From Rhizopus arrhizus (Eukaryota > Mucoromycota > Mucoromycetes > Mucorales > Rhizopodaceae), in the NCBI GenBank assembly GCA_024220505.1, contig JAKZZE010000039.1, forward strand, positions 1-64,000: a stretch of DNA of 64,000 bases, in the 5' to 3' direction. This document shows, one piece after another, positions 1 to 64,000 of the stretch. The notes under the pieces were generated by a model. That model saw nothing but the letters and a program-made list of their open reading frames with translations. It was not told where the DNA came from and made no database searches. Made by a program: the position numbers and the translations under genes. Position 1 is the first letter of the stretch. Each line of letters begins with the position of its first letter.

Positions 1-715
1 GTTCGTCATCCGAATGTGTCCCATTAGGAATTCCTAATGTAAAAAAACAAAAAAAAAAAAAAAAACCGACATTAGCCTTGGTTGTTATTTTTTTTTTTAT
101 AAACTTACATATGGTCAATACTTGAGCTTTTTTTTTATCTTTTGTACCTTTGACATCTAGTGTATTCCATGAAACAAAACAAGGGAGAAAAAAAAAGTTG
201 TTTTTCTGCTATAATTTGTTGATATCGACCTTTTTTTTTTTTACTTGAAATAAAAAAAAAAAAAAAAGAAAAAAGAATATCCTCCATGTTAAAGATATTG
301 CACGCAAGTAATAAAACTGTTCAAGCAATGTATAAATTATCTTTTGGGATACCATTAAATACAGACTATATGAAAAGCAACTGTTTTTGATTTCTAATAT
401 AGATAGACAGTGAATAAGTGTAACATTGGTAAAATAAGGCTACAAAAAAGCACTTCTCTTTTTTTTTTTTTTTTTCTTTTTTTTTTCTTCTCTTTTTTAT
501 AAAAGGTAAGTTCTTAATATTATATAAATTGTATTCCTGTTCTAACGGTACTTGTACTTTAGTAATATTGTATTGATTGCTTTTTTGATGTTTTAAATGG
601 TCTTTATAAAGTCTTTTTCCCAGGATTATCATTGCTTCTTCTTTTCCTTGTTGGTATAAGCTTGACTGATGTCTTTTTCTTTTCCTTTTTTTTTCATGGT
701 CCATCTAAAGCAAGG

Positions 716-1020
716 TACTATTACTTTTACTACATACACTCAATAGCTAATATTATTATAGATGCGTACTGTTTCCTTTTTTTTTTTTTACTTGTTGGTA
801 AAACTTAGCTAGTTTTCTTCTCTTAGCCCATCTAAAGGTACTATTACTTTTATTACATATCCATCATAGCTAATAATTATTATAGATGCGTGCTGTTTCT
901 TTTTTTACTTATTTATAAAAGCTCAGCAAGTTTTCTTCCCCTTGTCTATGTAAAGAAAGGTACAATTACTTTTACTATATACATGATGGCTAATAATTAT
1001 TATAGATGAATGCTGCTCTG
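716..1020 (-). repeat. Three ~120-bp imperfect repeats in element A
   Basis: The block containing GTACTATTACTTTTA followed by ATAGCTAATA..TTATAGATGC recurs three times (about 716-780, 836-900 and 960-1020), separated by T-rich tracts. Related blocks occur in C (about 20390-20560) and one in B (about 13360-13410). This is internal repetition of the non-autonomous element with no coding content. Confidence 0.7.
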
Positions 1021-1384
1021 CTTTGGCCTCTTTCTGTTTCTTTCCTGGTTTTTACTTTGGTTCTTAAGTACTGATGTACTTCCATCTTTTCCTTTAAGTG
1101 CCCTGGTCCTTGTGTCTTTGAATCCTAGAATCCTTGGGCTTGCTTTTTTTTTTTTTTTTTTTTTTTTCTTTTGAGAACTTTTAAAGTTCCACGAGATTAA
1201 TTGATGTATTTTTAGATTAGATGCTGCTATTCTGGTGACATTAGGTAAGTCAAGCACACTGTTAAAATGCTACAAGCAAAGAAATACTATGTATTGTTAT
1301 TATTATTTTATTTAAATAAAAAAAAAAGCTATTTTTTATAAACAAAATCCCTATTTTTTTGTATATAAAAAGCAATATTTATTA

Positions 1385-1475
1385 CAATATGAATGGTCGG
1401 TAAAGAAGTATATAAAGCAATATAAGTGGTTCATAAAGAAGTATATAAGGCAATATGAGTGGTTTATAAAGAGCA
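1385..1475 (-). repeat. 34-bp minisatellite in element A (3 units)
   Basis: Three degenerate units, on the minus strand of the form CCACTCATATTGC plus TTATATACTTCTTTA. The same array occurs in B (about 12990-13110, 4 units) and in C (about 19938-20020, 3 units), so the unit number varies between copies. Confidence 0.8.
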
Positions 1476-1635
1476 AAAAGACAAATAAAGTAATGATTTA
1501 AAAAGTATCATTGGTTGCCAAATTATTTATAACGTAGAATAGACTATGTAAAGCAGCTAACAAGAGAGACGCCTTCGCAGAACGACAATTGGGTCTGTAT
1601 AAATCTACTTAGAGCTATGGATCATCATTTTCGTT

Positions 1636-1704
1636 AATATCGGCACCATACAGAGACGCAGAATATATTGACAGACATTTAGGTCCTTAAAGGGTGCCGA
1701 TATT
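1636..1704. repeat. 12-bp inverted repeat (possible hairpin)
   Basis: AATATCGGCACC at 1636-1647 is perfectly inverted as GGTGCCGATATT at 1693-1704, with a 45-bp loop. It lies in the subterminal part of element A that is not shared with B or C. A subterminal transposase-binding site is possible but unproven. Confidence 0.6.
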
Positions 1705-1867
1705 GACGTCGGCATAAATACCCATTCAATCACAGCTTTTGGCATCGTTAAACAGAAAAGCATATTGCTAAAAATTAACAGTGTGCAGAGTTTGCACGAT
1801 TATTTGCAGTGTCAAAAAGGAACCAAAGGCGATCATCGACCAAAATCCGACTTTGTCAAAGCAAAAG

Positions 1868-1882
1868 TGCTTCCTTGGCTCA
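1868..1882 (+). pseudogene. tRNA-Met 5' fragment (15 bp)
   Basis: TGCTTCCTTGGCTCA is identical to nucleotides 1-15 of the intact tRNA-Met at 22300. Including the AAAAG immediately upstream, 20 bp match. The fragment ends abruptly in the D-loop, where the 3' end of the minus-strand LINE begins. The remaining tRNA is not found beyond the LINE by eye. Element A ends exactly 56 bp upstream, the same spacing as element C to the intact gene. The 56-bp spacers of the two loci are not alike except next to the tRNA, so they look like two separate loci. Confidence 0.75.
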
Positions 1883-2175
1883 TGTTAAAGATTTTGTTTA
1901 TTGAGTGGCTACTGAGACTTTACTCTATGGAGCATAAGGTGTCTCGCCAGAAGTGCATAAATTTAAATAAAATTTGAAGTGGAGAAATAAAAAATAAAAA
2001 TTGTAAAAATAAAAAGGCGGGAGTGCAAAAAGGAAGCATTTTTCTTTTGCAAAAGAAAAAGCGAAAAAGAAATGAAATAAAAAGAAAAAAGAAATAAGAA
2101 ATAAGAAACCAAACCACACAATAGAGGCCATGAGTCCGGAGAGCAGAAGACAAGAGAAGAGATAAGATTTACACC

Positions 2176-5100
2176 TTAGGATGAGTTGTTGGAAGAAGGA
2201 GATTGGAGCTTGTCGAGCAACAATCGTCCAGAGGTATCCGCTGCCTCATTGCAAAAACCGCCGTCAGGGTGACAGATACGGTCTATGTCCAAAAGAATAG
2301 AGCAAACTGCCGGCCACCAGACAGACCATCGTTCAGCAAGCTGAGGTGAAGGGTAGGCAGGAATGACTTTTGGCAATTGATTAATAACATAATCTAGTGG
2401 ATTAGGTCTTGAACCAGGAGAGACTTGCAGACGGGACGCAACATTAAGGCAGACGATCAGATGAGATCTGGATGCGTTCGCAGAGCCACAGGAGCAAGGA
2501 GGAGGGCGACCAGGTAACCAACCCATACGCCAGCGCAAAAGTCTACTTCGGTCAGAGTTCAACATGGGAAGAGTCAAGATAGGATCAACTCCAAGTTGTA
2601 TTCGACATGCTGACAATAGTACAGGTGGTTTTGGAGCATTCAACTTTTTATGGAAAAATTGCTCTCGTAGTAGGAGTATAGATAACTTCACATTTTTGGA
2701 TGTTGCAAAGTAGTCCAGTCGCTCAGAATTCGAGGAAAGGGCACCACACAATGAGGGTTTCGTCCATATAGGATTAACTCGCGTCAAGGTGGGCCAGCGA
2801 AATCGCTTTGACTTTGGAGCAGTTTCTAGAAAAGAGAGCAGGGAGCCAAGTAGAGAATCGCTTTCAAGATGGTAAGCGCGTACAATGAACTTGAAACCGA
2901 GGATGTGAGCTCGTTCAGTCATTGACGGCAAATTGGTGATGTGCTTGAATACCGCGGTGGAAGTGGTCTTATGGCCACCAAAGGCAATACGCAGACAGAA
3001 ATCTTGCCCTTTTTCCAGTAACTCCAGTTCTTTGACTGTGAAAAGGCATAGACATAGACCATACTCAAAGCAAGGGCGAACAAAGGTTGCATATAGTCTG
3101 CTTGAGGTGATACGAGAGAAAGAAGATGTCCGGAGACTTAGCACTTGAAGAGTGTTACGCATGGCGGCTAGACCAGAGGCGACATTGCGTTGAAGCAAGA
3201 GTTTAGTATCAATTGCACCCTTTATGGAAAAAGGAATACCAAGATACGTAAATGAGTTACTGGATGGAATTTCTGTACCATAGAGTTTGAGTGGGCGTGC
3301 ACCATGTGCGTTGGGTGGATTAAGAACGACACATTTAGCCGGATTCCAGCGGTAACCAAGAGATCGAGAGTGGTTTTCGGCTGCACGAAGTAGTCGAGGC
3401 ATGGTATCAGGTGCACCAATAATGACAACATCGTCAGCATACAGCAATGAGTTGAGCCAGAGGCCGGAATGTTCAAAACGTGGCATGGAATCAAACACAC
3501 GAGACGAGGTAGGTATCGCAACAGAACGTAATACAGAGGGTAGACCATTAATGTATATTGAATACAGAAAAGGAGAGAGGATGGAGCCTTGTAAGACGCC
3601 AGTGCGAGGCCAGAACGAGTTAGAAGAGTGACCACCAAGTAGGACTTGAACACTTACATTGTCAAAGAGACTCTGTAGAATGCCAAGCATCGGTTCAGAC
3701 ACATGAGTTTCCAGTGCTCGCCAAATGACTGCACGGTCCACGGTATCGTATGCTGACTTAATGTCAAGAAAGGCCAAGACAGGAGGTTCACCAAAATGAT
3801 CTTCAGCATGCTGGCGGCATAGTTCATGGAGACAGAGGGCTTGATCAAGGGCACTACGCCGACGGCGAAATCCACCTTGGACAATGTCCAAAGGAGGAGC
3901 CGAGTCTTCCAAGGAGCTTTGCAAACATAACTCAAGTAGCTTCCGCAAAATTGACGTCAGACTAATTGGCCTGAAGTTTGCTGGATCGAGGGGATCACCT
4001 TTCTTGTATATTGGAACTATCTGCGCAACGCACCATGACTTGGGGACAGAGGACCATCGCCAGCAGAGCTGATAGAGAGCTGTTAAAATAGGAACAATAT
4101 CTTTCACCACTGGGAGTAGCATCTCAGTCCTCAGCTGATCCACTCCAGGAGCTTTACGTCTGGAGAGACGACGCACCAGAGCTTCACGAACTGTCTCAAT
4201 ACCAATAGGGCAGGAAGAGTTACCAGTAGGATGGGGGCCATCAGGTATAGGTGGGGCTGGATATCTATTCTGAGGCAGGAAGGAGCCAGAAAAGACTTGA
4301 CGAAAGTGATCAGCCATAACTTGGGCAGCCGCAGAAGTACCCTCAGGATGGGCAAATTGTGGTGTAGAGGTGCGGTTACGACGGATCTTGCGGATGATGG
4401 ACGTGGTTTCGTGGAGAGGACCAGAGGACAATTTCTGGCAGAACTGTTTCCAAGTCGCTCGGCGTCGACGTTGGAGTGCCAATTTAAATCGTCTGCAAGC
4501 AGCAGTAAAAGTGTCCCAGCGCATTGCTTTTTCTACACCAGCAGCACGTTTCCAATGTAGTCTACAGCGCTCGCGATAGTCAAATTCAAATTGTAAATCT
4601 GGTGTCCAGAACCATGCATTGTTTGTACTCTTGGGAGTACGACGGCCAACAGAATCATCAAGACAGGAGTGTGTGATGTCAGTAAAGGCCGTAGCCAGTT
4701 CATCAAAGTCTGGTTTAGAATTGTAGCTCTCCCTACATGGATCAAGAAAAGTGAGTAAATGTTCTTTAAATGGTGTCATACGCTCACTAATGAACTTCCC
4801 ATATAAACAGTCAGGCTCTAACATTCTACTAAGATTCCACACGAGCCGTGGATGTGTTGTGGACGGTGGTGGTGAGGTGGGCAAGACGCACGACAAGGTG
4901 ACTGGATGGTGGTCAGATCCCATTGATAAGTCCTCACGAACCTGCAGCTGTGGATTGACTAGATCGTTGTAGCTGAGGAATAAGTCGATGATACTGGTAT
5001 AGGCAAAGCCAGTATTCTCTCGACGAGCCTGTGAGCTGTATGTTGGGATACCAAAGGATAAGCGATGGTTCCAACAGATTAACCCTGATTCCATGATCCA

Positions 5101-5625
5101 TTCCAACAATAAAGTGCCTCTGGTTGTGGTACGGTTATCTCCAAGTAAGGAGTGATGACGGGCATTGAAGTCACCGCACACAAAGGTATTTGTTTGGGAA
5201 GGATGAGTCTGTGTAGGCAGCGACTTGAGGATCTCAATTGCCTCGGTATCATTTAAAGAGGGCGGCAGATATACACAGTGGATCAGAAAGGAAGACACTT
5301 GGCAAGATAAAACATACGGGGAGACAGATGGAAAGTGCGTAACATGGTAAGGAAATTTGGGATTGACAAGGAGTGTAATACCCATTTTACCACGATAGGT
5401 ACCTTCGACTGGCTGGCCATATGTATGATATTGTTTCCAATCAGTTGGATAGCGCAGAGGAGGAAGTAGCCATGTTTCGGTCATAAAGATCATAGAAGAA
5501 GAAAGGAGTGAATCGGTAATTTGATAAACAGCTTGACGAGCAAGACCATTTGAGTTCCATATTGTCATAGTAAGCATATTATTTAATTGGGCATAGGTTG
5601 GCATGTTGTTATTTATCTCACTCAT
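2176..5625 (-). CDS. LINE ORF2: endonuclease-reverse transcriptase
   Basis: An intact 1149-aa protein that nicks target DNA and copies LINE RNA onto it. The N-terminal apurinic/apyrimidinic-type endonuclease shows the TETW motif, GDFNARH near residue 150 and SDHHP near residue 237. Reverse transcriptase spans roughly residues 470-760, with KAPGVDQL, LDIKSAYDTVD, GVLQGSILSP and the catalytic YADD near residue 728. A Cys/His cluster (CSCG..H..C) lies near residue 1042, in the position of the C-terminal zinc-binding region of many LINEs. I see no RNase H domain. The start ATG overlaps the ORF1 stop in the tetranucleotide ATGA, suggesting translation by termination-reinitiation. There are no internal stops. 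Confidence 0.93.
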   Translation of the reverse strand: MSEINNNMPTYAQLNNMLTMTIWNSNGLARQAVYQITDSLLSSSMIFMTETWLLPPLRYPTDWKQYHTYGQPVEGTYRGKMGITLLVNPKFPYHVTHFPSVSPYVLSCQVSSFLIHCVYLPPSLNDTEAIEILKSLPTQTHPSQTNTFVCGDFNARHHSLLGDNRTTTRGTLLLEWIMESGLICWNHRLSFGIPTYSSQARRENTGFAYTSIIDLFLSYNDLVNPQLQVREDLSMGSDHHPVTLSCVLPTSPPPSTTHPRLVWNLSRMLEPDCLYGKFISERMTPFKEHLLTFLDPCRESYNSKPDFDELATAFTDITHSCLDDSVGRRTPKSTNNAWFWTPDLQFEFDYRERCRLHWKRAAGVEKAMRWDTFTAACRRFKLALQRRRRATWKQFCQKLSSGPLHETTSIIRKIRRNRTSTPQFAHPEGTSAAAQVMADHFRQVFSGSFLPQNRYPAPPIPDGPHPTGNSSCPIGIETVREALVRRLSRRKAPGVDQLRTEMLLPVVKDIVPILTALYQLCWRWSSVPKSWCVAQIVPIYKKGDPLDPANFRPISLTSILRKLLELCLQSSLEDSAPPLDIVQGGFRRRRSALDQALCLHELCRQHAEDHFGEPPVLAFLDIKSAYDTVDRAVIWRALETHVSEPMLGILQSLFDNVSVQVLLGGHSSNSFWPRTGVLQGSILSPFLYSIYINGLPSVLRSVAIPTSSRVFDSMPRFEHSGLWLNSLLYADDVVIIGAPDTMPRLLRAAENHSRSLGYRWNPAKCVVLNPPNAHGARPLKLYGTEIPSSNSFTYLGIPFSIKGAIDTKLLLQRNVASGLAAMRNTLQVLSLRTSSFSRITSSRLYATFVRPCFEYGLCLCLFTVKELELLEKGQDFCLRIAFGGHKTTSTAVFKHITNLPSMTERAHILGFKFIVRAYHLESDSLLGSLLSFLETAPKSKRFRWPTLTRVNPIWTKPSLCGALSSNSERLDYFATSKNVKLSILLLREQFFHKKLNAPKPPVLLSACRIQLGVDPILTLPMLNSDRSRLLRWRMGWLPGRPPPCSCGSANASRSHLIVCLNVASRLQVSPGSRPNPLDYVINQLPKVIPAYPSPQLAERWSVWWPAVCSILLDIDRICHPDGGFCNEAADTSGRLLLDKLQSPSSNNSS

Positions 5626-7157
5626 AAATCATCATCAACAGGTTCACCTTCACCTGTGAGGGATTTAGAGGAAGCAGCAGAGGAAACAACAAAGGTGTCA
5701 AGCACGTCAGACATGTCAGTATCAGCTTGGGTAGTGGTAGTACCGACAGGGAGAGAAGTACTTGACGTCTTCATGATGATGGTTTTAAATTGATCATCAG
5801 TGATCCATTGTTTGCGCATGAAATCACGAGCAACAGCAACACGAACAGATTCACGGATGTGATCAAGCGCACGGAGAAGACGAGTTTGGTGTATTTCGAC
5901 ACATTTGGATTGTCGAGCTTCCGGATCTAAATTGTTAAAAAGCGGGTTGCGCAAACGTTGGGCATCCAAAGGATCAAAATTATCAAGAGGTTTGACACCA
6001 GCTTTATCAAAAATAGATAAAAGTTCTTCCACATAATCATTGTGGATGAGGAGCGCAACAACATGGTTGTCAGGGAAGTGTACATCCAATACACGAGCAT
6101 TATTGATTTTAAGCTTACGTAACTTGGTACGAAGACTAGAAATAGCCTCCCGATACCGACTTGGTAGGTAGATGTACTGGTACCCATGTGATTCTGATAC
6201 CGTAGTGAAAGCACGAGTAATTGCCTGGAACTGTCGAGGTGTGATGCGACGAGTCCGCTTTGCCTTAGGTGTCTTAGGTGGTGTGGGGGCATGCTTACCC
6301 TTAGCTGCAACAGAGGCAAAAGAGATAGCAGAAGATTGGGTCGACTCTTCCGTTGTACTATTTTTGTTTACTATGGCAGAGGCATATTTTGAAGCTTCAG
6401 TGCCTTGTGTAGAGCTGGATGTGGGTGCCAAAACAGGAAACTCTACAGAGGTCGTAGATTGTTTCTCCAGTTCCTGGATTCTGATGTTGGCAGAATTCAA
6501 TTCAGCACGCAAGCGCTGGTTTTCTGCCACCAGATGTTCTAATTGGGATAGGCGGTCGTCATACTGGCGGAACCTATCCAAAATTGTGGAAACCCAATTA
6601 GGTGGTGGTGCATGTGTTTCTTCAGCCTGTGGCTGTGCAGATTCAACCGAGAGGGAAAAATTTTCAGTGCTCTTTACAGTTGCATGTGTTGCTACCTGAG
6701 GAAGCATAGTGATTCCAAAGTTCATGTTGCTGGGAATGTTGAAATTGTGTTCCGGTAGAGCTGTAATGGCGTTCTTTTTTGGTGCCATTTGTTTATTCTT
6801 TTTGTTAATTCCTGATGAGGGTCGAAAGACAGAATCAACAGGTAGAAGAGGTGGCGTACGGTCGGAAAACAGGCGCTTGCTTGGGGTTTCGACAGCTGAA
6901 GAGGAACTATCTGTTTCTATAATAGCAGTTGATGTGCTAACTTGTTGCTTTGTAGATGAAGCTGCTAATTTCTCGGAATTGGTAATTTCAAGATCTTGAG
7001 ATGTCGAAATGGTGCTTCTTTCTGCAGAAATTTTTGGTTGGGATGCGTTTGAGCTGTTTGGTGCTTTGCTTGTTGGGCTATGAATGATGTTTATGTTGTC
7101 TGGTAAGTTACTAACTATGATACTTTTAGGACACGTGATCGGGAATACACTGCACAT
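5622..7157 (-). CDS. LINE ORF1: RNA-binding/coiled-coil protein
   Basis: 511 aa, directly upstream of ORF2 and overlapping it by 4 nt. The N-terminal third is Ser/Thr-rich and low in complexity. A leucine-heptad coiled coil lies around residues 200-232 (LSQLEHLV..ENQRLRAEL). A basic segment (KAKRTRR) precedes a folded-looking C-terminal half containing ARVLDVHFPDNHVVALLIH, which could be an RRM-like fold as in other LINE ORF1 proteins; that fold is inference. The likely role is binding LINE RNA and forming the ribonucleoprotein. The ATG at 7157 is chosen as the first in-frame start. Confidence 0.85.
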   Translation of the reverse strand: MCSVFPITCPKSIIVSNLPDNINIIHSPTSKAPNSSNASQPKISAERSTISTSQDLEITNSEKLAASSTKQQVSTSTAIIETDSSSSAVETPSKRLFSDRTPPLLPVDSVFRPSSGINKKNKQMAPKKNAITALPEHNFNIPSNMNFGITMLPQVATHATVKSTENFSLSVESAQPQAEETHAPPPNWVSTILDRFRQYDDRLSQLEHLVAENQRLRAELNSANIRIQELEKQSTTSVEFPVLAPTSSSTQGTEASKYASAIVNKNSTTEESTQSSAISFASVAAKGKHAPTPPKTPKAKRTRRITPRQFQAITRAFTTVSESHGYQYIYLPSRYREAISSLRTKLRKLKINNARVLDVHFPDNHVVALLIHNDYVEELLSIFDKAGVKPLDNFDPLDAQRLRNPLFNNLDPEARQSKCVEIHQTRLLRALDHIRESVRVAVARDFMRKQWITDDQFKTIIMKTSSTSLPVGTTTTQADTDMSDVLDTFVVSSAASSKSLTGEGEPVDDDL

Positions 7158-8153
7158 AATTGTTATTTACAAAGTATGATAGTCCTCAGATATACCTCAG
7201 TTAATCGGGATTTATCATATTTAATGCAGCGTTATTGCAGTATGCCAAGTTGAACCTGTTTACGTTGAATGTTAACTATTTCAGTGCGGTAACCAAGTAT
7301 CACTGTTTGGCAACGCGCCGCTTCATTATTCTTTTAACGACGAAACACAAGTATGATGCCTTTCTATTGGACCTTACATGCTTGCGTTTCTCTTTAATAC
7401 CACTTCTTTATTGGCTTGTTACCTTTTCCTAATGCTTCCTTATTCGTCTGTTGCTCTTTAGCAATGCTTCCTTATTGGCTTATTATGGCTATATTTAGCT
7501 TTGGATGATTTATATTGGGAAATAAAATAGGCTTAAAACACGGTATTATTGGTCAAAAATGTAGTTTTATTCATTTATTTTGGGCTTTATTGCCATATTG
7601 ATTATATATTATTGGTTCATTACAGTATTACAAAAGGGTAGGGGAAGGAGGGAAAGCGAGCAGGGGATCCATGGAAACGATCAAATAAAAAAATTCAAAC
7701 GGTAGATGCAAAAAAAAAGGAAAATACGCTTACCTTGACCATAGAAGCAGCAAACAAAAGAGCGTAGTAAATAAAGCCCATAAAGAAAAGCGCGCCAGTA
7801 GTAAAAAAAATCCAAAGCTATAACAGGTTATAGACAACAGGGAGCAACAGAAGCCAAAGCATCTAAAGTTGTGTAAAATAAAATATTAATAAAAGTAAAC
7901 CATGATGTACTTGATTTATTTACCTTAAAGCTCTTTTACTAACAAAACAGGATGCCAAGACATCCATAAAGCTTCAGCCACGAACTAAAGGAAGCTAATT
8001 TTACTTTTAATAAAGATTACTGAAAGATATGAATGTATTTACCTTTTGAGCAGATATGCAAAGAACCAAAGTAACTACAGCAGCCATGAATACATGTATG
8101 AATGTCTACTACAGCATGTTAGAACTAAAGTTTTCTTTTTTTCTTTTTCTTTT

Positions 8154-8189
<36 letters not shown>

Positions 8190-8399
8190 ACCTTGCGATA
8201 ACCGGAGCGATGTTGAAAAAGGAAATTGCTGAACAGAAAGAAAAAAAAAGGAACAAAATTTCGAAAAGGAAATCTTTTTATATTTTTTTCTTTTGCTATA
8301 CTAAGACTGAGTTTCATTGTAAACTCGATGATATTTAAGAAAGATTCAATTTTGATGCCAAGCTCACTTGTCTTTATTTCAAATTACTCTTATAACAAT
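7158..8399. other. Gene-poor region between LINE and accessory gene
   Basis: AT-rich, with a long T run at about 8149-8185. It probably contains the LINE 5' UTR at its left. On the minus strand there are four GTAAG/GTAAA donor-like sites (complements near 7733, 7922, 8041 and 8188) and TTTAG acceptor-like sites (near 7866, 7986 and 8114). Splicing two of them would give a tiny ORF beginning MAAVVTLVLC. I could not build a convincing gene. Two short repeats AATGCTTCCTTATT occur at about 7430-7480. Confidence 0.5.
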
Positions 8400-9739
8400 A
8401 TGTCTGATCGTGGTATTCAATTCAACCCTGCTCCTGCCAATGCTCGTGGCTCTAACTCTGTTGGGCAACCAATCGCTGTTCCTTCTCGTGCTGTTGTTCC
8501 TGAGCTTGCTTCAAGCGATGCCATTCCAGATAGCTTTGCCTATCCTAGGCCTGGTTTTCCTCCCATGACCCATGTTCAGAAGCGAATGCGCCAAGCCGAA
8601 GACATGGAGACTGATGAAGTATCTCTTTCTTTTTCCATTTATATGGAGCTAAGAAAAGAAAATGATGGTTTGAAGGAGATGCTTCGAAAAGAGCAAGAGG
8701 AAAAGCAGGCCTTGCAAGTAGCATACAGCAAGCTCAAAGAAGCATACGATGAGCTTGAAGCAGAATCAGGCAAAGGCGCAAAGCCGATTGCTACTGCTGT
8801 CAAAGTAAGAACATTAAAATTCAATTTTAAACAAATATACTAATCGCTTTTCTCTGAAATATAGGATGCTGTGAGAAATCACTACAACAACCTGCCGCCA
8901 TCATCTCAATATGTTCTTGAAAAGCCTCTGAAGTCTGCTGAAAATCAAAGAGTATTTAAATTGCTGCAGGATTATGTGAATAGCCATTATTCATATAAAA
9001 ATACCAACAACCGCGATTTGCGCAAGTACCTCGAGCGCCAATATTATACAAAGAAGGCGGGAATATCCACAGGTGAAGAGGAAGATCCAGTTGAAGAATT
9101 TATAAGAAAACGAAAAGCAGCAAAAGTCACCCGTAGAAGCGCTGTAAGTGCCACATAAAATATTGTAATCGCATAACTAACTTTGTTTTTTAGAAAACAA
9201 GAGCTCGTAAGGCTATATACGAGCAGTACAAGGATCAAGGCGTTTACGAAAGCTATCCAAACTGTGAGTATTTGCTTCAACAGCAATACATGTCTGAAGA
9301 AGAAGACATGTACAACAATGAAACAATCGATAAGGTGGAGGAAATTCTTCTGGAGCAAAATCCAGATAGAATGGCTCCTTTTACTGAAAAGGAACGTATG
9401 TCTGTCTTGTGCAAGAAAACAGTTGATTATTTTGAAGTTCGCGTACCAAAGTACAGATCACCTGCTGTAAGTTTAATTAATATCTTTTTAAGCGCAATCA
9501 ACTAATTATCCAATATTCAGTGTACCGAATTTTTTAAGCTGTTGGATGATCAGATAGCAAGTGACAAGGCAAAGAGGCAAAGAACTGGAAATAACAGCAT
9601 CCAATTTCTTCCTCGTATACAAAGAAAATGCTCGTTGCCTGTTCCTGACTTCATCAAAAAAGAAAATATAACTGAAGAGAGTATCGCTTGGGCTTTTGGT
9701 GGTGAAATAGAGTTGGATGAAATCAACTTGCTGTTTTAA
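8400..9739 (+). CDS. CACTA-like accessory protein (TnpA-like), 4 exons
   Basis: Exons 8400-8804, 8865-9143, 9194-9466 and 9521-9739 join in phase to 391 aa. Introns are 50-60 bp with GTAAG donors, and the first has a TACTAAT branch point. The N-terminus is Pro/Ala-rich; residues about 80-125 form a coiled coil (LRKENDGLKEMLRKEQEEKQ). The C-terminal half is charged. It aligns by eye with the accessory protein of element B: shared RxPxxRS, then an F..L segment, then a final WAF motif, plus a similar region around NQRVFKLL. I therefore read it as the accessory, probably DNA-binding gene of a third, decayed CACTA-like element. The biochemical function is unknown. No transposase gene accompanies it. 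Confidence 0.7.
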
Positions 9740-10464
9740 AAAAAAAAAAATAAAAAACTTGTGAAATAAATAAAACAAAAAAAAAATGAAAGCGGTGTTT
9801 AGATCTTTAAATTTACTTTTTTTTTTTTTACCTTTGTTTCATTCTAGATTTGGTTACAGATAAAATCAGTTTGCCGTTTGTATTGTGGTCTTTGAATCTT
9901 ATTTTAGATTTCTGTTTGATGCTTTCCACCTTCGTCATATTTGGTCCACTTTTATTTTTTTTTTAATGAAAAAATTTCTAAAGTACTTTTTTTTTAAAGC
10001 CCAAATTTAAAACACTCGTTTTTTTTATTCAAGTTTAAACAATACATTGAATGGAGATTCCTTTTGTAATGTCAATGCTGGGAATGTATTTTTTTTTTTT
10101 TTTCAAAAGTACTTAGTAACAATATACTTTTTCTTTTGTTTTTTAACCTTTTCATAGAAATCTCAAGACGTGTAGCATAATAGACATTCATTCCGTTGCC
10201 GCCTTTTTTTTCTTTACTCTCAAAAAATAAAAATGATTATCAAAAATACTCTGTCTTTTTTATGCCGTGATCTTACTATTTAAAACATATCTTTTTCAGC
10301 TTTAAAACAAGTTTAACTTCTTTAGAGCCAAAAGAATCCTTCTTTTTTTTATATATTTTATTCAATCTTTTAAATTTTCTACCATATTCACATTCTTTTT
10401 TTTTTTGTTCCAATTTATAAACACATACTTTTATACTTATTATTATAGCGATATTATGCACTTA
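9740..10464. other. AT-rich non-coding stretch
   Basis: Homopolymer A and T tracts after the accessory gene. I see no gene, tRNA or clear repeat. It is probably the remaining body of the decayed CACTA-like element that lost its transposase. Confidence 0.5.
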
Positions 10465-12099
10465 CAGTAGGTGAAAAAATACGAGCAACCTTTTGGCAAA
10501 ATCGACTTTTTTCGCTATATCAAAAGGTGCATGCCAACTACCGGCATGGGACTCCTATGGTATATTTTCGGGGTCATGTGTCTTGAAACAGTAAAGGTCT
10601 CATGTAGCAATACTGGAAATTGAGAGAGGAATGAGAATCCGAATTTAAAAATTTGACTTCCGACCAGCTTAAATTATGTACGGTAATCATACGTTTACAT
10701 TTAAATCAATAAAGAACATATCGGAAGACTATACAGCGTACTTGTATAGGACTGTGAGCTTTCCTCATTGTGTCCATATAAAAGCAAGTGCAACTTCAAG
10801 AGCCCTTGGCTTCTTTTTTTTTGCTCAATTTCTCTCACTGCTTCTCATCATCATGCCTAAATCTATACCAATGGAAAAGCAATCCAGAAATAAAAGATAT
10901 ATCACTGAATAGCATGAAGCTAGAGGATATCGCAGATAAATATTACGTTCATTCTCCCACAGTTAAAAGGTATACTAGGAAGCTTTTTCCATGAAATTCA
11001 CATCAGTCGGCTGGAAGACATGCTATTGTCTCTTATGCCATGAAGCACTATATCGAACTGTGTATTATTACTGGTCATCGAACAATAGCTAAAAAGCTAT
11101 TCAGGGAGTTAGGTAAGTTTGGTTACTTGTTGATGTACCGTTCAGGAGTAAACGCGCTGAGATCCATAAACTGCCACCGAGAGCTAAAAAAAAGAAGGCA
11201 TTTTTAAAAAAGGATCATTGAAAAAAGCAGATGACCTGAACAAAAAGGCATCGCAACTGGTCAAGTCAAGAGTGACGAACAGTAGCGTTCTCAGCTGAAG
11301 CAAAGATTAGCATCTAGTGATCAGATGGAGTAAAATAGTATAGAGTAGTATAAAATGACATTTTGCTCCCTCATCACATCGACATTACAGTAAATCACTG
11401 CAGCGGTAGGATGAACATGTGTTGTCACATACCTACTCAGGGACCAGCATAGACATGTCAGCTTTATGACCATAACATAAACTCAACGACTTGTCTGCAT
11501 ATACTTAGCAATATTTACATGAATACGTTAGAGTACCATTATTTGAAGACATCTGATGTATACCTTCAGAGTGATAGCGGCGTAAAGTATAACTTAAAAA
11601 TCATAACTGTATAGGTACGCGGTATCAGTGTAAGGTATATAAATTATTGGTGTGGTCAAAGTCTGGATTTAAATCATATAAAGCATGTTTGGCATCAGCT
11701 CAAACTTAATCTGCCACCATATGAAGTCGGAGAAAGAGGTGTCAGAAAGATTTAGGAATTAGTGGATGTAGAGCGAAATAAACTCAATGCAAATGCTTGC
11801 AAGAGGTACATCAATAGTATGCCAGCCAAAGTAGAAGCACTATTTAAAGCAAAGGGAAGATATAGAAAATATTAAATAAACATAGCGAATTTTGAAAAAT
11901 CATCATTGACTTTTTTATGACTGTCTTTCCCTTTTAAAAAGCTTGTACTTCAAGTACAGTCAATCTCTTTAGTGTATTGTATGTATCTTTGTTGCCTTAA
12001 TTAGTTTGTGTGATATCAAAGCTCTGGCGAATGTACACACGAAAAAAAAAAGATATGAAGACAAATCGAACAGAGGTTGCTCGTATTTTTCACCTACTG
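10465..12099 (+). mobile_element. Tc1/mariner element, dead (copy M1)
   Basis: Terminal inverted repeats CAGTAGGTGAAAAAATACG / CGTATTTTTCACCTACTG, flanked by TA on both sides (10463-10464 and 12100-12101). Length is 1635 bp. The ends and the internal relic are related to the copy at 36278-37926. It sits between the accessory gene and the 12102-12647 flank, that is, inside the presumed decayed CACTA-like element. Confidence 0.9.
10853..11875 (+). pseudogene. Tc1/mariner transposase relic
   Basis: Starts with MPKSIPMEKQSRNK and ends with a recognisable C-terminus (YEVGERGVRKI stop ELVDVERNKL...RYRKY). A degraded SLDLNHIKHVW stands where SPDLNPIEHVW is expected. Many frameshifts and stops separate the pieces, and the DET and QDN catalytic segments are not readable. 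It is homologous to the transposase at 36505-37545 but much older. Confidence 0.8.
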
Positions 12100-12101
12100 T
12101 A

Positions 12102-12647
12102 TATAAGAGTTTCATCCCTCTTATTCATATGTGCCTCTTCACTCTTTCTTCTTTTTTTTTTTTTTTTCTTTTGTTCATTAGTAACCAAAATAAATCTCCT
12201 TTTGTATTAAACAAAGTTTTTTTTTTGTAAAATACGACATGAGAGCCGAAGAATGCTTGAAAAGAAAACGCCACGACTCAATCACTTGGATTTCCGAGCT
12301 TGTAGGCCAATAGAACTGTGTTTTCGATCTTTGTTGAAGTTAAAAAATATTGCACTGAAGTTGAAAAAGCATAGTCTTCCCAATTTGTAATCTTGTACGG
12401 CATCATGTAGCACAACAGAAAATTATTTATTTTTTTAAAAAAATACAATGTCTTTTTATTCAACAAACATATTATATACTTTTGATTATTTTTATAGATT
12501 TACAATCTATTTTTTTCAAGCTTTCTTCTGATATAAAAATCAGCTTTCTAACATTTAAATCCGAGTTCTCACTCATTTAATAGAATTACCACTATCAAAA
12601 AAGATCAACTTTATCAACTTGGATAACGGTGATTGGGTGCAGTGATA
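12102..12647. other. Flank ending in GTGCAGTG; possible end of a decayed CACTA-like element
   Basis: No gene. The last bases before element B are GGGTGCAGTG followed by ATA. GCAGTG is the terminal hexamer of B and C, and ATA is the target duplication of B. The end would therefore be that of an earlier element (with the accessory gene at 8400-9739) stacked at the same site. No matching left end was found, so the assignment is tentative. Confidence 0.4.
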
Positions 12648-12989
12648 CACTGCAAATAATAGTGCAAATTCGTTACCTGATTGACTAGCAATCTTGCGAA
12701 ATAATTTACAATCGTGTACAATCAGGTAAGAGATTTATCCACGCACAGCCTCCTGTCTCTGCCACAAATCGTGTAAGTTATTGTTCGCCCTTTGGTTATG
12801 TGATGATGCAAGATTTGTGGCCAACACAGGAGACTGTTGGGAGACTTTTTCGTTAACTGATCTTTCAAGATGGATCTTTCATCAGTTACGTTGTGGCTCT
12901 TGTTTATTATCAATTTGATATCTAATGGTGCTTGGCAACCAATCACGCTTTGTAAAACACTACTTTATTTGTCTTTTTGCTCTTTTATA

Positions 12990-13110
12990 AACCACTCATA
13001 TTGCCTTATATACTTCTTTATTGACCACTCATATTGCCTTATATACTTCTTTATGAACCACTTATATAGCTTTATATACTTCTTTATTGACCATTCATAT
13101 TGCAATAAAC
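12990..13110 (+). repeat. 34-bp minisatellite in element B (4 units)
   Basis: Four units of ACCACTCATATTGCCTTATA plus TACTTCTTTAT with small changes. The same array has three units in A and in C. Confidence 0.85.
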
Positions 13111-13310
13111 ATTGCTTTATATACACAAAAAAATAGGGATTTTGTTTATAAAAAATAGCTTTTTTTTTTATTTGAATAAAATAATAATAATACATGGTAT
13201 TTCTTTGCTTGTAGCGTTTTAAAAGTGTACTTGACTTACCTAATGTCACCAGAATAGCAGCATCTAATCTAAAAATACATCAATTAATCTCGTGGAACTC
13301 AAGAAGTTCT

Positions 13311-13345
<35 letters not shown>

Positions 13346-13979
13346 AAGCAGTACTCCTCTATAATAATTATTAGTTATCGAGTATATAGTAAAAGTAATA
13401 GTACCTTGCTTTAGATGGACTATGAGAAAAAAAAAGAAAAAAAAAACCCCCCCACCAGCCAAGCTTATACTAACAAGTAAAAGAAGAAGCAACTATAATC
13501 CTGGGAAAAAGACTTTATAAAGACCATTTGAAACATCAAGAAAGCAACCAATACAATTTTACTAAAGTACAAGTACCATTAGAACAATAATAGAGTACAT
13601 ATAATATTAAGAACTTACCTTTTAGAGAGAATGTTTTGTTTTAAAAAAAAAGAAAAAAAAAGGAAAAAAAAAAGGAAAAAAAAAGTACTATTTTATAGCC
13701 TCATTTTACCAGTGTTACATTTACCCACTATCGATTAAAAATAAGTCTTCTTTAATACTGCTTAACTATTGAAACATTCAGAGAGACTATTCATAAACAG
13801 TTTAAACTTTTTCTTCTTTTTTTTTTATTTAAATGTAATATCTTTAACACCAAAGGCTTTTTTTTTCTTCGCTTTTTTGTAAAATAAATGAGTATCACCT
13901 TGTTTTCTATTCATCTTCAATTTATTTTGTACTCCTGTTTTTTTTTTTTTCTTCCTTTTTATATAATTTGTTTTAAAAA

Positions 13980-15230
13980 ATGTCTCGTCGTGCTGCCACC
14001 CCCATCAACGTTCCCAGCAATGCTCCCAAGAGAGCAAGAATTTCCGTGAGCATTGCTGGATCATCATCCACCGTTGTTCCTGTTTCTGCTCCTGCTCCTG
14101 CTCCTGCTCCTACTCTTGCTCCTGCTCCTGTTTTCGCTTCTGTTCCTGTTGCAGGCTTCAGTAGCTTTACAGCTCCTCGCTTGGAGAGCCCTGTTGGTAC
14201 TGAAGCCATCAGAGCAGCCTCTGGTGCCGCACCAGAGATAATAGCTGCTCAGATACAGCAATTCCAACAATTGCTGCAGCAACAGCAACAGCAGCAGGAA
14301 CAGCAACAGCAGCAGCAACACCGAGCTTCAGAAGCTGAGGTCGACGCGGCCAAAAAAGAATGCAGTGTAAGTTTAGGACATATTTATTAAATTAGTAATT
14401 GTAATTTAATAACTATATTTTATACCTTTCTGTGTCATATAGAGCTATTTAGCAGAATACTACCGTGATTACGTTGTTGGTCGCAGAAGCGAATTTGACT
14501 TGGACGTTACCTTCGCCCATAAAAATAACAGAAAAGTCAAGGCATTGTTGTATGAGCAAGCCAGAAAGCACCATCGTTTTGATTTGCTCACCACCTCACA
14601 AGTAAATGCAATAATTAGGAGCAAGTATTCCTACATGATGAGCAAGGCCAAGGGGAAGACAGTTGTTTCACCAAAAACTACCTGTCGTAGCCGTATAAAT
14701 ACGGTGAGTATTTAATATTTTTGAAGATTATACTATAAAATATAGAAAATACTTACATTGATACCTTACGATAGAAACTCTCTAACAGGAGATCTGTTTA
14801 TATGGCTAACCCTTCCGCGTTCGACGCCCGTTTCCCGTTCGCTGGTAAAATTCTGACTGTTGACTGGACGTCAGATGAAGAAGATGGACCAGAGGACGAG
14901 AACGGTCGTACGTTCGTGGTCAAACGGCCATCATTTAGAAGCAACGAAGTAAGCAAAATGTTGTTGACAAATTTCATTTTCTAATATACCTTAATTAATC
15001 TATAGGTGGTGCAATTCCACGAAGAGTTGCAAAAAAGATACAAGGAGTCGATGAAGAAAAAGGGGGCTCCACCAACTATTAGAAGAATAATAGAAAACGT
15101 TGAAGTGGAGTTCCCCGACAAACTTGATGATGCCGATTTTCCTTCCTGGGCTTTTTCTTCTTCTGCTCTTGGTTTTCCAACCTCTGTTTCTGCTTCTTCC
15201 TCTTTTGCGACTTCCAGTTCAATGCAGTAG
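13980..15230 (+). CDS. CACTA-like accessory protein of element B, 4 exons
   Basis: Exons 13980-14366, 14443-14703, 14775-14948 and 15006-15230 join in phase to 348 aa; all introns have GT..AG ends. The N-terminal exon begins MSRRAATPINVP, has an Ala-Pro repeat run (residues about 40-58) and a Gln-rich stretch (about 88-115). Exons 2-4 form a basic then acidic region (NNRKVKALLYEQ, WTSDEEDGPEDE, RPSFRSNE, RRIIENVEVE). The end is Ser-rich with a WAF motif shared with the gene at 8400-9739. The role is unknown. By analogy with the TnpA of En/Spm it may bind the subterminal repeats or aid excision; that is inference. It is convergent with the transposase, with 162 bp between their stop codons. 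Confidence 0.8.
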
Positions 15231-15392
15231 GCATTCTTCCCCTTTTTTTTTTTCTTGGTTTGTTGTTTCTTCACAAATTGAATAAAATTTTTTAAAAAAA
15301 AGTCTATTGAATGATTCTTTAGTAAAATATATAATAAAACAATAATAATAATAATAATAATAAATGAATGAATGAACGCTTCGACATAGTTT
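15231..15392. terminator. Shared 3' region between two convergent genes
   Basis: Contains AATAAA-like signals on the plus strand and a TAATAA/AATG microsatellite (about 15338-15375). It probably serves as the 3' end for both element-B genes. Confidence 0.5.
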
Positions 15393-18294
15393 TTACATAT
15401 AGATCCGTCTTGGGAGAGAAAGTGTAAGAATATGATTATCTAAATATGACTTCACTGCTACTGGATTGTGAATTTTGTGAACAGGAAGTATATTTTGTTG
15501 TGAGACTGGGTCAAACTGGTTTTTCCACACTTGAATGCCAGTATCATCAAAGGAGGGAAAGTGATGGGTCGCATGGCTGTACCAATTGACAAATGCAAAG
15601 TAATGAGTGTAGTTGTTAAATGAATGTGTAAAGAGATAAGAAATTTGACCAATGCGTATTTCATTGTTGATAATAGCTTGGATAATGCAGGAGGATGAAG
15701 AAGTTGAAGTATTTTTTGATGATGTATATTTTTGTCCAAGCAAGTTTATATTTTTAAATGAATGAATAATATTGCTGATAAACGTGCCAGGGATGAGTGC
15801 ATAGGTATAGGTGTAGTAATTAATCAATTGTTCATAGTGTTCTGGGCATATAAGTTGGGTTCGATTGTCGAAATTTAAAGGAAAGGATGTGGGTGGCAGA
15901 GGCTCACTACCAGTTATTGTTGAATTGAATAAGCTAGGTCCGTCTATGAAACGAGAGTAATCAAATGGCGTTAAACCACTCTCGTCATTCGTAACCTCAC
16001 CTATCTTTTCTATAAATTTAATTAGTAGGAGTATGTCTTCGTTTGTTGAATTGATAAAGGAATGTAAAGAATATACTAGATCTTGTGTGTGAACATTTTG
16101 AATGAACATAGTAGCATAAGTTGTTTCAAATCCAGTCTTAAAATTGATGTTTATATGTTTCATATCGCCATTAAGACGTTCAAAGCCATAAAGCCAAAAG
16201 GAGTATGATGGACCAAAGTCCAGGAAGCTTTCTTTCAAATGGAGATGCATATGCATATTTGGAGTGGGCATAGATTCACCATACAGCTCGACACAGGTCT
16301 TGCCAAAGTTTTTCATCAATAGATGTGCGGTATCTATGTCTTCTACTGTGATGGAAGGGCCAGTGACCAATTTTACAGCATCGACATACCGCAACCAGTT
16401 TGTAAAATGTTCACCTGCCAGTTTTTGTTTGAGCAGGAAAGGTGACAGCACAACAACCCAGGTTCTCCACTCATCTGATTTCATATTAGCAAAAGCACCA
16501 GAGATTTTTCCTATTTTTTTTTTAAAAAAAAAGAAAAAAAATAAGTATTTTGTTCCACCATGAAATAAAGCTTTATTCCATGTATATATAAACACGATCA
16601 AGCAGTATTACATACCTTCAGATAGCTTAGCATATTGCTGAGGAACGATGATAGTGGTCGACTCTGCTGCCATTGCTGGAAAATCAGTAGAAACAAGCAA
16701 GCTAAAATCCTGCCAGACTTCAATCATTTTTTTGGGTGTTCCAAGAAACAAGTTATGCATTGGATCGACAGTTACATATCTCACCACATCAAAGTAAGGA
16801 AGTCGATGTACTTCACTCCACTTTGTACCAGAACTTGCCTGTTTTTCTTCTTGTTGTGCCTTGTGCGTAGCAGTCAACCAGTCATACGCATCAAATCTTT
16901 GCTGTTCCCACGTTCTTTGCACCCAGTTTTCATCGTTGAAATCAGAAAAGTTTGGCTTTGAAGACCTGGTACCAGTTGATAGACGGCCAAAAGCAGTTGA
17001 GCACTTGTTACATGCTTTAGTAGCCATGGCGCCCATGTATCCAGCTACTTTTCTTGCTGCAGGCATATCACAATTGATGGACATCAATGCCACACGAACT
17101 ACTTCTCCGTTAGGATTTTGGTAAGTGGGCATTACAACACCATTGTACAGTACAAGCAATTCATCTACCAATGGCTTCAAGAAGTTTTGGATTTGATCAT
17201 CGTTGGGCTCATGTGGTCCAGGAATAACACCTGCCAAAACGATGTTGGAAAACTTCATACGTGTATTTCTTGGCAGGTTGTTAATTGCAAGGTAAATGGC
17301 ACCACTAGAATGCTTCATGTTGTCACTTGGCTGGAACCAATCCACATTCAAGGATACCATCAATGATCTTGGTTGACTGGTAAAAATTTGCCCGTTTGAA
17401 TCCACAAGCTGATTCCAAACTCTGCCATCGTATATGTCGAACATAACATCTTCATCAACTGATCTTCTTCTCCATTGCTCAATTTGTTGTTCAAAACTGG
17501 GTCGCATAAAGAACTTTTTTAAAGTCTCAGTAATTGAGTTGTAGGGATACTCAAGCACTGGCTTTAAACTGCTGCCTGCAAAAAGAGCATTTCCACATGG
17601 TTGTGCTTGTCGATAAGGGTTGTTAGGGAAGCGTACATAACCACAGGAGCGAGAATGCAAGCTTCCAGAAGTGTAAACGCTTCGACAAGCAGAGCAAACA
17701 AGAAAACGGGACAAACCATTGCTGGCAGAGGAATAATTGACCATAGTACGGGCAGTAGAGATCTTTGTAGGAATCTCCATACCATGGCCAAGAGAACGGA
17801 CAAAGAAGGAAAGAAAGGCCAACAAGTCTTCACCGGCCTTCACCGAGAGGTGCTTTGCTTGAAAAAGCACAATGAACAACAGCAAAAGGTGACGAAGCTG
17901 TTCTTCATTACTCATTCCCTCCTCTTCGTCAATATTCATTTCGTCTAACAAGTTGCAAAATACATTTCAATAAATAAAACCTTTCGTATATTAAATACTT
18001 TGTTGATTAAAAATATACCTTCAGTTGCTGGCTCAGGAATGGCTGATGAGTATTCGACAGTTTCCTCCCCGTTGTCGTTAGCTTCAGATACTCTTCTTGA
18101 TTCTATTTTTTTTTTTTTTGAACATTAGCACATTTGGATTTTTATTAAAAAATAAAACAAAAACCTCTATTTCTAACTCTGTCGATAAGTTCATGGCCTC
18201 TTACAGTTCTCTTTGCAAGCATTCTAAATCCATTGGGATGGTTGCTGCATTCAGAACAGGTGCAAATAATTTTGGTGGCGTTGAAGTTGTTCAT
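15393..18294 (-). CDS. Tnp2-type (CACTA/Plavaka-like) transposase of element B
   Basis: Exons 18294-18165, 18102-18019, 17944-16616 and 16510-15393 join in phase to 886 aa with no internal stop. The N-terminus has a CTCSECSNHPNG cysteine cluster, and a second cluster lies near residues 155-172 (CSAC..C). The catalytic core shows LNVDWFQPS (Asp near 273), a conserved IPGPHEP block, NCDMPAARK (Asp near 364), CNKC (about 383) and DPMHNLFLG (Asp near 465). Exon 4 carries the conserved MHLHLKESFLDFGPSYSFW region. These blocks are those of the Tnp2 transposase family of fungal CACTA-like elements; which acidic residues are catalytic is inferred from that family. It is expected to cut both ends of B and to act in trans on A and C. 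Confidence 0.92.
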
Positions 18295-19595
18295 GTTTAT
18301 ATTTTTTAAATTTGGAAATAGTAAAGAAAATAGGTAGAAAGAGAAAATATGCCTGATAAAAAAAAAAAACGTTAAATTTAAAAAACAAAGTCGGCGCTTA
18401 AAGTAACCTTTTTTTTTCCCTTGTTTTGTTTTATGGAATGCATGAGATGCCCAAGATACAAAAGATACAAAAGAAAACTCAAGTATTGGTCAAATATAAG
18501 TTTATAAAAAAAAATAACAACAACCAAGTCTAATATCGGTTTCTTTTTTTTTTTTTTTTTACATTAGAAATTCCTAATGGGACACATTCGGATGATGAAC
18601 ATTAACCTCATGAGAGAAGCTGTTCTTTCCAACATGACAAAGCTATAAGAATATCAAACTTATATTACTGCTTGCTGCTGAAAATCTCTTTTTAGTAAAG
18701 GAAGCTGCCACTGCTAACATTTCTAATAGCTAATGGCTAATTGCAAATTACATCATGTGCAAACATAAAGTAAGTAATGAACTAGTATAAGTTTAAAAAC
18801 ATATATTCTATTATATTATCTGTCATAAAAAATAATAAAGCAATCTATTTACTTGAAAAACAAAAACTTTTGCTTGTATTTGTCAATTATAACTGCCTTG
18901 TAATAAAATGTGAGCAAAGCTTCTTTCTTCTTAGAATATACAAGTATTCTTTTGTTATAACATAAAAGCATTTGCATTTCTATAAAGTATATTTGCTCTA
19001 GATTATTGTTTCCATTTGAATAAGGAACCTTTTATTGCTATATTCTTTTTTTTTTCGCTGTCTTTTTTTTTTAACTTTGTCTTTTTTTTTAACTTTGTCT
19101 TTTTTTTTTTTTACTTTTAATCTTTCAGCTTCTTTTTTTTTTTTTTACTAAACGCAACTATTTTGTTACGTTCTGTTACACATTTCCAATGAGCTTAGCT
19201 AAAGATCACAGATTGCCTTCCTAATATGTATTCTTCTGTACAAAATAATCGCATGGTGCTTTTGATTTCCGCATTTTGCCCTCAAAAATAAAAAAAAGAA
19301 AATATCGGTCTTTAAACAATGGAGAGAAATACGCTTTCCAAAAAAAGATCGTTTGTAAAAAAAAGACATTTCTTTAAAAATGTGAATAACTCCATGAATA
19401 TTTACCCTACAAATAAAATAATAACATCGTTAAATTTCTTTATTTTTTTCTCATCTAAATCGTTTTTCAAAATTCGAAAATGATCAATACAGCAAGATTT
19501 AATTTTTTTCACGAAAAAAAGTAACAATTTGTTACCCAAACGAAGAGCAATCTTGCGCAATCCGGTACCTAATTGGAACGATTATTTGCAGTGAT

Positions 19596-22243
19596 CACTG
19601 CAAATAATAGTGCAAATTCGTTACCTGATTGACTAGCAATCTTGCGAAATAATTTACATTCGTGTACAATCAGGTAAGAGATTTATCCACGCACAGCCTC
19701 CTGTCTCTGCCACAAATCGTGTAAGTTATTGTTCGCCCTTTGGTTATGTGATGGTACAAGATTTGTGGCCAACACAGGAGACTGTTGGGAGACTTTTTCG
19801 TTAACTGATCTTGCAAGATGGATCTTTCATCAGTTACGTTGTGGCTCTTGTTTATTATCAATTTGGTATCTAATGGTGCTTGGCAACCAATCACGCTTTG
19901 TAAAACACTACTTTATTTGTCTTTTTGCTCTTTTATAAACCACTCATATTGCCTTATATGCTTCTTTATGAACCACTTATATTGCTTTATATACTTCTTT
20001 ATCGACCATTCATATTGCAATAAATATTGCTTTATATACACAAAAAAATAGGGATTTTGTTTATAAAAAATAGCTTTTTTTTATTTAAATAAAATAATTA
20101 TAATATATAGTATTTCTTTGCTTGTAGCGTTTTAAAAGTGTACTTGACTTACCTAATGTCACCAGAACAGCAGCATTTAATCTAAAAATACATCAATTAG
20201 TCTCGTGGAACTCAAAAAGTTCTCAAAAGAAAAAAGAAAAAAAAAAGCCAAGCTCAAGAATTCAAAGACACAAGGACGCAAGGATTCAAGGACTTGAGCA
20301 CTCAAAGCAAAAGAAAAGACATCAGTACTTAAGAACCAAAGTAAAAACAAGGAAAGAAACAGAAAGAGGCCAAAGCAAAGCAGCATTCATCTATAACATT
20401 TATTAGCTATCGTGTATATGTAGTAAAAGCAATAGTACCTTTCTTTAGATAGACCATGGGAAGAAAACTAGCTAAGCGTATACTCATAAGTAAAAAAAGC
20501 AGCAGGCATCTATAATAGTTATTAGCTATTGAGTGTATGTAGTAAAAGTAATAATACCTTGCTTTAGATGGACCATGAAAAAAAAAAAAAGAAAAGAAAA
20601 AAAGAAACTACTCAAGCTTATATCAACAAGGAAAAGAAGAAGCAATGATAATCCTGGGAAAAAGACTTTATAAAGACCATTCAAACCATAAAGAAAGCAG
20701 CCGATACATCTTTACTACAGTAAAAGCACCATTAGAGCTGGAATAGAATATATATAATATTAAGAACTTACCTTTTATAAAAAAGAGAAGAAGAAAAAAG
20801 AAAAAAAAAAAAAAAACAGAAGTGCGTTTTTTGTAGCCTTATTTTACCAATGTTACACTTATTCAATGTCTATCCATATTAGAAATCAAAAACTGTTGCT
20901 TTTCATATAGTTTACATTTAATGGTATCCCAAAAGATAACTGATACATTACTTGAACAAGGTTTATTACTTGAATGCAATATGTTTAGCATGAAGGGTAT
21001 TATTTTATTTTATTTTTTACTTGAAATAAAAAAAAAAGTCGGTATCTTAACAAATTATAGTAGTAAAACAATATCTTTTTTTTTTCTCCCTTGTTTTGTT
21101 TCATGGAATACACTAGATGACAAAGGTACAAAAGATAAAAAAGAATGCTCAAGTATTGATCATATGTAAGTTTATAAAAAAAAATAATAGCAACCAAGTC
21201 TAATGTCGGTCTTTTTTTTTTAAATTAGGAATTCCTAATGGGACACATTCGGATGATGAACATGAGCCTCATGAGCAAAGTTATTCTTTCCAACACGATA
21301 AAAATATAAGAATATCAAACTTATATTGTTGCTTGTTGTTGAAAAGCCCTTTTGATAAAGGAAGTTGGCAATGTTAACATCTCTAATGGCTAATGGCTAA
21401 TTGCAAATTACACCCATGTGCAAACATAAAGTAAGTAATGAACTAGTATAAGCTTAAAAACATATATTCTTTTATATTATTTGTCATAAAAAATAATAAA
21501 GCAATCTATTTACTTGAAACACAAAAACTTTTGCTTGTATTTGTTAATTATAACTGCCTTGTAATAAAATTTGAGCAGAGCTTCTTTATTTTTTTATTCT
21601 TTTTAGAATACACATGTATTCTTTTGTTATAATGCAAGAACATTTGCATTTCTATAAAGTATATTTGCTGTTAAATTATTGTTTTCATTTGAATAAGGAA
21701 TCTTTTATTGCTATATTCTTTTTTTTTTTTACTCAGTCTTTTTCTTTAACTTCGTCTTTTTTTTTTACTTTTAATTTTCCAGCTTCTTTTTTTTTTTTCC
21801 CAAACGCAACTATTTTGTTACGTTCTGTTACACGCTTCAAATGAACTAAGCTAAAGATCACAGACTGCCTTCCAAATATGTATTCTTTTGATCAAAATAA
21901 TCACATTGTGCTTTTGTTTTCCGCATTTTGTCCTCAAAAATAAAAAAAGAAAATATCGGCCTTTAAACAATGGAGAGAAATACGCTTTCCAAAAAAAGAT
22001 CATTTGTAAAAAAAGACATTTTTTTAAAAATGTGAATAACTCCATGAATATTTACCCTACAAATAAAATAATAACATCGTTAAATTTCTTTATTTTTTTC
22101 GTATCTAAATCTTTTTTCAAAATTCGAAAATGATCAATACAGCAAGATTTAATTTTTTTCAGGAAAAAAAATAACAATCCGTTACCCAAAAGAAGAGCAA
22201 TCTTGCGCAATCCGGTACCTAATTGGAACGATTATTTGCAGTG
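19596..22243 (+). mobile_element. CACTA-like non-autonomous element C
   Basis: 2648 bp from CACTGCAAATAAT (19596) to ATTATTTGCAGTG (22243), with duplication GAT on each side (19593-19595 and 22244-22246; the left G is also the last base of B). The body is collinear with the two outer parts of B and lacks the 13.86-18.39 kb coding cassette. No real coding region is present. It inserted at the end of B after B was in place, 56 bp upstream of the tRNA-Met gene. Confidence 0.92.
19938..20020 (+). repeat. 34-bp minisatellite in element C (3 units)
   Basis: Same unit as in A and B; one unit fewer than in B. Confidence 0.8.
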
Positions 22244-22299
22244 GATACTTTTATCCGGTTGTACAAAGGATAAAAAGTGATCGAAAAGCGAAAGAAAAG

Positions 22300-22373
22300 T
22301 GCTTCCTTGGCTCAGCCGGTAGAGCGTCAGTCTCATAATCTGAAGGTCGCCAGTTCGATCCTGGCAGGGAGCA
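22300..22373 (+). tRNA. tRNA-Met (CAU), elongator type
   Basis: Acceptor arms TGCTTCC and GGGAGCA pair over 7 bp with one T-G pair. The D arm begins GGCTCAGCCGG and also holds the A box (22308-22319). The anticodon arm TCAGT-CTCATAA-TCTGA has the T-T pair at the base of the loop seen in eukaryotic elongator tRNA-Met. The T arm GCCAG-TTCGATC-CTGGC holds the B box. There is no intron and no encoded CCA. A T5 run at 22413-22417 may end Pol III transcription. It is flanked 56 bp upstream by element C and 59 bp downstream by a solo LTR, so it acts as an integration landmark. Confidence 0.97.
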
Positions 22374-22411
22374 GTGCTCACACCGCAGCTTCGTGTCCCT
22401 TATTGTGATAT

Positions 22412-22417
22412 CTTTTT
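22412..22417 (+). terminator. Probable Pol III terminator of tRNA-Met
   Basis: CTTTTT, the first run of at least five T after the tRNA 3' end. Confidence 0.55.
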
Positions 22418-22525
22418 ATTCTATTTTCATATTGTAATGTGACGAAGCAAGTTATGACGATTGCGCCTAGTGAGTACTGTGACGCAGTTGGTGTAACTTT
22501 TGCGGAAGAAGGGACTCAGTCCTAG

Positions 22526-23123
22526 TGTAACACACACAATGGGAAAATATTAAAAAATTGTACCACAAGAATTGAATGAATACAGACAACTGTATGAATA
22601 CAGACAGTGTCTGAATTCAGATGGCTATGTAGATTCATACAAAAATTTTCCACACTAAAAACCAAAAACAACAGATAATCAGAAAACTCAAAAAACATAT
22701 AAATACCTCGACATTTTAGCAGCAATCAAGACTTACTTACTGACTTCACTCTTAACTTTTGTTTTATTTTACTTTATTTACTTTACTTTTTGATTATTTG
22801 AATAAATATCATATAAAGTAAATCTCTTTTGTTTTTCTTTTATTTTACTTAACATCAAGAACAAGAAGTCCCTTGAAGTATATACACTTCATTGTAAATC
22901 CTTTTTATTTTATTTTATCTTTATTTTACCTTTTTATTTTTACTTTACTTAAAACAGTCTGATCTACTTATAAGATCTGGTGGTCACTTTACTCAAGCAA
23001 CTTATATTCAAATCATTACTCTTTTTGGAATCAAATCCTACTTAAATCTTTGATCTTATATCAAGCCTCTCTTAAATCAAACCTATTTAACACTATATAA
23101 ACCATATAAACTCCAATCTCACA
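22526..23123 (+). repeat. Solo LTR (TSD CTAG)
   Basis: 598 bp, TGTAACACACACAATGG to CCAATCTCACA, flanked by CTAG (22522-22525 and 23124-23127). It contains ACATATAAATACC (TATA box), AATAAATATC, and the family core AAGATCTGGTGGTCACT near 22975. Same subfamily as reverse LTR R. Confidence 0.92.
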
Positions 23124-23222
23124 CTAGGAGGGACTCAGTCGTAGGAGGGACCTCAGTCCTAGGAGGGACATCAGTCCCTGAAGATAAACAAAAAAAAAAA
23201 AAGTTCAAAAATAGAAAAACAC

Positions 23223-23804
23223 TGTAACAAACAAGAATGAAACGTCGGAATTTAAATCGTTGCAGTTTATAACGAACGCCTTGCAGTTTACAACAACCAC
23301 CTTACATTATACAACAACCGCCTCTTATGTTATAACAACCATTCAAAATACCAAAAACAGAACAAAACATAAAATCCAAAAACATATAAATAACCCCAAA
23401 GAATAATCTCAAAAAATACTTAACTTCTTAACTTCTTAACTTCTTAACTTCTAACTTCCTAACTTCTCTCTTATTTTATTTTTACTTTTTCTTTTTATCA
23501 AATAAATATTCTTTTAAAGAGGCAAACTATCTCTTATTTTATTTAACATCAAGAACAAGAAGTCCCTTGAAGCTATTATACTTCATTGTAAATCCCCTTT
23601 TTTATTTTACTTTATCTTTTTATTTTTTATTCTACCTTAACTAAAACAGTTTGATCTACTTTATAAGATCTGGTGGTCACTATAACAAGCGAATCAAGCC
23701 AATCCAACTCATATAAAAGCAATTATTATACCAATTACAACTTAAATCTGTTTATTTAAACCTCAACTCAACACACTCAAGCGAACTAGTAAAAATTTAT
23801 TACA
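23223..23804 (+). repeat. Solo LTR (TSD ACAC)
   Basis: 582 bp, TGTAACAAACAAG to TTTATTACA, flanked by ACAC (23219-23222 and 23805-23808). It has a TATA-like ACATATAAATAACC, the conserved AAGAAGTCCCTTGAAG, and AAGATCTGGTGGTCACT near 23668. Confidence 0.9.
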
Positions 23805-24815
23805 ACACAAAAAAATGACAATCATATAAATATCCCTTTATCCTTTCACTTTTCGATTTAACTTCACTTACTTTTTGATATATACTGACTTTTGATATAA
23901 CTTACTTTTTACTTTTGACATATTTTACTTTAACATAAAATAAAAAGAATATCTTCAAGGATCTACATTTAAAATCTTTCTGATCCCTTACATATACATC
24001 AAGTCAAGTCCTTTGAAGTCAAATTATCTTCATCGTATCAATTTTATATTCTCTTATCAAGAAACTCTTTATTACTTTTTACTGTTTGATCTACAATACA
24101 AGATCTGGTGGTCACTTACTACAAGCAAACCAAATTTATCAACATAAACACAAGCTTTTGATCTCAAATTATTTCTAAACCCAAGGCCATTCAACAAACG
24201 AAACAATACCTATCACAAGAAAAATTACAGTACCCCATATTGAACCTTGTTCAATTTTTGAACTTTATTTCAAAAATTGAAGCTTATTTCAAAAATCAAA
24301 CCTTATTTCAAAAATCAAACCTTATTTCAAAAAGTAAAGCTTATTTCAAAAAGAAAAGCTTACTTCAAAAATCAAACTTTATTTTCTTTTGTCTATAAAA
24401 TAGACAAGCTTTTATTTTTATTTTACTTCACTTCTCTTGACTTATATATTTTAACTTCTCTTTACTTATCTTAAATATATTTTAACCAATAAATCAAGTA
24501 TCTTTATCCCTGAATCTTTTGGTATAACACTCTTAAAACACAAGCAAGACAAGTCCCTTGAAGTCAATTATCTTCATTGTAAACATTCTTAAAACTCTTA
24601 TCAAGTTACTTTATTACAAACAAGTTTGATCTACTTAACAAGATCTGGTGGTCACTTATAAGCGAACCTAATATCAATACTCTACCCAACTCTTATTTTT
24701 TTTATCCATTTTCATCAACTTTACTTTATTTCAAAACCGTTAACTCTTACAAGCCATTGAAGCAACAAAAAATTACAGTAACACTGTGAGATTGGAGTAT
24801 GTATGGTTTATATAG

Positions 24816-25409
24816 TGTAACACAATGCAGCAAACTTTTGCAGCATTTGACTTTTCTCTCTCCAACTAATTCAAATCCAGGAAAATACAAACAAATACGT
24901 ATGAATACGTATGAATACAGATAAATCCAGAAAAATACAAAAAAATACAGAATATCTACAAAAGCATCAAAAACAGCATATAATCAGAAAAGCCAAAAAC
25001 ATATAAATAACTTCAATATTTCTTATACTTACTCTTGACTTACTTACTTCACTTTTAACTTTTGTTTTACTTCACTTATTTACTTTACTTTTTGATTATT
25101 TTAATAAATATCATACAAAGTAAATCTCTTTTGTTTTTCTTTTATTTTATCTAATATCAAGAACAAGAAGTCCCTTGAAGCAAATACACTTCATTGTAAT
25201 CCCTTTTTTTTTAATCTTTTTACTTTATTTTATTCACAACAGTTTGATCTACTTAACAAGATCTGGTGGTCACTTTACTCAAGCAACTTATATTCAAATC
25301 ATTACTCTTTTTGGAATCAAATCCTACTTAAATCTTTGATCTTATATCAAGCCTCTCTTAAATCAAACCTATTTAACACTATAAAAACCTTACAAACTCC
25401 AATCTCACA
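24816..25409 (+). repeat. Solo LTR E (TSD ATAG), uninterrupted
   Basis: 594 bp, TGTAACACAATGCAGC to AATCTCACA, flanked by ATAG (24812-24815 and 25410-25413). A complete reference for the family: TATA-like CATATAAATAAC near 25008, AATAAATATC, AAGAAGTCCCTTGAAG, GATCTACTTAACAAGATCTG and GGTGGTCACT. It is inserted in the opposite orientation to R, so its 3' end and the following piece of R form an inverted repeat of roughly 60 bp (about 25326-25385 with 25406-25465). Confidence 0.95.
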
Positions 25410-25845
25410 ATAGTGTTAAATAGGTTTGATTTAAGAGAGTCTTGATGTAAGATCAAAGGTTTAGGTAGTGTAACACGAACAATGATATAGTCCCCGATAC
25501 AAACATGTACAATTACAGTTTGGATGAAGAACATGAACTTTAATTTACAGTTCAGGACAAGAGACAATAGGCACCCCATATTTTTATATAAATAAGATGA
25601 ATATTTTGAACAAAATAACAGACATTCAATTAATCAAATCTTCTCACGCTTAAAAAGCAATCTTTTCTTATTGGGTCACAATTACCTTTTCTTTTCTTTT
25701 TATTTTTACTTATTCTTTCTGATATGATACCTGAGTTATCACGAAACAAGAAAGATCCCTTTTACTTTTATCTTTTATAAAACAATCTTACTCTTAAAGA
25801 TCTGGTGGTCACTACTTAAAATCAAATTACTTTATCAAAAGAACT

Positions 25846-26186
25846 TGTCATGTTTTGACATGTCAATAAGATACAGTCTTATCGTTCTGGACTAAATCTT
25901 TACAAATGAGTTTGAATAAGAATAGAACCTGATAATTATCACTGCCCTAAACAGCCAAGTTTCACTTTCATCTCAACAGTTGATTATTAACATCAGTTTA
26001 TAAAATTTTTCTTATACATGTCAAATCATATCGGTCGTAACTATTTTTGTCATCTAATCTCAGGTCTTGCTCAACTAATATAAATAGCCTTGAAATCTTT
26101 CTTTAATAAAAGTATTCGACTTTAGAACTATTGTTCGGTCTCGTTAATTCTTCTTTATCTTATTTTTGAATACTTAAAACACTTCA
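25846..26186 (+). repeat. 5' LTR of chromovirus 1
   Basis: TGTCATGTTTTGACATGTC..ACACTTCA. TATA box TATAAATA at 26079-26086. It begins with a short palindrome (TGTCA..TGACA). Confidence 0.95.
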
Positions 26187-26210
26187 TTTTTTTTAACGAA
26201 TTCTGAACTC
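26187..26210 (+). promoter_or_regulatory. Putative non-canonical primer-binding region
   Basis: Directly after the LTR the sequence is T8 then AACGAATTCTGAACTC, not the TGG start of an ordinary tRNA-primed site. The equivalent position in chromovirus 3 is T7 then GAATGAATTCTTC, so the pattern is conserved between two families. The primer is unknown. Confidence 0.4.
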
Positions 26211-26229
26211 TTGTTTAAAATTGCAAAAT

Positions 26230-27750
26230 ATGGCTGACAACGATCAATCCACTCAAGTTCATTCCCTTAATGAAAAAGGTAACATTGATAAACAAGAAGA
26301 GACATCAAGAATCAGTGAAGACATAGAAATGGCTATTGTTGAAGAGGCTGCTTTTACTACTTCAAACCGTTTTGAATTAAAAGAAGATCCCTCTATTGAT
26401 GCTGTTATGGGTCTAAGAGTTACGTTGACAGACCTTCGACAACAGATCGCTCGTGCTGTGGTGACTGGAGCTCCTCAAGAAGAGCTAACCAAGCTACAAG
26501 AGCAAGCAGTTAATATAAAGAACTGTATCCAGTTTTTAGATGATGCTCAAGCTTTTTGTATTACTCCTCCTACACCGGTAGGTAATGCTGCTTTCAGTTC
26601 TGGACTCTCAAGTACTGCTTTTAACCCTCGGTCAGCTCACATTATCCCACCCGATCTTCCTGTCTGGCAATGGAGTGGTAATATCTGGAGAAAAGATGCC
26701 GATGTACACGACTCGGTAGAAGACTTACTTGACACCTTCTCTTTAATCATTGAATCAAATGGTCTATCTGTTGATTCTAGTTGGTCTCGCCTGGTCCCAA
26801 TCAAGATGAACCGAGATCAACGGTCATGGTTTAACGAGGTTCTAAAAGGGCGTAGTTTGACTTGGTCTGAAGTGAGAAAAATCATTATCAAGACTTATGC
26901 CGCTCAAGACGTAGCTCAGGAATTAGAGTACATGGACCAGCTCTTATCTCTGAAAATGCTTTCAACCGAATCGATCGAAGCCTTTACTGATCGATTTCAA
27001 CGTATTCGAAGGGCTGCTAAATGGGATGATGACATCAGGACTGCTTCCATTTATAAACGTGCTTTACCAGGCTTTTTACGTCAGGAGGTCTCTCGTTCCT
27101 TGTTAAACCTTGGTCGAGATCAACAAGACTCTGTGGCAAAAGTTGCTGCCAAAGCACGAATGGTCCTGTCATCAAACCTTTGTTCAGAAACAGGCTCATC
27201 TAATCGTCAAGACTCCGGATTAAAAACTTCATCCTCGCCTCTCCTTTCAAAAGGAACAGAAGCATCGAAGTACAATCCAAACAATTTGGAAATATCAAAT
27301 AATCAACTTGCCAACCTTAAAAGAGTCTCTATGGGTAGCATGAAGAACAAGTTCCGCTGCGCCATCCATGGTATTGCCAATCATCCCACTGAAAGGTGCA
27401 ATAAATACAAGGACTTGCTGAAGCAAAACTCTTCCTCGGTTACCTCTCTTCCTGCTACATCCAGTCGACCTTTATCATTCGTCTCTGCCGCCAAAAATTG
27501 TTATCGTTGCTCTGGTAATGTTCCATGGTCCAAAGAACATGCTGCTCGCTGTCCTCGTGATAAGCCCTATCAAGGTCCAACTAAGGCCATACGTTCTGTT
27601 CGCTTGGATATCTCAAGGTCCAATGGTAACAAGCCCAACCTCACCATCACTCCTCAAGCTAGACCACAACAGGCATCTTCCAAGGTGTCTAGTGGTGATA
27701 GCAACTTGATGGACGTAGATGACGAGGGTTATCCAGTGAATTATGATTAA
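26230..27750 (+). CDS. gag: Gag polyprotein of chromovirus 1
   Basis: 506 aa from the ATG at 26230. A capsid-like helical domain spans roughly residues 140-300 (WSGNIWRKDADVHDSVEDLL, MNRDQRSWFNEVLKG, EAFTDRFQRIRR). Two zinc-binding motifs follow: CAIHGIANHPTERC and CYRC..H..C. It forms the particle and packages RNA. It ends at TAA 27748-27750, in frame with pol. The last ~40 codons are nearly identical to chromovirus 2, while the rest differs clearly. Confidence 0.93.
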   Translation: MADNDQSTQVHSLNEKGNIDKQEETSRISEDIEMAIVEEAAFTTSNRFELKEDPSIDAVMGLRVTLTDLRQQIARAVVTGAPQEELTKLQEQAVNIKNCIQFLDDAQAFCITPPTPVGNAAFSSGLSSTAFNPRSAHIIPPDLPVWQWSGNIWRKDADVHDSVEDLLDTFSLIIESNGLSVDSSWSRLVPIKMNRDQRSWFNEVLKGRSLTWSEVRKIIIKTYAAQDVAQELEYMDQLLSLKMLSTESIEAFTDRFQRIRRAAKWDDDIRTASIYKRALPGFLRQEVSRSLLNLGRDQQDSVAKVAAKARMVLSSNLCSETGSSNRQDSGLKTSSSPLLSKGTEASKYNPNNLEISNNQLANLKRVSMGSMKNKFRCAIHGIANHPTERCNKYKDLLKQNSSSVTSLPATSSRPLSFVSAAKNCYRCSGNVPWSKEHAARCPRDKPYQGPTKAIRSVRLDISRSNGNKPNLTITPQARPQQASSKVSSGDSNLMDVDDEGYPVNYD

Positions 27751-27753
27751 AAT

Positions 27754-30700
27754 GTGAACACTATGGCCCTGGTTGATAGTGGTTCCTCTTTCAGCTCGAT
27801 AGACACAAACTTTGTTAATAAATATAATATTGCAGTTGATAGAAATGTATCTGGTTCCGTTATACTTGCTACAAGTGATAATGTTAGTAAACGTTTCGGT
27901 ACAACCAAATTTCCATTAAGTGTTATTTACGGTGATAATGATAAAAATCTTATTCATACATCCCATTCTTTTGAAGTCCTTCCTCTTTCCTTGGATACTG
28001 AAGTTGTAATAGGATTAGATCTGATGCACAAGTTAAACATTCTTGTTACCAACTTAGCTATCAGACATCCTAATCTTGCACCAGTTATTGACAAAGAGAT
28101 TACAAATGATACACCTGAACCTAACAAAGCTCCTTTCGGTACACCTGAGCAACAAGCTCATTTTCATAATGCTGTTAAACCATTTGTTGATCAAAATGCC
28201 TTAATACCAAAGAATTCCTTTTGTACTGTACCAGAGTCGGTTATACGTTTAGATACTGTTAAAGGAAAAACTGCTTACCGTGCACCATATCGTACTCCTT
28301 TTAAATTACTACCAATCATGCGTGAATGTATTGACACTTGGTTAAAGGATGAAGTTATTGAACGTGCATCACCTAATTCAGACTGGAATTCTCCTTTAAC
28401 ATTGGCACCTAAGAAAGACTTGCTTGGTAATCTCACAGGACATCGACCCTGTCTCGATCCTCGCTTGTTAAATTCTATTCTTGTGTCAAATGATAGACAT
28501 CCTATTCCAAAGATTGAAGAGATTTTCGATCGATTACAAGGATCAACTATTTTTACCACTCTTGATCTTCGACAAGCATTTCATCGATTCCAAATCTATG
28601 AGCCTGATCGTATTAAGACCACATTCACTTTTGAAGGTCAACAATACCAATTTAGAGGTTGTCCATTTGGTTTGAAACATATTGCTTCCCGTTATCAACG
28701 AGTGATTAATATAGTGTTACGTGATTTACCTTATGCACAGGCTTTTGTTGATGATATCATCATATTTTCCAAGTCTTATGAGGAACACATCACACATGTG
28801 CAAAACATAATTCAGAGATTAACTAAAGTGAATTTGATCCTTAACCCAGACAAGTGTCATTTTGCGCAGTCTACTGTTTACTTACTTGGTTTCTGTGTTG
28901 ATGCCAAAGGGTCTCGACTCGATCCTCGTAAAGTTACAAACGCTTTGACTTGGCCTAGACCTTCATCTGGAAAAGAGATTCAACGCTTTTTAGGACTGGT
29001 AAATTATTTTAGAAAATACTTGCCAAATATTTCTGAAGTCACTGCACCTTTGGACAAATTACGTTTTGAAGGCAAACTTGATAAACTTTGGACATCTGAA
29101 CAAGAAAGAGCTTTTGAAAAGATCAAGGCATTATTGTCTTCTGCGCCACTTCTTCATCATCCAGATCTAGAACAACCTTTTTATGTTGCTACTGATGCTA
29201 GTAACTATTCAATTGGTGTTGTTCTTTACCAAGTTATCAAAAATGAGACTCGATATATCGGTTTCATGGCACGCTCACTTTCTACATCTGAAAAGAATTA
29301 TTCTACCACTAAACGTGAGCTATTAGCAGTGATATTTGCACTAAAGAAGTTTCATCCATTTTTGTGGGGTAATCCATTCACCTTATACACTGATCACAAG
29401 GCCTTAACTTATCTCCACACCCAGCCTGTAGCTAACGCTATGATGATCAATTGGCTGGACACTATACTGGATTATAACTTCAAAATCATCCATCGACCTG
29501 GTATTCAAAATATTCTACCAGATGCTTTGTCGCGTCTTTTCGAACCTGAAAAAACGCTGGAGGGGGATAATAAAACCATCAAAACAATTGTCACTTCCCA
29601 AATTATCAATTCTAACGGATCAATTCTTACATCCAGAATGATGATGCCTGCTGACTTGATGACCCCAGCACCAGAAGACAGACAAAAGCTACTCATGGAT
29701 ACACATTTAGAGGGACACCGTGGAGCTCAAGCAATCGTAACAGCTTTACATAGTGATGGTATTCACTGGACAAAGCTCAAGGAAGATGCACTTGAAATAA
29801 TACGTAGTTGTCCTGATTGCCAAAAATTCAATATCGCAAAGCACGGATACAATCCCTTGACCTCAATCTATGCTGATGCACCTTGGGATCACATCTGTAT
29901 CGACACAGCCGGACCTTTCCCTACTTCAGTACAAGGTAATCAATACATCCTTCTGGTAGTAGACGTCTTTACACGATATTGTGTACTCAAAGCCTTGCCC
30001 GATAAATCTTCTCTCACTATTGCACTTGCATTAAGGAGTATCTTATCGCTCTTTGGTCGACCAAAAATTATCCAAAGTGATAATGGTACTGAGTATGTCA
30101 ATGAACTCGTCAGACTGTATGTTGAATCATCCGGTATTGATCATCGTCTCATATCAGCTTATCATCCCCGAGCTAACGGTATAGTCGAACGATGGGTTGG
30201 CAAAGCAAAAAATATTTTGCACAAAAGATTACAAGGCAGAACTGAGGATTGGGACTTGTATGTTGACAGTACCCAAGAAGCCCTCAACAATACGCATACA
30301 GCTTTACACGGCACTAGACCTTTCTCATTGATGTTTGCAAGACGTCCCAATGAAAACAAGGATTATAATAACGTGCTGGACAAAACTAAATCGCCTGAAA
30401 CGATGAAACAGTTAGAAACTAGAATTAACGAGTTTAATGACACTGTCTTACCGGCTATTCGTGAAAAAATAAAAACTTCACAAGCTGCTTCTCGAGACAA
30501 GTTCAACCAAACTCACAGAATTCTATCCGATATCCCCACTGGTAGTCAAGTCACGCTCAAGAATGTAAACCGTGTTGCAAAAAGTGATCCCCTCTACGTT
30601 GGTAATTACACTGTCAAAAGAAAAACTCAAGGTGGTTCATATGTGTTGGTTGATGCAACTGGAGCACTCTTACCAAGAGATGTACCTCCATCGCAAATAA

Positions 30701-30993
30701 AGGTTATTTTCCAGGAAGTATCCTTATCCAATACTGATCAATCTGAATCATACGATGTTGAGGCAGTTCTACACCATAAGGGATCACCGGGTAATTACTT
30801 ATATAAAGTTCGATGGAAAGGTTATGGAGAAGAAGATGACACTTGGGAACCGGCTAGTCATTTCCATGATTACAGACCGATCCAAAAATATTGGTCACGT
30901 CTAAGTGAACAAGAACCAGCGCGCGAGGTTCAACTTGTTCCTAAAAAAAGATACAACCAAGAAAAGAAAAAACGTGCATCGCAGTGTAACTAA
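27754..30993 (+). CDS. pol: Pol polyprotein (PR-RT-RH-IN-chromodomain) of chromovirus 1
   Basis: 1079 aa open from the codon after the gag stop plus one; the first ATG is 27763. In order: aspartic protease (LVDSGSS), reverse transcriptase (LDLRQAFHRF, catalytic FVDDIIIFS near residue 330), RNase H (ATDASNYS near 480, KRELLAVIFA, TDHKAL), and integrase with an HHCC zinc finger (H..H near 650, CPDC). The integrase core has Asp in DTAGPFP, Asp in SDNGTE near 776 and Glu in IVERW near 812. A C-terminal chromodomain (VRWKGYG..DTWEPASHF, about 1015-1040) follows. No frameshift or stop. Since pol has no ATG close to the gag stop other than 27763, readthrough of TAA is the likely expression route. 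Confidence 0.96.
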   Translation: MNTMALVDSGSSFSSIDTNFVNKYNIAVDRNVSGSVILATSDNVSKRFGTTKFPLSVIYGDNDKNLIHTSHSFEVLPLSLDTEVVIGLDLMHKLNILVTNLAIRHPNLAPVIDKEITNDTPEPNKAPFGTPEQQAHFHNAVKPFVDQNALIPKNSFCTVPESVIRLDTVKGKTAYRAPYRTPFKLLPIMRECIDTWLKDEVIERASPNSDWNSPLTLAPKKDLLGNLTGHRPCLDPRLLNSILVSNDRHPIPKIEEIFDRLQGSTIFTTLDLRQAFHRFQIYEPDRIKTTFTFEGQQYQFRGCPFGLKHIASRYQRVINIVLRDLPYAQAFVDDIIIFSKSYEEHITHVQNIIQRLTKVNLILNPDKCHFAQSTVYLLGFCVDAKGSRLDPRKVTNALTWPRPSSGKEIQRFLGLVNYFRKYLPNISEVTAPLDKLRFEGKLDKLWTSEQERAFEKIKALLSSAPLLHHPDLEQPFYVATDASNYSIGVVLYQVIKNETRYIGFMARSLSTSEKNYSTTKRELLAVIFALKKFHPFLWGNPFTLYTDHKALTYLHTQPVANAMMINWLDTILDYNFKIIHRPGIQNILPDALSRLFEPEKTLEGDNKTIKTIVTSQIINSNGSILTSRMMMPADLMTPAPEDRQKLLMDTHLEGHRGAQAIVTALHSDGIHWTKLKEDALEIIRSCPDCQKFNIAKHGYNPLTSIYADAPWDHICIDTAGPFPTSVQGNQYILLVVDVFTRYCVLKALPDKSSLTIALALRSILSLFGRPKIIQSDNGTEYVNELVRLYVESSGIDHRLISAYHPRANGIVERWVGKAKNILHKRLQGRTEDWDLYVDSTQEALNNTHTALHGTRPFSLMFARRPNENKDYNNVLDKTKSPETMKQLETRINEFNDTVLPAIREKIKTSQAASRDKFNQTHRILSDIPTGSQVTLKNVNRVAKSDPLYVGNYTVKRKTQGGSYVLVDATGALLPRDVPPSQIKVIFQEVSLSNTDQSESYDVEAVLHHKGSPGNYLYKVRWKGYGEEDDTWEPASHFHDYRPIQKYWSRLSEQEPAREVQLVPKKRYNQEKKKRASQCN

Positions 30994-31441
30994 CTCTAAA
31001 AGAAACAGACGTTAATACATTGACCTTCTTCCACCAACTTTCATTAACTATACATATACGTTACCAGCAAATTACGCAATTATAAAATATTTACAAGGAT
31101 AGTAAAAAAAAATGAATTTTTTTCTCATGCCTTAATATTTTTCAATATGCACATTTGTACGCAGTCACATTTACAGACAAACATCACTTTAGCAATAAAT
31201 TCCTGTTCAGGGTTTATTATCGCCTAAATGCTTTGTTCCATTCTTGAACACTATACTTTATATGTTTATATAAAGAGCCACTATACGTTATATGACTTAA
31301 CCCTACCAAGCACCTATTTCTTACAACAAATAGAGCTCATCTTGACATCTCAAACCTCATTTTCGACATTCACTTAAACAAACATATTTTCACTTGTCAC
31401 ATTAATTCCAGAAAAGATAGTTACAACCTGGAAGGGGGCAA

Positions 31442-31782
31442 TGTCATGTTTTGACATGTCAATAAGATACAGTCTTATCGTTCTGGACTAAATCTTTACA
31501 AATGAGTTTGAATAAGAATAGAACCTGATAATTATCACTGCCCTAAACAGCCAAGTTTCACTTTCATCTCAACAGTTGATTATTAACATCAGTTTATAAA
31601 ATTTTTCTTATACATGTCAAATCATATCGGTCGTAACTATTTTTGTCATCTAATCTCAGGTCTTGCTCAACTAATATAAATAGCCTTGAAATCTTTCTTT
31701 AATAAAAGTATTCGACTTTAGAACTATTGTTCGGTCTCGTTAATTCTTCTTTATCTTATTTTTGAATACTTAAAACACTTCA
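31442..31782 (+). repeat. 3' LTR of chromovirus 1
   Basis: 341 bp, same diagnostic bases as the 5' LTR at 25846-26186. Confidence 0.95.
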
Positions 31783-31910
31783 GAACTGTTAAACGTTCAA
31801 TCAAGTTAATCAAACGCAAGTCATTCAAGGCTTCAAACTTCAAACTAAACAAATCTACATCACTTTAACACAATCCAAATCCCAAGTACTAACAAGTTAC
31901 AGTAGGATTT

Positions 31911-32244
31911 TGAGATATTTGCAGATAATAAAGTGAGAAAAAAGAAAGGAAATAGTACTTGAAAACTAGTGAATGAGTCTCTATGTAACCTCTTTATTAG
32001 ATTTCAAGACGAGAGAGAGAACCCATTTAATCAAACTACGCCTTTATATAGGAAATAAAATTATTCAGGGACCGAAGTGAGTTCAAGGTCAATTTTAGTA
32101 TTGAGCTTGAACAATATAAACATTGTATATGAGCTTTTAAGGAATATGTAATAAGTAATATTATGTATTCAGTACTTGCTATTTCTTATATAAGATCTGA
32201 GTAATCTCATACGAATAATAGTATTTAATGAGGTAAATACGACA
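31911..32244 (-). repeat. 3' LTR of chromovirus 3
   Basis: 334 bp; on the minus strand TGTCGTATTTACC..AAATATCTCA. Confidence 0.95.
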
Positions 32245-32339
32245 TAGCCCCCGACCAGTATGAGATTACTTTGAAGAAAATCTTGTGACTATTTTTAATA
32301 TATATGTTTTTTTTTTTTTTTTTTTTTTTGAAAAGTAAT

Positions 32340-35300
32340 TTACTTATGAAGAGATTTAAGTCGTTTACTGGATCGAGTAGCTGTGGATGAAGTATTACAG
32401 ACGTTTTTAGTTGAAGGCTTATTACGACGAGTTCTTTTAACAGATCGTGTTGAAGAGCCAACATTAGAATTAATTGTGGATTTTTTATCAACCAAATTAG
32501 AATTGGTTTCATCATCAGAAGAGAAATGTTTCATCGCAGCACTTATAGTACCAGATGGTGTAGATTTTAATACTTCAGATGAAGATGGAGAATTGGTAAT
32601 TGGAGCATTTTTTGGAGGAATATACTTTTTACCAAGATTTTTCCAATAGTTGCGTAGTGTGTTAGGGTCATTAAACTTATCTGCAGATAGCCATTCATCC
32701 CACTCACTGCTATAGTTTTTCCAACGTACAAGGTACTCACGGTCTTTTGGAGGGCCACGATGGTTTATAACTGCCTCGATTTCGAAATTTATGATTTCAT
32801 TATCTTCATCATCCAGTTCGATCACTTCTTCATTAGAGATTAATTTCAGCTCAACAGAAGTGTAGGCACGAGGCATAAGGACACCAGTTTCGTCACGTAA
32901 GATATAGGCATTTCCTTTATTTTTACGTACGACTGTATATGGTCCTTCATAAGCAGGAGCAAGTTGACCAGATTTATTTGGAATACGAACCATGACATGA
33001 GAGCCAGGTGTGTAATCAACAAGTCTATGAGAATCATTGAACTTTGCTTGTTCAAGTTCTATTTGTGCTTTGGTTTTATTTACAATAGCTGGGAATACAA
33101 TATCAGTCATATAGTCAATGCGTTTCATGAGTTCTTCATGAGACATTGGTGGTTTATCTTTAACTTCTTTGAGCTTATCTTTGTCAGATCGAAAACCATA
33201 AGGTTCGTTCATTTTACGTGCGAACATGAGAGAGAAAGGTGTGGAATTTAACCGTTTGGATATACGATTATTCATAGCAAGTTGAATAGATGGAAGATAT
33301 AAATCCCAATCATTGCCAACACCATGAGTGGCTTTAGCCAGTAATTTTTTGACTGATTGTACAGTACGTTCACTGATTCCATTAGCAGATGGGTGTAGAG
33401 GGGTGATGAATCGATGATCATAGCCCATAGCATCAGCTAAATCTTTAGAGAGCGAGTTTTTAAACTCTGTTCCATTATCACTTTGAAGTTTTGTAGGAAA
33501 ACCCATAGTTGAGAATACGTCAATAAGAGAGCGTAAAATTGTATCTGATCTTTTATCAGGTAGAGCACGAAGTATACAAAAACGTGTACAAACATCGATG
33601 ATAACCATAAAATAATTATTATTGTAAACGGAAGTAGTATGCATAGGACCACCAAGATCAATAGCATAATGATCACCAGGGTAGTAGCTATAAATGCTGC
33701 GTAGAGGATGGAAGCCTCTTTTTTCTATATTATGTTTCATACAATCTTTGCATTGCTTAATGAATTTAATGCAATCACCTATCAGGTTAGGCCAATGAAT
33801 ACCGTCATTATGGAGACGTTTGACCATTTGTTCAGCACCATAGTGACCAATTTTATTATGGGCATCTATAAGTAACTGTTGGTGTTCAGCCAAAGGCGGT
33901 GTAAGATAATCCGAATATAATGGCTGTGCAGATTGTACATAAAATAGGTATTGATCATTGATGTTATTATCAATATTTCTTAGATCAGTATTTTCTTTAA
34001 CTTGATTGATGTCCTTTTGTGCATCAGAAGTTGTAGTTTCTTGTATTACTGAAATAATGTTAATAGCAGCATTGTATTTAGAATAAGCTCGATGTCTTTT
34101 CTTTGTATTGATTGTCTCAGAAATAGCATGATTCTGTCTATACGAGGATAATCGTTTGCCTTTTTTGATATCGCTTTCATGCTCGACCGTATCCTTTGGC
34201 GGATATAATCTGGATAGTTTGTCAGGTAAGACATTTTCCAAACCTGGAACATGAATGACACTAAAGTTATAATCAAGGATGACGTCAAGCCATTTAATAA
34301 GCATACTATTTGCATTCTTTTGGGAATGAATATAGCATAAAGCTTTATGGTCAGTGTATAAAGTAAATCGTGTGCCCCATATAAATTTATGAAATTGGGT
34401 TAAGGCATAAACTACACCAAGCAATTCACGCATTGTAACACTGTAGCGTTTTTCGCTTCTTGACAGGGAACGGGACATGAAACCAATGTATCTTTTGATT
34501 TTAGATATTTCACCATTGGGTTTAGTCACTTCGAACTCTTGATATAAGCAACAACCAGTACTGTAATCTGATGAATCAGTAGCGATACAAAATGGTTTTG
34601 ACAAATCAGGATGGGATAACATCAATTCTGAAGACAAAATGTGCTTGATACTATCAAAGTGCATTTGATGCTCTTTTGTCCATTCGAAAGGACCTTTAAC
34701 TTTTTCATCATGGCAACGCAAAGCATCTAAGGGAGCCATGAGAAGTGCAGCATTGGGAGTATGTTGTCTAAAATAGTTGACAAACCCAAGAAAACTTTGC
34801 ACTTGCTTCTGAGTAGTAGGACGAGGCCAAGCGTATATATTTGTTAATTTTCGGGCATCTATCTGCTTTCCTGAGGCAGAAATAGAATATCCTAATAAGT
34901 AAACGGCAGATTTTGCCAAATAGGTCTTTTCAAAATTGATTTTTAAATTAGCATCAGTTAATATTTGTAGTACTTTTTTAACATGAAGAAAATGTGCATG
35001 TATAGATGAACTGAATATACAGATATCATCAACGAAACATTTTACATAAGGAAGATCTTTAAATAATGTTAACATTATACGAGAGAATAACTGACTTATT
35101 GTAGATATTCCAAAAGGAGCACCTCTATACATATATTGTAAATTATTGGGTGCAGTAAAAGTAGTTTTAATTTGATCATCCTTATTTACAGGAAACTGAT
35201 TAAATGCAGATTTTAGATCTAACGTGCTAAAAATGACTGCACCAGACATAGAATTGAATATGTCGTTAATTAATGGAAGTTGATGATTATCAACTGGTAA

Positions 35301-36277
35301 GACCTTATTTAACATTCTAGGATCCAACACTAATCGAATTTTATCTGTCTTAGTGCCGTCTAAATTTTTTTTATGAGTTACTGTCATAGGCAGATTCCAT
35401 CCAGATGGAGTTGCTGGAATGATAATACCTTCATCTAACCAACTATTTATTATATCCATTACTTTAGGCTGTAAGGTATATGCTATTGGATATTGTTTTA
35501 TATTGGCAACATAATCTTTTGGTGTTGGAAGATGTAAAACAGCCTCTTTAATATTACATAAAGAATTCTTATTTAAGTTTTTATTTGCTTCGATGTATGG
35601 TTTAATAGCCATATCAAAAACTTTTTGTTCTTTTTCTGTACCGGCTCGTGAAATATTTGGTTCGTAAGCTTTATCTAGAATAGAGTCGTCTAATTCTTTT
35701 TCAGTACTCTTATGTTTAACTGCTACATTCATTAAATGAATGGAAAGTTTAGGAAGCAAATCTGTTCCAATAAGAATTTTACAGTTGTGAGAGGAAGCAT
35801 GATCGTCAATAATATCAAACTTATGTTTAATAATGTGGTCAATGTTGTCGTATTCGACATTCACATAGTCAATAGATCTCATTCTGGGAATTTGGTCGCC
35901 ATTTGCTAAAACTAGGTTACCAGGAACTGAATGAAATTTAATATTATTGTCTATTGCAAATTTTTTATTTATGACAGAGACACGTGCACCAGTATCTATG
36001 ATACCATAAGTGTTCACATTATTAAGCGTGATTGGAGTAACGGGGGAATAAGCCACATTATCCGATTCGAATAGACTATCATCTTCTCCAACTTTATTAT
36101 TACGAATGGCAAAGACATTTTTGTTATACTCTTCATCAAAACTAGTATTTATATTTTTATTTGAACAGATTATATTTCTGTCATAATGTTTATAAAGAAA
36201 TTCAAATTCGTCATCAGATGATTCACATTGTTCATACGATTGCGAGGTAGATTCATTTTTACTAGGAGATAAAGATA
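32340..36277 (-). CDS. pol: Pol polyprotein of chromovirus 3
   Basis: Open without stops from the TA at the mariner junction (36277) to 32340; the first recognisable pol codons are near 36056 (1238 aa from there). Order: protease (IIDTGARVSV), reverse transcriptase (TLDLKSAFNQF, catalytic FVDDICIFS near 340), RNase H (ATDSSDYSTG, TDHKAL), and integrase (HHCC with CKDC, DLGGPMH, SDNGTE near 858, Glu in GISERTVQ near 890). A chromodomain (YLVRWKNYSSEWDEWL near 1110) and a basic Ser/Thr-rich tail follow. Upstream of 36056 an acidic linker continues in frame. With the mariner removed it would join the gag frame, so gag and pol form one fused ORF here, unlike chromoviruses 1 and 2. Confidence 0.93.
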
Positions 36278-37926
36278 CACTAGGTGAAAAAATAGGGACA
36301 ACCTACCCTAAAATAATTTTTAACTTTTTTTTTTTCTCCTCCACTCCGTACGACATCCAAGCCATGCCTATAGAGCGTAACCTTAGGTAGTGAGTATTAC
36401 GTTTCCCGCATATAAAACTAATCAGGATAACATATGGCGGAAGAAAAGAGGAAATAGTTGCAATAATTTTATAATCGTTATATTATAAAATGGGTAGTAT
36501 TTATTTAATAACGAGTAAATCTCCCTTTTGATTTGAGTACCGCTGCTATGCGATCAGGCATGCTGTCAATGTAACTTCTACAATCATCTTTATCTAGCCT
36601 GTTCCATCCAAAGTCAACTCGTTCCCATAGCTCGTCGATGTTTCTGGCCTTTCGTTCATAAAGGCTTAACCTAAGTTTCAGCAAATGCCACACATGCTCT
36701 ATAGGATTCAGATCCGGACTATTAGGTGGCCAATCGTTAATGTACTGGACCTTGTTTTGTTGGAGCCATGACATTGTTGGTTTCGACTTGTGCTTTGGGT
36801 CGTTATCTTGTTAAAAGTAAATAGTGCGCTTGTTCATACCATAGTACTTCAGCGTTTCCATGTAAGTTGTTCGAAGAATATGCTGGTATACCAAGGAGTC
36901 CATAGTACCATCGTATACCTGGCACGCATATCCTGATCCCTCAATGGTTATACATCCCCACATGATCAATTTGCCGCCACCATGCTTCACTGAAAGATCT
37001 ATGTGGTGTGGACGAAGGACATCATCAGGCTGGGTCCAATAGTATCTGCAGCCATCAGATCCCCAAATGTTAATTTTCGTTTCATCGGAGAACACTACTT
37101 GATGCCACTGTTGTATAAACCAGTTTTGATACTTCTTTGCCCATGCTAACCTCTGCTTGCGGTGGTTATTAGTTAAAAGAGGCTGCTTCTTTTTACGCCT
37201 AGAATTAAAACCCATTGATACAAGGACGTTTATTGCTGAACGGTAAGTCATAGAATACCCAAGTTGTATGAGCATCCGATGTACGTCCTTGGCTGTCTTT
37301 AGGGCTCCTTTAATCAGTAATACCATGATATATTCCTTCGTAGCAGATGACACAAGTGTATGTCTACCACGTGTCGCGGGTACCATTGGCCCAAATAGCT
37401 TGTTTCTATATCTCCTAACTGTCTTGGGATGGATACCAAATTCACCAGCAATATCCTTTGGGACTCTATTGCTCATCAGTGCAGACTTGATGCTGTCTTG
37501 CGTGTCTTGAGATAAAGCGCGAAGCATAAGTAAGAGAAACTTCACAGGAAGTAAGAAGAATATAATGAAAAAAAAAGAATGTATGAATGGAGGAAAGCAG
37601 CACCCATTTTATATTACTAATTATAGGAATGTGCATAGCTAAAATTAGAATTGGTTTGCATTTTAATTGTAGCTGATATTCCAGGTCAAATTAGAAGAGT
37701 ACGAAATATGGTCTAAAACTGAGCTGTGGAGTATCTAAAATTTGACCAATTATACATGCATTACTCCCTCATTTTCCATAGTTGGCTCATCATATTTTGA
37801 TGAAATACTTTACACATTAACCTCTTTTTAACATATTGCTAGCGTCATGAGGCGACCTTCTCTTAATGCTACATGCTGCATGAAATGAAATTTTCGAAAA
37901 GGTTGTCCCTATTTTTTCACCTAGTG
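36278..37926 (-). mobile_element. Tc1/mariner element (copy M2) inside chromovirus 3
   Basis: 1649 bp. Terminal repeats CACTAGGTGAAAAAATAGGG / CCCTATTTTTTCACCTAGTG, TA on both sides (36276-36277 and 37927-37928). It splits the gag-pol frame of chromovirus 3. Same family as the older copy at 10465-12099. Confidence 0.95.
36505..37545 (-). pseudogene. Tc1/mariner transposase with one premature stop
   Basis: One frame from 37545 to 36505 with a single TAA at 36808-36810, at the first residue of the QDNDPKH catalytic segment (a CAA-to-TAA change would explain it). N-terminal helix-turn-helix (VPKDIAGEFGIHPKTVRRYR), DETKIN (first Asp), then QDN (second Asp), then SPDLNPIEHVW (Glu). Everything else is open, so it is recently inactivated. 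The ATG at 37518 (MLRALSQDTQD) could be the real start instead of 37545. Confidence 0.9.
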
Positions 37927-37928
37927 TA

Positions 37929-39247
37929 AATCAGTAACTCTGTTTTTAGGAGATTTATTTATCTGACTAATGCTAGTGATTGAGTTGGACAACTCTAAAT
38001 TGCTAACAGTTTTGTCATTTCCTTTAGAAGAATTACTTACAATTTGTTTGCCATATTTTCTTTTGATATGTTCAAGTCTTACAGAACAAGATGAATAATG
38101 ACCAGGAGAGTACTTGGCAGTTTTGCAAAATGTGCATATACCTTGTTTCTTTAAATCCGCAATTTCTTGCTGAAATTCAACAAATGTTTTGGAAACTTTT
38201 TGGTTCTTATGTTCACTTTGATGTACCATTTTTCTTTTTTTAGTATTGGCGTTATCGTCCTGTTCAACGAGTTTTTTGCTATTATCTTCCTTTTTCTTAT
38301 CCTTAAGGATGTTCAACAAAGCAGATTCCAAGTTGGCCATTTCTTTAATGAGAATTGACTCAAGGACATTCCATTCCTTAGGCAGAGGAATAGGTAAGTT
38401 GCGTGTTGAATAAATACTTTCTCCAGTGATATTGGAGCTAGTAGAGACAAGCGAGGGAAGATTTTTTTTGACAGTATCTTGGACAATTTCCTGAAACTTG
38501 ACAGTGTAAAGCCTCGAAATGAAATGTCCAATCAAGAAAGTGTTATCATGCATGTTAACCTTTGCACCAAGAGAGAAAAGACGATATCGATCCATTGCTT
38601 GGGTCAAAGTTTCACAACGTTCTTGCTTGAAATTGATAAGATTTTTAAACCACATCTCTGGTGTAGTTTGTGAAGCAAGATCGAAGCGTTGTTTCAAGAC
38701 TTCTTTTGCCTGATCCCAATTCAAAGCGGTTTTCTTATCCATACAACGTCTTTTAATGAATCGTTCGAACCAGTCATGGTCGGTATCACTGTCAGACTTT
38801 TCAAATGAAACTTCCAGGTAGTGCAACCAATGATCCTCTACGGATACATCATAATCCAAGAATTTTCTTTGGAAATCTCTAATAAACATATCCAAAGATG
38901 GTTCATTACTTGGATTGACGTTTTTATCACCTTCGCGAAGAGTGAGCTGATACAGAGCACTAGCGGTAGGGTTGACGTTGAATTTTGGGATTTCACGGCT
39001 TGGGATAAGTCTATCCTTGGGTGATGAATTTCTAGATCCATTGCCCTTCAACTCATGATTACGCAGTTCTAACTGGGAAGCAATAAGAGCGTCAACATCA
39101 TTTAAGGCTGATACAGCATAGCTCAATTGCTTTTCATTTTCTTCAAGTAAAGTTAGCTTATTTTCTAAAATAAAACTCGCTTTATTATTATTTAATTTTT
39201 CAATTAAATCAAAGAACAAGGATTTTTGAGCCATTAACCTCTCCATA
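37929..39247 (-). CDS. gag: Gag of chromovirus 3, main part
   Basis: Open between the two mariner insertions, about 439 codons. Helical capsid-like region (EDHWLHYLEVSFEK, TPEMWFKNLINFKQ, ETLTQAMDRYRLF) and a zinc motif CTFCKTAKYSPGHYSSC near the end. The stop at 37921 belongs to the mariner end; without it the frame runs into pol. A possible start is ATG 39245 (MERLMAQKSL). It is out of frame by one base with the upstream piece 40882-41100. Confidence 0.85.
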
Positions 39248-39249
39248 TA

Positions 39250-40879
39250 CAGTAGCGGACAAAACTGGTGCACAAAAATTAAAATCAACATTGTATCTCC
39301 GCCATATGTCTGCGACTTTTGTGGCATATACCATCTGAAAGACAGTCTAAAATATACATTATGTTATGTAAACCGGAACTGTGCCGGACATCCCCCAGGC
39401 ATAAGGTCATTTTTAGTGATTTTTTGCATATTTCAATTTTCGCCAAAAATGTAGTGCTTGTCTAGCCTTCTTTCAATTTTCCCCATATCTCTCCCGTTTG
39501 CTTTCAGATTTCACAGCATATTAGTAAATCTTAGTAGCTCTTAAAAAATATATAAAATCGTAGTTATTTTGTATTTCCCATTGAATCCCCCCTTTTGTTT
39601 TTACCCTATTCACTATAACAAAGTACTAGCCTTATATGTTTAAGAAAATAAGCAACTGTAAAAACGAAACTCTGAGATCTCGAATACACTTAGTTCGTAC
39701 GACAACAGATATTTCTAGAATAACAAGAATCTCTAAATGGACAATCAACAGGAGAAAGAGGGAAGAAAGAAACTTAATGTCTTGTGATCATGAAGGTCTC
39801 CCGCTTTTAGTCTGAAAAGTTACTAGTTCAGTCATCAACCTAAAGCTTGGACAAGGTCCGTTACACACAGTTCCTGATGCTCAGCACATTTTGAGGACCT
39901 TAAGATACAGTGTTAGCAGACTGTCAGTCTAAAGGCACAGTAGGAAGCTAGATTTTGAGTCTGGAAGTAAGGAATCGAAGAATTTCATCAGCTGTATAAG
40001 TCGGAAAAAGCGATGAATGTGGTATCACAACAAGCCATTGTATACAATAGAGGGCTGGAAGTCTGCTATCTTTAGCAATGAAACAAATATGAACATTATG
40101 GATGCAGACAGTATACACTAATATTGAAAGCAAGTCGAGCAACCTTAGCGATTTTTTCACGGTGATCAAACAATGAAGCATGCTGGCTGCTCTGTTATGT
40201 TTTAAGGCTGTATTAGATATTGAGGACCAGAATATGTGTGTCAGGTATACGATGGTATAATGAACTCATAAATATACACATATATTTCGCTTACTTCATA
40301 CCACAAAAGCCTAGCGTATAGTAGTCTAAAACCTCGTAATCTCTCGTTTCAGTATGACAATGACACAAGGCACAAGTCAACGCATGTCACAAACTCAATA
40401 TTTGATAACAGCGCTTCTGTGCTACAAGTTTAGCCGCCACTAATCCCGGCCTAAGTCCGCTTAAGCATGCCAGGTGGCAATTGATGGCAAAGGTATGATG
40501 ATACGACACTAGATGAAAAAGGGTCGATGATCTTTGGAAAAGAATAGTTAAAGAGCCGGGTTCTTTTACTGAAAATGATATACACGCATATTATTAGCAT
40601 ATGCAAAGAAGAATATCCGATAATATCAAGAGATGAGATGATTATATAAAGTCTAAGATTTTAGCCACTTTTGCGGTTTTTAGAAAATATAAGATTTTAT
40701 AAATTCAAAGCACGCTTATCGCTCAGTTTTAACAATGTCATGCTTAGAACATACATAGATTACAATGACTAGTATATCCTCCTTCTAGTACAGTTTCATG
40801 ACTATTGCAATTACCATGAGCAGGTAATGGTAGTTAAAAGCTAAAAAAAAGTTTTGTGCACCAGTTTTGTCCGCTACTG
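39250..40879 (+). mobile_element. Tc1/mariner element, dead (copy M3), in gag
   Basis: 1630 bp. Terminal repeats CAGTAGCGGACAAAACTGGT / ACCAGTTTTGTCCGCTACTG, TA on both sides (39248-39249 and 40880-40881). Plus-strand transposase fragments such as QYDNDTRHKST (about 40350) and NPGLSPLKHA are readable, but stops and shifts are everywhere. It splits gag of chromovirus 3. Confidence 0.9.
39730..40660 (+). pseudogene. Tc1 transposase relic in M3
   Basis: Only short pieces are recognisable, including the QYDNDTRHKS segment equivalent to QDNDPKH. No frame longer than about 70 codons. Limits are approximate. Confidence 0.6.
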
Positions 40880-40881
40880 TA

Positions 40882-41100
40882 CTTGGAAGGGTCCGAAGAA
40901 GGAACAGCAGGAGAAGAATCAGTAACTTCATCCATCTCAACATCAGTTTCAATGGATGCATCATCACGAGGATGGATGGATGAGTTTGACGCTCTACTTT
41001 CGAGAGTTTCAAGATCCATTCTATCCAAGGACTTAGCTACTTCATCAGCTGAATCCTTTTCAACGTTTTTGGCAGGGGATTGATTAATAGAAGAATTCAT
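40882..41100 (-). CDS. Gag N-terminal piece of chromovirus 3
   Basis: ATG at 41100, only 9 nt after the 5' LTR, encoding MNSSINQSPAKN and an acidic Ser-rich stretch up to the mariner at 40881. Removing the mariner leaves it one base out of frame with the main gag. Either a one-base indel occurred or gag starts downstream at 39245. Confidence 0.7.
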
Positions 41101-41109
41101 TCAAAAAAA

Positions 41110-41443
41110 TGAGATATTTGCAGATAATAAAGTGAGAAAAAAGAAAGGAAATAGTACTTGAAAACTAGTGAATGAGTCTCTATGTAACCTCTTTATTAGA
41201 TTTCAAGACGAGAGAGAGAACCCATTTAATCAAACTACGCCTTTATATAGGAAATAAAATTATTCAGGGACCGAAGTGAGTTCAAGGTCAATTTTAGTAT
41301 TGAGCTTGAACAATATAAACATTGTATATGAGCTTTTAAGGAATATGTAATAAGTAATATTATGTATTCAGTACTTGCTATTTCTTATATAAGATCTGAG
41401 TAATCTCATACGAATAATAGTATTTAATGAGGTAAATACGACA
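41110..41443 (-). repeat. 5' LTR of chromovirus 3
   Basis: 334 bp, no difference seen from the 3' LTR. On the minus strand it has TATATAAAGGCG (TATA box) and later AATAAAGAGG. Confidence 0.95.
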
Positions 41444-41602
41444 GATTTGATTCCAAAAAGAGTAATGATTTGAATATGAGTTGCTTGAGTAAAGTGACCA
41501 CCAGATCTTATAAGTAGATCAAACTGTTTTGAGTAAAGTAAAAATAAAAAGGTAAAATAAAGATAAAATAAAATAAAAAGGATTTACAATGAAGTGTATA
41601 TA

Positions 41603-43244
41603 CAGTGACTCCCAAAAGTGTCCCAATGTTTTGTAATTTTGTCTTTCGCTGTCATTAGTGCTATTGCTGTTTGCATAAAATATGTCTTGTTGTACCTCAT
41701 TTGAAAGCTACGGTAGTGTAGATGTACGTGGCACAAGTTACATTTCAATTGATGTAACACGGGCGGAGATAAAGCATATACAAAACGAGCGGTGCATTGG
41801 GACACTTTTGGGAGCATATTGAAAAAATCGGAATCTCTTTATTTATTTATTATTAATAGTCTGTCCAACGTCCTTTGCTCTAAATACACCTTTGTATAAG
41901 TTGTGGCATACTTTTTATAACTTTTTGACACTCTTCCGGCTTCATAAGGTCGTACCAAAGCTTAGTCACACGTTCATGCCTTTTGGTGCAGTTTCATAGT
42001 CATTAAGCCTCCTTTTCAACAATGACCACATATTTTCGATAGGGTTTAAGTCAGGAGATTGTGCAGGCCATTGTAAAATAGTATAAGATTGTTTTTGGAG
42101 GTACTCCTTTACTGCTTTTGATGTATGCTTAGGGTCGTTGTCATGCTGAAAAATCACCTGGTGACGTTCAAAGCCTAATTTACTGACACCATACTCAATT
42201 GTACGCTCCAGTTCATCCTCCAAAATCTCTTTATACAATTCTTTGTCCATATTACCATTGATTTTGCACATCCAACCGACTCCAGCATAGGTAATGGCAC
42301 TCCACAACATAATACTGCCTCCACCGTGTTTAACAGTCATCTTCACATGATGGGATTCTAGGCTTTCCCCTGATCGAATCCATGCCCAGGCGCGTCCATC
42401 CGAATTAAATCTATTGATTTTTGTCTCGTCTGACCAAATAACACGTTTTCAGTCATCTACTGTCCAGTCCTTGTGAGTAATACACCAAGAAAGTCTGTTG
42501 CGGATATTCTTCGCGCTGAGTAATTGCTTCTTTGGCTTCTCAATCGCACCTAAGCCTGCCTTCCGAAGGGCTCTACGAACTGTTTCGACACCTACTTTCT
42601 TTCCAATATCGTTTTCAAGGCATTCGGTAACCTTCACAGCACTTGGAACACGATTTTTCGTGACCTGGCGTACACAGTAACGTTCATCGGCTGCAGACAA
42701 CACCTTGCGTCGACCCCCCTTTGACTTTTTAACACCAGTGCAATGGGTTTTTCGGAGTCTCCCAACCGTACTCTTGCTTAAACCAGTCAATTCTTCCACC
42801 TCCCGAACCGACTTACCTTGTTTAAGGAGAGAAATAGCTTGAAATACCATATCTTGGGGGACTTGTTTCATATTGAGATTTAATGAGCGAGTTATAGCAG
42901 AGTAGGAGCTTAAAACTTTAGCAAATAATAATTTGGGCATCAGATACGTTTGCGACGCTAATATATGCAGTTTGGTGATTGTATGCAAGTTGTGGGTGGA
43001 TATTTTGTAGATATTCCGATTTTTTCAATATGCTCCCAAAAGTGTCCCAATGCACCGCTCGTTTTGTATATGCTTTATCTCCGCCCGTGTTACATCAATT
43101 GAAATGTAACTTGTGCCACGTACATCTACACTACCGTAGCTTTCAAATGAGGTACAACAAGACATATTTTATGCAAACAGCAATAGCACTAATGACAGCG
43201 AAAGACAAAATTACAAAACATTGGGACACTTTTGGGAGTCACTG
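41603..43244 (-). mobile_element. Tc1/mariner element with ~229-bp terminal repeats (copy M4)
   Basis: 1642 bp, TA on both sides (41601-41602 and 43245-43246). Long inverted ends at 41603-41831 and 43016-43244. Each end is itself palindromic: the outer CTCCCAAAAGTGTCCCAATG is repeated inverted about 190 bp inward. The empty site is preserved in the solo LTR at 22526-23123 (GAAGTATATACACTTC, other strand), proving a clean TA insertion into LTR R. Confidence 0.96.
41880..42871 (-). pseudogene. Tc1/mariner transposase, inactivated (M4)
   Basis: Starts at MKQVPQDMV (42871). Helix-turn-helix (VREVEELTGLSKSTVGRLRK), then TVDD followed by a TGA (42449-42451, probably once Trp), DETKIN, HGGGSIMLW, QHDNDPKHTS and SPDLNPIENMW. 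A frameshift after KGMN (about 41970) separates the last segment WYDLMKPEECQKVI..RCI. All three catalytic positions are present, but one stop and one shift break the gene. Confidence 0.9.
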
Positions 43245-43536
43245 TACTTCAAGGGACTTCTTGTTCTTGATGTTAAGTAAAATAAAAGAAAAACAAAAGA
43301 GATTTACTTTATATGATATTTATTAAAATAATCAAAAAGTAAAGTAAAACAAAAGTTAAGAGTGAAGTAAGTAAGTCTTGATTGCTGTTAAAATGTCGAG
43401 GTATTTATATGTTTTTGAGTTTTCTGATTATCTGTTGTTTTTGGTTTTTAGTGTGGAAAATTTTTGTATGAATCTACATAGCCATCTGAATTCAAACACT
43501 ATCTGTATTCATACAGCTTACTGTATTCATACAGTT

Positions 43537-44417
43537 TGATTTATCCAAGAATAGAAAGGAACAAGAGAGGACGAGACTCGATAAAGAGATTGCTTTATTT
43601 AATAAGAAAATGATACTCTATTTATACTTTTCATACACGGATAATATTTCATGTCATGGATTAATAATTAATGAGTATGATATAACTGATGACAAATAGA
43701 TAATGGTTACGTGTTCTTCCATTGTTATCTTTGTCATCATAAGCATTTATCCATAATGTTTTAATCGCAAGATTAAATAAAAAATTAAACAAAAAAAACA
43801 ATAGCAGCAATATAAAATTAAAATCCTTCTTTATTGCAGATTTCTTTATATTGCGAAAAGGCCTCGCTTTATGGATAAAAAGTTGGCATCTATTTATATT
43901 CTTTGTGAGCGTAGATATAAAAGATATAGACTCGGTCACGATGTCGTGCTGAAGAACCAATGATTAAGCTAAAGCTTGTCGATGTTCTAATATATGCATC
44001 TGAAGTTGAACAATAGAAATAATAACCAGTCAATTAACTTTGATCTAATTACTTTTGGGGTTGACAATTGATTAGACTCTCTAGGATGACAGATATTGAT
44101 CTTATTGTTCTAAATTTGGAAAAGTGTGGAATTGTTCAATCATAGTTTAATCTTTTGTGTATCGTTATTTATTTTAATACAACTGATATCATATAGAAAA
44201 TAACTATGTTTACAACACATAGAATACTCGTATATGATTGACTGCGATTGACTGTGATTTAGTTCCTGGATTTAATATAATTTAACCGTGCAATTACGCA
44301 GCATCTTATCCTTAATGAAGATTATCCGAATTAACCTGTAGCCTATCTATTGGATATATTTTACATGTAGCTTATTAATACTGTTTTCATATCGAGTTAT
44401 GAATGATGGATACATCA
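43537..44417 (-). repeat. Solo LTR, 881 bp (TSD CAGTT)
   Basis: TGATTTATCC..GATACATCA on the plus strand, flanked by CAGTT (43532-43536 and 44418-44422). On the minus strand it has AGTATAAATAGAG (TATA box) and AAATAAAGC, so it is read as a reverse LTR. No internal region is present. Its family differs from the others in the window. Confidence 0.92.
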
Positions 44418-44479
44418 CAGTTGTCTGTATTCATTCAATTCTTGTGGTACAATTTTTTTATGTTTTCCTATTGTGTGTG

Positions 44480-45133
44480 TGTTTAGGAAAGGGGAGTTTT
44501 AGGTAAATATAATATAGCAATCAAAGATAAAGAAATACTGTTAGAACTTGGTATCTCTTTATTAAGTTAAGATAACTATTTTATGATAAAAAAAAAATAA
44601 ATTCTACATGTAAAAAGTGAGAGTATTTATAGACATGATACGGATAAAGAATTAGGACAGATTTATAATCAACTTGACAGAATAGATGATTACTATTTCT
44701 AATTATTAGTTTAGCCTGTTCCTAGCTTGTATTGTCAATTATGCTATTGGGATGGTTTCAGATATAACTATTTAAGGAGACGGTACGGATGGATATAAAG
44801 ATCCTTAGTTCCGTGATTGGATATCATTGTTAACAATAATATCTCAGTCAGGATAAATGTTTTCATGACTAATGATGATCCGGTAAGTAATCGTCATTCC
44901 TTATTCAACATGCTCATACTATCACTAAACTATATTACAACCATGTCATCTTATTTGACTATGTGAAGTTAATATGAATAAAGCTTAATATAAAAATCTA
45001 ATCAAAGTATTTTATTGATCTGTGTTGGGAATAATGTTATAAATGATTCCAAGTTATGTCAACATATTATTCAGGATCATATTTGATTCCTTTTACTAAA
45101 ATAAAGTGACTATAATCTTATGTATCCTTAACA
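44480..45133 (-). repeat. Solo LTR, 654 bp (TSD GTGTG)
   Basis: TGTTTAGGAAAGG..TCCTTAACA on the plus strand, flanked by GTGTG (44475-44479 and 45134-45138). The minus strand has CTATAAATACTC and AATAAAGAG. It is a third LTR type, inserted in R near its 5' end. Confidence 0.92.
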
Positions 45134-45224
45134 GTGTGTTACAACACAATGCAGCAAACTTTTGCAGCATTTGACTTTTCTCTCTCCAACTAATTCAAAT
45201 CCAGGAAAATACAAACAAATACGA

Positions 45225-45374
45225 TGTGACGCAGTTGGTGTAACTTTTGCGGAAGAAGGGACTCAGTCCTAGGAGGGACTTAGTCGTAGGAGGGACCTCA
45301 GTCCCAGGAGGGACATCAGTCCCTGAAGATAAACAAAAAAAAGTTCAAAAATAGAAAAACACAAAAAAAATGAC
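45225..45374 (+). repeat. LTR W2, 5' fragment
   Basis: Starts TGTGACGCAGTTGG and matches the pieces of W1 (22478-22525, 23124-23222, 23809 on) without their insertions. It is cut at 45374 by the left end of the CACTACGG element. The rest of W2 is not found beyond the right end at 61185. Confidence 0.85.
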
Positions 45375-45380
45375 CACTAC

Positions 45381-46910
45381 GGCGCAAAAAATCTCCGCAT
45401 TTCGCTTCTTGTAGACGCAGATTAGCAAAATAAAAATGCTAAAAATGTCGAATTTAGCAAAATTTAAAGCGAAATTGGAGTAACATTGGAATAAATATAA
45501 TGCTACATGAACTCTCATACGCTTTCACATAACAATTTAATTGGATGAGGCAGGTTTTAGCAAAATTTAAAGCAAAATTGGAGTAAATCTAATGCTACAT
45601 GAACTCTCAAACGCTTTCACATAACAATTTAATTGGATGAGGCAGACATTTGCTGTTCTGTATATAAGCAGAGTATGGCTATGTTTAAGCAATTATGTCC
45701 AGTAAAATGGGTAGGTTTATTATTGTATAGGGCAGTATAAATGGACAAATTTAAATGATTTAATAATACGATGCTTTATTTATTATATTATACTATTCAT
45801 TTAATATACATTTGAATAAAAAAAAAAAGTAATAACAAAAAAAATAATAATAAAAGAAAAGGAATAATAAAAGAAAAGGAATACAGAATGAACAGATCCA
45901 ATATAATCGTACGTCATTACTTACCTGTCCTCGACAATATTCAATGCAACCCATTTAGCAGATTTAATTACTTTCAACAATCTACATTCAACAGAATAAT
46001 TAATATTTAAACATATGCAATTTTATTTCTATTTACCAAAATTGTTTTCCTTTTTTTTTTTATCACATGATGGATAATTGTCTTATACAACCATTGTTAC
46101 TTTTCCTCAAGTCCCTGCGCCTATGCTTTATTGGGTTTCATAATACTCTATCATCATTGCTGTTATCGTTAATATCATCACAGTCGCTTCATACAAAATC
46201 CACATTGCAAAATAAAACAAAGTATTAAAATCTAATAAATAAAAAACATCAGTCAAGAAAAAATAACAAGCAAACAATTTATACCTTTTGTCTTGTTCAA
46301 ACATACTATCTATATAATATATTGTTGGTTAAGGTTCAATCTATCTGAAGCAGCATAGAGTATAATTTTACCTAATATCAACAGCATACACAATATGAAA
46401 CAACACACCAAGCATAGTATACAAAAGCAGAGGATGAATAGTTGCGACAAACTAGTCTACAGCATGATAGAGTATTGATTATACAGCTAGGTTGTACACT
46501 ACAGATAGAGTCAGTAAGGTGTCAAGGTAAGGAGCGGAAAGGAATACAAATAATGATATAAAGAAGATCAAGGGTTGTTGCATGTTGTAATGTAACTATA
46601 AATAAGTTTTCTTTTAATTAGTGAACCATTCGTTAAAAACATCTTGTTTGACTAAAGCTCTCGCAATATTTAAAGTAAAAGAATACTAGAGCTTACTATA
46701 AGCAAAGATAAAAAGAAATAGTTAAAAGGAATACAACATTCAACAACTTTATACCCATGCAACATAATTGTTATTTTTTTTTCGTTTGTAATGCGTTGAC
46801 TGTTTGAGCTGATTTAGTTTTAGCTATTTTGTTTTCAAAACATGGTGCATATCAGCAATAGCTAAAAGTATCAAAAACTGTTAACAAAGTAGAGTAATAA
46901 TGAATATACG

Positions 46911-46945
<35 letters not shown>

Positions 46946-47187
46946 AAAGAGCCATAAAAAATAAACTAAAATATAAAATAATGCTTTAAAATCCATGCAA
47001 GTTTATTTCATATAATTAACGTCATAGGACCAATGGCATTGAAGAATAATAACTAAGCTATATAAAAAAGTACCAACATTACCATCATGAAGATCTAGTC
47101 ATGACAAGACAATTCTAAACGACATTTAACAAATAACAGTAGGATTTATTTAACAAAAGATAAAACAATAAAAAGAAAAAGAAACAA
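45381..47187. other. Left subterminal region, non-coding
   Basis: AT-rich, with a 34-bp poly-A tract near 46911-46943. No coding region seen. A tandem of two blocks carries AACTCTCA(T/A)ACGCTTTCAC and ATTGGATGAGGCAG (about 45500-45650). Confidence 0.6.
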
Positions 47188-48285
47188 TTATATTCTTCTC
47201 TTTTTATTTTGACGACGAGAAGTAGAACGGGTACGACCAGAAGGAGAAGGAGGGAGAGGAGAAGCAGCAGAGGACGAGACGGTAGTTGCGGAAGTTGTAC
47301 TAAAGTTAATAAAATTTAATCGTTACAATGATAGAGTATATTTGTTTTTAAAATTAAACATACATGCTAACTTCATTGCTATTTCCTTGTTCTAATTCGT
47401 TGGAGGCATCAAGATCAGGAAGTAGTTCAAGATCAAAATTTTCCTCAGGATGTATATCATCTATTTGTTCTGTTACGTACGTGTTTGGCTCTACTACGTT
47501 ATTTGCAGCGTCTGGTTGCAGATTTTTTAACTAATATAAACATAATGATTAATTAAATGAACGGTTTTGTATAAAAAGAATACCTTTTTGTTGTAATAAT
47601 TGTTGTATGACTTTGCTAGCAAAACTTGAGCTCACCAGCTGTTATTACATCTATTCAAAGGGATATTTGCTCGTAAAGCAAGTTCTTCAAGCTCTGTGTA
47701 TGCTGCATTTTTATAAACAGCAGGAATATCCTTCTATGATAGCTTGTTTTTATCGATATGAGTATTGGCAAGAAGCTTGTTGCTTAAGCTCGTACAAACA
47801 ACTTGTGTGAACCTGTTTAATTGAGAGTGGTATCTTCTGGTTAAAAATGTTTTCTGATCCAATGTTTCATCAGAATTCTCTGGCTTATCGACAAGGTCCA
47901 TTGTTTCTGTTAAGAACGCGTCTATACAGGCTGCGTTGCTATGTCGCCCATCACCTAAGCTTGTTGGGAACCTTGGAACATCTCTACGAACGATGTCAAA
48001 AGCAGGTGGATTAAATTGGGGAAGTTGTGGTTGGTAAATAGCTGCTGTAATGTATTTTAAGTAAAAAACATCCCAATTAACCCACTTCCTTTTTTTTTTT
48101 TTTTTTTTTTTTTTACCTTGTTCAGCAGGATGGTTTGTAAGAGCATTTCGCTCTACCATCAGCTTCAACTCGGCCATTTGCTGCCGAACCTCATCTTTCC
48201 AGGCTTCGAATTCGATTCTGAAAGCTTCAACTGATCTTCGATAGTTTCGGATTTCGTAAACAATTTGATCAACGTTGTAGGGCAT
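47188..48285 (-). pseudogene. Accessory gene of CACTA-like family 2, two in-frame stops
   Basis: Exons 48285-48117, 48044-47584, 47530-47364 and 47299-47188 join in phase to 303 codons including the terminal stop. Exon 2 contains TAG at 47734-47736 and TGA at 47632-47634. The N-terminus is a coiled coil (YEIRNYRRSVEAFRIEFEAW). The middle has FPTSLGDGRHSNAACIDAF. The C-terminus is acidic, then ends in a basic RTRSTSRRQNKKRRI tail that resembles a nuclear signal. The layout (coiled coil, charged body, 4 exons) is like the accessory genes at 8400 and 13980, but clear sequence similarity was not established. Confidence 0.7.
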
Positions 48286-48826
48286 AGCAAAAAGATGTAA
48301 AATTTAAAAAATATTAGTTTGATGGAATCAAAATAAACAATGATTATATAACTGCTTAGAGTTTATATACTTTTCATTCTCTATGCATTAACGAATGTAC
48401 CGCGGAATGCCGACTAAATGTTACATAGTATTATGCATTATTTTGATACATGTACTTGCCCCTTAATCATTTGTTCAACTAGCCAAGAGATATTCACATT
48501 TCTACTGATAAAATTGTTTAATGTAAACAATGTGCTTAGCTACTCTTTGATTACATTTGCAGCAAGGCATATGGTAACAAAGAGAAAGATGCTACGGCTA
48601 TACTCTAAAAATAAAAGATGTAGACTGATATTAACAAAACCAATAAAAATACGCTTTAACAATTAGCGAGCTTGTTTTATCTATATTACTTCTATAAACC
48701 CTATTATTAATTGAAAAAAAGTATATCCTGTAAATATAATCAATTACTGTATTAAAGAGAAGTTACTTTTTTAGTTTGTAGTATGCTTGATAAAAAATAT
48801 CACCATTCCGTGTAAGATATTCATAA
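48286..48826. other. Non-coding interval before chromovirus 2
   Basis: Probably the promoter side of the accessory gene and the middle of the CACTA-like element. Nothing else recognised. Confidence 0.5.
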
Positions 48827-48831
48827 GAAAT

Positions 48832-49172
48832 TGTCATGTTTTGACATGTCAATAAGATACAGTCTTATCATTCTGGACTAAATCTTTACAAATGAGTTTG
48901 AATAAGAATAGAACCTGATAATTATCACTGCCCTAAACAGCCAAGTTTCACTTTCATCTCAACAGTTGATTATTAACATCAGTCTATAAAATTTTTCTTA
49001 TACATGTCAAATCATATCGGTCATAACTATTTTTGTCATCTAATCTCAGGTCTTGCTCAACTAATATAAATAGCCTTGAAATCTTTCTTTAATAAAAGTA
49101 TTCGACTTTAGAACTATTGTTCGGTCTCGTTAATTCTTCTTTATCTTATTTTTGAATACTTAAAACACTTCA
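48832..49172 (+). repeat. 5' LTR of chromovirus 2
   Basis: 341 bp. TATA box TATAAATA about 110 bp before its end. It is followed by T8 AACGAATTCTGAACTC, as in chromovirus 1. Confidence 0.95.
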
Positions 49173-49215
49173 TTTTTTTTAACGAATTCTGAACTCCCAA
49201 TCACAAAAAGCAAAT

Positions 49216-50742
49216 ATGGCTAACGAAGATCAATCTCTTAATACTTTCACTCATGGTGAAACTGGTGTGTTTAGAACAAACATAGAGGAAACATCAAAAG
49301 TCATCGAAGATACCGAAATGGCTAGTGAACAAGAGGACCCTTCTACTCCCCACCAAAGTACTCAAGCCGAAGACCCTTCCGTTGACGCTGTCATGGGTCT
49401 TAGGGTGACACTAGAAAACCTTAGACAGCAAATAGCTCGTGCTGTTGTGACTGGTGCTACCCAAGAAGATTTGCTGAAGTTGCAGGAGCGAGCAGTAAAC
49501 ATCCAAAACTGCATCAAATTCCTTGATGAAGCTCAAGCGTTTTGTGTCCCTCCTCCTCCATCTACCAATGATGCGACTTTTAGTTCTGGTATCTCAAGTA
49601 GAAATCCTCACCCTCGCCTGGATCATCTTATCCCTTCGGATCTCCCAGTATGGCAGTGGCGTGGTAACGTCTGGAGAAAGGATGCTGACATCCATGACTC
49701 AGTGGAAGACTTGCTTGATACTTTTTCTTTAATAATTGAATCTAATGGCTTGTCTGTTGATGCTAGTTGGTCTCGCCTAGTTCCCATCAAAATGAACAGG
49801 GATCAACGATCATGGTTCAACGAAGTATTAAAAGGGCGTAGCTTGACTTGGTCTGAGGTCCGTAAAATAATAATCAAGACTTATGCTGCACAAGACGTAG
49901 CCCAGGAACTGGAGCACATGGACCAACTCTTATCACTTAAGATGGGATCAATGGAATCTATCGAAGCATTCACAGATAGGTTTCAAAGAATCCGCAGAGC
50001 TGCCAAGTGGGATGATGATATCAAGACAGCCTCCATCTACAAGCGTGCTTTGCCAAACTTTTTACGTCAGGAGGTCTCTCGCTCCTTGTTAAATCTTGGA
50101 AGAGATCAACAAGACTCCGTGACAAAAGTTGCAGCAAAAGCTAGAATGGTCTTGTCATCCAACTTGTGTTCTGAGGTGGGCAATCCAAGTCGTCGAGAGT
50201 CTGCCCCTTCCAAGCCCTCATCTTCATCTCTCCTAGCAAGTGGAACAGAGGCATCAAAATACAACCCAAAGAACTTCAACTCATCAAGTAACTTACTGGG
50301 TACTATGAAGAAACATCCTTCAGTTGGAAATCTGAAAAATAAATTCCGTTGCGCAATCCATGGTCTTGCAAACCATACAACTGAAAAATGTAACAAATAC
50401 AAGGATCTACTGAACAAAAATCCTTCTTTGGTAAATTCGTCTCTTGGTACATCTAGTCCTCCCTTGTCTTTTGTTTCGGTTGCCAAAAACTGCTATCGTT
50501 GCTTGGGTAATGTTCCCTGGTCAAAAGAACATGCTGCTCGCTGTCCTCGCGACAAACCCTATCATGGCCCTAGTAAGGCTATACGTTCTGTTCGCTTGGA
50601 CACTTCAAGATCCAATGGTAGCAAACCTAACCTCACCATCACTCCTCAAGCTAGACCACAACAGGCATCTTCTAAGGTGTCTAGTGGTGATAGCAACTTG
50701 ATGGACGTAGATGACGAGGGTTATCCAGTGAATTATGATTAA
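49216..50742 (+). CDS. gag: Gag of chromovirus 2
   Basis: 508 aa from ATG 49216. Same domain plan as chromovirus 1 (capsid-like core with MNRDQRSWFNEVLKG, zinc motifs CAIHGLANHTTEKC and CYRC..H..C). Amino acids are clearly diverged in the N-terminal 90 residues and between residues 325 and 430, and synonymous changes are dense throughout. The last ~35 codons become identical in nucleotide sequence to chromovirus 1. It ends at TAA 50740-50742, in frame with pol. Confidence 0.93.
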   Translation: MANEDQSLNTFTHGETGVFRTNIEETSKVIEDTEMASEQEDPSTPHQSTQAEDPSVDAVMGLRVTLENLRQQIARAVVTGATQEDLLKLQERAVNIQNCIKFLDEAQAFCVPPPPSTNDATFSSGISSRNPHPRLDHLIPSDLPVWQWRGNVWRKDADIHDSVEDLLDTFSLIIESNGLSVDASWSRLVPIKMNRDQRSWFNEVLKGRSLTWSEVRKIIIKTYAAQDVAQELEHMDQLLSLKMGSMESIEAFTDRFQRIRRAAKWDDDIKTASIYKRALPNFLRQEVSRSLLNLGRDQQDSVTKVAAKARMVLSSNLCSEVGNPSRRESAPSKPSSSSLLASGTEASKYNPKNFNSSSNLLGTMKKHPSVGNLKNKFRCAIHGLANHTTEKCNKYKDLLNKNPSLVNSSLGTSSPPLSFVSVAKNCYRCLGNVPWSKEHAARCPRDKPYHGPSKAIRSVRLDTSRSNGSKPNLTITPQARPQQASSKVSSGDSNLMDVDDEGYPVNYD

Positions 50743-50745
50743 AAT

Positions 50746-53700
50746 GTGAACACTATGGCCCTGGTTGATAGTGGTTCCTCTTTCAGCTCGATAGACACAA
50801 ACTTTGTTAATAAATATAATATTGCAGTTGATAGAAATGTATCTGGTTCCGTTATACTTGCTACAAGTGATAATGTTAGTAAACGTTTCGGTACAACCAA
50901 ATTTCCATTAAGTGTTATTTACGGTGATAATGATAAAAATCTTATTCATACATCCCATTCTTTTGAAGTCCTTCCTCTTTCCTTGGATACTGAAGTTGTA
51001 ATAGGATTAGATCTGATGCACAAGTTAAACATTCTTGTTACCAACTTAGCTATCAGACATCCTAATCTTGCACCAGTTATTGACAAAGAGATTACAAATG
51101 ATACACCTGAACCTAACAAAGCTCCTTTCGGTACACCTGAGCAACAAGCTCATTTTCATAATGCTGTTAAACCATTTGTTGATCAAAATGCCTTAATACC
51201 AAAGAATTCCTTTTGTACTGTACCAGAGTCGGTTATACGTTTAGATACTGTTAAAGGAAAAACTGCTTACCGTGCACCATATCGTACTCCTTTTAAATTA
51301 CTACCAATCATGCGTGAATGTATTGACACTTGGTTAAAGGATGAAGTTATTGAACGTGCATCACCTAATTCAGACTGGAATTCTCCTTTAACATTGGCAC
51401 CTAAGAAAGACTTGCTTGGTAATCTCACAGGACATCGACCCTGTCTCGATCCTCGCTTGTTAAATTCTATTCTTGTGTCAAATGATAGACATCCTATTCC
51501 AAAGATTGAAGAGATTTTCGATCGATTACAAGGATCAACTATTTTTACCACTCTTGATCTTCGACAAGCATTTCATCGATTCCAAATCTATGAGCCTGAT
51601 CGTATTAAGACCACATTCACTTTTGAAGGTCAACAATACCAATTTAGAGGTTGTCCATTTGGTTTGAAACATATTGCTTCCCGTTATCAACGAGTGATTA
51701 ATATAGTGTTACGTGATTTACCTTATGCACAGGCTTTTGTTGATGATATCATCATATTTTCCAAGTCTTATGAGGAACACATCACACATGTGCAAAACAT
51801 AATTCAGAGATTAACTAAAGTGAATTTGATCCTTAACCCAGACAAGTGTCATTTTGCGCAGTCTACTGTTTACTTACTTGGTTTCTGTGTTGATGCCAAA
51901 GGGTCTCGACTCGATCCTCGTAAAGTTACAAACGCTTTGACTTGGCCTAGACCTTCATCTGGAAAAGAGATTCAACGCTTTTTAGGACTGGTAAATTATT
52001 TTAGAAAATACTTGCCAAATATTTCTGAAGTCACTGCACCTTTGGACAAATTACGTTTTGAAGGCAAACTTGATAAACTTTGGACATCTGAACAAGAAAG
52101 AGCTTTTGAAAAGATCAAGGCATTATTGTCTTCTGCGCCACTTCTTCATCATCCAGATCTAGAACAACCTTTTTATGTTGCTACTGATGCTAGTAACTAT
52201 TCAATTGGTGTTGTTCTTTACCAAGTTATCAAAAATGAGACTCGATATATCGGTTTCATGGCACGCTCACTTTCTACATCTGAAAAGAATTATTCTACCA
52301 CTAAACGTGAGCTATTAGCAGTGATATTTGCACTAAAGAAGTTTCATCCATTTTTGTGGGGTAATCCATTCACCTTATACACTGATCACAAGGCCTTAAC
52401 TTATCTCCACACCCAGCCTGTAGCTAACGCTATGATGATCAATTGGCTGGACACTATACTGGATTATAACTTCAAAATCATCCATCGACCTGGTATTCAA
52501 AATATTCTACCAGATGCTTTGTCGCGTCTTTTCGAACCTGAAAAAACGCTGGAGGGGGATAATAAAACCATCAAAACAATCGTCACTTCCCAAATTATCA
52601 ATTCTAACGGATCAATTCTTACATCCAGAATGATGATGCCTGCTGACTTGATGACCCCAGCACCAGAAGATAGACAAAAGCTACTCATGGATACACATTT
52701 AGAGGGACACCGTGGAGCTCAAGCAATCGTAACAGCTTTACATAGTGATGGTATTCACTGGACAAAGCTCAAGGAAGATGCACTTGAAATAATACGTAGT
52801 TGTCCTGATTGCCAAAAATTCAATATCGCAAAGCACGGATACAATCCCTTGACCTCAATCTATGCTGATGCACCTTGGGATCACATCTGTATCGATACAG
52901 CCGGGCCTTTCCCTACTTCAGTACAAGGTAATCAATACATCCTTCTGGTAGTGGACGTCTTTACACGATATTGTGTACTCAAAGCCTTGCCCGATAAATC
53001 TTCTCTCACTATTGCACTTGCATTAAGGAGTATCTTATCGCTCTTTGGTCGACCAAAAATTATCCAAAGTGATAATGGTACTGAGTATGTCAATGAACTC
53101 GTCAGACTGTATGTTGAATCATCCGGTATTGATCATCGTCTCATATCAGCTTATCATCCCCGAGCTAACGGTATAGTTGAACGATGGGTTGGCAAAGCAA
53201 AAAATATTTTGCACAAAAGATTACAAGGCAGAACTGAGGATTGGGACTTGTATGTTGACAGTACCCAAGAAGCCCTCAACAATACGCATACAGCTTTACA
53301 CGGCACTAGACCTTTCTCATTGATGTTTGCAAGACGTCCCAATGAAAACAAGGATTATAATAACGTGCTGGACAAAACTAAATCGCCTGAAACGATGAAA
53401 CAGTTAGAAACTAGAATTAACGAGTTTAATGACACTGTCTTACCGGCTATTCGTGAAAAAATAAAAACTTCACAAGCTGCTTCTCGAGACAAGTTCAACC
53501 AAACTCACAGAATTCTATCCGATATCCCCACTGGTAGTCAAGTCACGCTCAAGAATGTAAACCGTGTTGCAAAAAGTGATCCCCTCTACGTTGGTAATTA
53601 CACCGTCAAAAGAAAAACTCAAGGTGGTTCATATGTGTTGGTTGATGCAACTGGAGCACTCTTACCAAGAGATGTACCTCCATCGCAAATAAAGGTTATT

Positions 53701-53952
53701 TCCCAGGAAGTATCCTTATCCAATACTGATCAATCTGAATCATACGATGTTGAGGCAGTTTTACACCATAAGGGATCACCGGGTAATTACTTATATAAAG
53801 TTCGATGGAAAGGTTATGGAGTAGAAGATGACACTTGGGAACCGGCTAGTCATTTCCATGATTACAGACCGATCCAAAAATATTGGTCACGTCTAAGTGA
53901 ACAAGAACCAGCGCGCGAGGTTCAACTTGTTCCTAAAAAAAGATACGACTAA
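50746..53952 (+). CDS. pol: Pol of chromovirus 2
   Basis: 1068 aa with the same domains and motifs as pol of chromovirus 1 (protease VDSGSS, FVDDIIIFS, TDHKAL, SDNGTE, IVERW, chromodomain), differing by a handful of bases over 3.2 kb. First ATG at 50755. A base change turns the AACCAA of copy 1 into GACTAA, so the protein ends 11 residues earlier (KKRYD). Other changes: IFQEV to ISQEV, and GYGEEDD to GYGVEDD in the chromodomain. Expression is probably by TAA readthrough from gag. Confidence 0.96.
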   Translation: MNTMALVDSGSSFSSIDTNFVNKYNIAVDRNVSGSVILATSDNVSKRFGTTKFPLSVIYGDNDKNLIHTSHSFEVLPLSLDTEVVIGLDLMHKLNILVTNLAIRHPNLAPVIDKEITNDTPEPNKAPFGTPEQQAHFHNAVKPFVDQNALIPKNSFCTVPESVIRLDTVKGKTAYRAPYRTPFKLLPIMRECIDTWLKDEVIERASPNSDWNSPLTLAPKKDLLGNLTGHRPCLDPRLLNSILVSNDRHPIPKIEEIFDRLQGSTIFTTLDLRQAFHRFQIYEPDRIKTTFTFEGQQYQFRGCPFGLKHIASRYQRVINIVLRDLPYAQAFVDDIIIFSKSYEEHITHVQNIIQRLTKVNLILNPDKCHFAQSTVYLLGFCVDAKGSRLDPRKVTNALTWPRPSSGKEIQRFLGLVNYFRKYLPNISEVTAPLDKLRFEGKLDKLWTSEQERAFEKIKALLSSAPLLHHPDLEQPFYVATDASNYSIGVVLYQVIKNETRYIGFMARSLSTSEKNYSTTKRELLAVIFALKKFHPFLWGNPFTLYTDHKALTYLHTQPVANAMMINWLDTILDYNFKIIHRPGIQNILPDALSRLFEPEKTLEGDNKTIKTIVTSQIINSNGSILTSRMMMPADLMTPAPEDRQKLLMDTHLEGHRGAQAIVTALHSDGIHWTKLKEDALEIIRSCPDCQKFNIAKHGYNPLTSIYADAPWDHICIDTAGPFPTSVQGNQYILLVVDVFTRYCVLKALPDKSSLTIALALRSILSLFGRPKIIQSDNGTEYVNELVRLYVESSGIDHRLISAYHPRANGIVERWVGKAKNILHKRLQGRTEDWDLYVDSTQEALNNTHTALHGTRPFSLMFARRPNENKDYNNVLDKTKSPETMKQLETRINEFNDTVLPAIREKIKTSQAASRDKFNQTHRILSDIPTGSQVTLKNVNRVAKSDPLYVGNYTVKRKTQGGSYVLVDATGALLPRDVPPSQIKVISQEVSLSNTDQSESYDVEAVLHHKGSPGNYLYKVRWKGYGVEDDTWEPASHFHDYRPIQKYWSRLSEQEPAREVQLVPKKRYD

Positions 53953-54430
53953 GAAAAGAAAAAACGTGCATCGCAGTGTAACTAACTCTAAAAGAAACAG
54001 ACGTTAATACATTGACCTTCTTCCACCAACTTTCATTAACTATACATATACGTTACCAGCAAATTACGCAATTATAAAATATTTACAAGGATAGTAAAAA
54101 ATGAATTTTTTACTCATGCCTTAATATTTTTCAATATGCACATTTGTACGCAGTCACATTTACAGACAAACATCACTTTAGCAATAAATTCCTGTTCAGG
54201 GTTTATTATCGCCTAAATGCTTTGTTCCATTCTTGAACACTATACTTTATATGTTTATATAAAGAGCCACTATACGTTATATGACTTAACCCTACCAAGC
54301 ACCTATTTATTACAACAAATAGAGCTCATCTTGACATCTCAAACCTCATTTTCGACATTCACTTAAACAAACATATTTTCACTTGCCACATTAATTCCAG
54401 AAAAGATAGTTACAACCTGGAAGGGGGCAA

Positions 54431-54771
54431 TGTCATGTTTTGACATGTCAATAAGATACAGTCTTATCATTCTGGACTAAATCTTTACAAATGAGTTTGA
54501 ATAAGAATAGAACCTGATAATTATCACTGCCCTAAACAGCCAAGTTTCACTTTCATCTCAACAGTTGATTATTAACATCAGTCTATAAAATTTTTCTTAT
54601 ACATGTCAAATCATATCGGTCATAACTATTTTTGTCATCTAATCTCAGGTCTTGCTCAACTAATATAAATAGCCTTGAAATCTTTCTTTAATAAAAGTAT
54701 TCGACTTTAGAACTATTGTTCGGTCTCGTTAATTCTTCTTTATCTTATTTTTGAATACTTAAAACACTTCA
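54431..54771 (+). repeat. 3' LTR of chromovirus 2
   Basis: 341 bp, same diagnostic bases as its 5' LTR. Confidence 0.95.
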
Positions 54772-54776
54772 GAAAT

Positions 54777-55849
54777 ATCGCTTACAGATATTTTATGCAA
54801 TAATAGAAATGTGAAAAGAGAATTCAAAAACCATTTATATGATAATTTTAAAAGAAACACAATACTATGACATGTTCTTCTTAAAGTTGTAATCATTACA
54901 TTGTGCATTAGCGGTCAATAGTCAAAAAGAAGTTTTGAGCAGCTGTGGGAAAAGTGAAGAAACTACAGTATATAATTTTCTCAAGAGATAAGACTTGATG
55001 TTCTAAACTCATTTGTTTTATTGTTTTTATACCGACTTTAAATGACATACTATAAACAACTCCAATCATTTCTAAGCTACAAGATGTCTAGGCCAACTTT
55101 GTTATTAATCTTAGATCATAGTGTTCATTTACATTGTAATATTTATTATCGGTACTCATGTTAAGAATTTAAGGAGTTGATATTTGTATATATTACTACA
55201 TCAGACTATACACAGCAGTTTTAGGTGACAAATACTAACAGATTTATTATTGTTTTTTATTTTTTTTTAAAAAAATATAGCGAAATAAAAGAAAAATGAG
55301 CTTTATACTTAACTTTAGCCTAGATAGCAATTGTCTCTGATACCAGCAATTCTATATTAACCTCTGCTTTTTCTATAAGTACTTGTATTTTAGTATTATA
55401 TTTTCTATACTAAAGGCTATCTGCTATTTACATTTGTAAATTGTAAGATATTAACCAACATTTGTTTACGCCCTATATTAATTTCCACGTTTTGTTTTTA
55501 TTGTTTTTTTTTTTCTTTGGTTTTTACCTACTATGTTCCAAAAATGGCAATGCACATGTATTGGATATACGGATCATCTCTAATAATCAGCAATACCCCA
55601 TACAGAACCATTGACTAATTAGGTAGATTTAGTCAACTAAAGCCAGATAGGCATCCTCAGGAACCATAATCTTCATCTGATTTCTACAATAAATATTTCG
55701 TACTCTTATTAATTTCAATTTAAACAATAGTACACTGAGAAGTATAGATACCTTTAATTATTATTATCTGCTCTTCATCTCTCTCTTTTTCTCTTTTTTT
55801 TTCATTTTTTTTTTTTTTTTTTTACCTTTGTCAAAAAATTTACTTTCCA
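54777..55849. other. Non-coding interval, upstream of transposase
   Basis: AT-rich. No gene seen. The last 60 bp is a T-rich tract (about 55770-55830) ending close to the transposase ATG, a likely promoter/5' UTR. Confidence 0.5.
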
Positions 55850-58800
55850 ATGTCTCAAACTACTTTTTATCCTTGTAATCTCTGCAAACGCTTTGTTGGT
55901 GCTACCTTTGCTACATTGCAGTTGCATCAGATACGTGGTGGATGTATGTTGCAATTTATTCAAGAACATGGAGCTGGTGAACTATCACTGCAAAATTCTA
56001 CTATAGAAATTACTCCATATGATGATGAAGTTAACGATGCTGATATAAATATTGATGTAGAAGTTGGCATGGAAAGCATGTCTAATGTTAGCGTTGGATC
56101 TGTTGCTTCATCACTTGATGGTAATCAAAAATTTAGGAATTAGTGATTGTTTATCATTATTGCGTTTTGTTAACATATCACACTTTCATTGCTCTAGATA
56201 GTGCAGTGGTTTATGAGTACATTGGATCCAGCTTGCAACTCTCAGCGGTTGAAAAGGCTGCTGTTGAGCTTACTCGATTGGCTGATCAACACGGTGTTAA
56301 TCGTCAGTTCAAGAGAGATATGATAAACACTATAAACAAAACGCTATTAAGCAAGATTAATGAAGATGCTCTCAATGGTAAATTAATAAACAATATAAAA
56401 TTCCCCATTACCTCAAACATAAATCCAATAGAGATTGGTGGTATGATGCCTAGTCCCGACACAGTTTCAAGATGGATATGCAGTAGTCATGATGGTTTCC
56501 AAGTTGTTTCTCATTTTGATGTTTGCCCTAATGGCTGCTTCTTATATCCAAAGGATGATGCAAATATCTTGTTCTGTACTTATGAAAGTTGTCAGCTTCC
56601 AAGATATAGAAAGCATGATCAAGCTCTTGCCCTTCGACAAGCTGGTGTCGATTTGAATGATGATTCCTTCCCTTCTTTTGTTGCTGTTCAGCAAATGGCT
56701 GTTGTGTCTGTGGGTGCTGCATTAGCACAAATGATGCTTGATGAAGACAAGAGAGAATTATTTAAATACCGTGCCGAACAGGATTGTACACATGAAGATG
56801 GAGTGTACAGGGACATCTTTGACGGTAAAATATATCAAGACTTTCTCTCCAGTCAGCAGCAACTTTTTCAGGATGATAGTGACATTGGGATCGTCTTGTT
56901 TGTTGATGGATTTCAGCCAAAGATTCAAACGGGAAGCACATTAACAATCATCCATTGCTTGGTGATGAATTTAAGTCCTTCATACAGGTAAGTCTATTGT
57001 TATTGAGCCTAATTCTTAGATGTTAACCATTATTCTATAGGCATACTCGCCATCACATGATTACTCTGGCCATCATACCTGGTCCCTCTAAACCTAATAA
57101 TATCATGTCTTTCCTACGACCAATTGTTGACGAAATCAGAAGTCTTGGAAACAATGGTTTTCGAGTAGTAAAAGACAGCAGTCTAATATACAAAGGCAAG
57201 GTTCACTTGATGGGTCTTATGGGTGACATTCCTGGCATTGCAGACTTAATGAATCATGCTGGCCATATGGCATACCATGGTTGTCGCATTTGTGATGTTC
57301 GGGGTGTATCAGATGGTGCAAGATACTTTCTACATAGCGGCAACATTCGATCAAAAGAAAGCCTAGTACATGGTGATCCTGTAAGTCTTTTTTTTTTTTA
57401 AAAAAAAAAAAAAAAGTTATGGTTACTTACAATACATCACAGAGCCATCAAATGGGACAAGTACCAGAGCTACTCACTTCTCTTCCGACTTTCTGTGGTG
57501 TAGAATTTTTTGGACTTGATGAGATGTATTTAATTGGCAGAGGAATTGGGCATCTTGTTTTTAATATTCTTAACACCAGTTGCAATGGATCGTACATGAT
57601 TGACTCAGGTTCAAGTTACAGCTTCAGATTAAAGGATCCACTTCGAAGGGTCAATGGTATGAGTATAGTGCAGCGCCAGATGGAAGTATGTGCCTCCAAA
57701 GTTCCCCCAATATTTGAAGGTTCCTTCCATGCTTCGTTTGGTCGTTACAGAGCTGTAGATTGGCAAAATTTTCTTTGTGTGATCGTACCAAACATCGTAT
57801 TGCCATATCTAGTTGAATATGAAGCAAAGAAAGCGTTGATGCGTCTGGTGAATGGTTGTAATCTGGCACTCCGTCGAACGTTGAAGGAAGAGGATGTAAG
57901 AAGAATGGAAAGGTGAATACAAAGTAGCAGCGGTTCGTTATTATACTTTACTTACTAACAGTATTTTATCATTCAACATAGTGACGTGGAAGCATGGCAC
58001 AAATATATACGTGACGAGATCAATGTCGGTAACTTATCAGTCAAAGTTTTCACAGTCAACAACCATTATTTGGGTCATCTTGGCCATATGACTAGACAGC
58101 TTGGACCCCTAAAACATTATAGCTGTAGATCAACGGAAAGGACTATAAAAGAGTTTGCCAACAAAATTAAGTCCACAACAAAGCCTGGAGTTAACAGCTC
58201 CAACGTTTTGTTGAATACCATCAATCTACAACAGTATGATATTACTACATCTTTAACTAACAACGATCAAATGAATTTAGATCGAAGTTCTCCTGCATCG
58301 TTCATCTCCCATCCTTCAGGCAACGATCAGTATCCGCAGCTATGGGATCCTGCTGATCAAGTATATTTGTTATCAAACGGATTGATCACCCCTGACATGC
58401 GAAATCAAGATCTTGTTGTTGCGCTTCGTTCCTATTACAGGCGACTTTATGGAGATCAAAGCATCATCGATATTGAAGCTAATCCTGTTTTGTTTGCTGA
58501 ACGGCTTTGGACCGACTCTATGGTCATTTCTTCCTTGCTATATCGCAGAAAAAAAAGATTGACCACAGCAGCCGATAATTTCGTCTTATTTGAAGCTGGT
58601 CGATATCGAAGGTAAATAATTTTATATAAACACTAAATATAAAATTAACTAACCTTTTCCTTTTAAGCTTGAAAAAGTGCTGGTTTGTTGGAGAAGTCTA
58701 CGCGTACTTTCAACACACATATGATAATGAAACACGCTTTCTTGCAGTTGTAAATGTGATGAAAAATCACAAGCTTGATGTATTTAATATACCGATGGTA

Positions 58801-58974
58801 GAAAAGGATACAGAACGCAAGCATTTTGCTGTGTTGGATGTAGCAGACATCTTGGAATGCGTTGGGTTACTACAGTATTCTACAACAAAAAACAAATTCA
58901 AAATCATATGGCCGTATATGCGTTATGATGACAAAGTTGGTGGTAGATATAATGGTATGCTTTCCGATCTTTAA
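55850..58974 (+). CDS. Tnp2-like transposase of CACTA-like family 2, 6 exons
   Basis: Exons 55850-56120, 56198-56987, 57041-57380, 57443-57912, 57982-58611 and 58668-58974 join in phase to 935 aa with no internal stop. N-terminal zinc finger CNLC..H..GGC (residues about 9-33). A second cluster CPNGC..C..C lies near residues 210-235. Core: LFVDGFQPK (Asp near 324), IPGPSKPNN, GDIPGIADL (Asp near 414), CRIC, then GVEFFGLDEMYLIGRGIGHL (near 485). The order D-IPGP-GDIPG-C..C-DEM is that of the Tnp2-like transposases, but the sequence is far from that of element B. Catalytic residues are inferred by position. It is the only intact gene of this element. Confidence 0.9.
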
Positions 58975-59448
58975 TGCATTTTTCTTCATTTCATTTATGC
59001 AACTTTCTTTTTTTATTTTTTTATGCTTTTATGCCTATGTCTATGATTTAATAACTTCTTTTTCCACGTTTCTTTTTTTTTTTAATTACCATCAAAACTC
59101 CATCCAAAATATATATTTAAACTTCTCTTATGTATTGCTGTATTCACGTAAATCACCCTTCGACTATAGCCCAAATAAATTCTATGCATATGTTTCTATG
59201 CTTAATACCTTTTACAAGAAACTATTTTTATACCTTTTGTAGCTGTAATAAAAAATAATCGTTTTAAGAGTTTTTAAACAAAGCTTCAGGTTTTGTATCT
59301 GTTAACAAGTTGCACTGCAAAATGATATGTTATTTGACACTTTCCATTATCTCTACAGTGTTAAGTTGTTGTTAAAGGAATTTATAACCTTATATCCAAT
59401 ATGCTAATCAAAATAAGATTTTTTTCATTATGAGTACTGAACTTGTAT

Positions 59449-59479
<31 letters not shown>

Positions 59480-61185
59480 CCTACCAAATAAAGCCTTTTT
59501 TCTACTAAATATTTCATAAAGCATAGGACTAAACAGAATGTAGTTCATATTCTATAAACATACATTAGATACAATGTATATAAACAAACGATCACTATTT
59601 ACCTTAAAAAAAAAAGCTAATTCTTGTTAAATAATTGTAAAAGTATGTTGTTCAAGTTTCTTCTATAAATCATTAGAATCAAAGGTAAACGGATTTTTCT
59701 TTACCATAACACTTTTACGGAGCCATGTATTAATCGACCATGGTATAATTATAATTCAGGATAAAAGAACAATTTTGATGCAAAGGGGCAAATAACTAGA
59801 TTAAGGTACAAGATAAATAATAACAGCTTAATTGTTAGCAAGTGTTTAGAATAGTAAAAATAATTACGAGTCGTAAGAATTTAGTAGCAGGATTACATGA
59901 AGAAAGAAAAGAAGTACAATCGGAAGTTTCTTGTACTTTTTGAAACATTTGTAAGTTATAACGACGTCATCCCAGAGCATTTGCAAACTCGTTTTTTTTT
60001 TTTTTTTCTTTTATTATTATCATTTTTGAAATTCACTTTATTTGATCCATGATTACAACAATTATTAGGTCTATCGTTCTTTAGTAGTCAATCAGATTGA
60101 ATTCCTTTGGCTTCAATTAAACTGACTATAACAGAGAAAAAGTATAAGAACAAAGGTCAACCTACTCAAATCAATATTTTTACCCAATGAAGAAGTAATT
60201 TATAAACAAATTACTTTATTGTATATGGTCTGAATTTGATAATAGTTTATACAACTCTTTTTTATATCTATTACGCATTTATATTCTTCAGCTTATTTCT
60301 CCATATTTAATACAAAAAAAAATAAAGATTCACAACTATGACAAATTACTCAGTTCAATTAACATAAAAAGTTTGTAATGTAACTCTACTAGTAAAAGTA
60401 TAATGAAGTAGTACTACAATTGGATACAAAGAAAAGTTACAGCAATCAAAGCATATCTTGTTTAAATTTGCTAAAATAAATAGAACTGACGGCACAGGTG
60501 CATTACTGACTCTTTGCCATAATACTTACATGTCTTCTTTTTCATGTTTTAAGTTTCCATTAAAAACATGTCAGCTAGAGCACAAGATGTGGAAGTGGTT
60601 TAAGATACGACAATTGACAGAAGCATAAAAAAACGTAAGCTTTGTTCTTTTTTTTTTTTTATATTTTTGGCAGTAATGGAGTTATAAGTTGTCTCTTTCT
60701 TTGTTGTTGCAAATTATCTATTCTAAAAACAACCACAAAATATAGTTCAAGAAAGAAACAAGAAAGAAACAAAAAAGAGAGTCGCAGAACATTTTTTTTT
60801 TAAAAAAAATAAAAAATTGTACATAATCTACTTTCTTTGTAATTGCTTAAAAAAACCAATGAAAAGGAATCTTTTTTACGACCATTACAATATAATGCAG
60901 AAAAATGCAAGTTGTATAATATCGGTTCGTTACGTCTTTTAACAGCAAAACTCAGGTTTTATATAGTTTAAAAAGTGATTTTGCCAAGTAGATCCAGCCC
61001 ATTTCAGTATTTACCTGCAAAAAAAAAAAAAAAAAAAAAGTGGAGCAATAAAAATGAATGGAGCGTTTTAAAAAAAAATGCGGAGAACAACCAAAAAATA
61101 AACTCAAAAATACACCAGAAGCACTGTAAAAAAATGCTTCAAGCAGTATTCGTATTCTTCTACAAGCATTCTTTGCGCCGTAGTG
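58975..61185. other. Right subterminal region, non-coding
   Basis: AT-rich with T and A runs (a 30-T run near 59450-59480). Small open frames here look accidental. It ends in the terminal repeat at 61169-61185. Confidence 0.6.
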
Positions 61186-62037
61186 AATAACAACTTCTTT
61201 AACTGGTGTGCGGCACAGAAGTTTGAATTCCTGAACACAAAAATTAAAAGGAAACACGAAGACTCTGAGTTAAGAATATCACAAAGAGAATTATACGTAT
61301 TAAAGAGTGGATATAGAGGTAAGTAATGTTTAACATTATCTGTTTATTATAATTAATTATCGTATTGTAGATATGTTATTGAAAGAGATAGTTGGAGTAC
61401 ATGAAAAATACCAAGACTATATTACCAATTTAAAAAAAGAAGGCTACTGCATATTGGGATACTGCCGTAAATCAAAGACAACAAGAGGTAGAGATGAAGT
61501 TGTAAAGTCACTTCAAAACATGATTACCGGATTGAAAAGCAGGTCTTTAGTTGAATATATTTACGTCACTGCCAGTTGCAATGCCAAGACTCCAATGAAC
61601 AAAAGAGATTTGAAAAAGAATACGATAATAGGCGAGTTATCAGGAGTGAATGGTGACGCACAAGGTATCCAATATCTTACAAAACGCAATTATAATTAAG
61701 ACTAATTTTTGTTGATAGATTTAATAAAGGAATTAGCAAAGATGAGTAAAGTATGTTTGGTGGTTATCGATTCGGCGGGTTTGACCACAAACATGAGCGA
61801 TTTAGAATCATTTATTCGGTATGTGAAGTATTATTTTTTGCAAAACGATTAGCTAACTTTGGCTTCAGTGAGCATCGCAATATTGAAAAAATCATCATTG
61901 ATACTCTTGCTCATGATAATCAAGTACATGTAGTAGAATGCGCTGAGGAAATCGTCAAACTAAAATCCTTATTTAAATTTGATGGTCGAGAAAAGTTATT
62001 TCATCGCTCCAAGATGTTACCCTCTCCCACTTCCTAA
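61186..62037 (+). pseudogene. Resolvase-like Mucoromycota protein, 5'-truncated and frameshifted
   Basis: Exons (<61186)-61318, 61371-61664 and 61719-62037 join in phase. Translation gives NWCAAQKFEFLNTKIKRKHE, ..LKSGYRD.., ILGYCRKSKTTRGRDEVVKS, TASCNAKTP, KVCLVVIDSAGLTTN. The Y-x-R-K-S start and the VxxIDSAGL ending resemble the N-terminal catalytic fold of small serine resolvases. I recall a multicopy family of this type in Mucorales, from memory only. The frame breaks in the T6 run at about 61832-61839 and continues one base off as FFAKRLANFGF..LPSPTS (stop 62037). The 5' part is removed by the CACTA-like end: the frame is open straight into the terminal repeat. Confidence 0.65.
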
Positions 62038-62103
62038 GATGTAGTTCTTAAATGATTGAGTTAATTTCTAAATTTAACAGATTTTTATTAAAAAAAACTA
62101 GTA

Positions 62104-62368
62104 TTATTTTATCGTTTCAGAAGTTTGTTTCGTTGCTTGCAAGATTGCAGGATATTGTTTATATTCTAATGGATTAATCTCCATTGATTTTAGCGAGCAA
62201 AGTAATGGGCGCTTCGGATTTTCAGAGTAGCAAAGGGTTATACCTTCTACAGTGAGTGAAAAAACTCTAAAAACGTCAGACAGTTTTTCTGTTTTTAGCC
62301 TCTGTGAGCATGTATAGTGACTTAGATGATGCAACAACTTTATGACATGCTTGTTTGGCTTTCTGTTA
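62104..62368 (-). pseudogene. Last exon of an unknown gene, cut by Tc1/mariner
   Basis: Minus-strand frame ending at 62104, with NRKPNKHVIKLLHHLSHY and VFRVFSLTVEGITLCY. It runs into the mariner end at 62369. In the sequence beyond the mariner (63963-64000), the minus strand gives a good acceptor (ACAACATAG) directly before codons in frame with this exon, so the exon probably began there. The rest lies outside the window. I do not recognise the function. Confidence 0.5.
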
Positions 62369-63962
62369 CAGTGCCCCACAAAACCCTTCAAGTGTTTTGC
62401 TTTTTTTCGTTTTTTGCTTGTCACGAAGCATTGAGTACTACAATTGGTAGCATGCTATACCTTATTTGAAAGCTACGGTGGCAGGGTATTTGGATAATGT
62501 TTAAACTCCGAGATCCATGCAATGGCCGCGGAGTAATGACACTTTAAAAACAAACACACACTTGAAGGGTTTTGTGAATTTTAAAAAATCTCATGTTAAT
62601 GTCGTAAAAATCATCATAAACGTCACAAAAATGTGATTTGTCAACTTTTTGTGTAAAACGTTTTGTTTATTTACAACTTTCTATTTTTTTGTTTGCCTTT
62701 TTTTATAACATAACCTAATTAAGTGACATGCGACCAATTAGCAATGACATGCAGAACAGAATCGTTCAACTTCTTAAAGAAAGAGTTTCTGGAGAAGAAG
62801 TATCAACGAAGACTGGTGTCAGTACTGGATCTATTTCAAAAATCCGAAAAAACCATGATTTGGGAGATTTCAAAACTAATGGAGGCAGGCCATTCGTAAT
62901 CTCGACATTACTAGGTCGTCGAATCTTGCGAAACTTCAACTCTGGCAATTACAAAAATGCTTCAGACGCTGCTAGAAAGTTGTTAGAAGATGGTGAAAAT
63001 ATTAGTGCTGAGACTATTAGACGTTTTTTAAAGAATCAGGTTATGCAGCAATTCATAAGCCTAAAGTCCTACCTTTGACTAAGCACCGTATGAAGAAAAG
63101 ATATGAATTTGCACGTGCGCATCTATCATGGATCATCGAGGACTGGAAAAAGGTCATTTTCAGCGACGAAACTAAAGTGAATAGAATTGGTTCAGATGGT
63201 TTACAATGGACTTGGACAAATGGTGACAAGTTAAAAGACTTTCAGGTTCAGCATATGATCAAGCATGGAGGAGGTTCATTGATGCTGTGGGGCTGTTTAA
63301 CATGGTATGGCGTTGGACACCTATCGAATATCAAGAGAAGCATCAATTCTGACTTTTATATTGGTATTTTGGAAGATGAATTAATGAAAACGATTGATTG
63401 GTATGACCTTCAAAAAGAAGATATTATATTTCAGCAAGACAATGCTAGTATCCATACTGCCAAAAAAGTCTCTGAATGACTGGAAAACAATAATATTACT
63501 GTATCAAGATGGCCACCTCACTCTCCTGACTTAAATCCTATTGAGAACCTATGGTCAATCGTAAACCGTCGTTTATTACAATATGAAAAGCAGCCTGACG
63601 GAATGCTCGAATTATGGTCAAGAGTAGAGAATGTTTGGGAGTCAATTACTCAGAATGAGTGTCAAAAACTCATAGAAAGTATGCCTAAACGCATTAAAGC
63701 AGTTTACAATGCAAAAGGAGGACATCCTAAATATTAATTGTTAAACAAAAATTCCACAAAACCCTTCAAGTGTGTGTTTGTTTTTAAAGTGTCATTACTC
63801 CGCGGCCATTGCATGGATCTCGGAGTTTAAACATTATCCAAATACCCTGCCACCGTAGCTTTCAAATAAGGTATAGCATGCTACCAATTGTAGTACTCAA
63901 TGCTTCGTGACAAGCAAAAAACGAAAAAAAGCAAAACACTTGAAGGGTTTTGTGGGGCACTG
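62369..63962 (+). mobile_element. Tc1/mariner element with ~210-bp terminal repeats (copy M5)
   Basis: 1594 bp, TA on both sides (62367-62368 and 63963-63964). Ends CAGTGCCCCACAAAACCCTT / AAGGGTTTTGTGGGGCACTG; the inverted repeat continues for about 210 bp. Each end contains the outer CACAAAACCCTTCAAGTG and an inverted inner copy CACTTGAAGGGTTTTGTG. Confidence 0.96.
62728..63737 (+). pseudogene. Tc1/mariner transposase, one frameshift and one stop (M5)
   Basis: Starts MRPISNDMQNRIVQLL. Helix-turn-helix (VSTKTGVSTGSISKIRKN), then a frameshift near 63035-63045 before GYAAIHKPKV. DETKVN (first Asp), HGGGSLMLW and FQQDNASIHTA (second Asp) follow, then TGA at 63477-63479, then SPDLNPIENLW (Glu). 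The end is KAVYNAKGGHPKY. The two lesions in an otherwise well-kept gene point to recent loss. Confidence 0.92.
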
Positions 63963-64000
63963 TACTCTATGTTGTAATTTTTGATACATTAAGTTTACAA
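63963..64000. other. Flank of M5 at window end
   Basis: TA duplication and 36 bp of the pre-insertion locus. The minus strand holds a probable splice acceptor for the exon at 62104-62368. Confidence 0.45.

Follow-up and report, generated by a model that had tools for sequence, protein, structure and literature searches.

CACTA-like elements upstream of a tRNA-Met gene

The stretch of DNA that was analysed, hereafter called the window, is 64,000 bp long (G000:C33:1-64000) and belongs to a genome of 50.26 Mb in 41 contigs, which was searched as a whole. Three CACTA-like elements (D, B and C) are arranged in a row before a tRNA-Met gene, and a fourth element, A, ends at position 1811 (Table 1). 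B and C carry the CACTR-type terminal inverted repeat CACTGCAAATAAT at both ends, and the end motif of C occupies 22231-22243 on the minus strand. Element C is an internally deleted relative of B, its two sides being 92% and 88% identical to B. The tRNA-proximal end of A is of the left type, and the orientation of A is opposite to that of B and C. Element D has the termini CACTGCACATAAT on the left and CACTGCACCCAAT on the right, the latter of which was matched genome-wide.

The transposase and accessory genes of B are convergent. The transposase matched the Tnp2-type Pfam family PF02992 (E 2.1e-19, 70 bits against a cut-off of 28.6), and the frame of its third exon (452 aa), which shares 98% identity with an unnamed database protein and 72% with a Rhizopus delemar protein, is predicted to adopt a RAG1/Transib-like fold. 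A RAG1/Transib-type DDE RNase H-like catalytic core, as in CACTA/EnSpm, is predicted for the transposase of B. As regards the subterminal short repeats to which a TnpA-like second protein binds in CACTA/EnSpm, direct repeats occur in at most two copies in the terminal 400 bases of B. Residues 115-340 of the B accessory protein are 92-94% identical to its four best matches, which are R. delemar and R. arrhizus proteins. The protein matches of the window indicate a mucoralean host resembling Rhizopus. A sub-threshold likeness of this protein to TFIIA alpha/beta (32.4 bits against a cut-off of 36.2) and the PF03153 label on three of eight of its homologues may both be compositional. No transposase frame was seen in element D (7148-12644); its accessory protein gave no Pfam family above cut-off, and the accessory proteins of B and D gave no BLASTP match to each other. 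Between about 10464 and 12109, D is interrupted by what appears by eye to be a Tc1/mariner element, degraded but bounded by inverted ends of its own. Elsewhere in the window, two Ty3/gypsy-looking elements (26197-30993 and 49183-53952) have nearly identical second frames, and fragmented frames at 56137-58615 resemble, by eye, another transposase of the same general kind.

Table 1. Coordinates of the tRNA-Met gene, the CACTA-like elements and the LINE in the window
Feature	Position	Strand	Basis
Element A, right-hand part, CACTA-like; extends past the left window edge	1..1811	.	terminal motif, BLAST to B left side in reverse
CACTGCAAATAAT terminal motif of element A	1799..1811	-	motif search
57-bp spacer of A: X1-family retroelement-like 5' end and tRNA gene upstream bases	1812..1868	.	
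Left copy of the 20-bp LINE target-site duplication; holds first 14 nt of tRNA-Met (1869-1882)	1863..1882	+	
LINE, 3' end at 1883, interrupted at 7147 by D	1883..7147	-	
LINE ORF2, endonuclease and reverse transcriptase	2176-5628	-	
LINE ORF1	5622 to about 7147	-	
Left ATA target-site duplication of D	7145..7147	.	sequence comparison of flanks
Element D, second CACTA-like family, CACTGCACATAAT ... ATTGGGTGCAGTG	7148..12644	.	termini, frames, duplications
D accessory gene, 4 exons, 391 aa predicted	8400..9740	+	GT-AG splicing
ATA target-site duplication copy at the D/B junction	12645..12647	.	
Element B, 6946 bp, apparently complete transposase gene	12648..19593	.	termini, BLAST, splicing
B accessory gene, 4 exons, about 348 aa	13980..15230	+	GT-AG splicing
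B transposase gene, 4 exons, 886 aa, no internal stop, Tnp2 family domain	15393..18294	-	
Left GAT target-site duplication of C; the G is also the final base of B	19593..19595	.	
Element C, 2648 bp	19596..22243	.	termini, BLAST
57-bp spacer of C: GAT duplication, LINE 5' end to 22294, then tRNA upstream bases	22244..22300	.	
Right copy of the 20-bp LINE target-site duplication	22295..22314	+	
tRNA-Met(CAT) gene	22301..22373 (Rfam tRNA model); 22300-22374 (ARAGORN)	+	

Successive insertions at one tRNA-Met gene

The original prediction had placed the end of C, at 22243, exactly 56 bp before the tRNA-Met gene, and this spacing was recovered as 56 bp with the ARAGORN start and as 57 bp when counted to mature nucleotide 1. 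The same spacing had been claimed for element A at a second tRNA-Met locus. The spacing holds, as beyond the end of A at 1811 the tRNA-Met 5' sequence begins after a 57-bp spacer; the second locus does not, as the copy beside A is a 14-nt remnant of a gene that was split by a LINE, and the idea of two independent tRNA-Met genes was rejected. What lies beside A is the 5' part of this one tRNA-Met gene, moved away from the rest, so that locus A represents a further insertion at that gene and not a second gene. Nevertheless, the spacers of A and C are not copies of one spacer, because their sequences differ.

The LINE target-site duplication, AAAAGTGCTTCCTTGGCTCA, is present in two copies, at 1863 and 22295. 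The LINE itself (1883-7147 and 22244-22294) lies antisense within the tRNA gene, after tRNA nucleotide 14, and near-identical copies of it adjoin tRNA-Lys in loci L063 and L068. Its ORF1 is 99.8% identical to these two copies, which are free of CACTA elements. By the duplication and the intact copies, the spacer family of the window is a LINE.

D, B and C were inserted successively at this one site, each with a 3-bp target-site duplication (ATA for D and B, GAT for C), at 56, 56 and 57 bp from the tRNA, respectively; the value of 56 is made up of 53 bp and the 3-bp ATA, and that of C is greater by one. Serial entry follows because removal of C with one GAT copy restored the right flank of B, ATACTTTT, because removal of B and then D with one ATA copy each restored a continuous LINE 5' end, and because L063 and L068, which represent the empty site, read through the D/B insertion point uninterrupted with a single ATA.

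Distance between element ends and tRNA genes across the genome

The exact 13-base terminus CACTGCAAATAAT occurs 545 times in the genome, and 57 of these ends have a Pol III B box 88-118 bp outward. In 55 of the 57, the 5' nucleotide of a tRNA or tRNA-like gene is located 50-59 bp away with a mode at 57 (50 bp, 1 end; 53, 1; 54, 2; 55, 5; 56, 14; 57, 16; 58, 11; 59, 5), whereby tRNA starts were placed by hand-chosen tags and for five of the 55 the target is a degenerate tRNA-like sequence whose position was set by eye. The remaining two comprise one unplaced end and one end at 34 bp in L060, which was rejected as a true exception, as the outer end at the same locus lies at 57 bp. When 30 fetched loci of the 57 were subjected to ARAGORN, a tRNA was called in 25, of which 24 were at 54-59 bp and one at 33 bp; the other five (L036, L037, L038, L053 and L056) hold tRNA-like sequences that ARAGORN did not call. 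The called tRNAs represent 13 amino-acid types (Gln, Ser, Asp, Lys, Val, Arg, Phe, Gly, Glu, His, Leu, Thr and Tyr), and the number of targeted types rises to 15 with Met in the window and Trp in L072 and L073. Degenerate tRNA-like genes, which are possibly tRNA pseudogenes or SINEs, serve as targets like true tRNA genes in L036, L037, L038, L053, L056, L103 and L111.

A B box further outward, at 119-149 bp, was found for eight ends, and the tRNA start was at 57-59 bp in seven of them, one of the seven being the outer end at L060. A mirror search with the reversed B box, which would detect elements within about 25 bp of a tRNA 3' end, yielded no ends. In the D family, 19 of 19 ends lie 55-60 bp from a tRNA.

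The same relation was obtained from the side of the tRNA genes. Among 63 tRNA genes selected with the Rfam model and blind to the transposons, 18 have a first-family end and three a D-family end at 50-59 bp; the chance expectation for the first family is about 0.004 (545 ends, half pointing each way, an 11-bp interval). The first 30 genes of this set have 11 first-family ends within 1.5 kb, all upstream and none downstream, eight of them at the usual spacing and three at 543-802 bp.

The distance plot that had been proposed as a check, run in part (two outward B-box windows, one mirror window and 50 other ends), thus gave a sharp peak. The concern that the spacers might be duplicates of one locus was not borne out, as the 58 spacer-plus-tRNA strings form 53 clusters at high similarity and 30 spacer families; copying of a single duplicated locus was therefore rejected.

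Insertion sites and orientation

The first six bases at the insertion point showed no base consensus among the 58 strings, and target sequence was rejected as the site determinant. Apart from the duplications in the window, GGA and GAT duplications were seen by eye in an array on contig C1, and a four-element array upstream of tRNA-Ser (L010-L015) is nested with 3-bp duplications, likewise by eye. For at least one array element (L003/L004) a matching duplication is absent.

Orientation was scored by a shared subterminal block, which in B marks the side where the transposase gene begins. Of 30 loci, 29 have this transposase-5' side pointing toward the tRNA, and only L054, which has an intact tRNA, presents the other side. 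For comparison, the block is present on 17 of a run of 30 consecutive C1 ends, a run in which four ends face a tRNA. For the D family, end types were counted among the 19 tRNA-facing ends, and 18 of these belong to a single type. At split tRNAs, the element faces the tRNA in the usual orientation at L094, L098 and L106 and in the reversed orientation at L022 and for element A.

Ends that do not face a tRNA gene

Fifty ends among the first 100 of the 545 were sorted by eye, 30 of them with flanks and 20 with 300 bases. The 30 are consecutive ends on C1, of which 17 abut another CACTA-like end, four face an intact tRNA, one a split tRNA, three a LINE-type 5' end with no visible tRNA and five something else. 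The 20 further ends, which do not include L035-L039 (ends of the same contigs that belong to the B-box set), comprise one tRNA, two tRNA-like, three split tRNA and three tandem cases, two with a LINE-type 5' end and no tRNA, and nine with something else. The ends that do not face a tRNA need not contradict targeting, because the distal ends of an array are expected to face other DNA.

The tRNA gene or the LINE end as the ruler

Among 69 spacers with a placed tRNA, 58 contain a recognised LINE-type 5' end, as judged by hand-chosen motifs. Similarity to LINE ORF1 or ORF2 was detected at L025, L037, L063, L068, L074, L076, L077, L093 and L110. Apart from the family in the window, the spacer families are presumably LINE-like, to judge from sequence that is common to spacers before different tRNAs. 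The 5' end of one LINE-like family (L020, L021, L025, L048 and L050) itself reads tRNA-like, with parts resembling an A box and a B box; it is split by a CACTA element in L020/L021 and followed by reverse transcriptase similarity in L025. At L070 (785-1418), an X1-family element of about 630 bp is located between another LINE-type 5' end and tRNA-Trp, showing layered insertions at one tRNA gene that has no first-family CACTA end.

Since the spacer usually resembles the 5' end of a tRNA-targeting LINE, targeting of LINE ends had to be examined. According to this explanation, the elements recognise the 5' ends of tRNA-gene LINEs, by their promoter or bound factors, and insert about 47 bp inside the LINE, and the constant tRNA distance would follow solely from the position of those LINEs, whose ends lie about 10 bp before tRNA genes. 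It is in line with the frequency of LINE-type ends in the spacers and with L005, L007, L016, L096 and L105, where an element end lies near such a 5' end and no tRNA is visible. However, variation in the gap between LINE and tRNA is absorbed by the LINE-end distance and not by the tRNA distance. For the 58 ends entered in the regression (11 of the 69 spacers having no LINE motif and eight further rows, outside the 69, having no tRNA tag), the tRNA distance has an sd of 1.48 and a slope of 0.05 against the gap, and the LINE-end distance an sd of 2.51 and a slope of -0.95. Within LINE families, the tRNA slope is 0.35 +- 0.19 and the LINE slope -0.65 +- 0.19, the two differing by 1 by construction; these values fall between both ideas, nearer to the tRNA as the ruler though less sharply.

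Several loci bear on the same question. The spacer at C23:136078 is used at the usual distance, and a stretch of 31 bases in it has a single occurrence in the genome when up to 3 mismatches are allowed; a repeated LINE end is therefore not needed. L036 and L056 each have a tRNA-like gene at the usual distance behind a spacer that contains no recognised LINE end. In the LINE-type family Y (four ends), LINE distances range from 48 to 54 and tRNA distances from 56 to 57. Moreover, the spacer families are unrelated in sequence, which also argues against recognition of LINE ends, and we regard that explanation as improbable. Because of the regressions, the single-copy stretch at C23:136078 and the spacers of L036 and L056, the data favour the tRNA, rather than the LINE, as the ruler.

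Discussion

A fixed distance, the lack of a site consensus, a strong orientation bias and the serial reuse of sites, by which older elements are pushed outward, are established here, as are 3-bp duplications at the closely examined sites. Taken together, it is very probable that these are CACTA/EnSpm-type cut-and-paste transposons that direct their integration to a fixed position, about 57 bp upstream of mature nucleotide 1 of tRNA and tRNA-like genes of many isotypes.

From these properties we infer guidance by Pol III factors, in particular TFIIIB. The transposase complex, with or without the accessory protein, would dock on the Pol III initiation complex, where TFIIIB (TBP-Brf1-Bdp1) would be the most likely partner, and the docked complex would then cut the first free DNA upstream. 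Docking of this kind would explain a ruler that is blind to sequence and keeps its value after a LINE has replaced the upstream DNA. Upstream of the Pol III start, the footprint of TFIIIB takes up roughly 40-50 bp, and cutting at 57 bp from the mature 5' end would therefore fall in the first free DNA beyond this footprint. More specifically, an element protein, either the transposase or the accessory protein, might bind TFIIIB in a fixed pose and deliver the ends in one orientation to this DNA, which we put forward tentatively, as a possibility falling a little short of probable. If true, it would constitute protein-guided, Tn7-like site choice by a eukaryotic RAG-related cut-and-paste transposon. 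TFIIA binds TBP, and the TFIIA likeness of the B accessory protein, if real, could reflect a mimic that reaches TBP inside TFIIIB.

An explanation that dispenses with Pol III factors is that the transposase reads the tRNA sequence (A or B box) and cuts at a fixed reach. The distance rule alone cannot separate such DNA binding from protein docking, and all counted targets contain a B box, although the search pattern itself required one. The targets comprise 15 amino-acid types together with degenerate tRNA-like genes, and the distance to the 5' end holds at 57-59 bp in genes whose B box lies farther from that end; both points argue against direct reading of the tRNA, which we therefore consider unlikely. 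That insertion is broad and elements survive under selection only beside tRNA genes is hardly credible. The flanks of tRNA genes are considered safe sites for retroelements in compact genomes (PMC5006619), but selection for harmless positions would produce neither a peak with an sd of about 1.4 bp, nor one prevailing orientation (29 of 30 loci), nor the repeated use of identical base pairs.

Retrotransposons were already known to target Pol III genes with positional precision, and Dada elements to do so within the RNA gene. In the present case a CACTA-type DNA transposon targets from outside the gene, by distance and with polarity. It offers a natural model of how a transcription complex can steer a RAG-related transposase, adds a further enzyme class to those that have converged on tRNA flanks and might serve as a means of placing DNA where it does no harm. 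The same targeting accounts for the build-up of layered arrays of LINEs and DNA transposons at the tRNA genes of this fungus. To our knowledge, no member of CACTA/EnSpm has been known to target Pol III genes, and among the matches listed in a literature search by titles and abstract openings, in which few subscription journals were covered, none described CACTA/EnSpm elements with a preference for sites upstream of tRNA genes.

Comparison with known systems

The likeness to CACTA/EnSpm consists of the CACTG terminus, the 3-bp duplication, the Tnp2-family transposase and its predicted RAG1/Transib-like fold. Plavaka elements, in contrast, are described with the termini TGT..ACA or CATCA..TGATG (PMC12730594), whereas the termini found here are CACTG..CAGTG. 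EnSpm elements have been reported in Mucorales, with no link to tRNA genes in the available text of that report (PMC7928374), and for Rhizopus oryzae, Table 2 of the genome report gives En/Spn elements as 0.68% of the assembly, with no tRNA link in that source as available (PMC2699053). The same report describes Ty3/gypsy LTR elements of R. oryzae that co-localise with tRNA genes (PMC2699053); these are tRNA-linked mobile elements in a closely related host, but they are LTR elements and not CACTA.

Among the retrotransposons, the non-LTR element TRE5 of Dictyostelium inserts about 50 bp upstream of, in principle, all tRNA genes, for which the B box is needed and the ORF1 protein contacts TFIIIB subunits (PMC5006619, PMC5633606). 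TRE5 and the Rhizopus elements thus share a position upstream of tRNA genes. However, TRE5 is a retrotransposon with a reverse transcriptase, whereas element B encodes a Tnp2 transposase and the reverse transcriptase at the locus belongs to a separate LINE. Ty3 and Ty1 are LTR retrotransposons that integrate upstream of Pol III genes, with Ty3 using TFIIIB (PMC7175516). Ty3 does so at 0-20 bp and Ty1 over about 1 kb (PMC7175516), whereas a single peak at 57 bp was observed here.

Among DNA transposons, Dada elements target tRNA and other small RNA genes, where they insert inside the RNA gene, in tRNA genes at nucleotides 8-13 or near the anticodon, with family-specific targets that share sequence similarity and with duplications of 6-7 bp (PMC8869645, PMC3706591). 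In contrast to Dada, the elements described here insert outside the gene, 50-60 bp upstream, at many isotypes, with no consensus and with 3-bp duplications.
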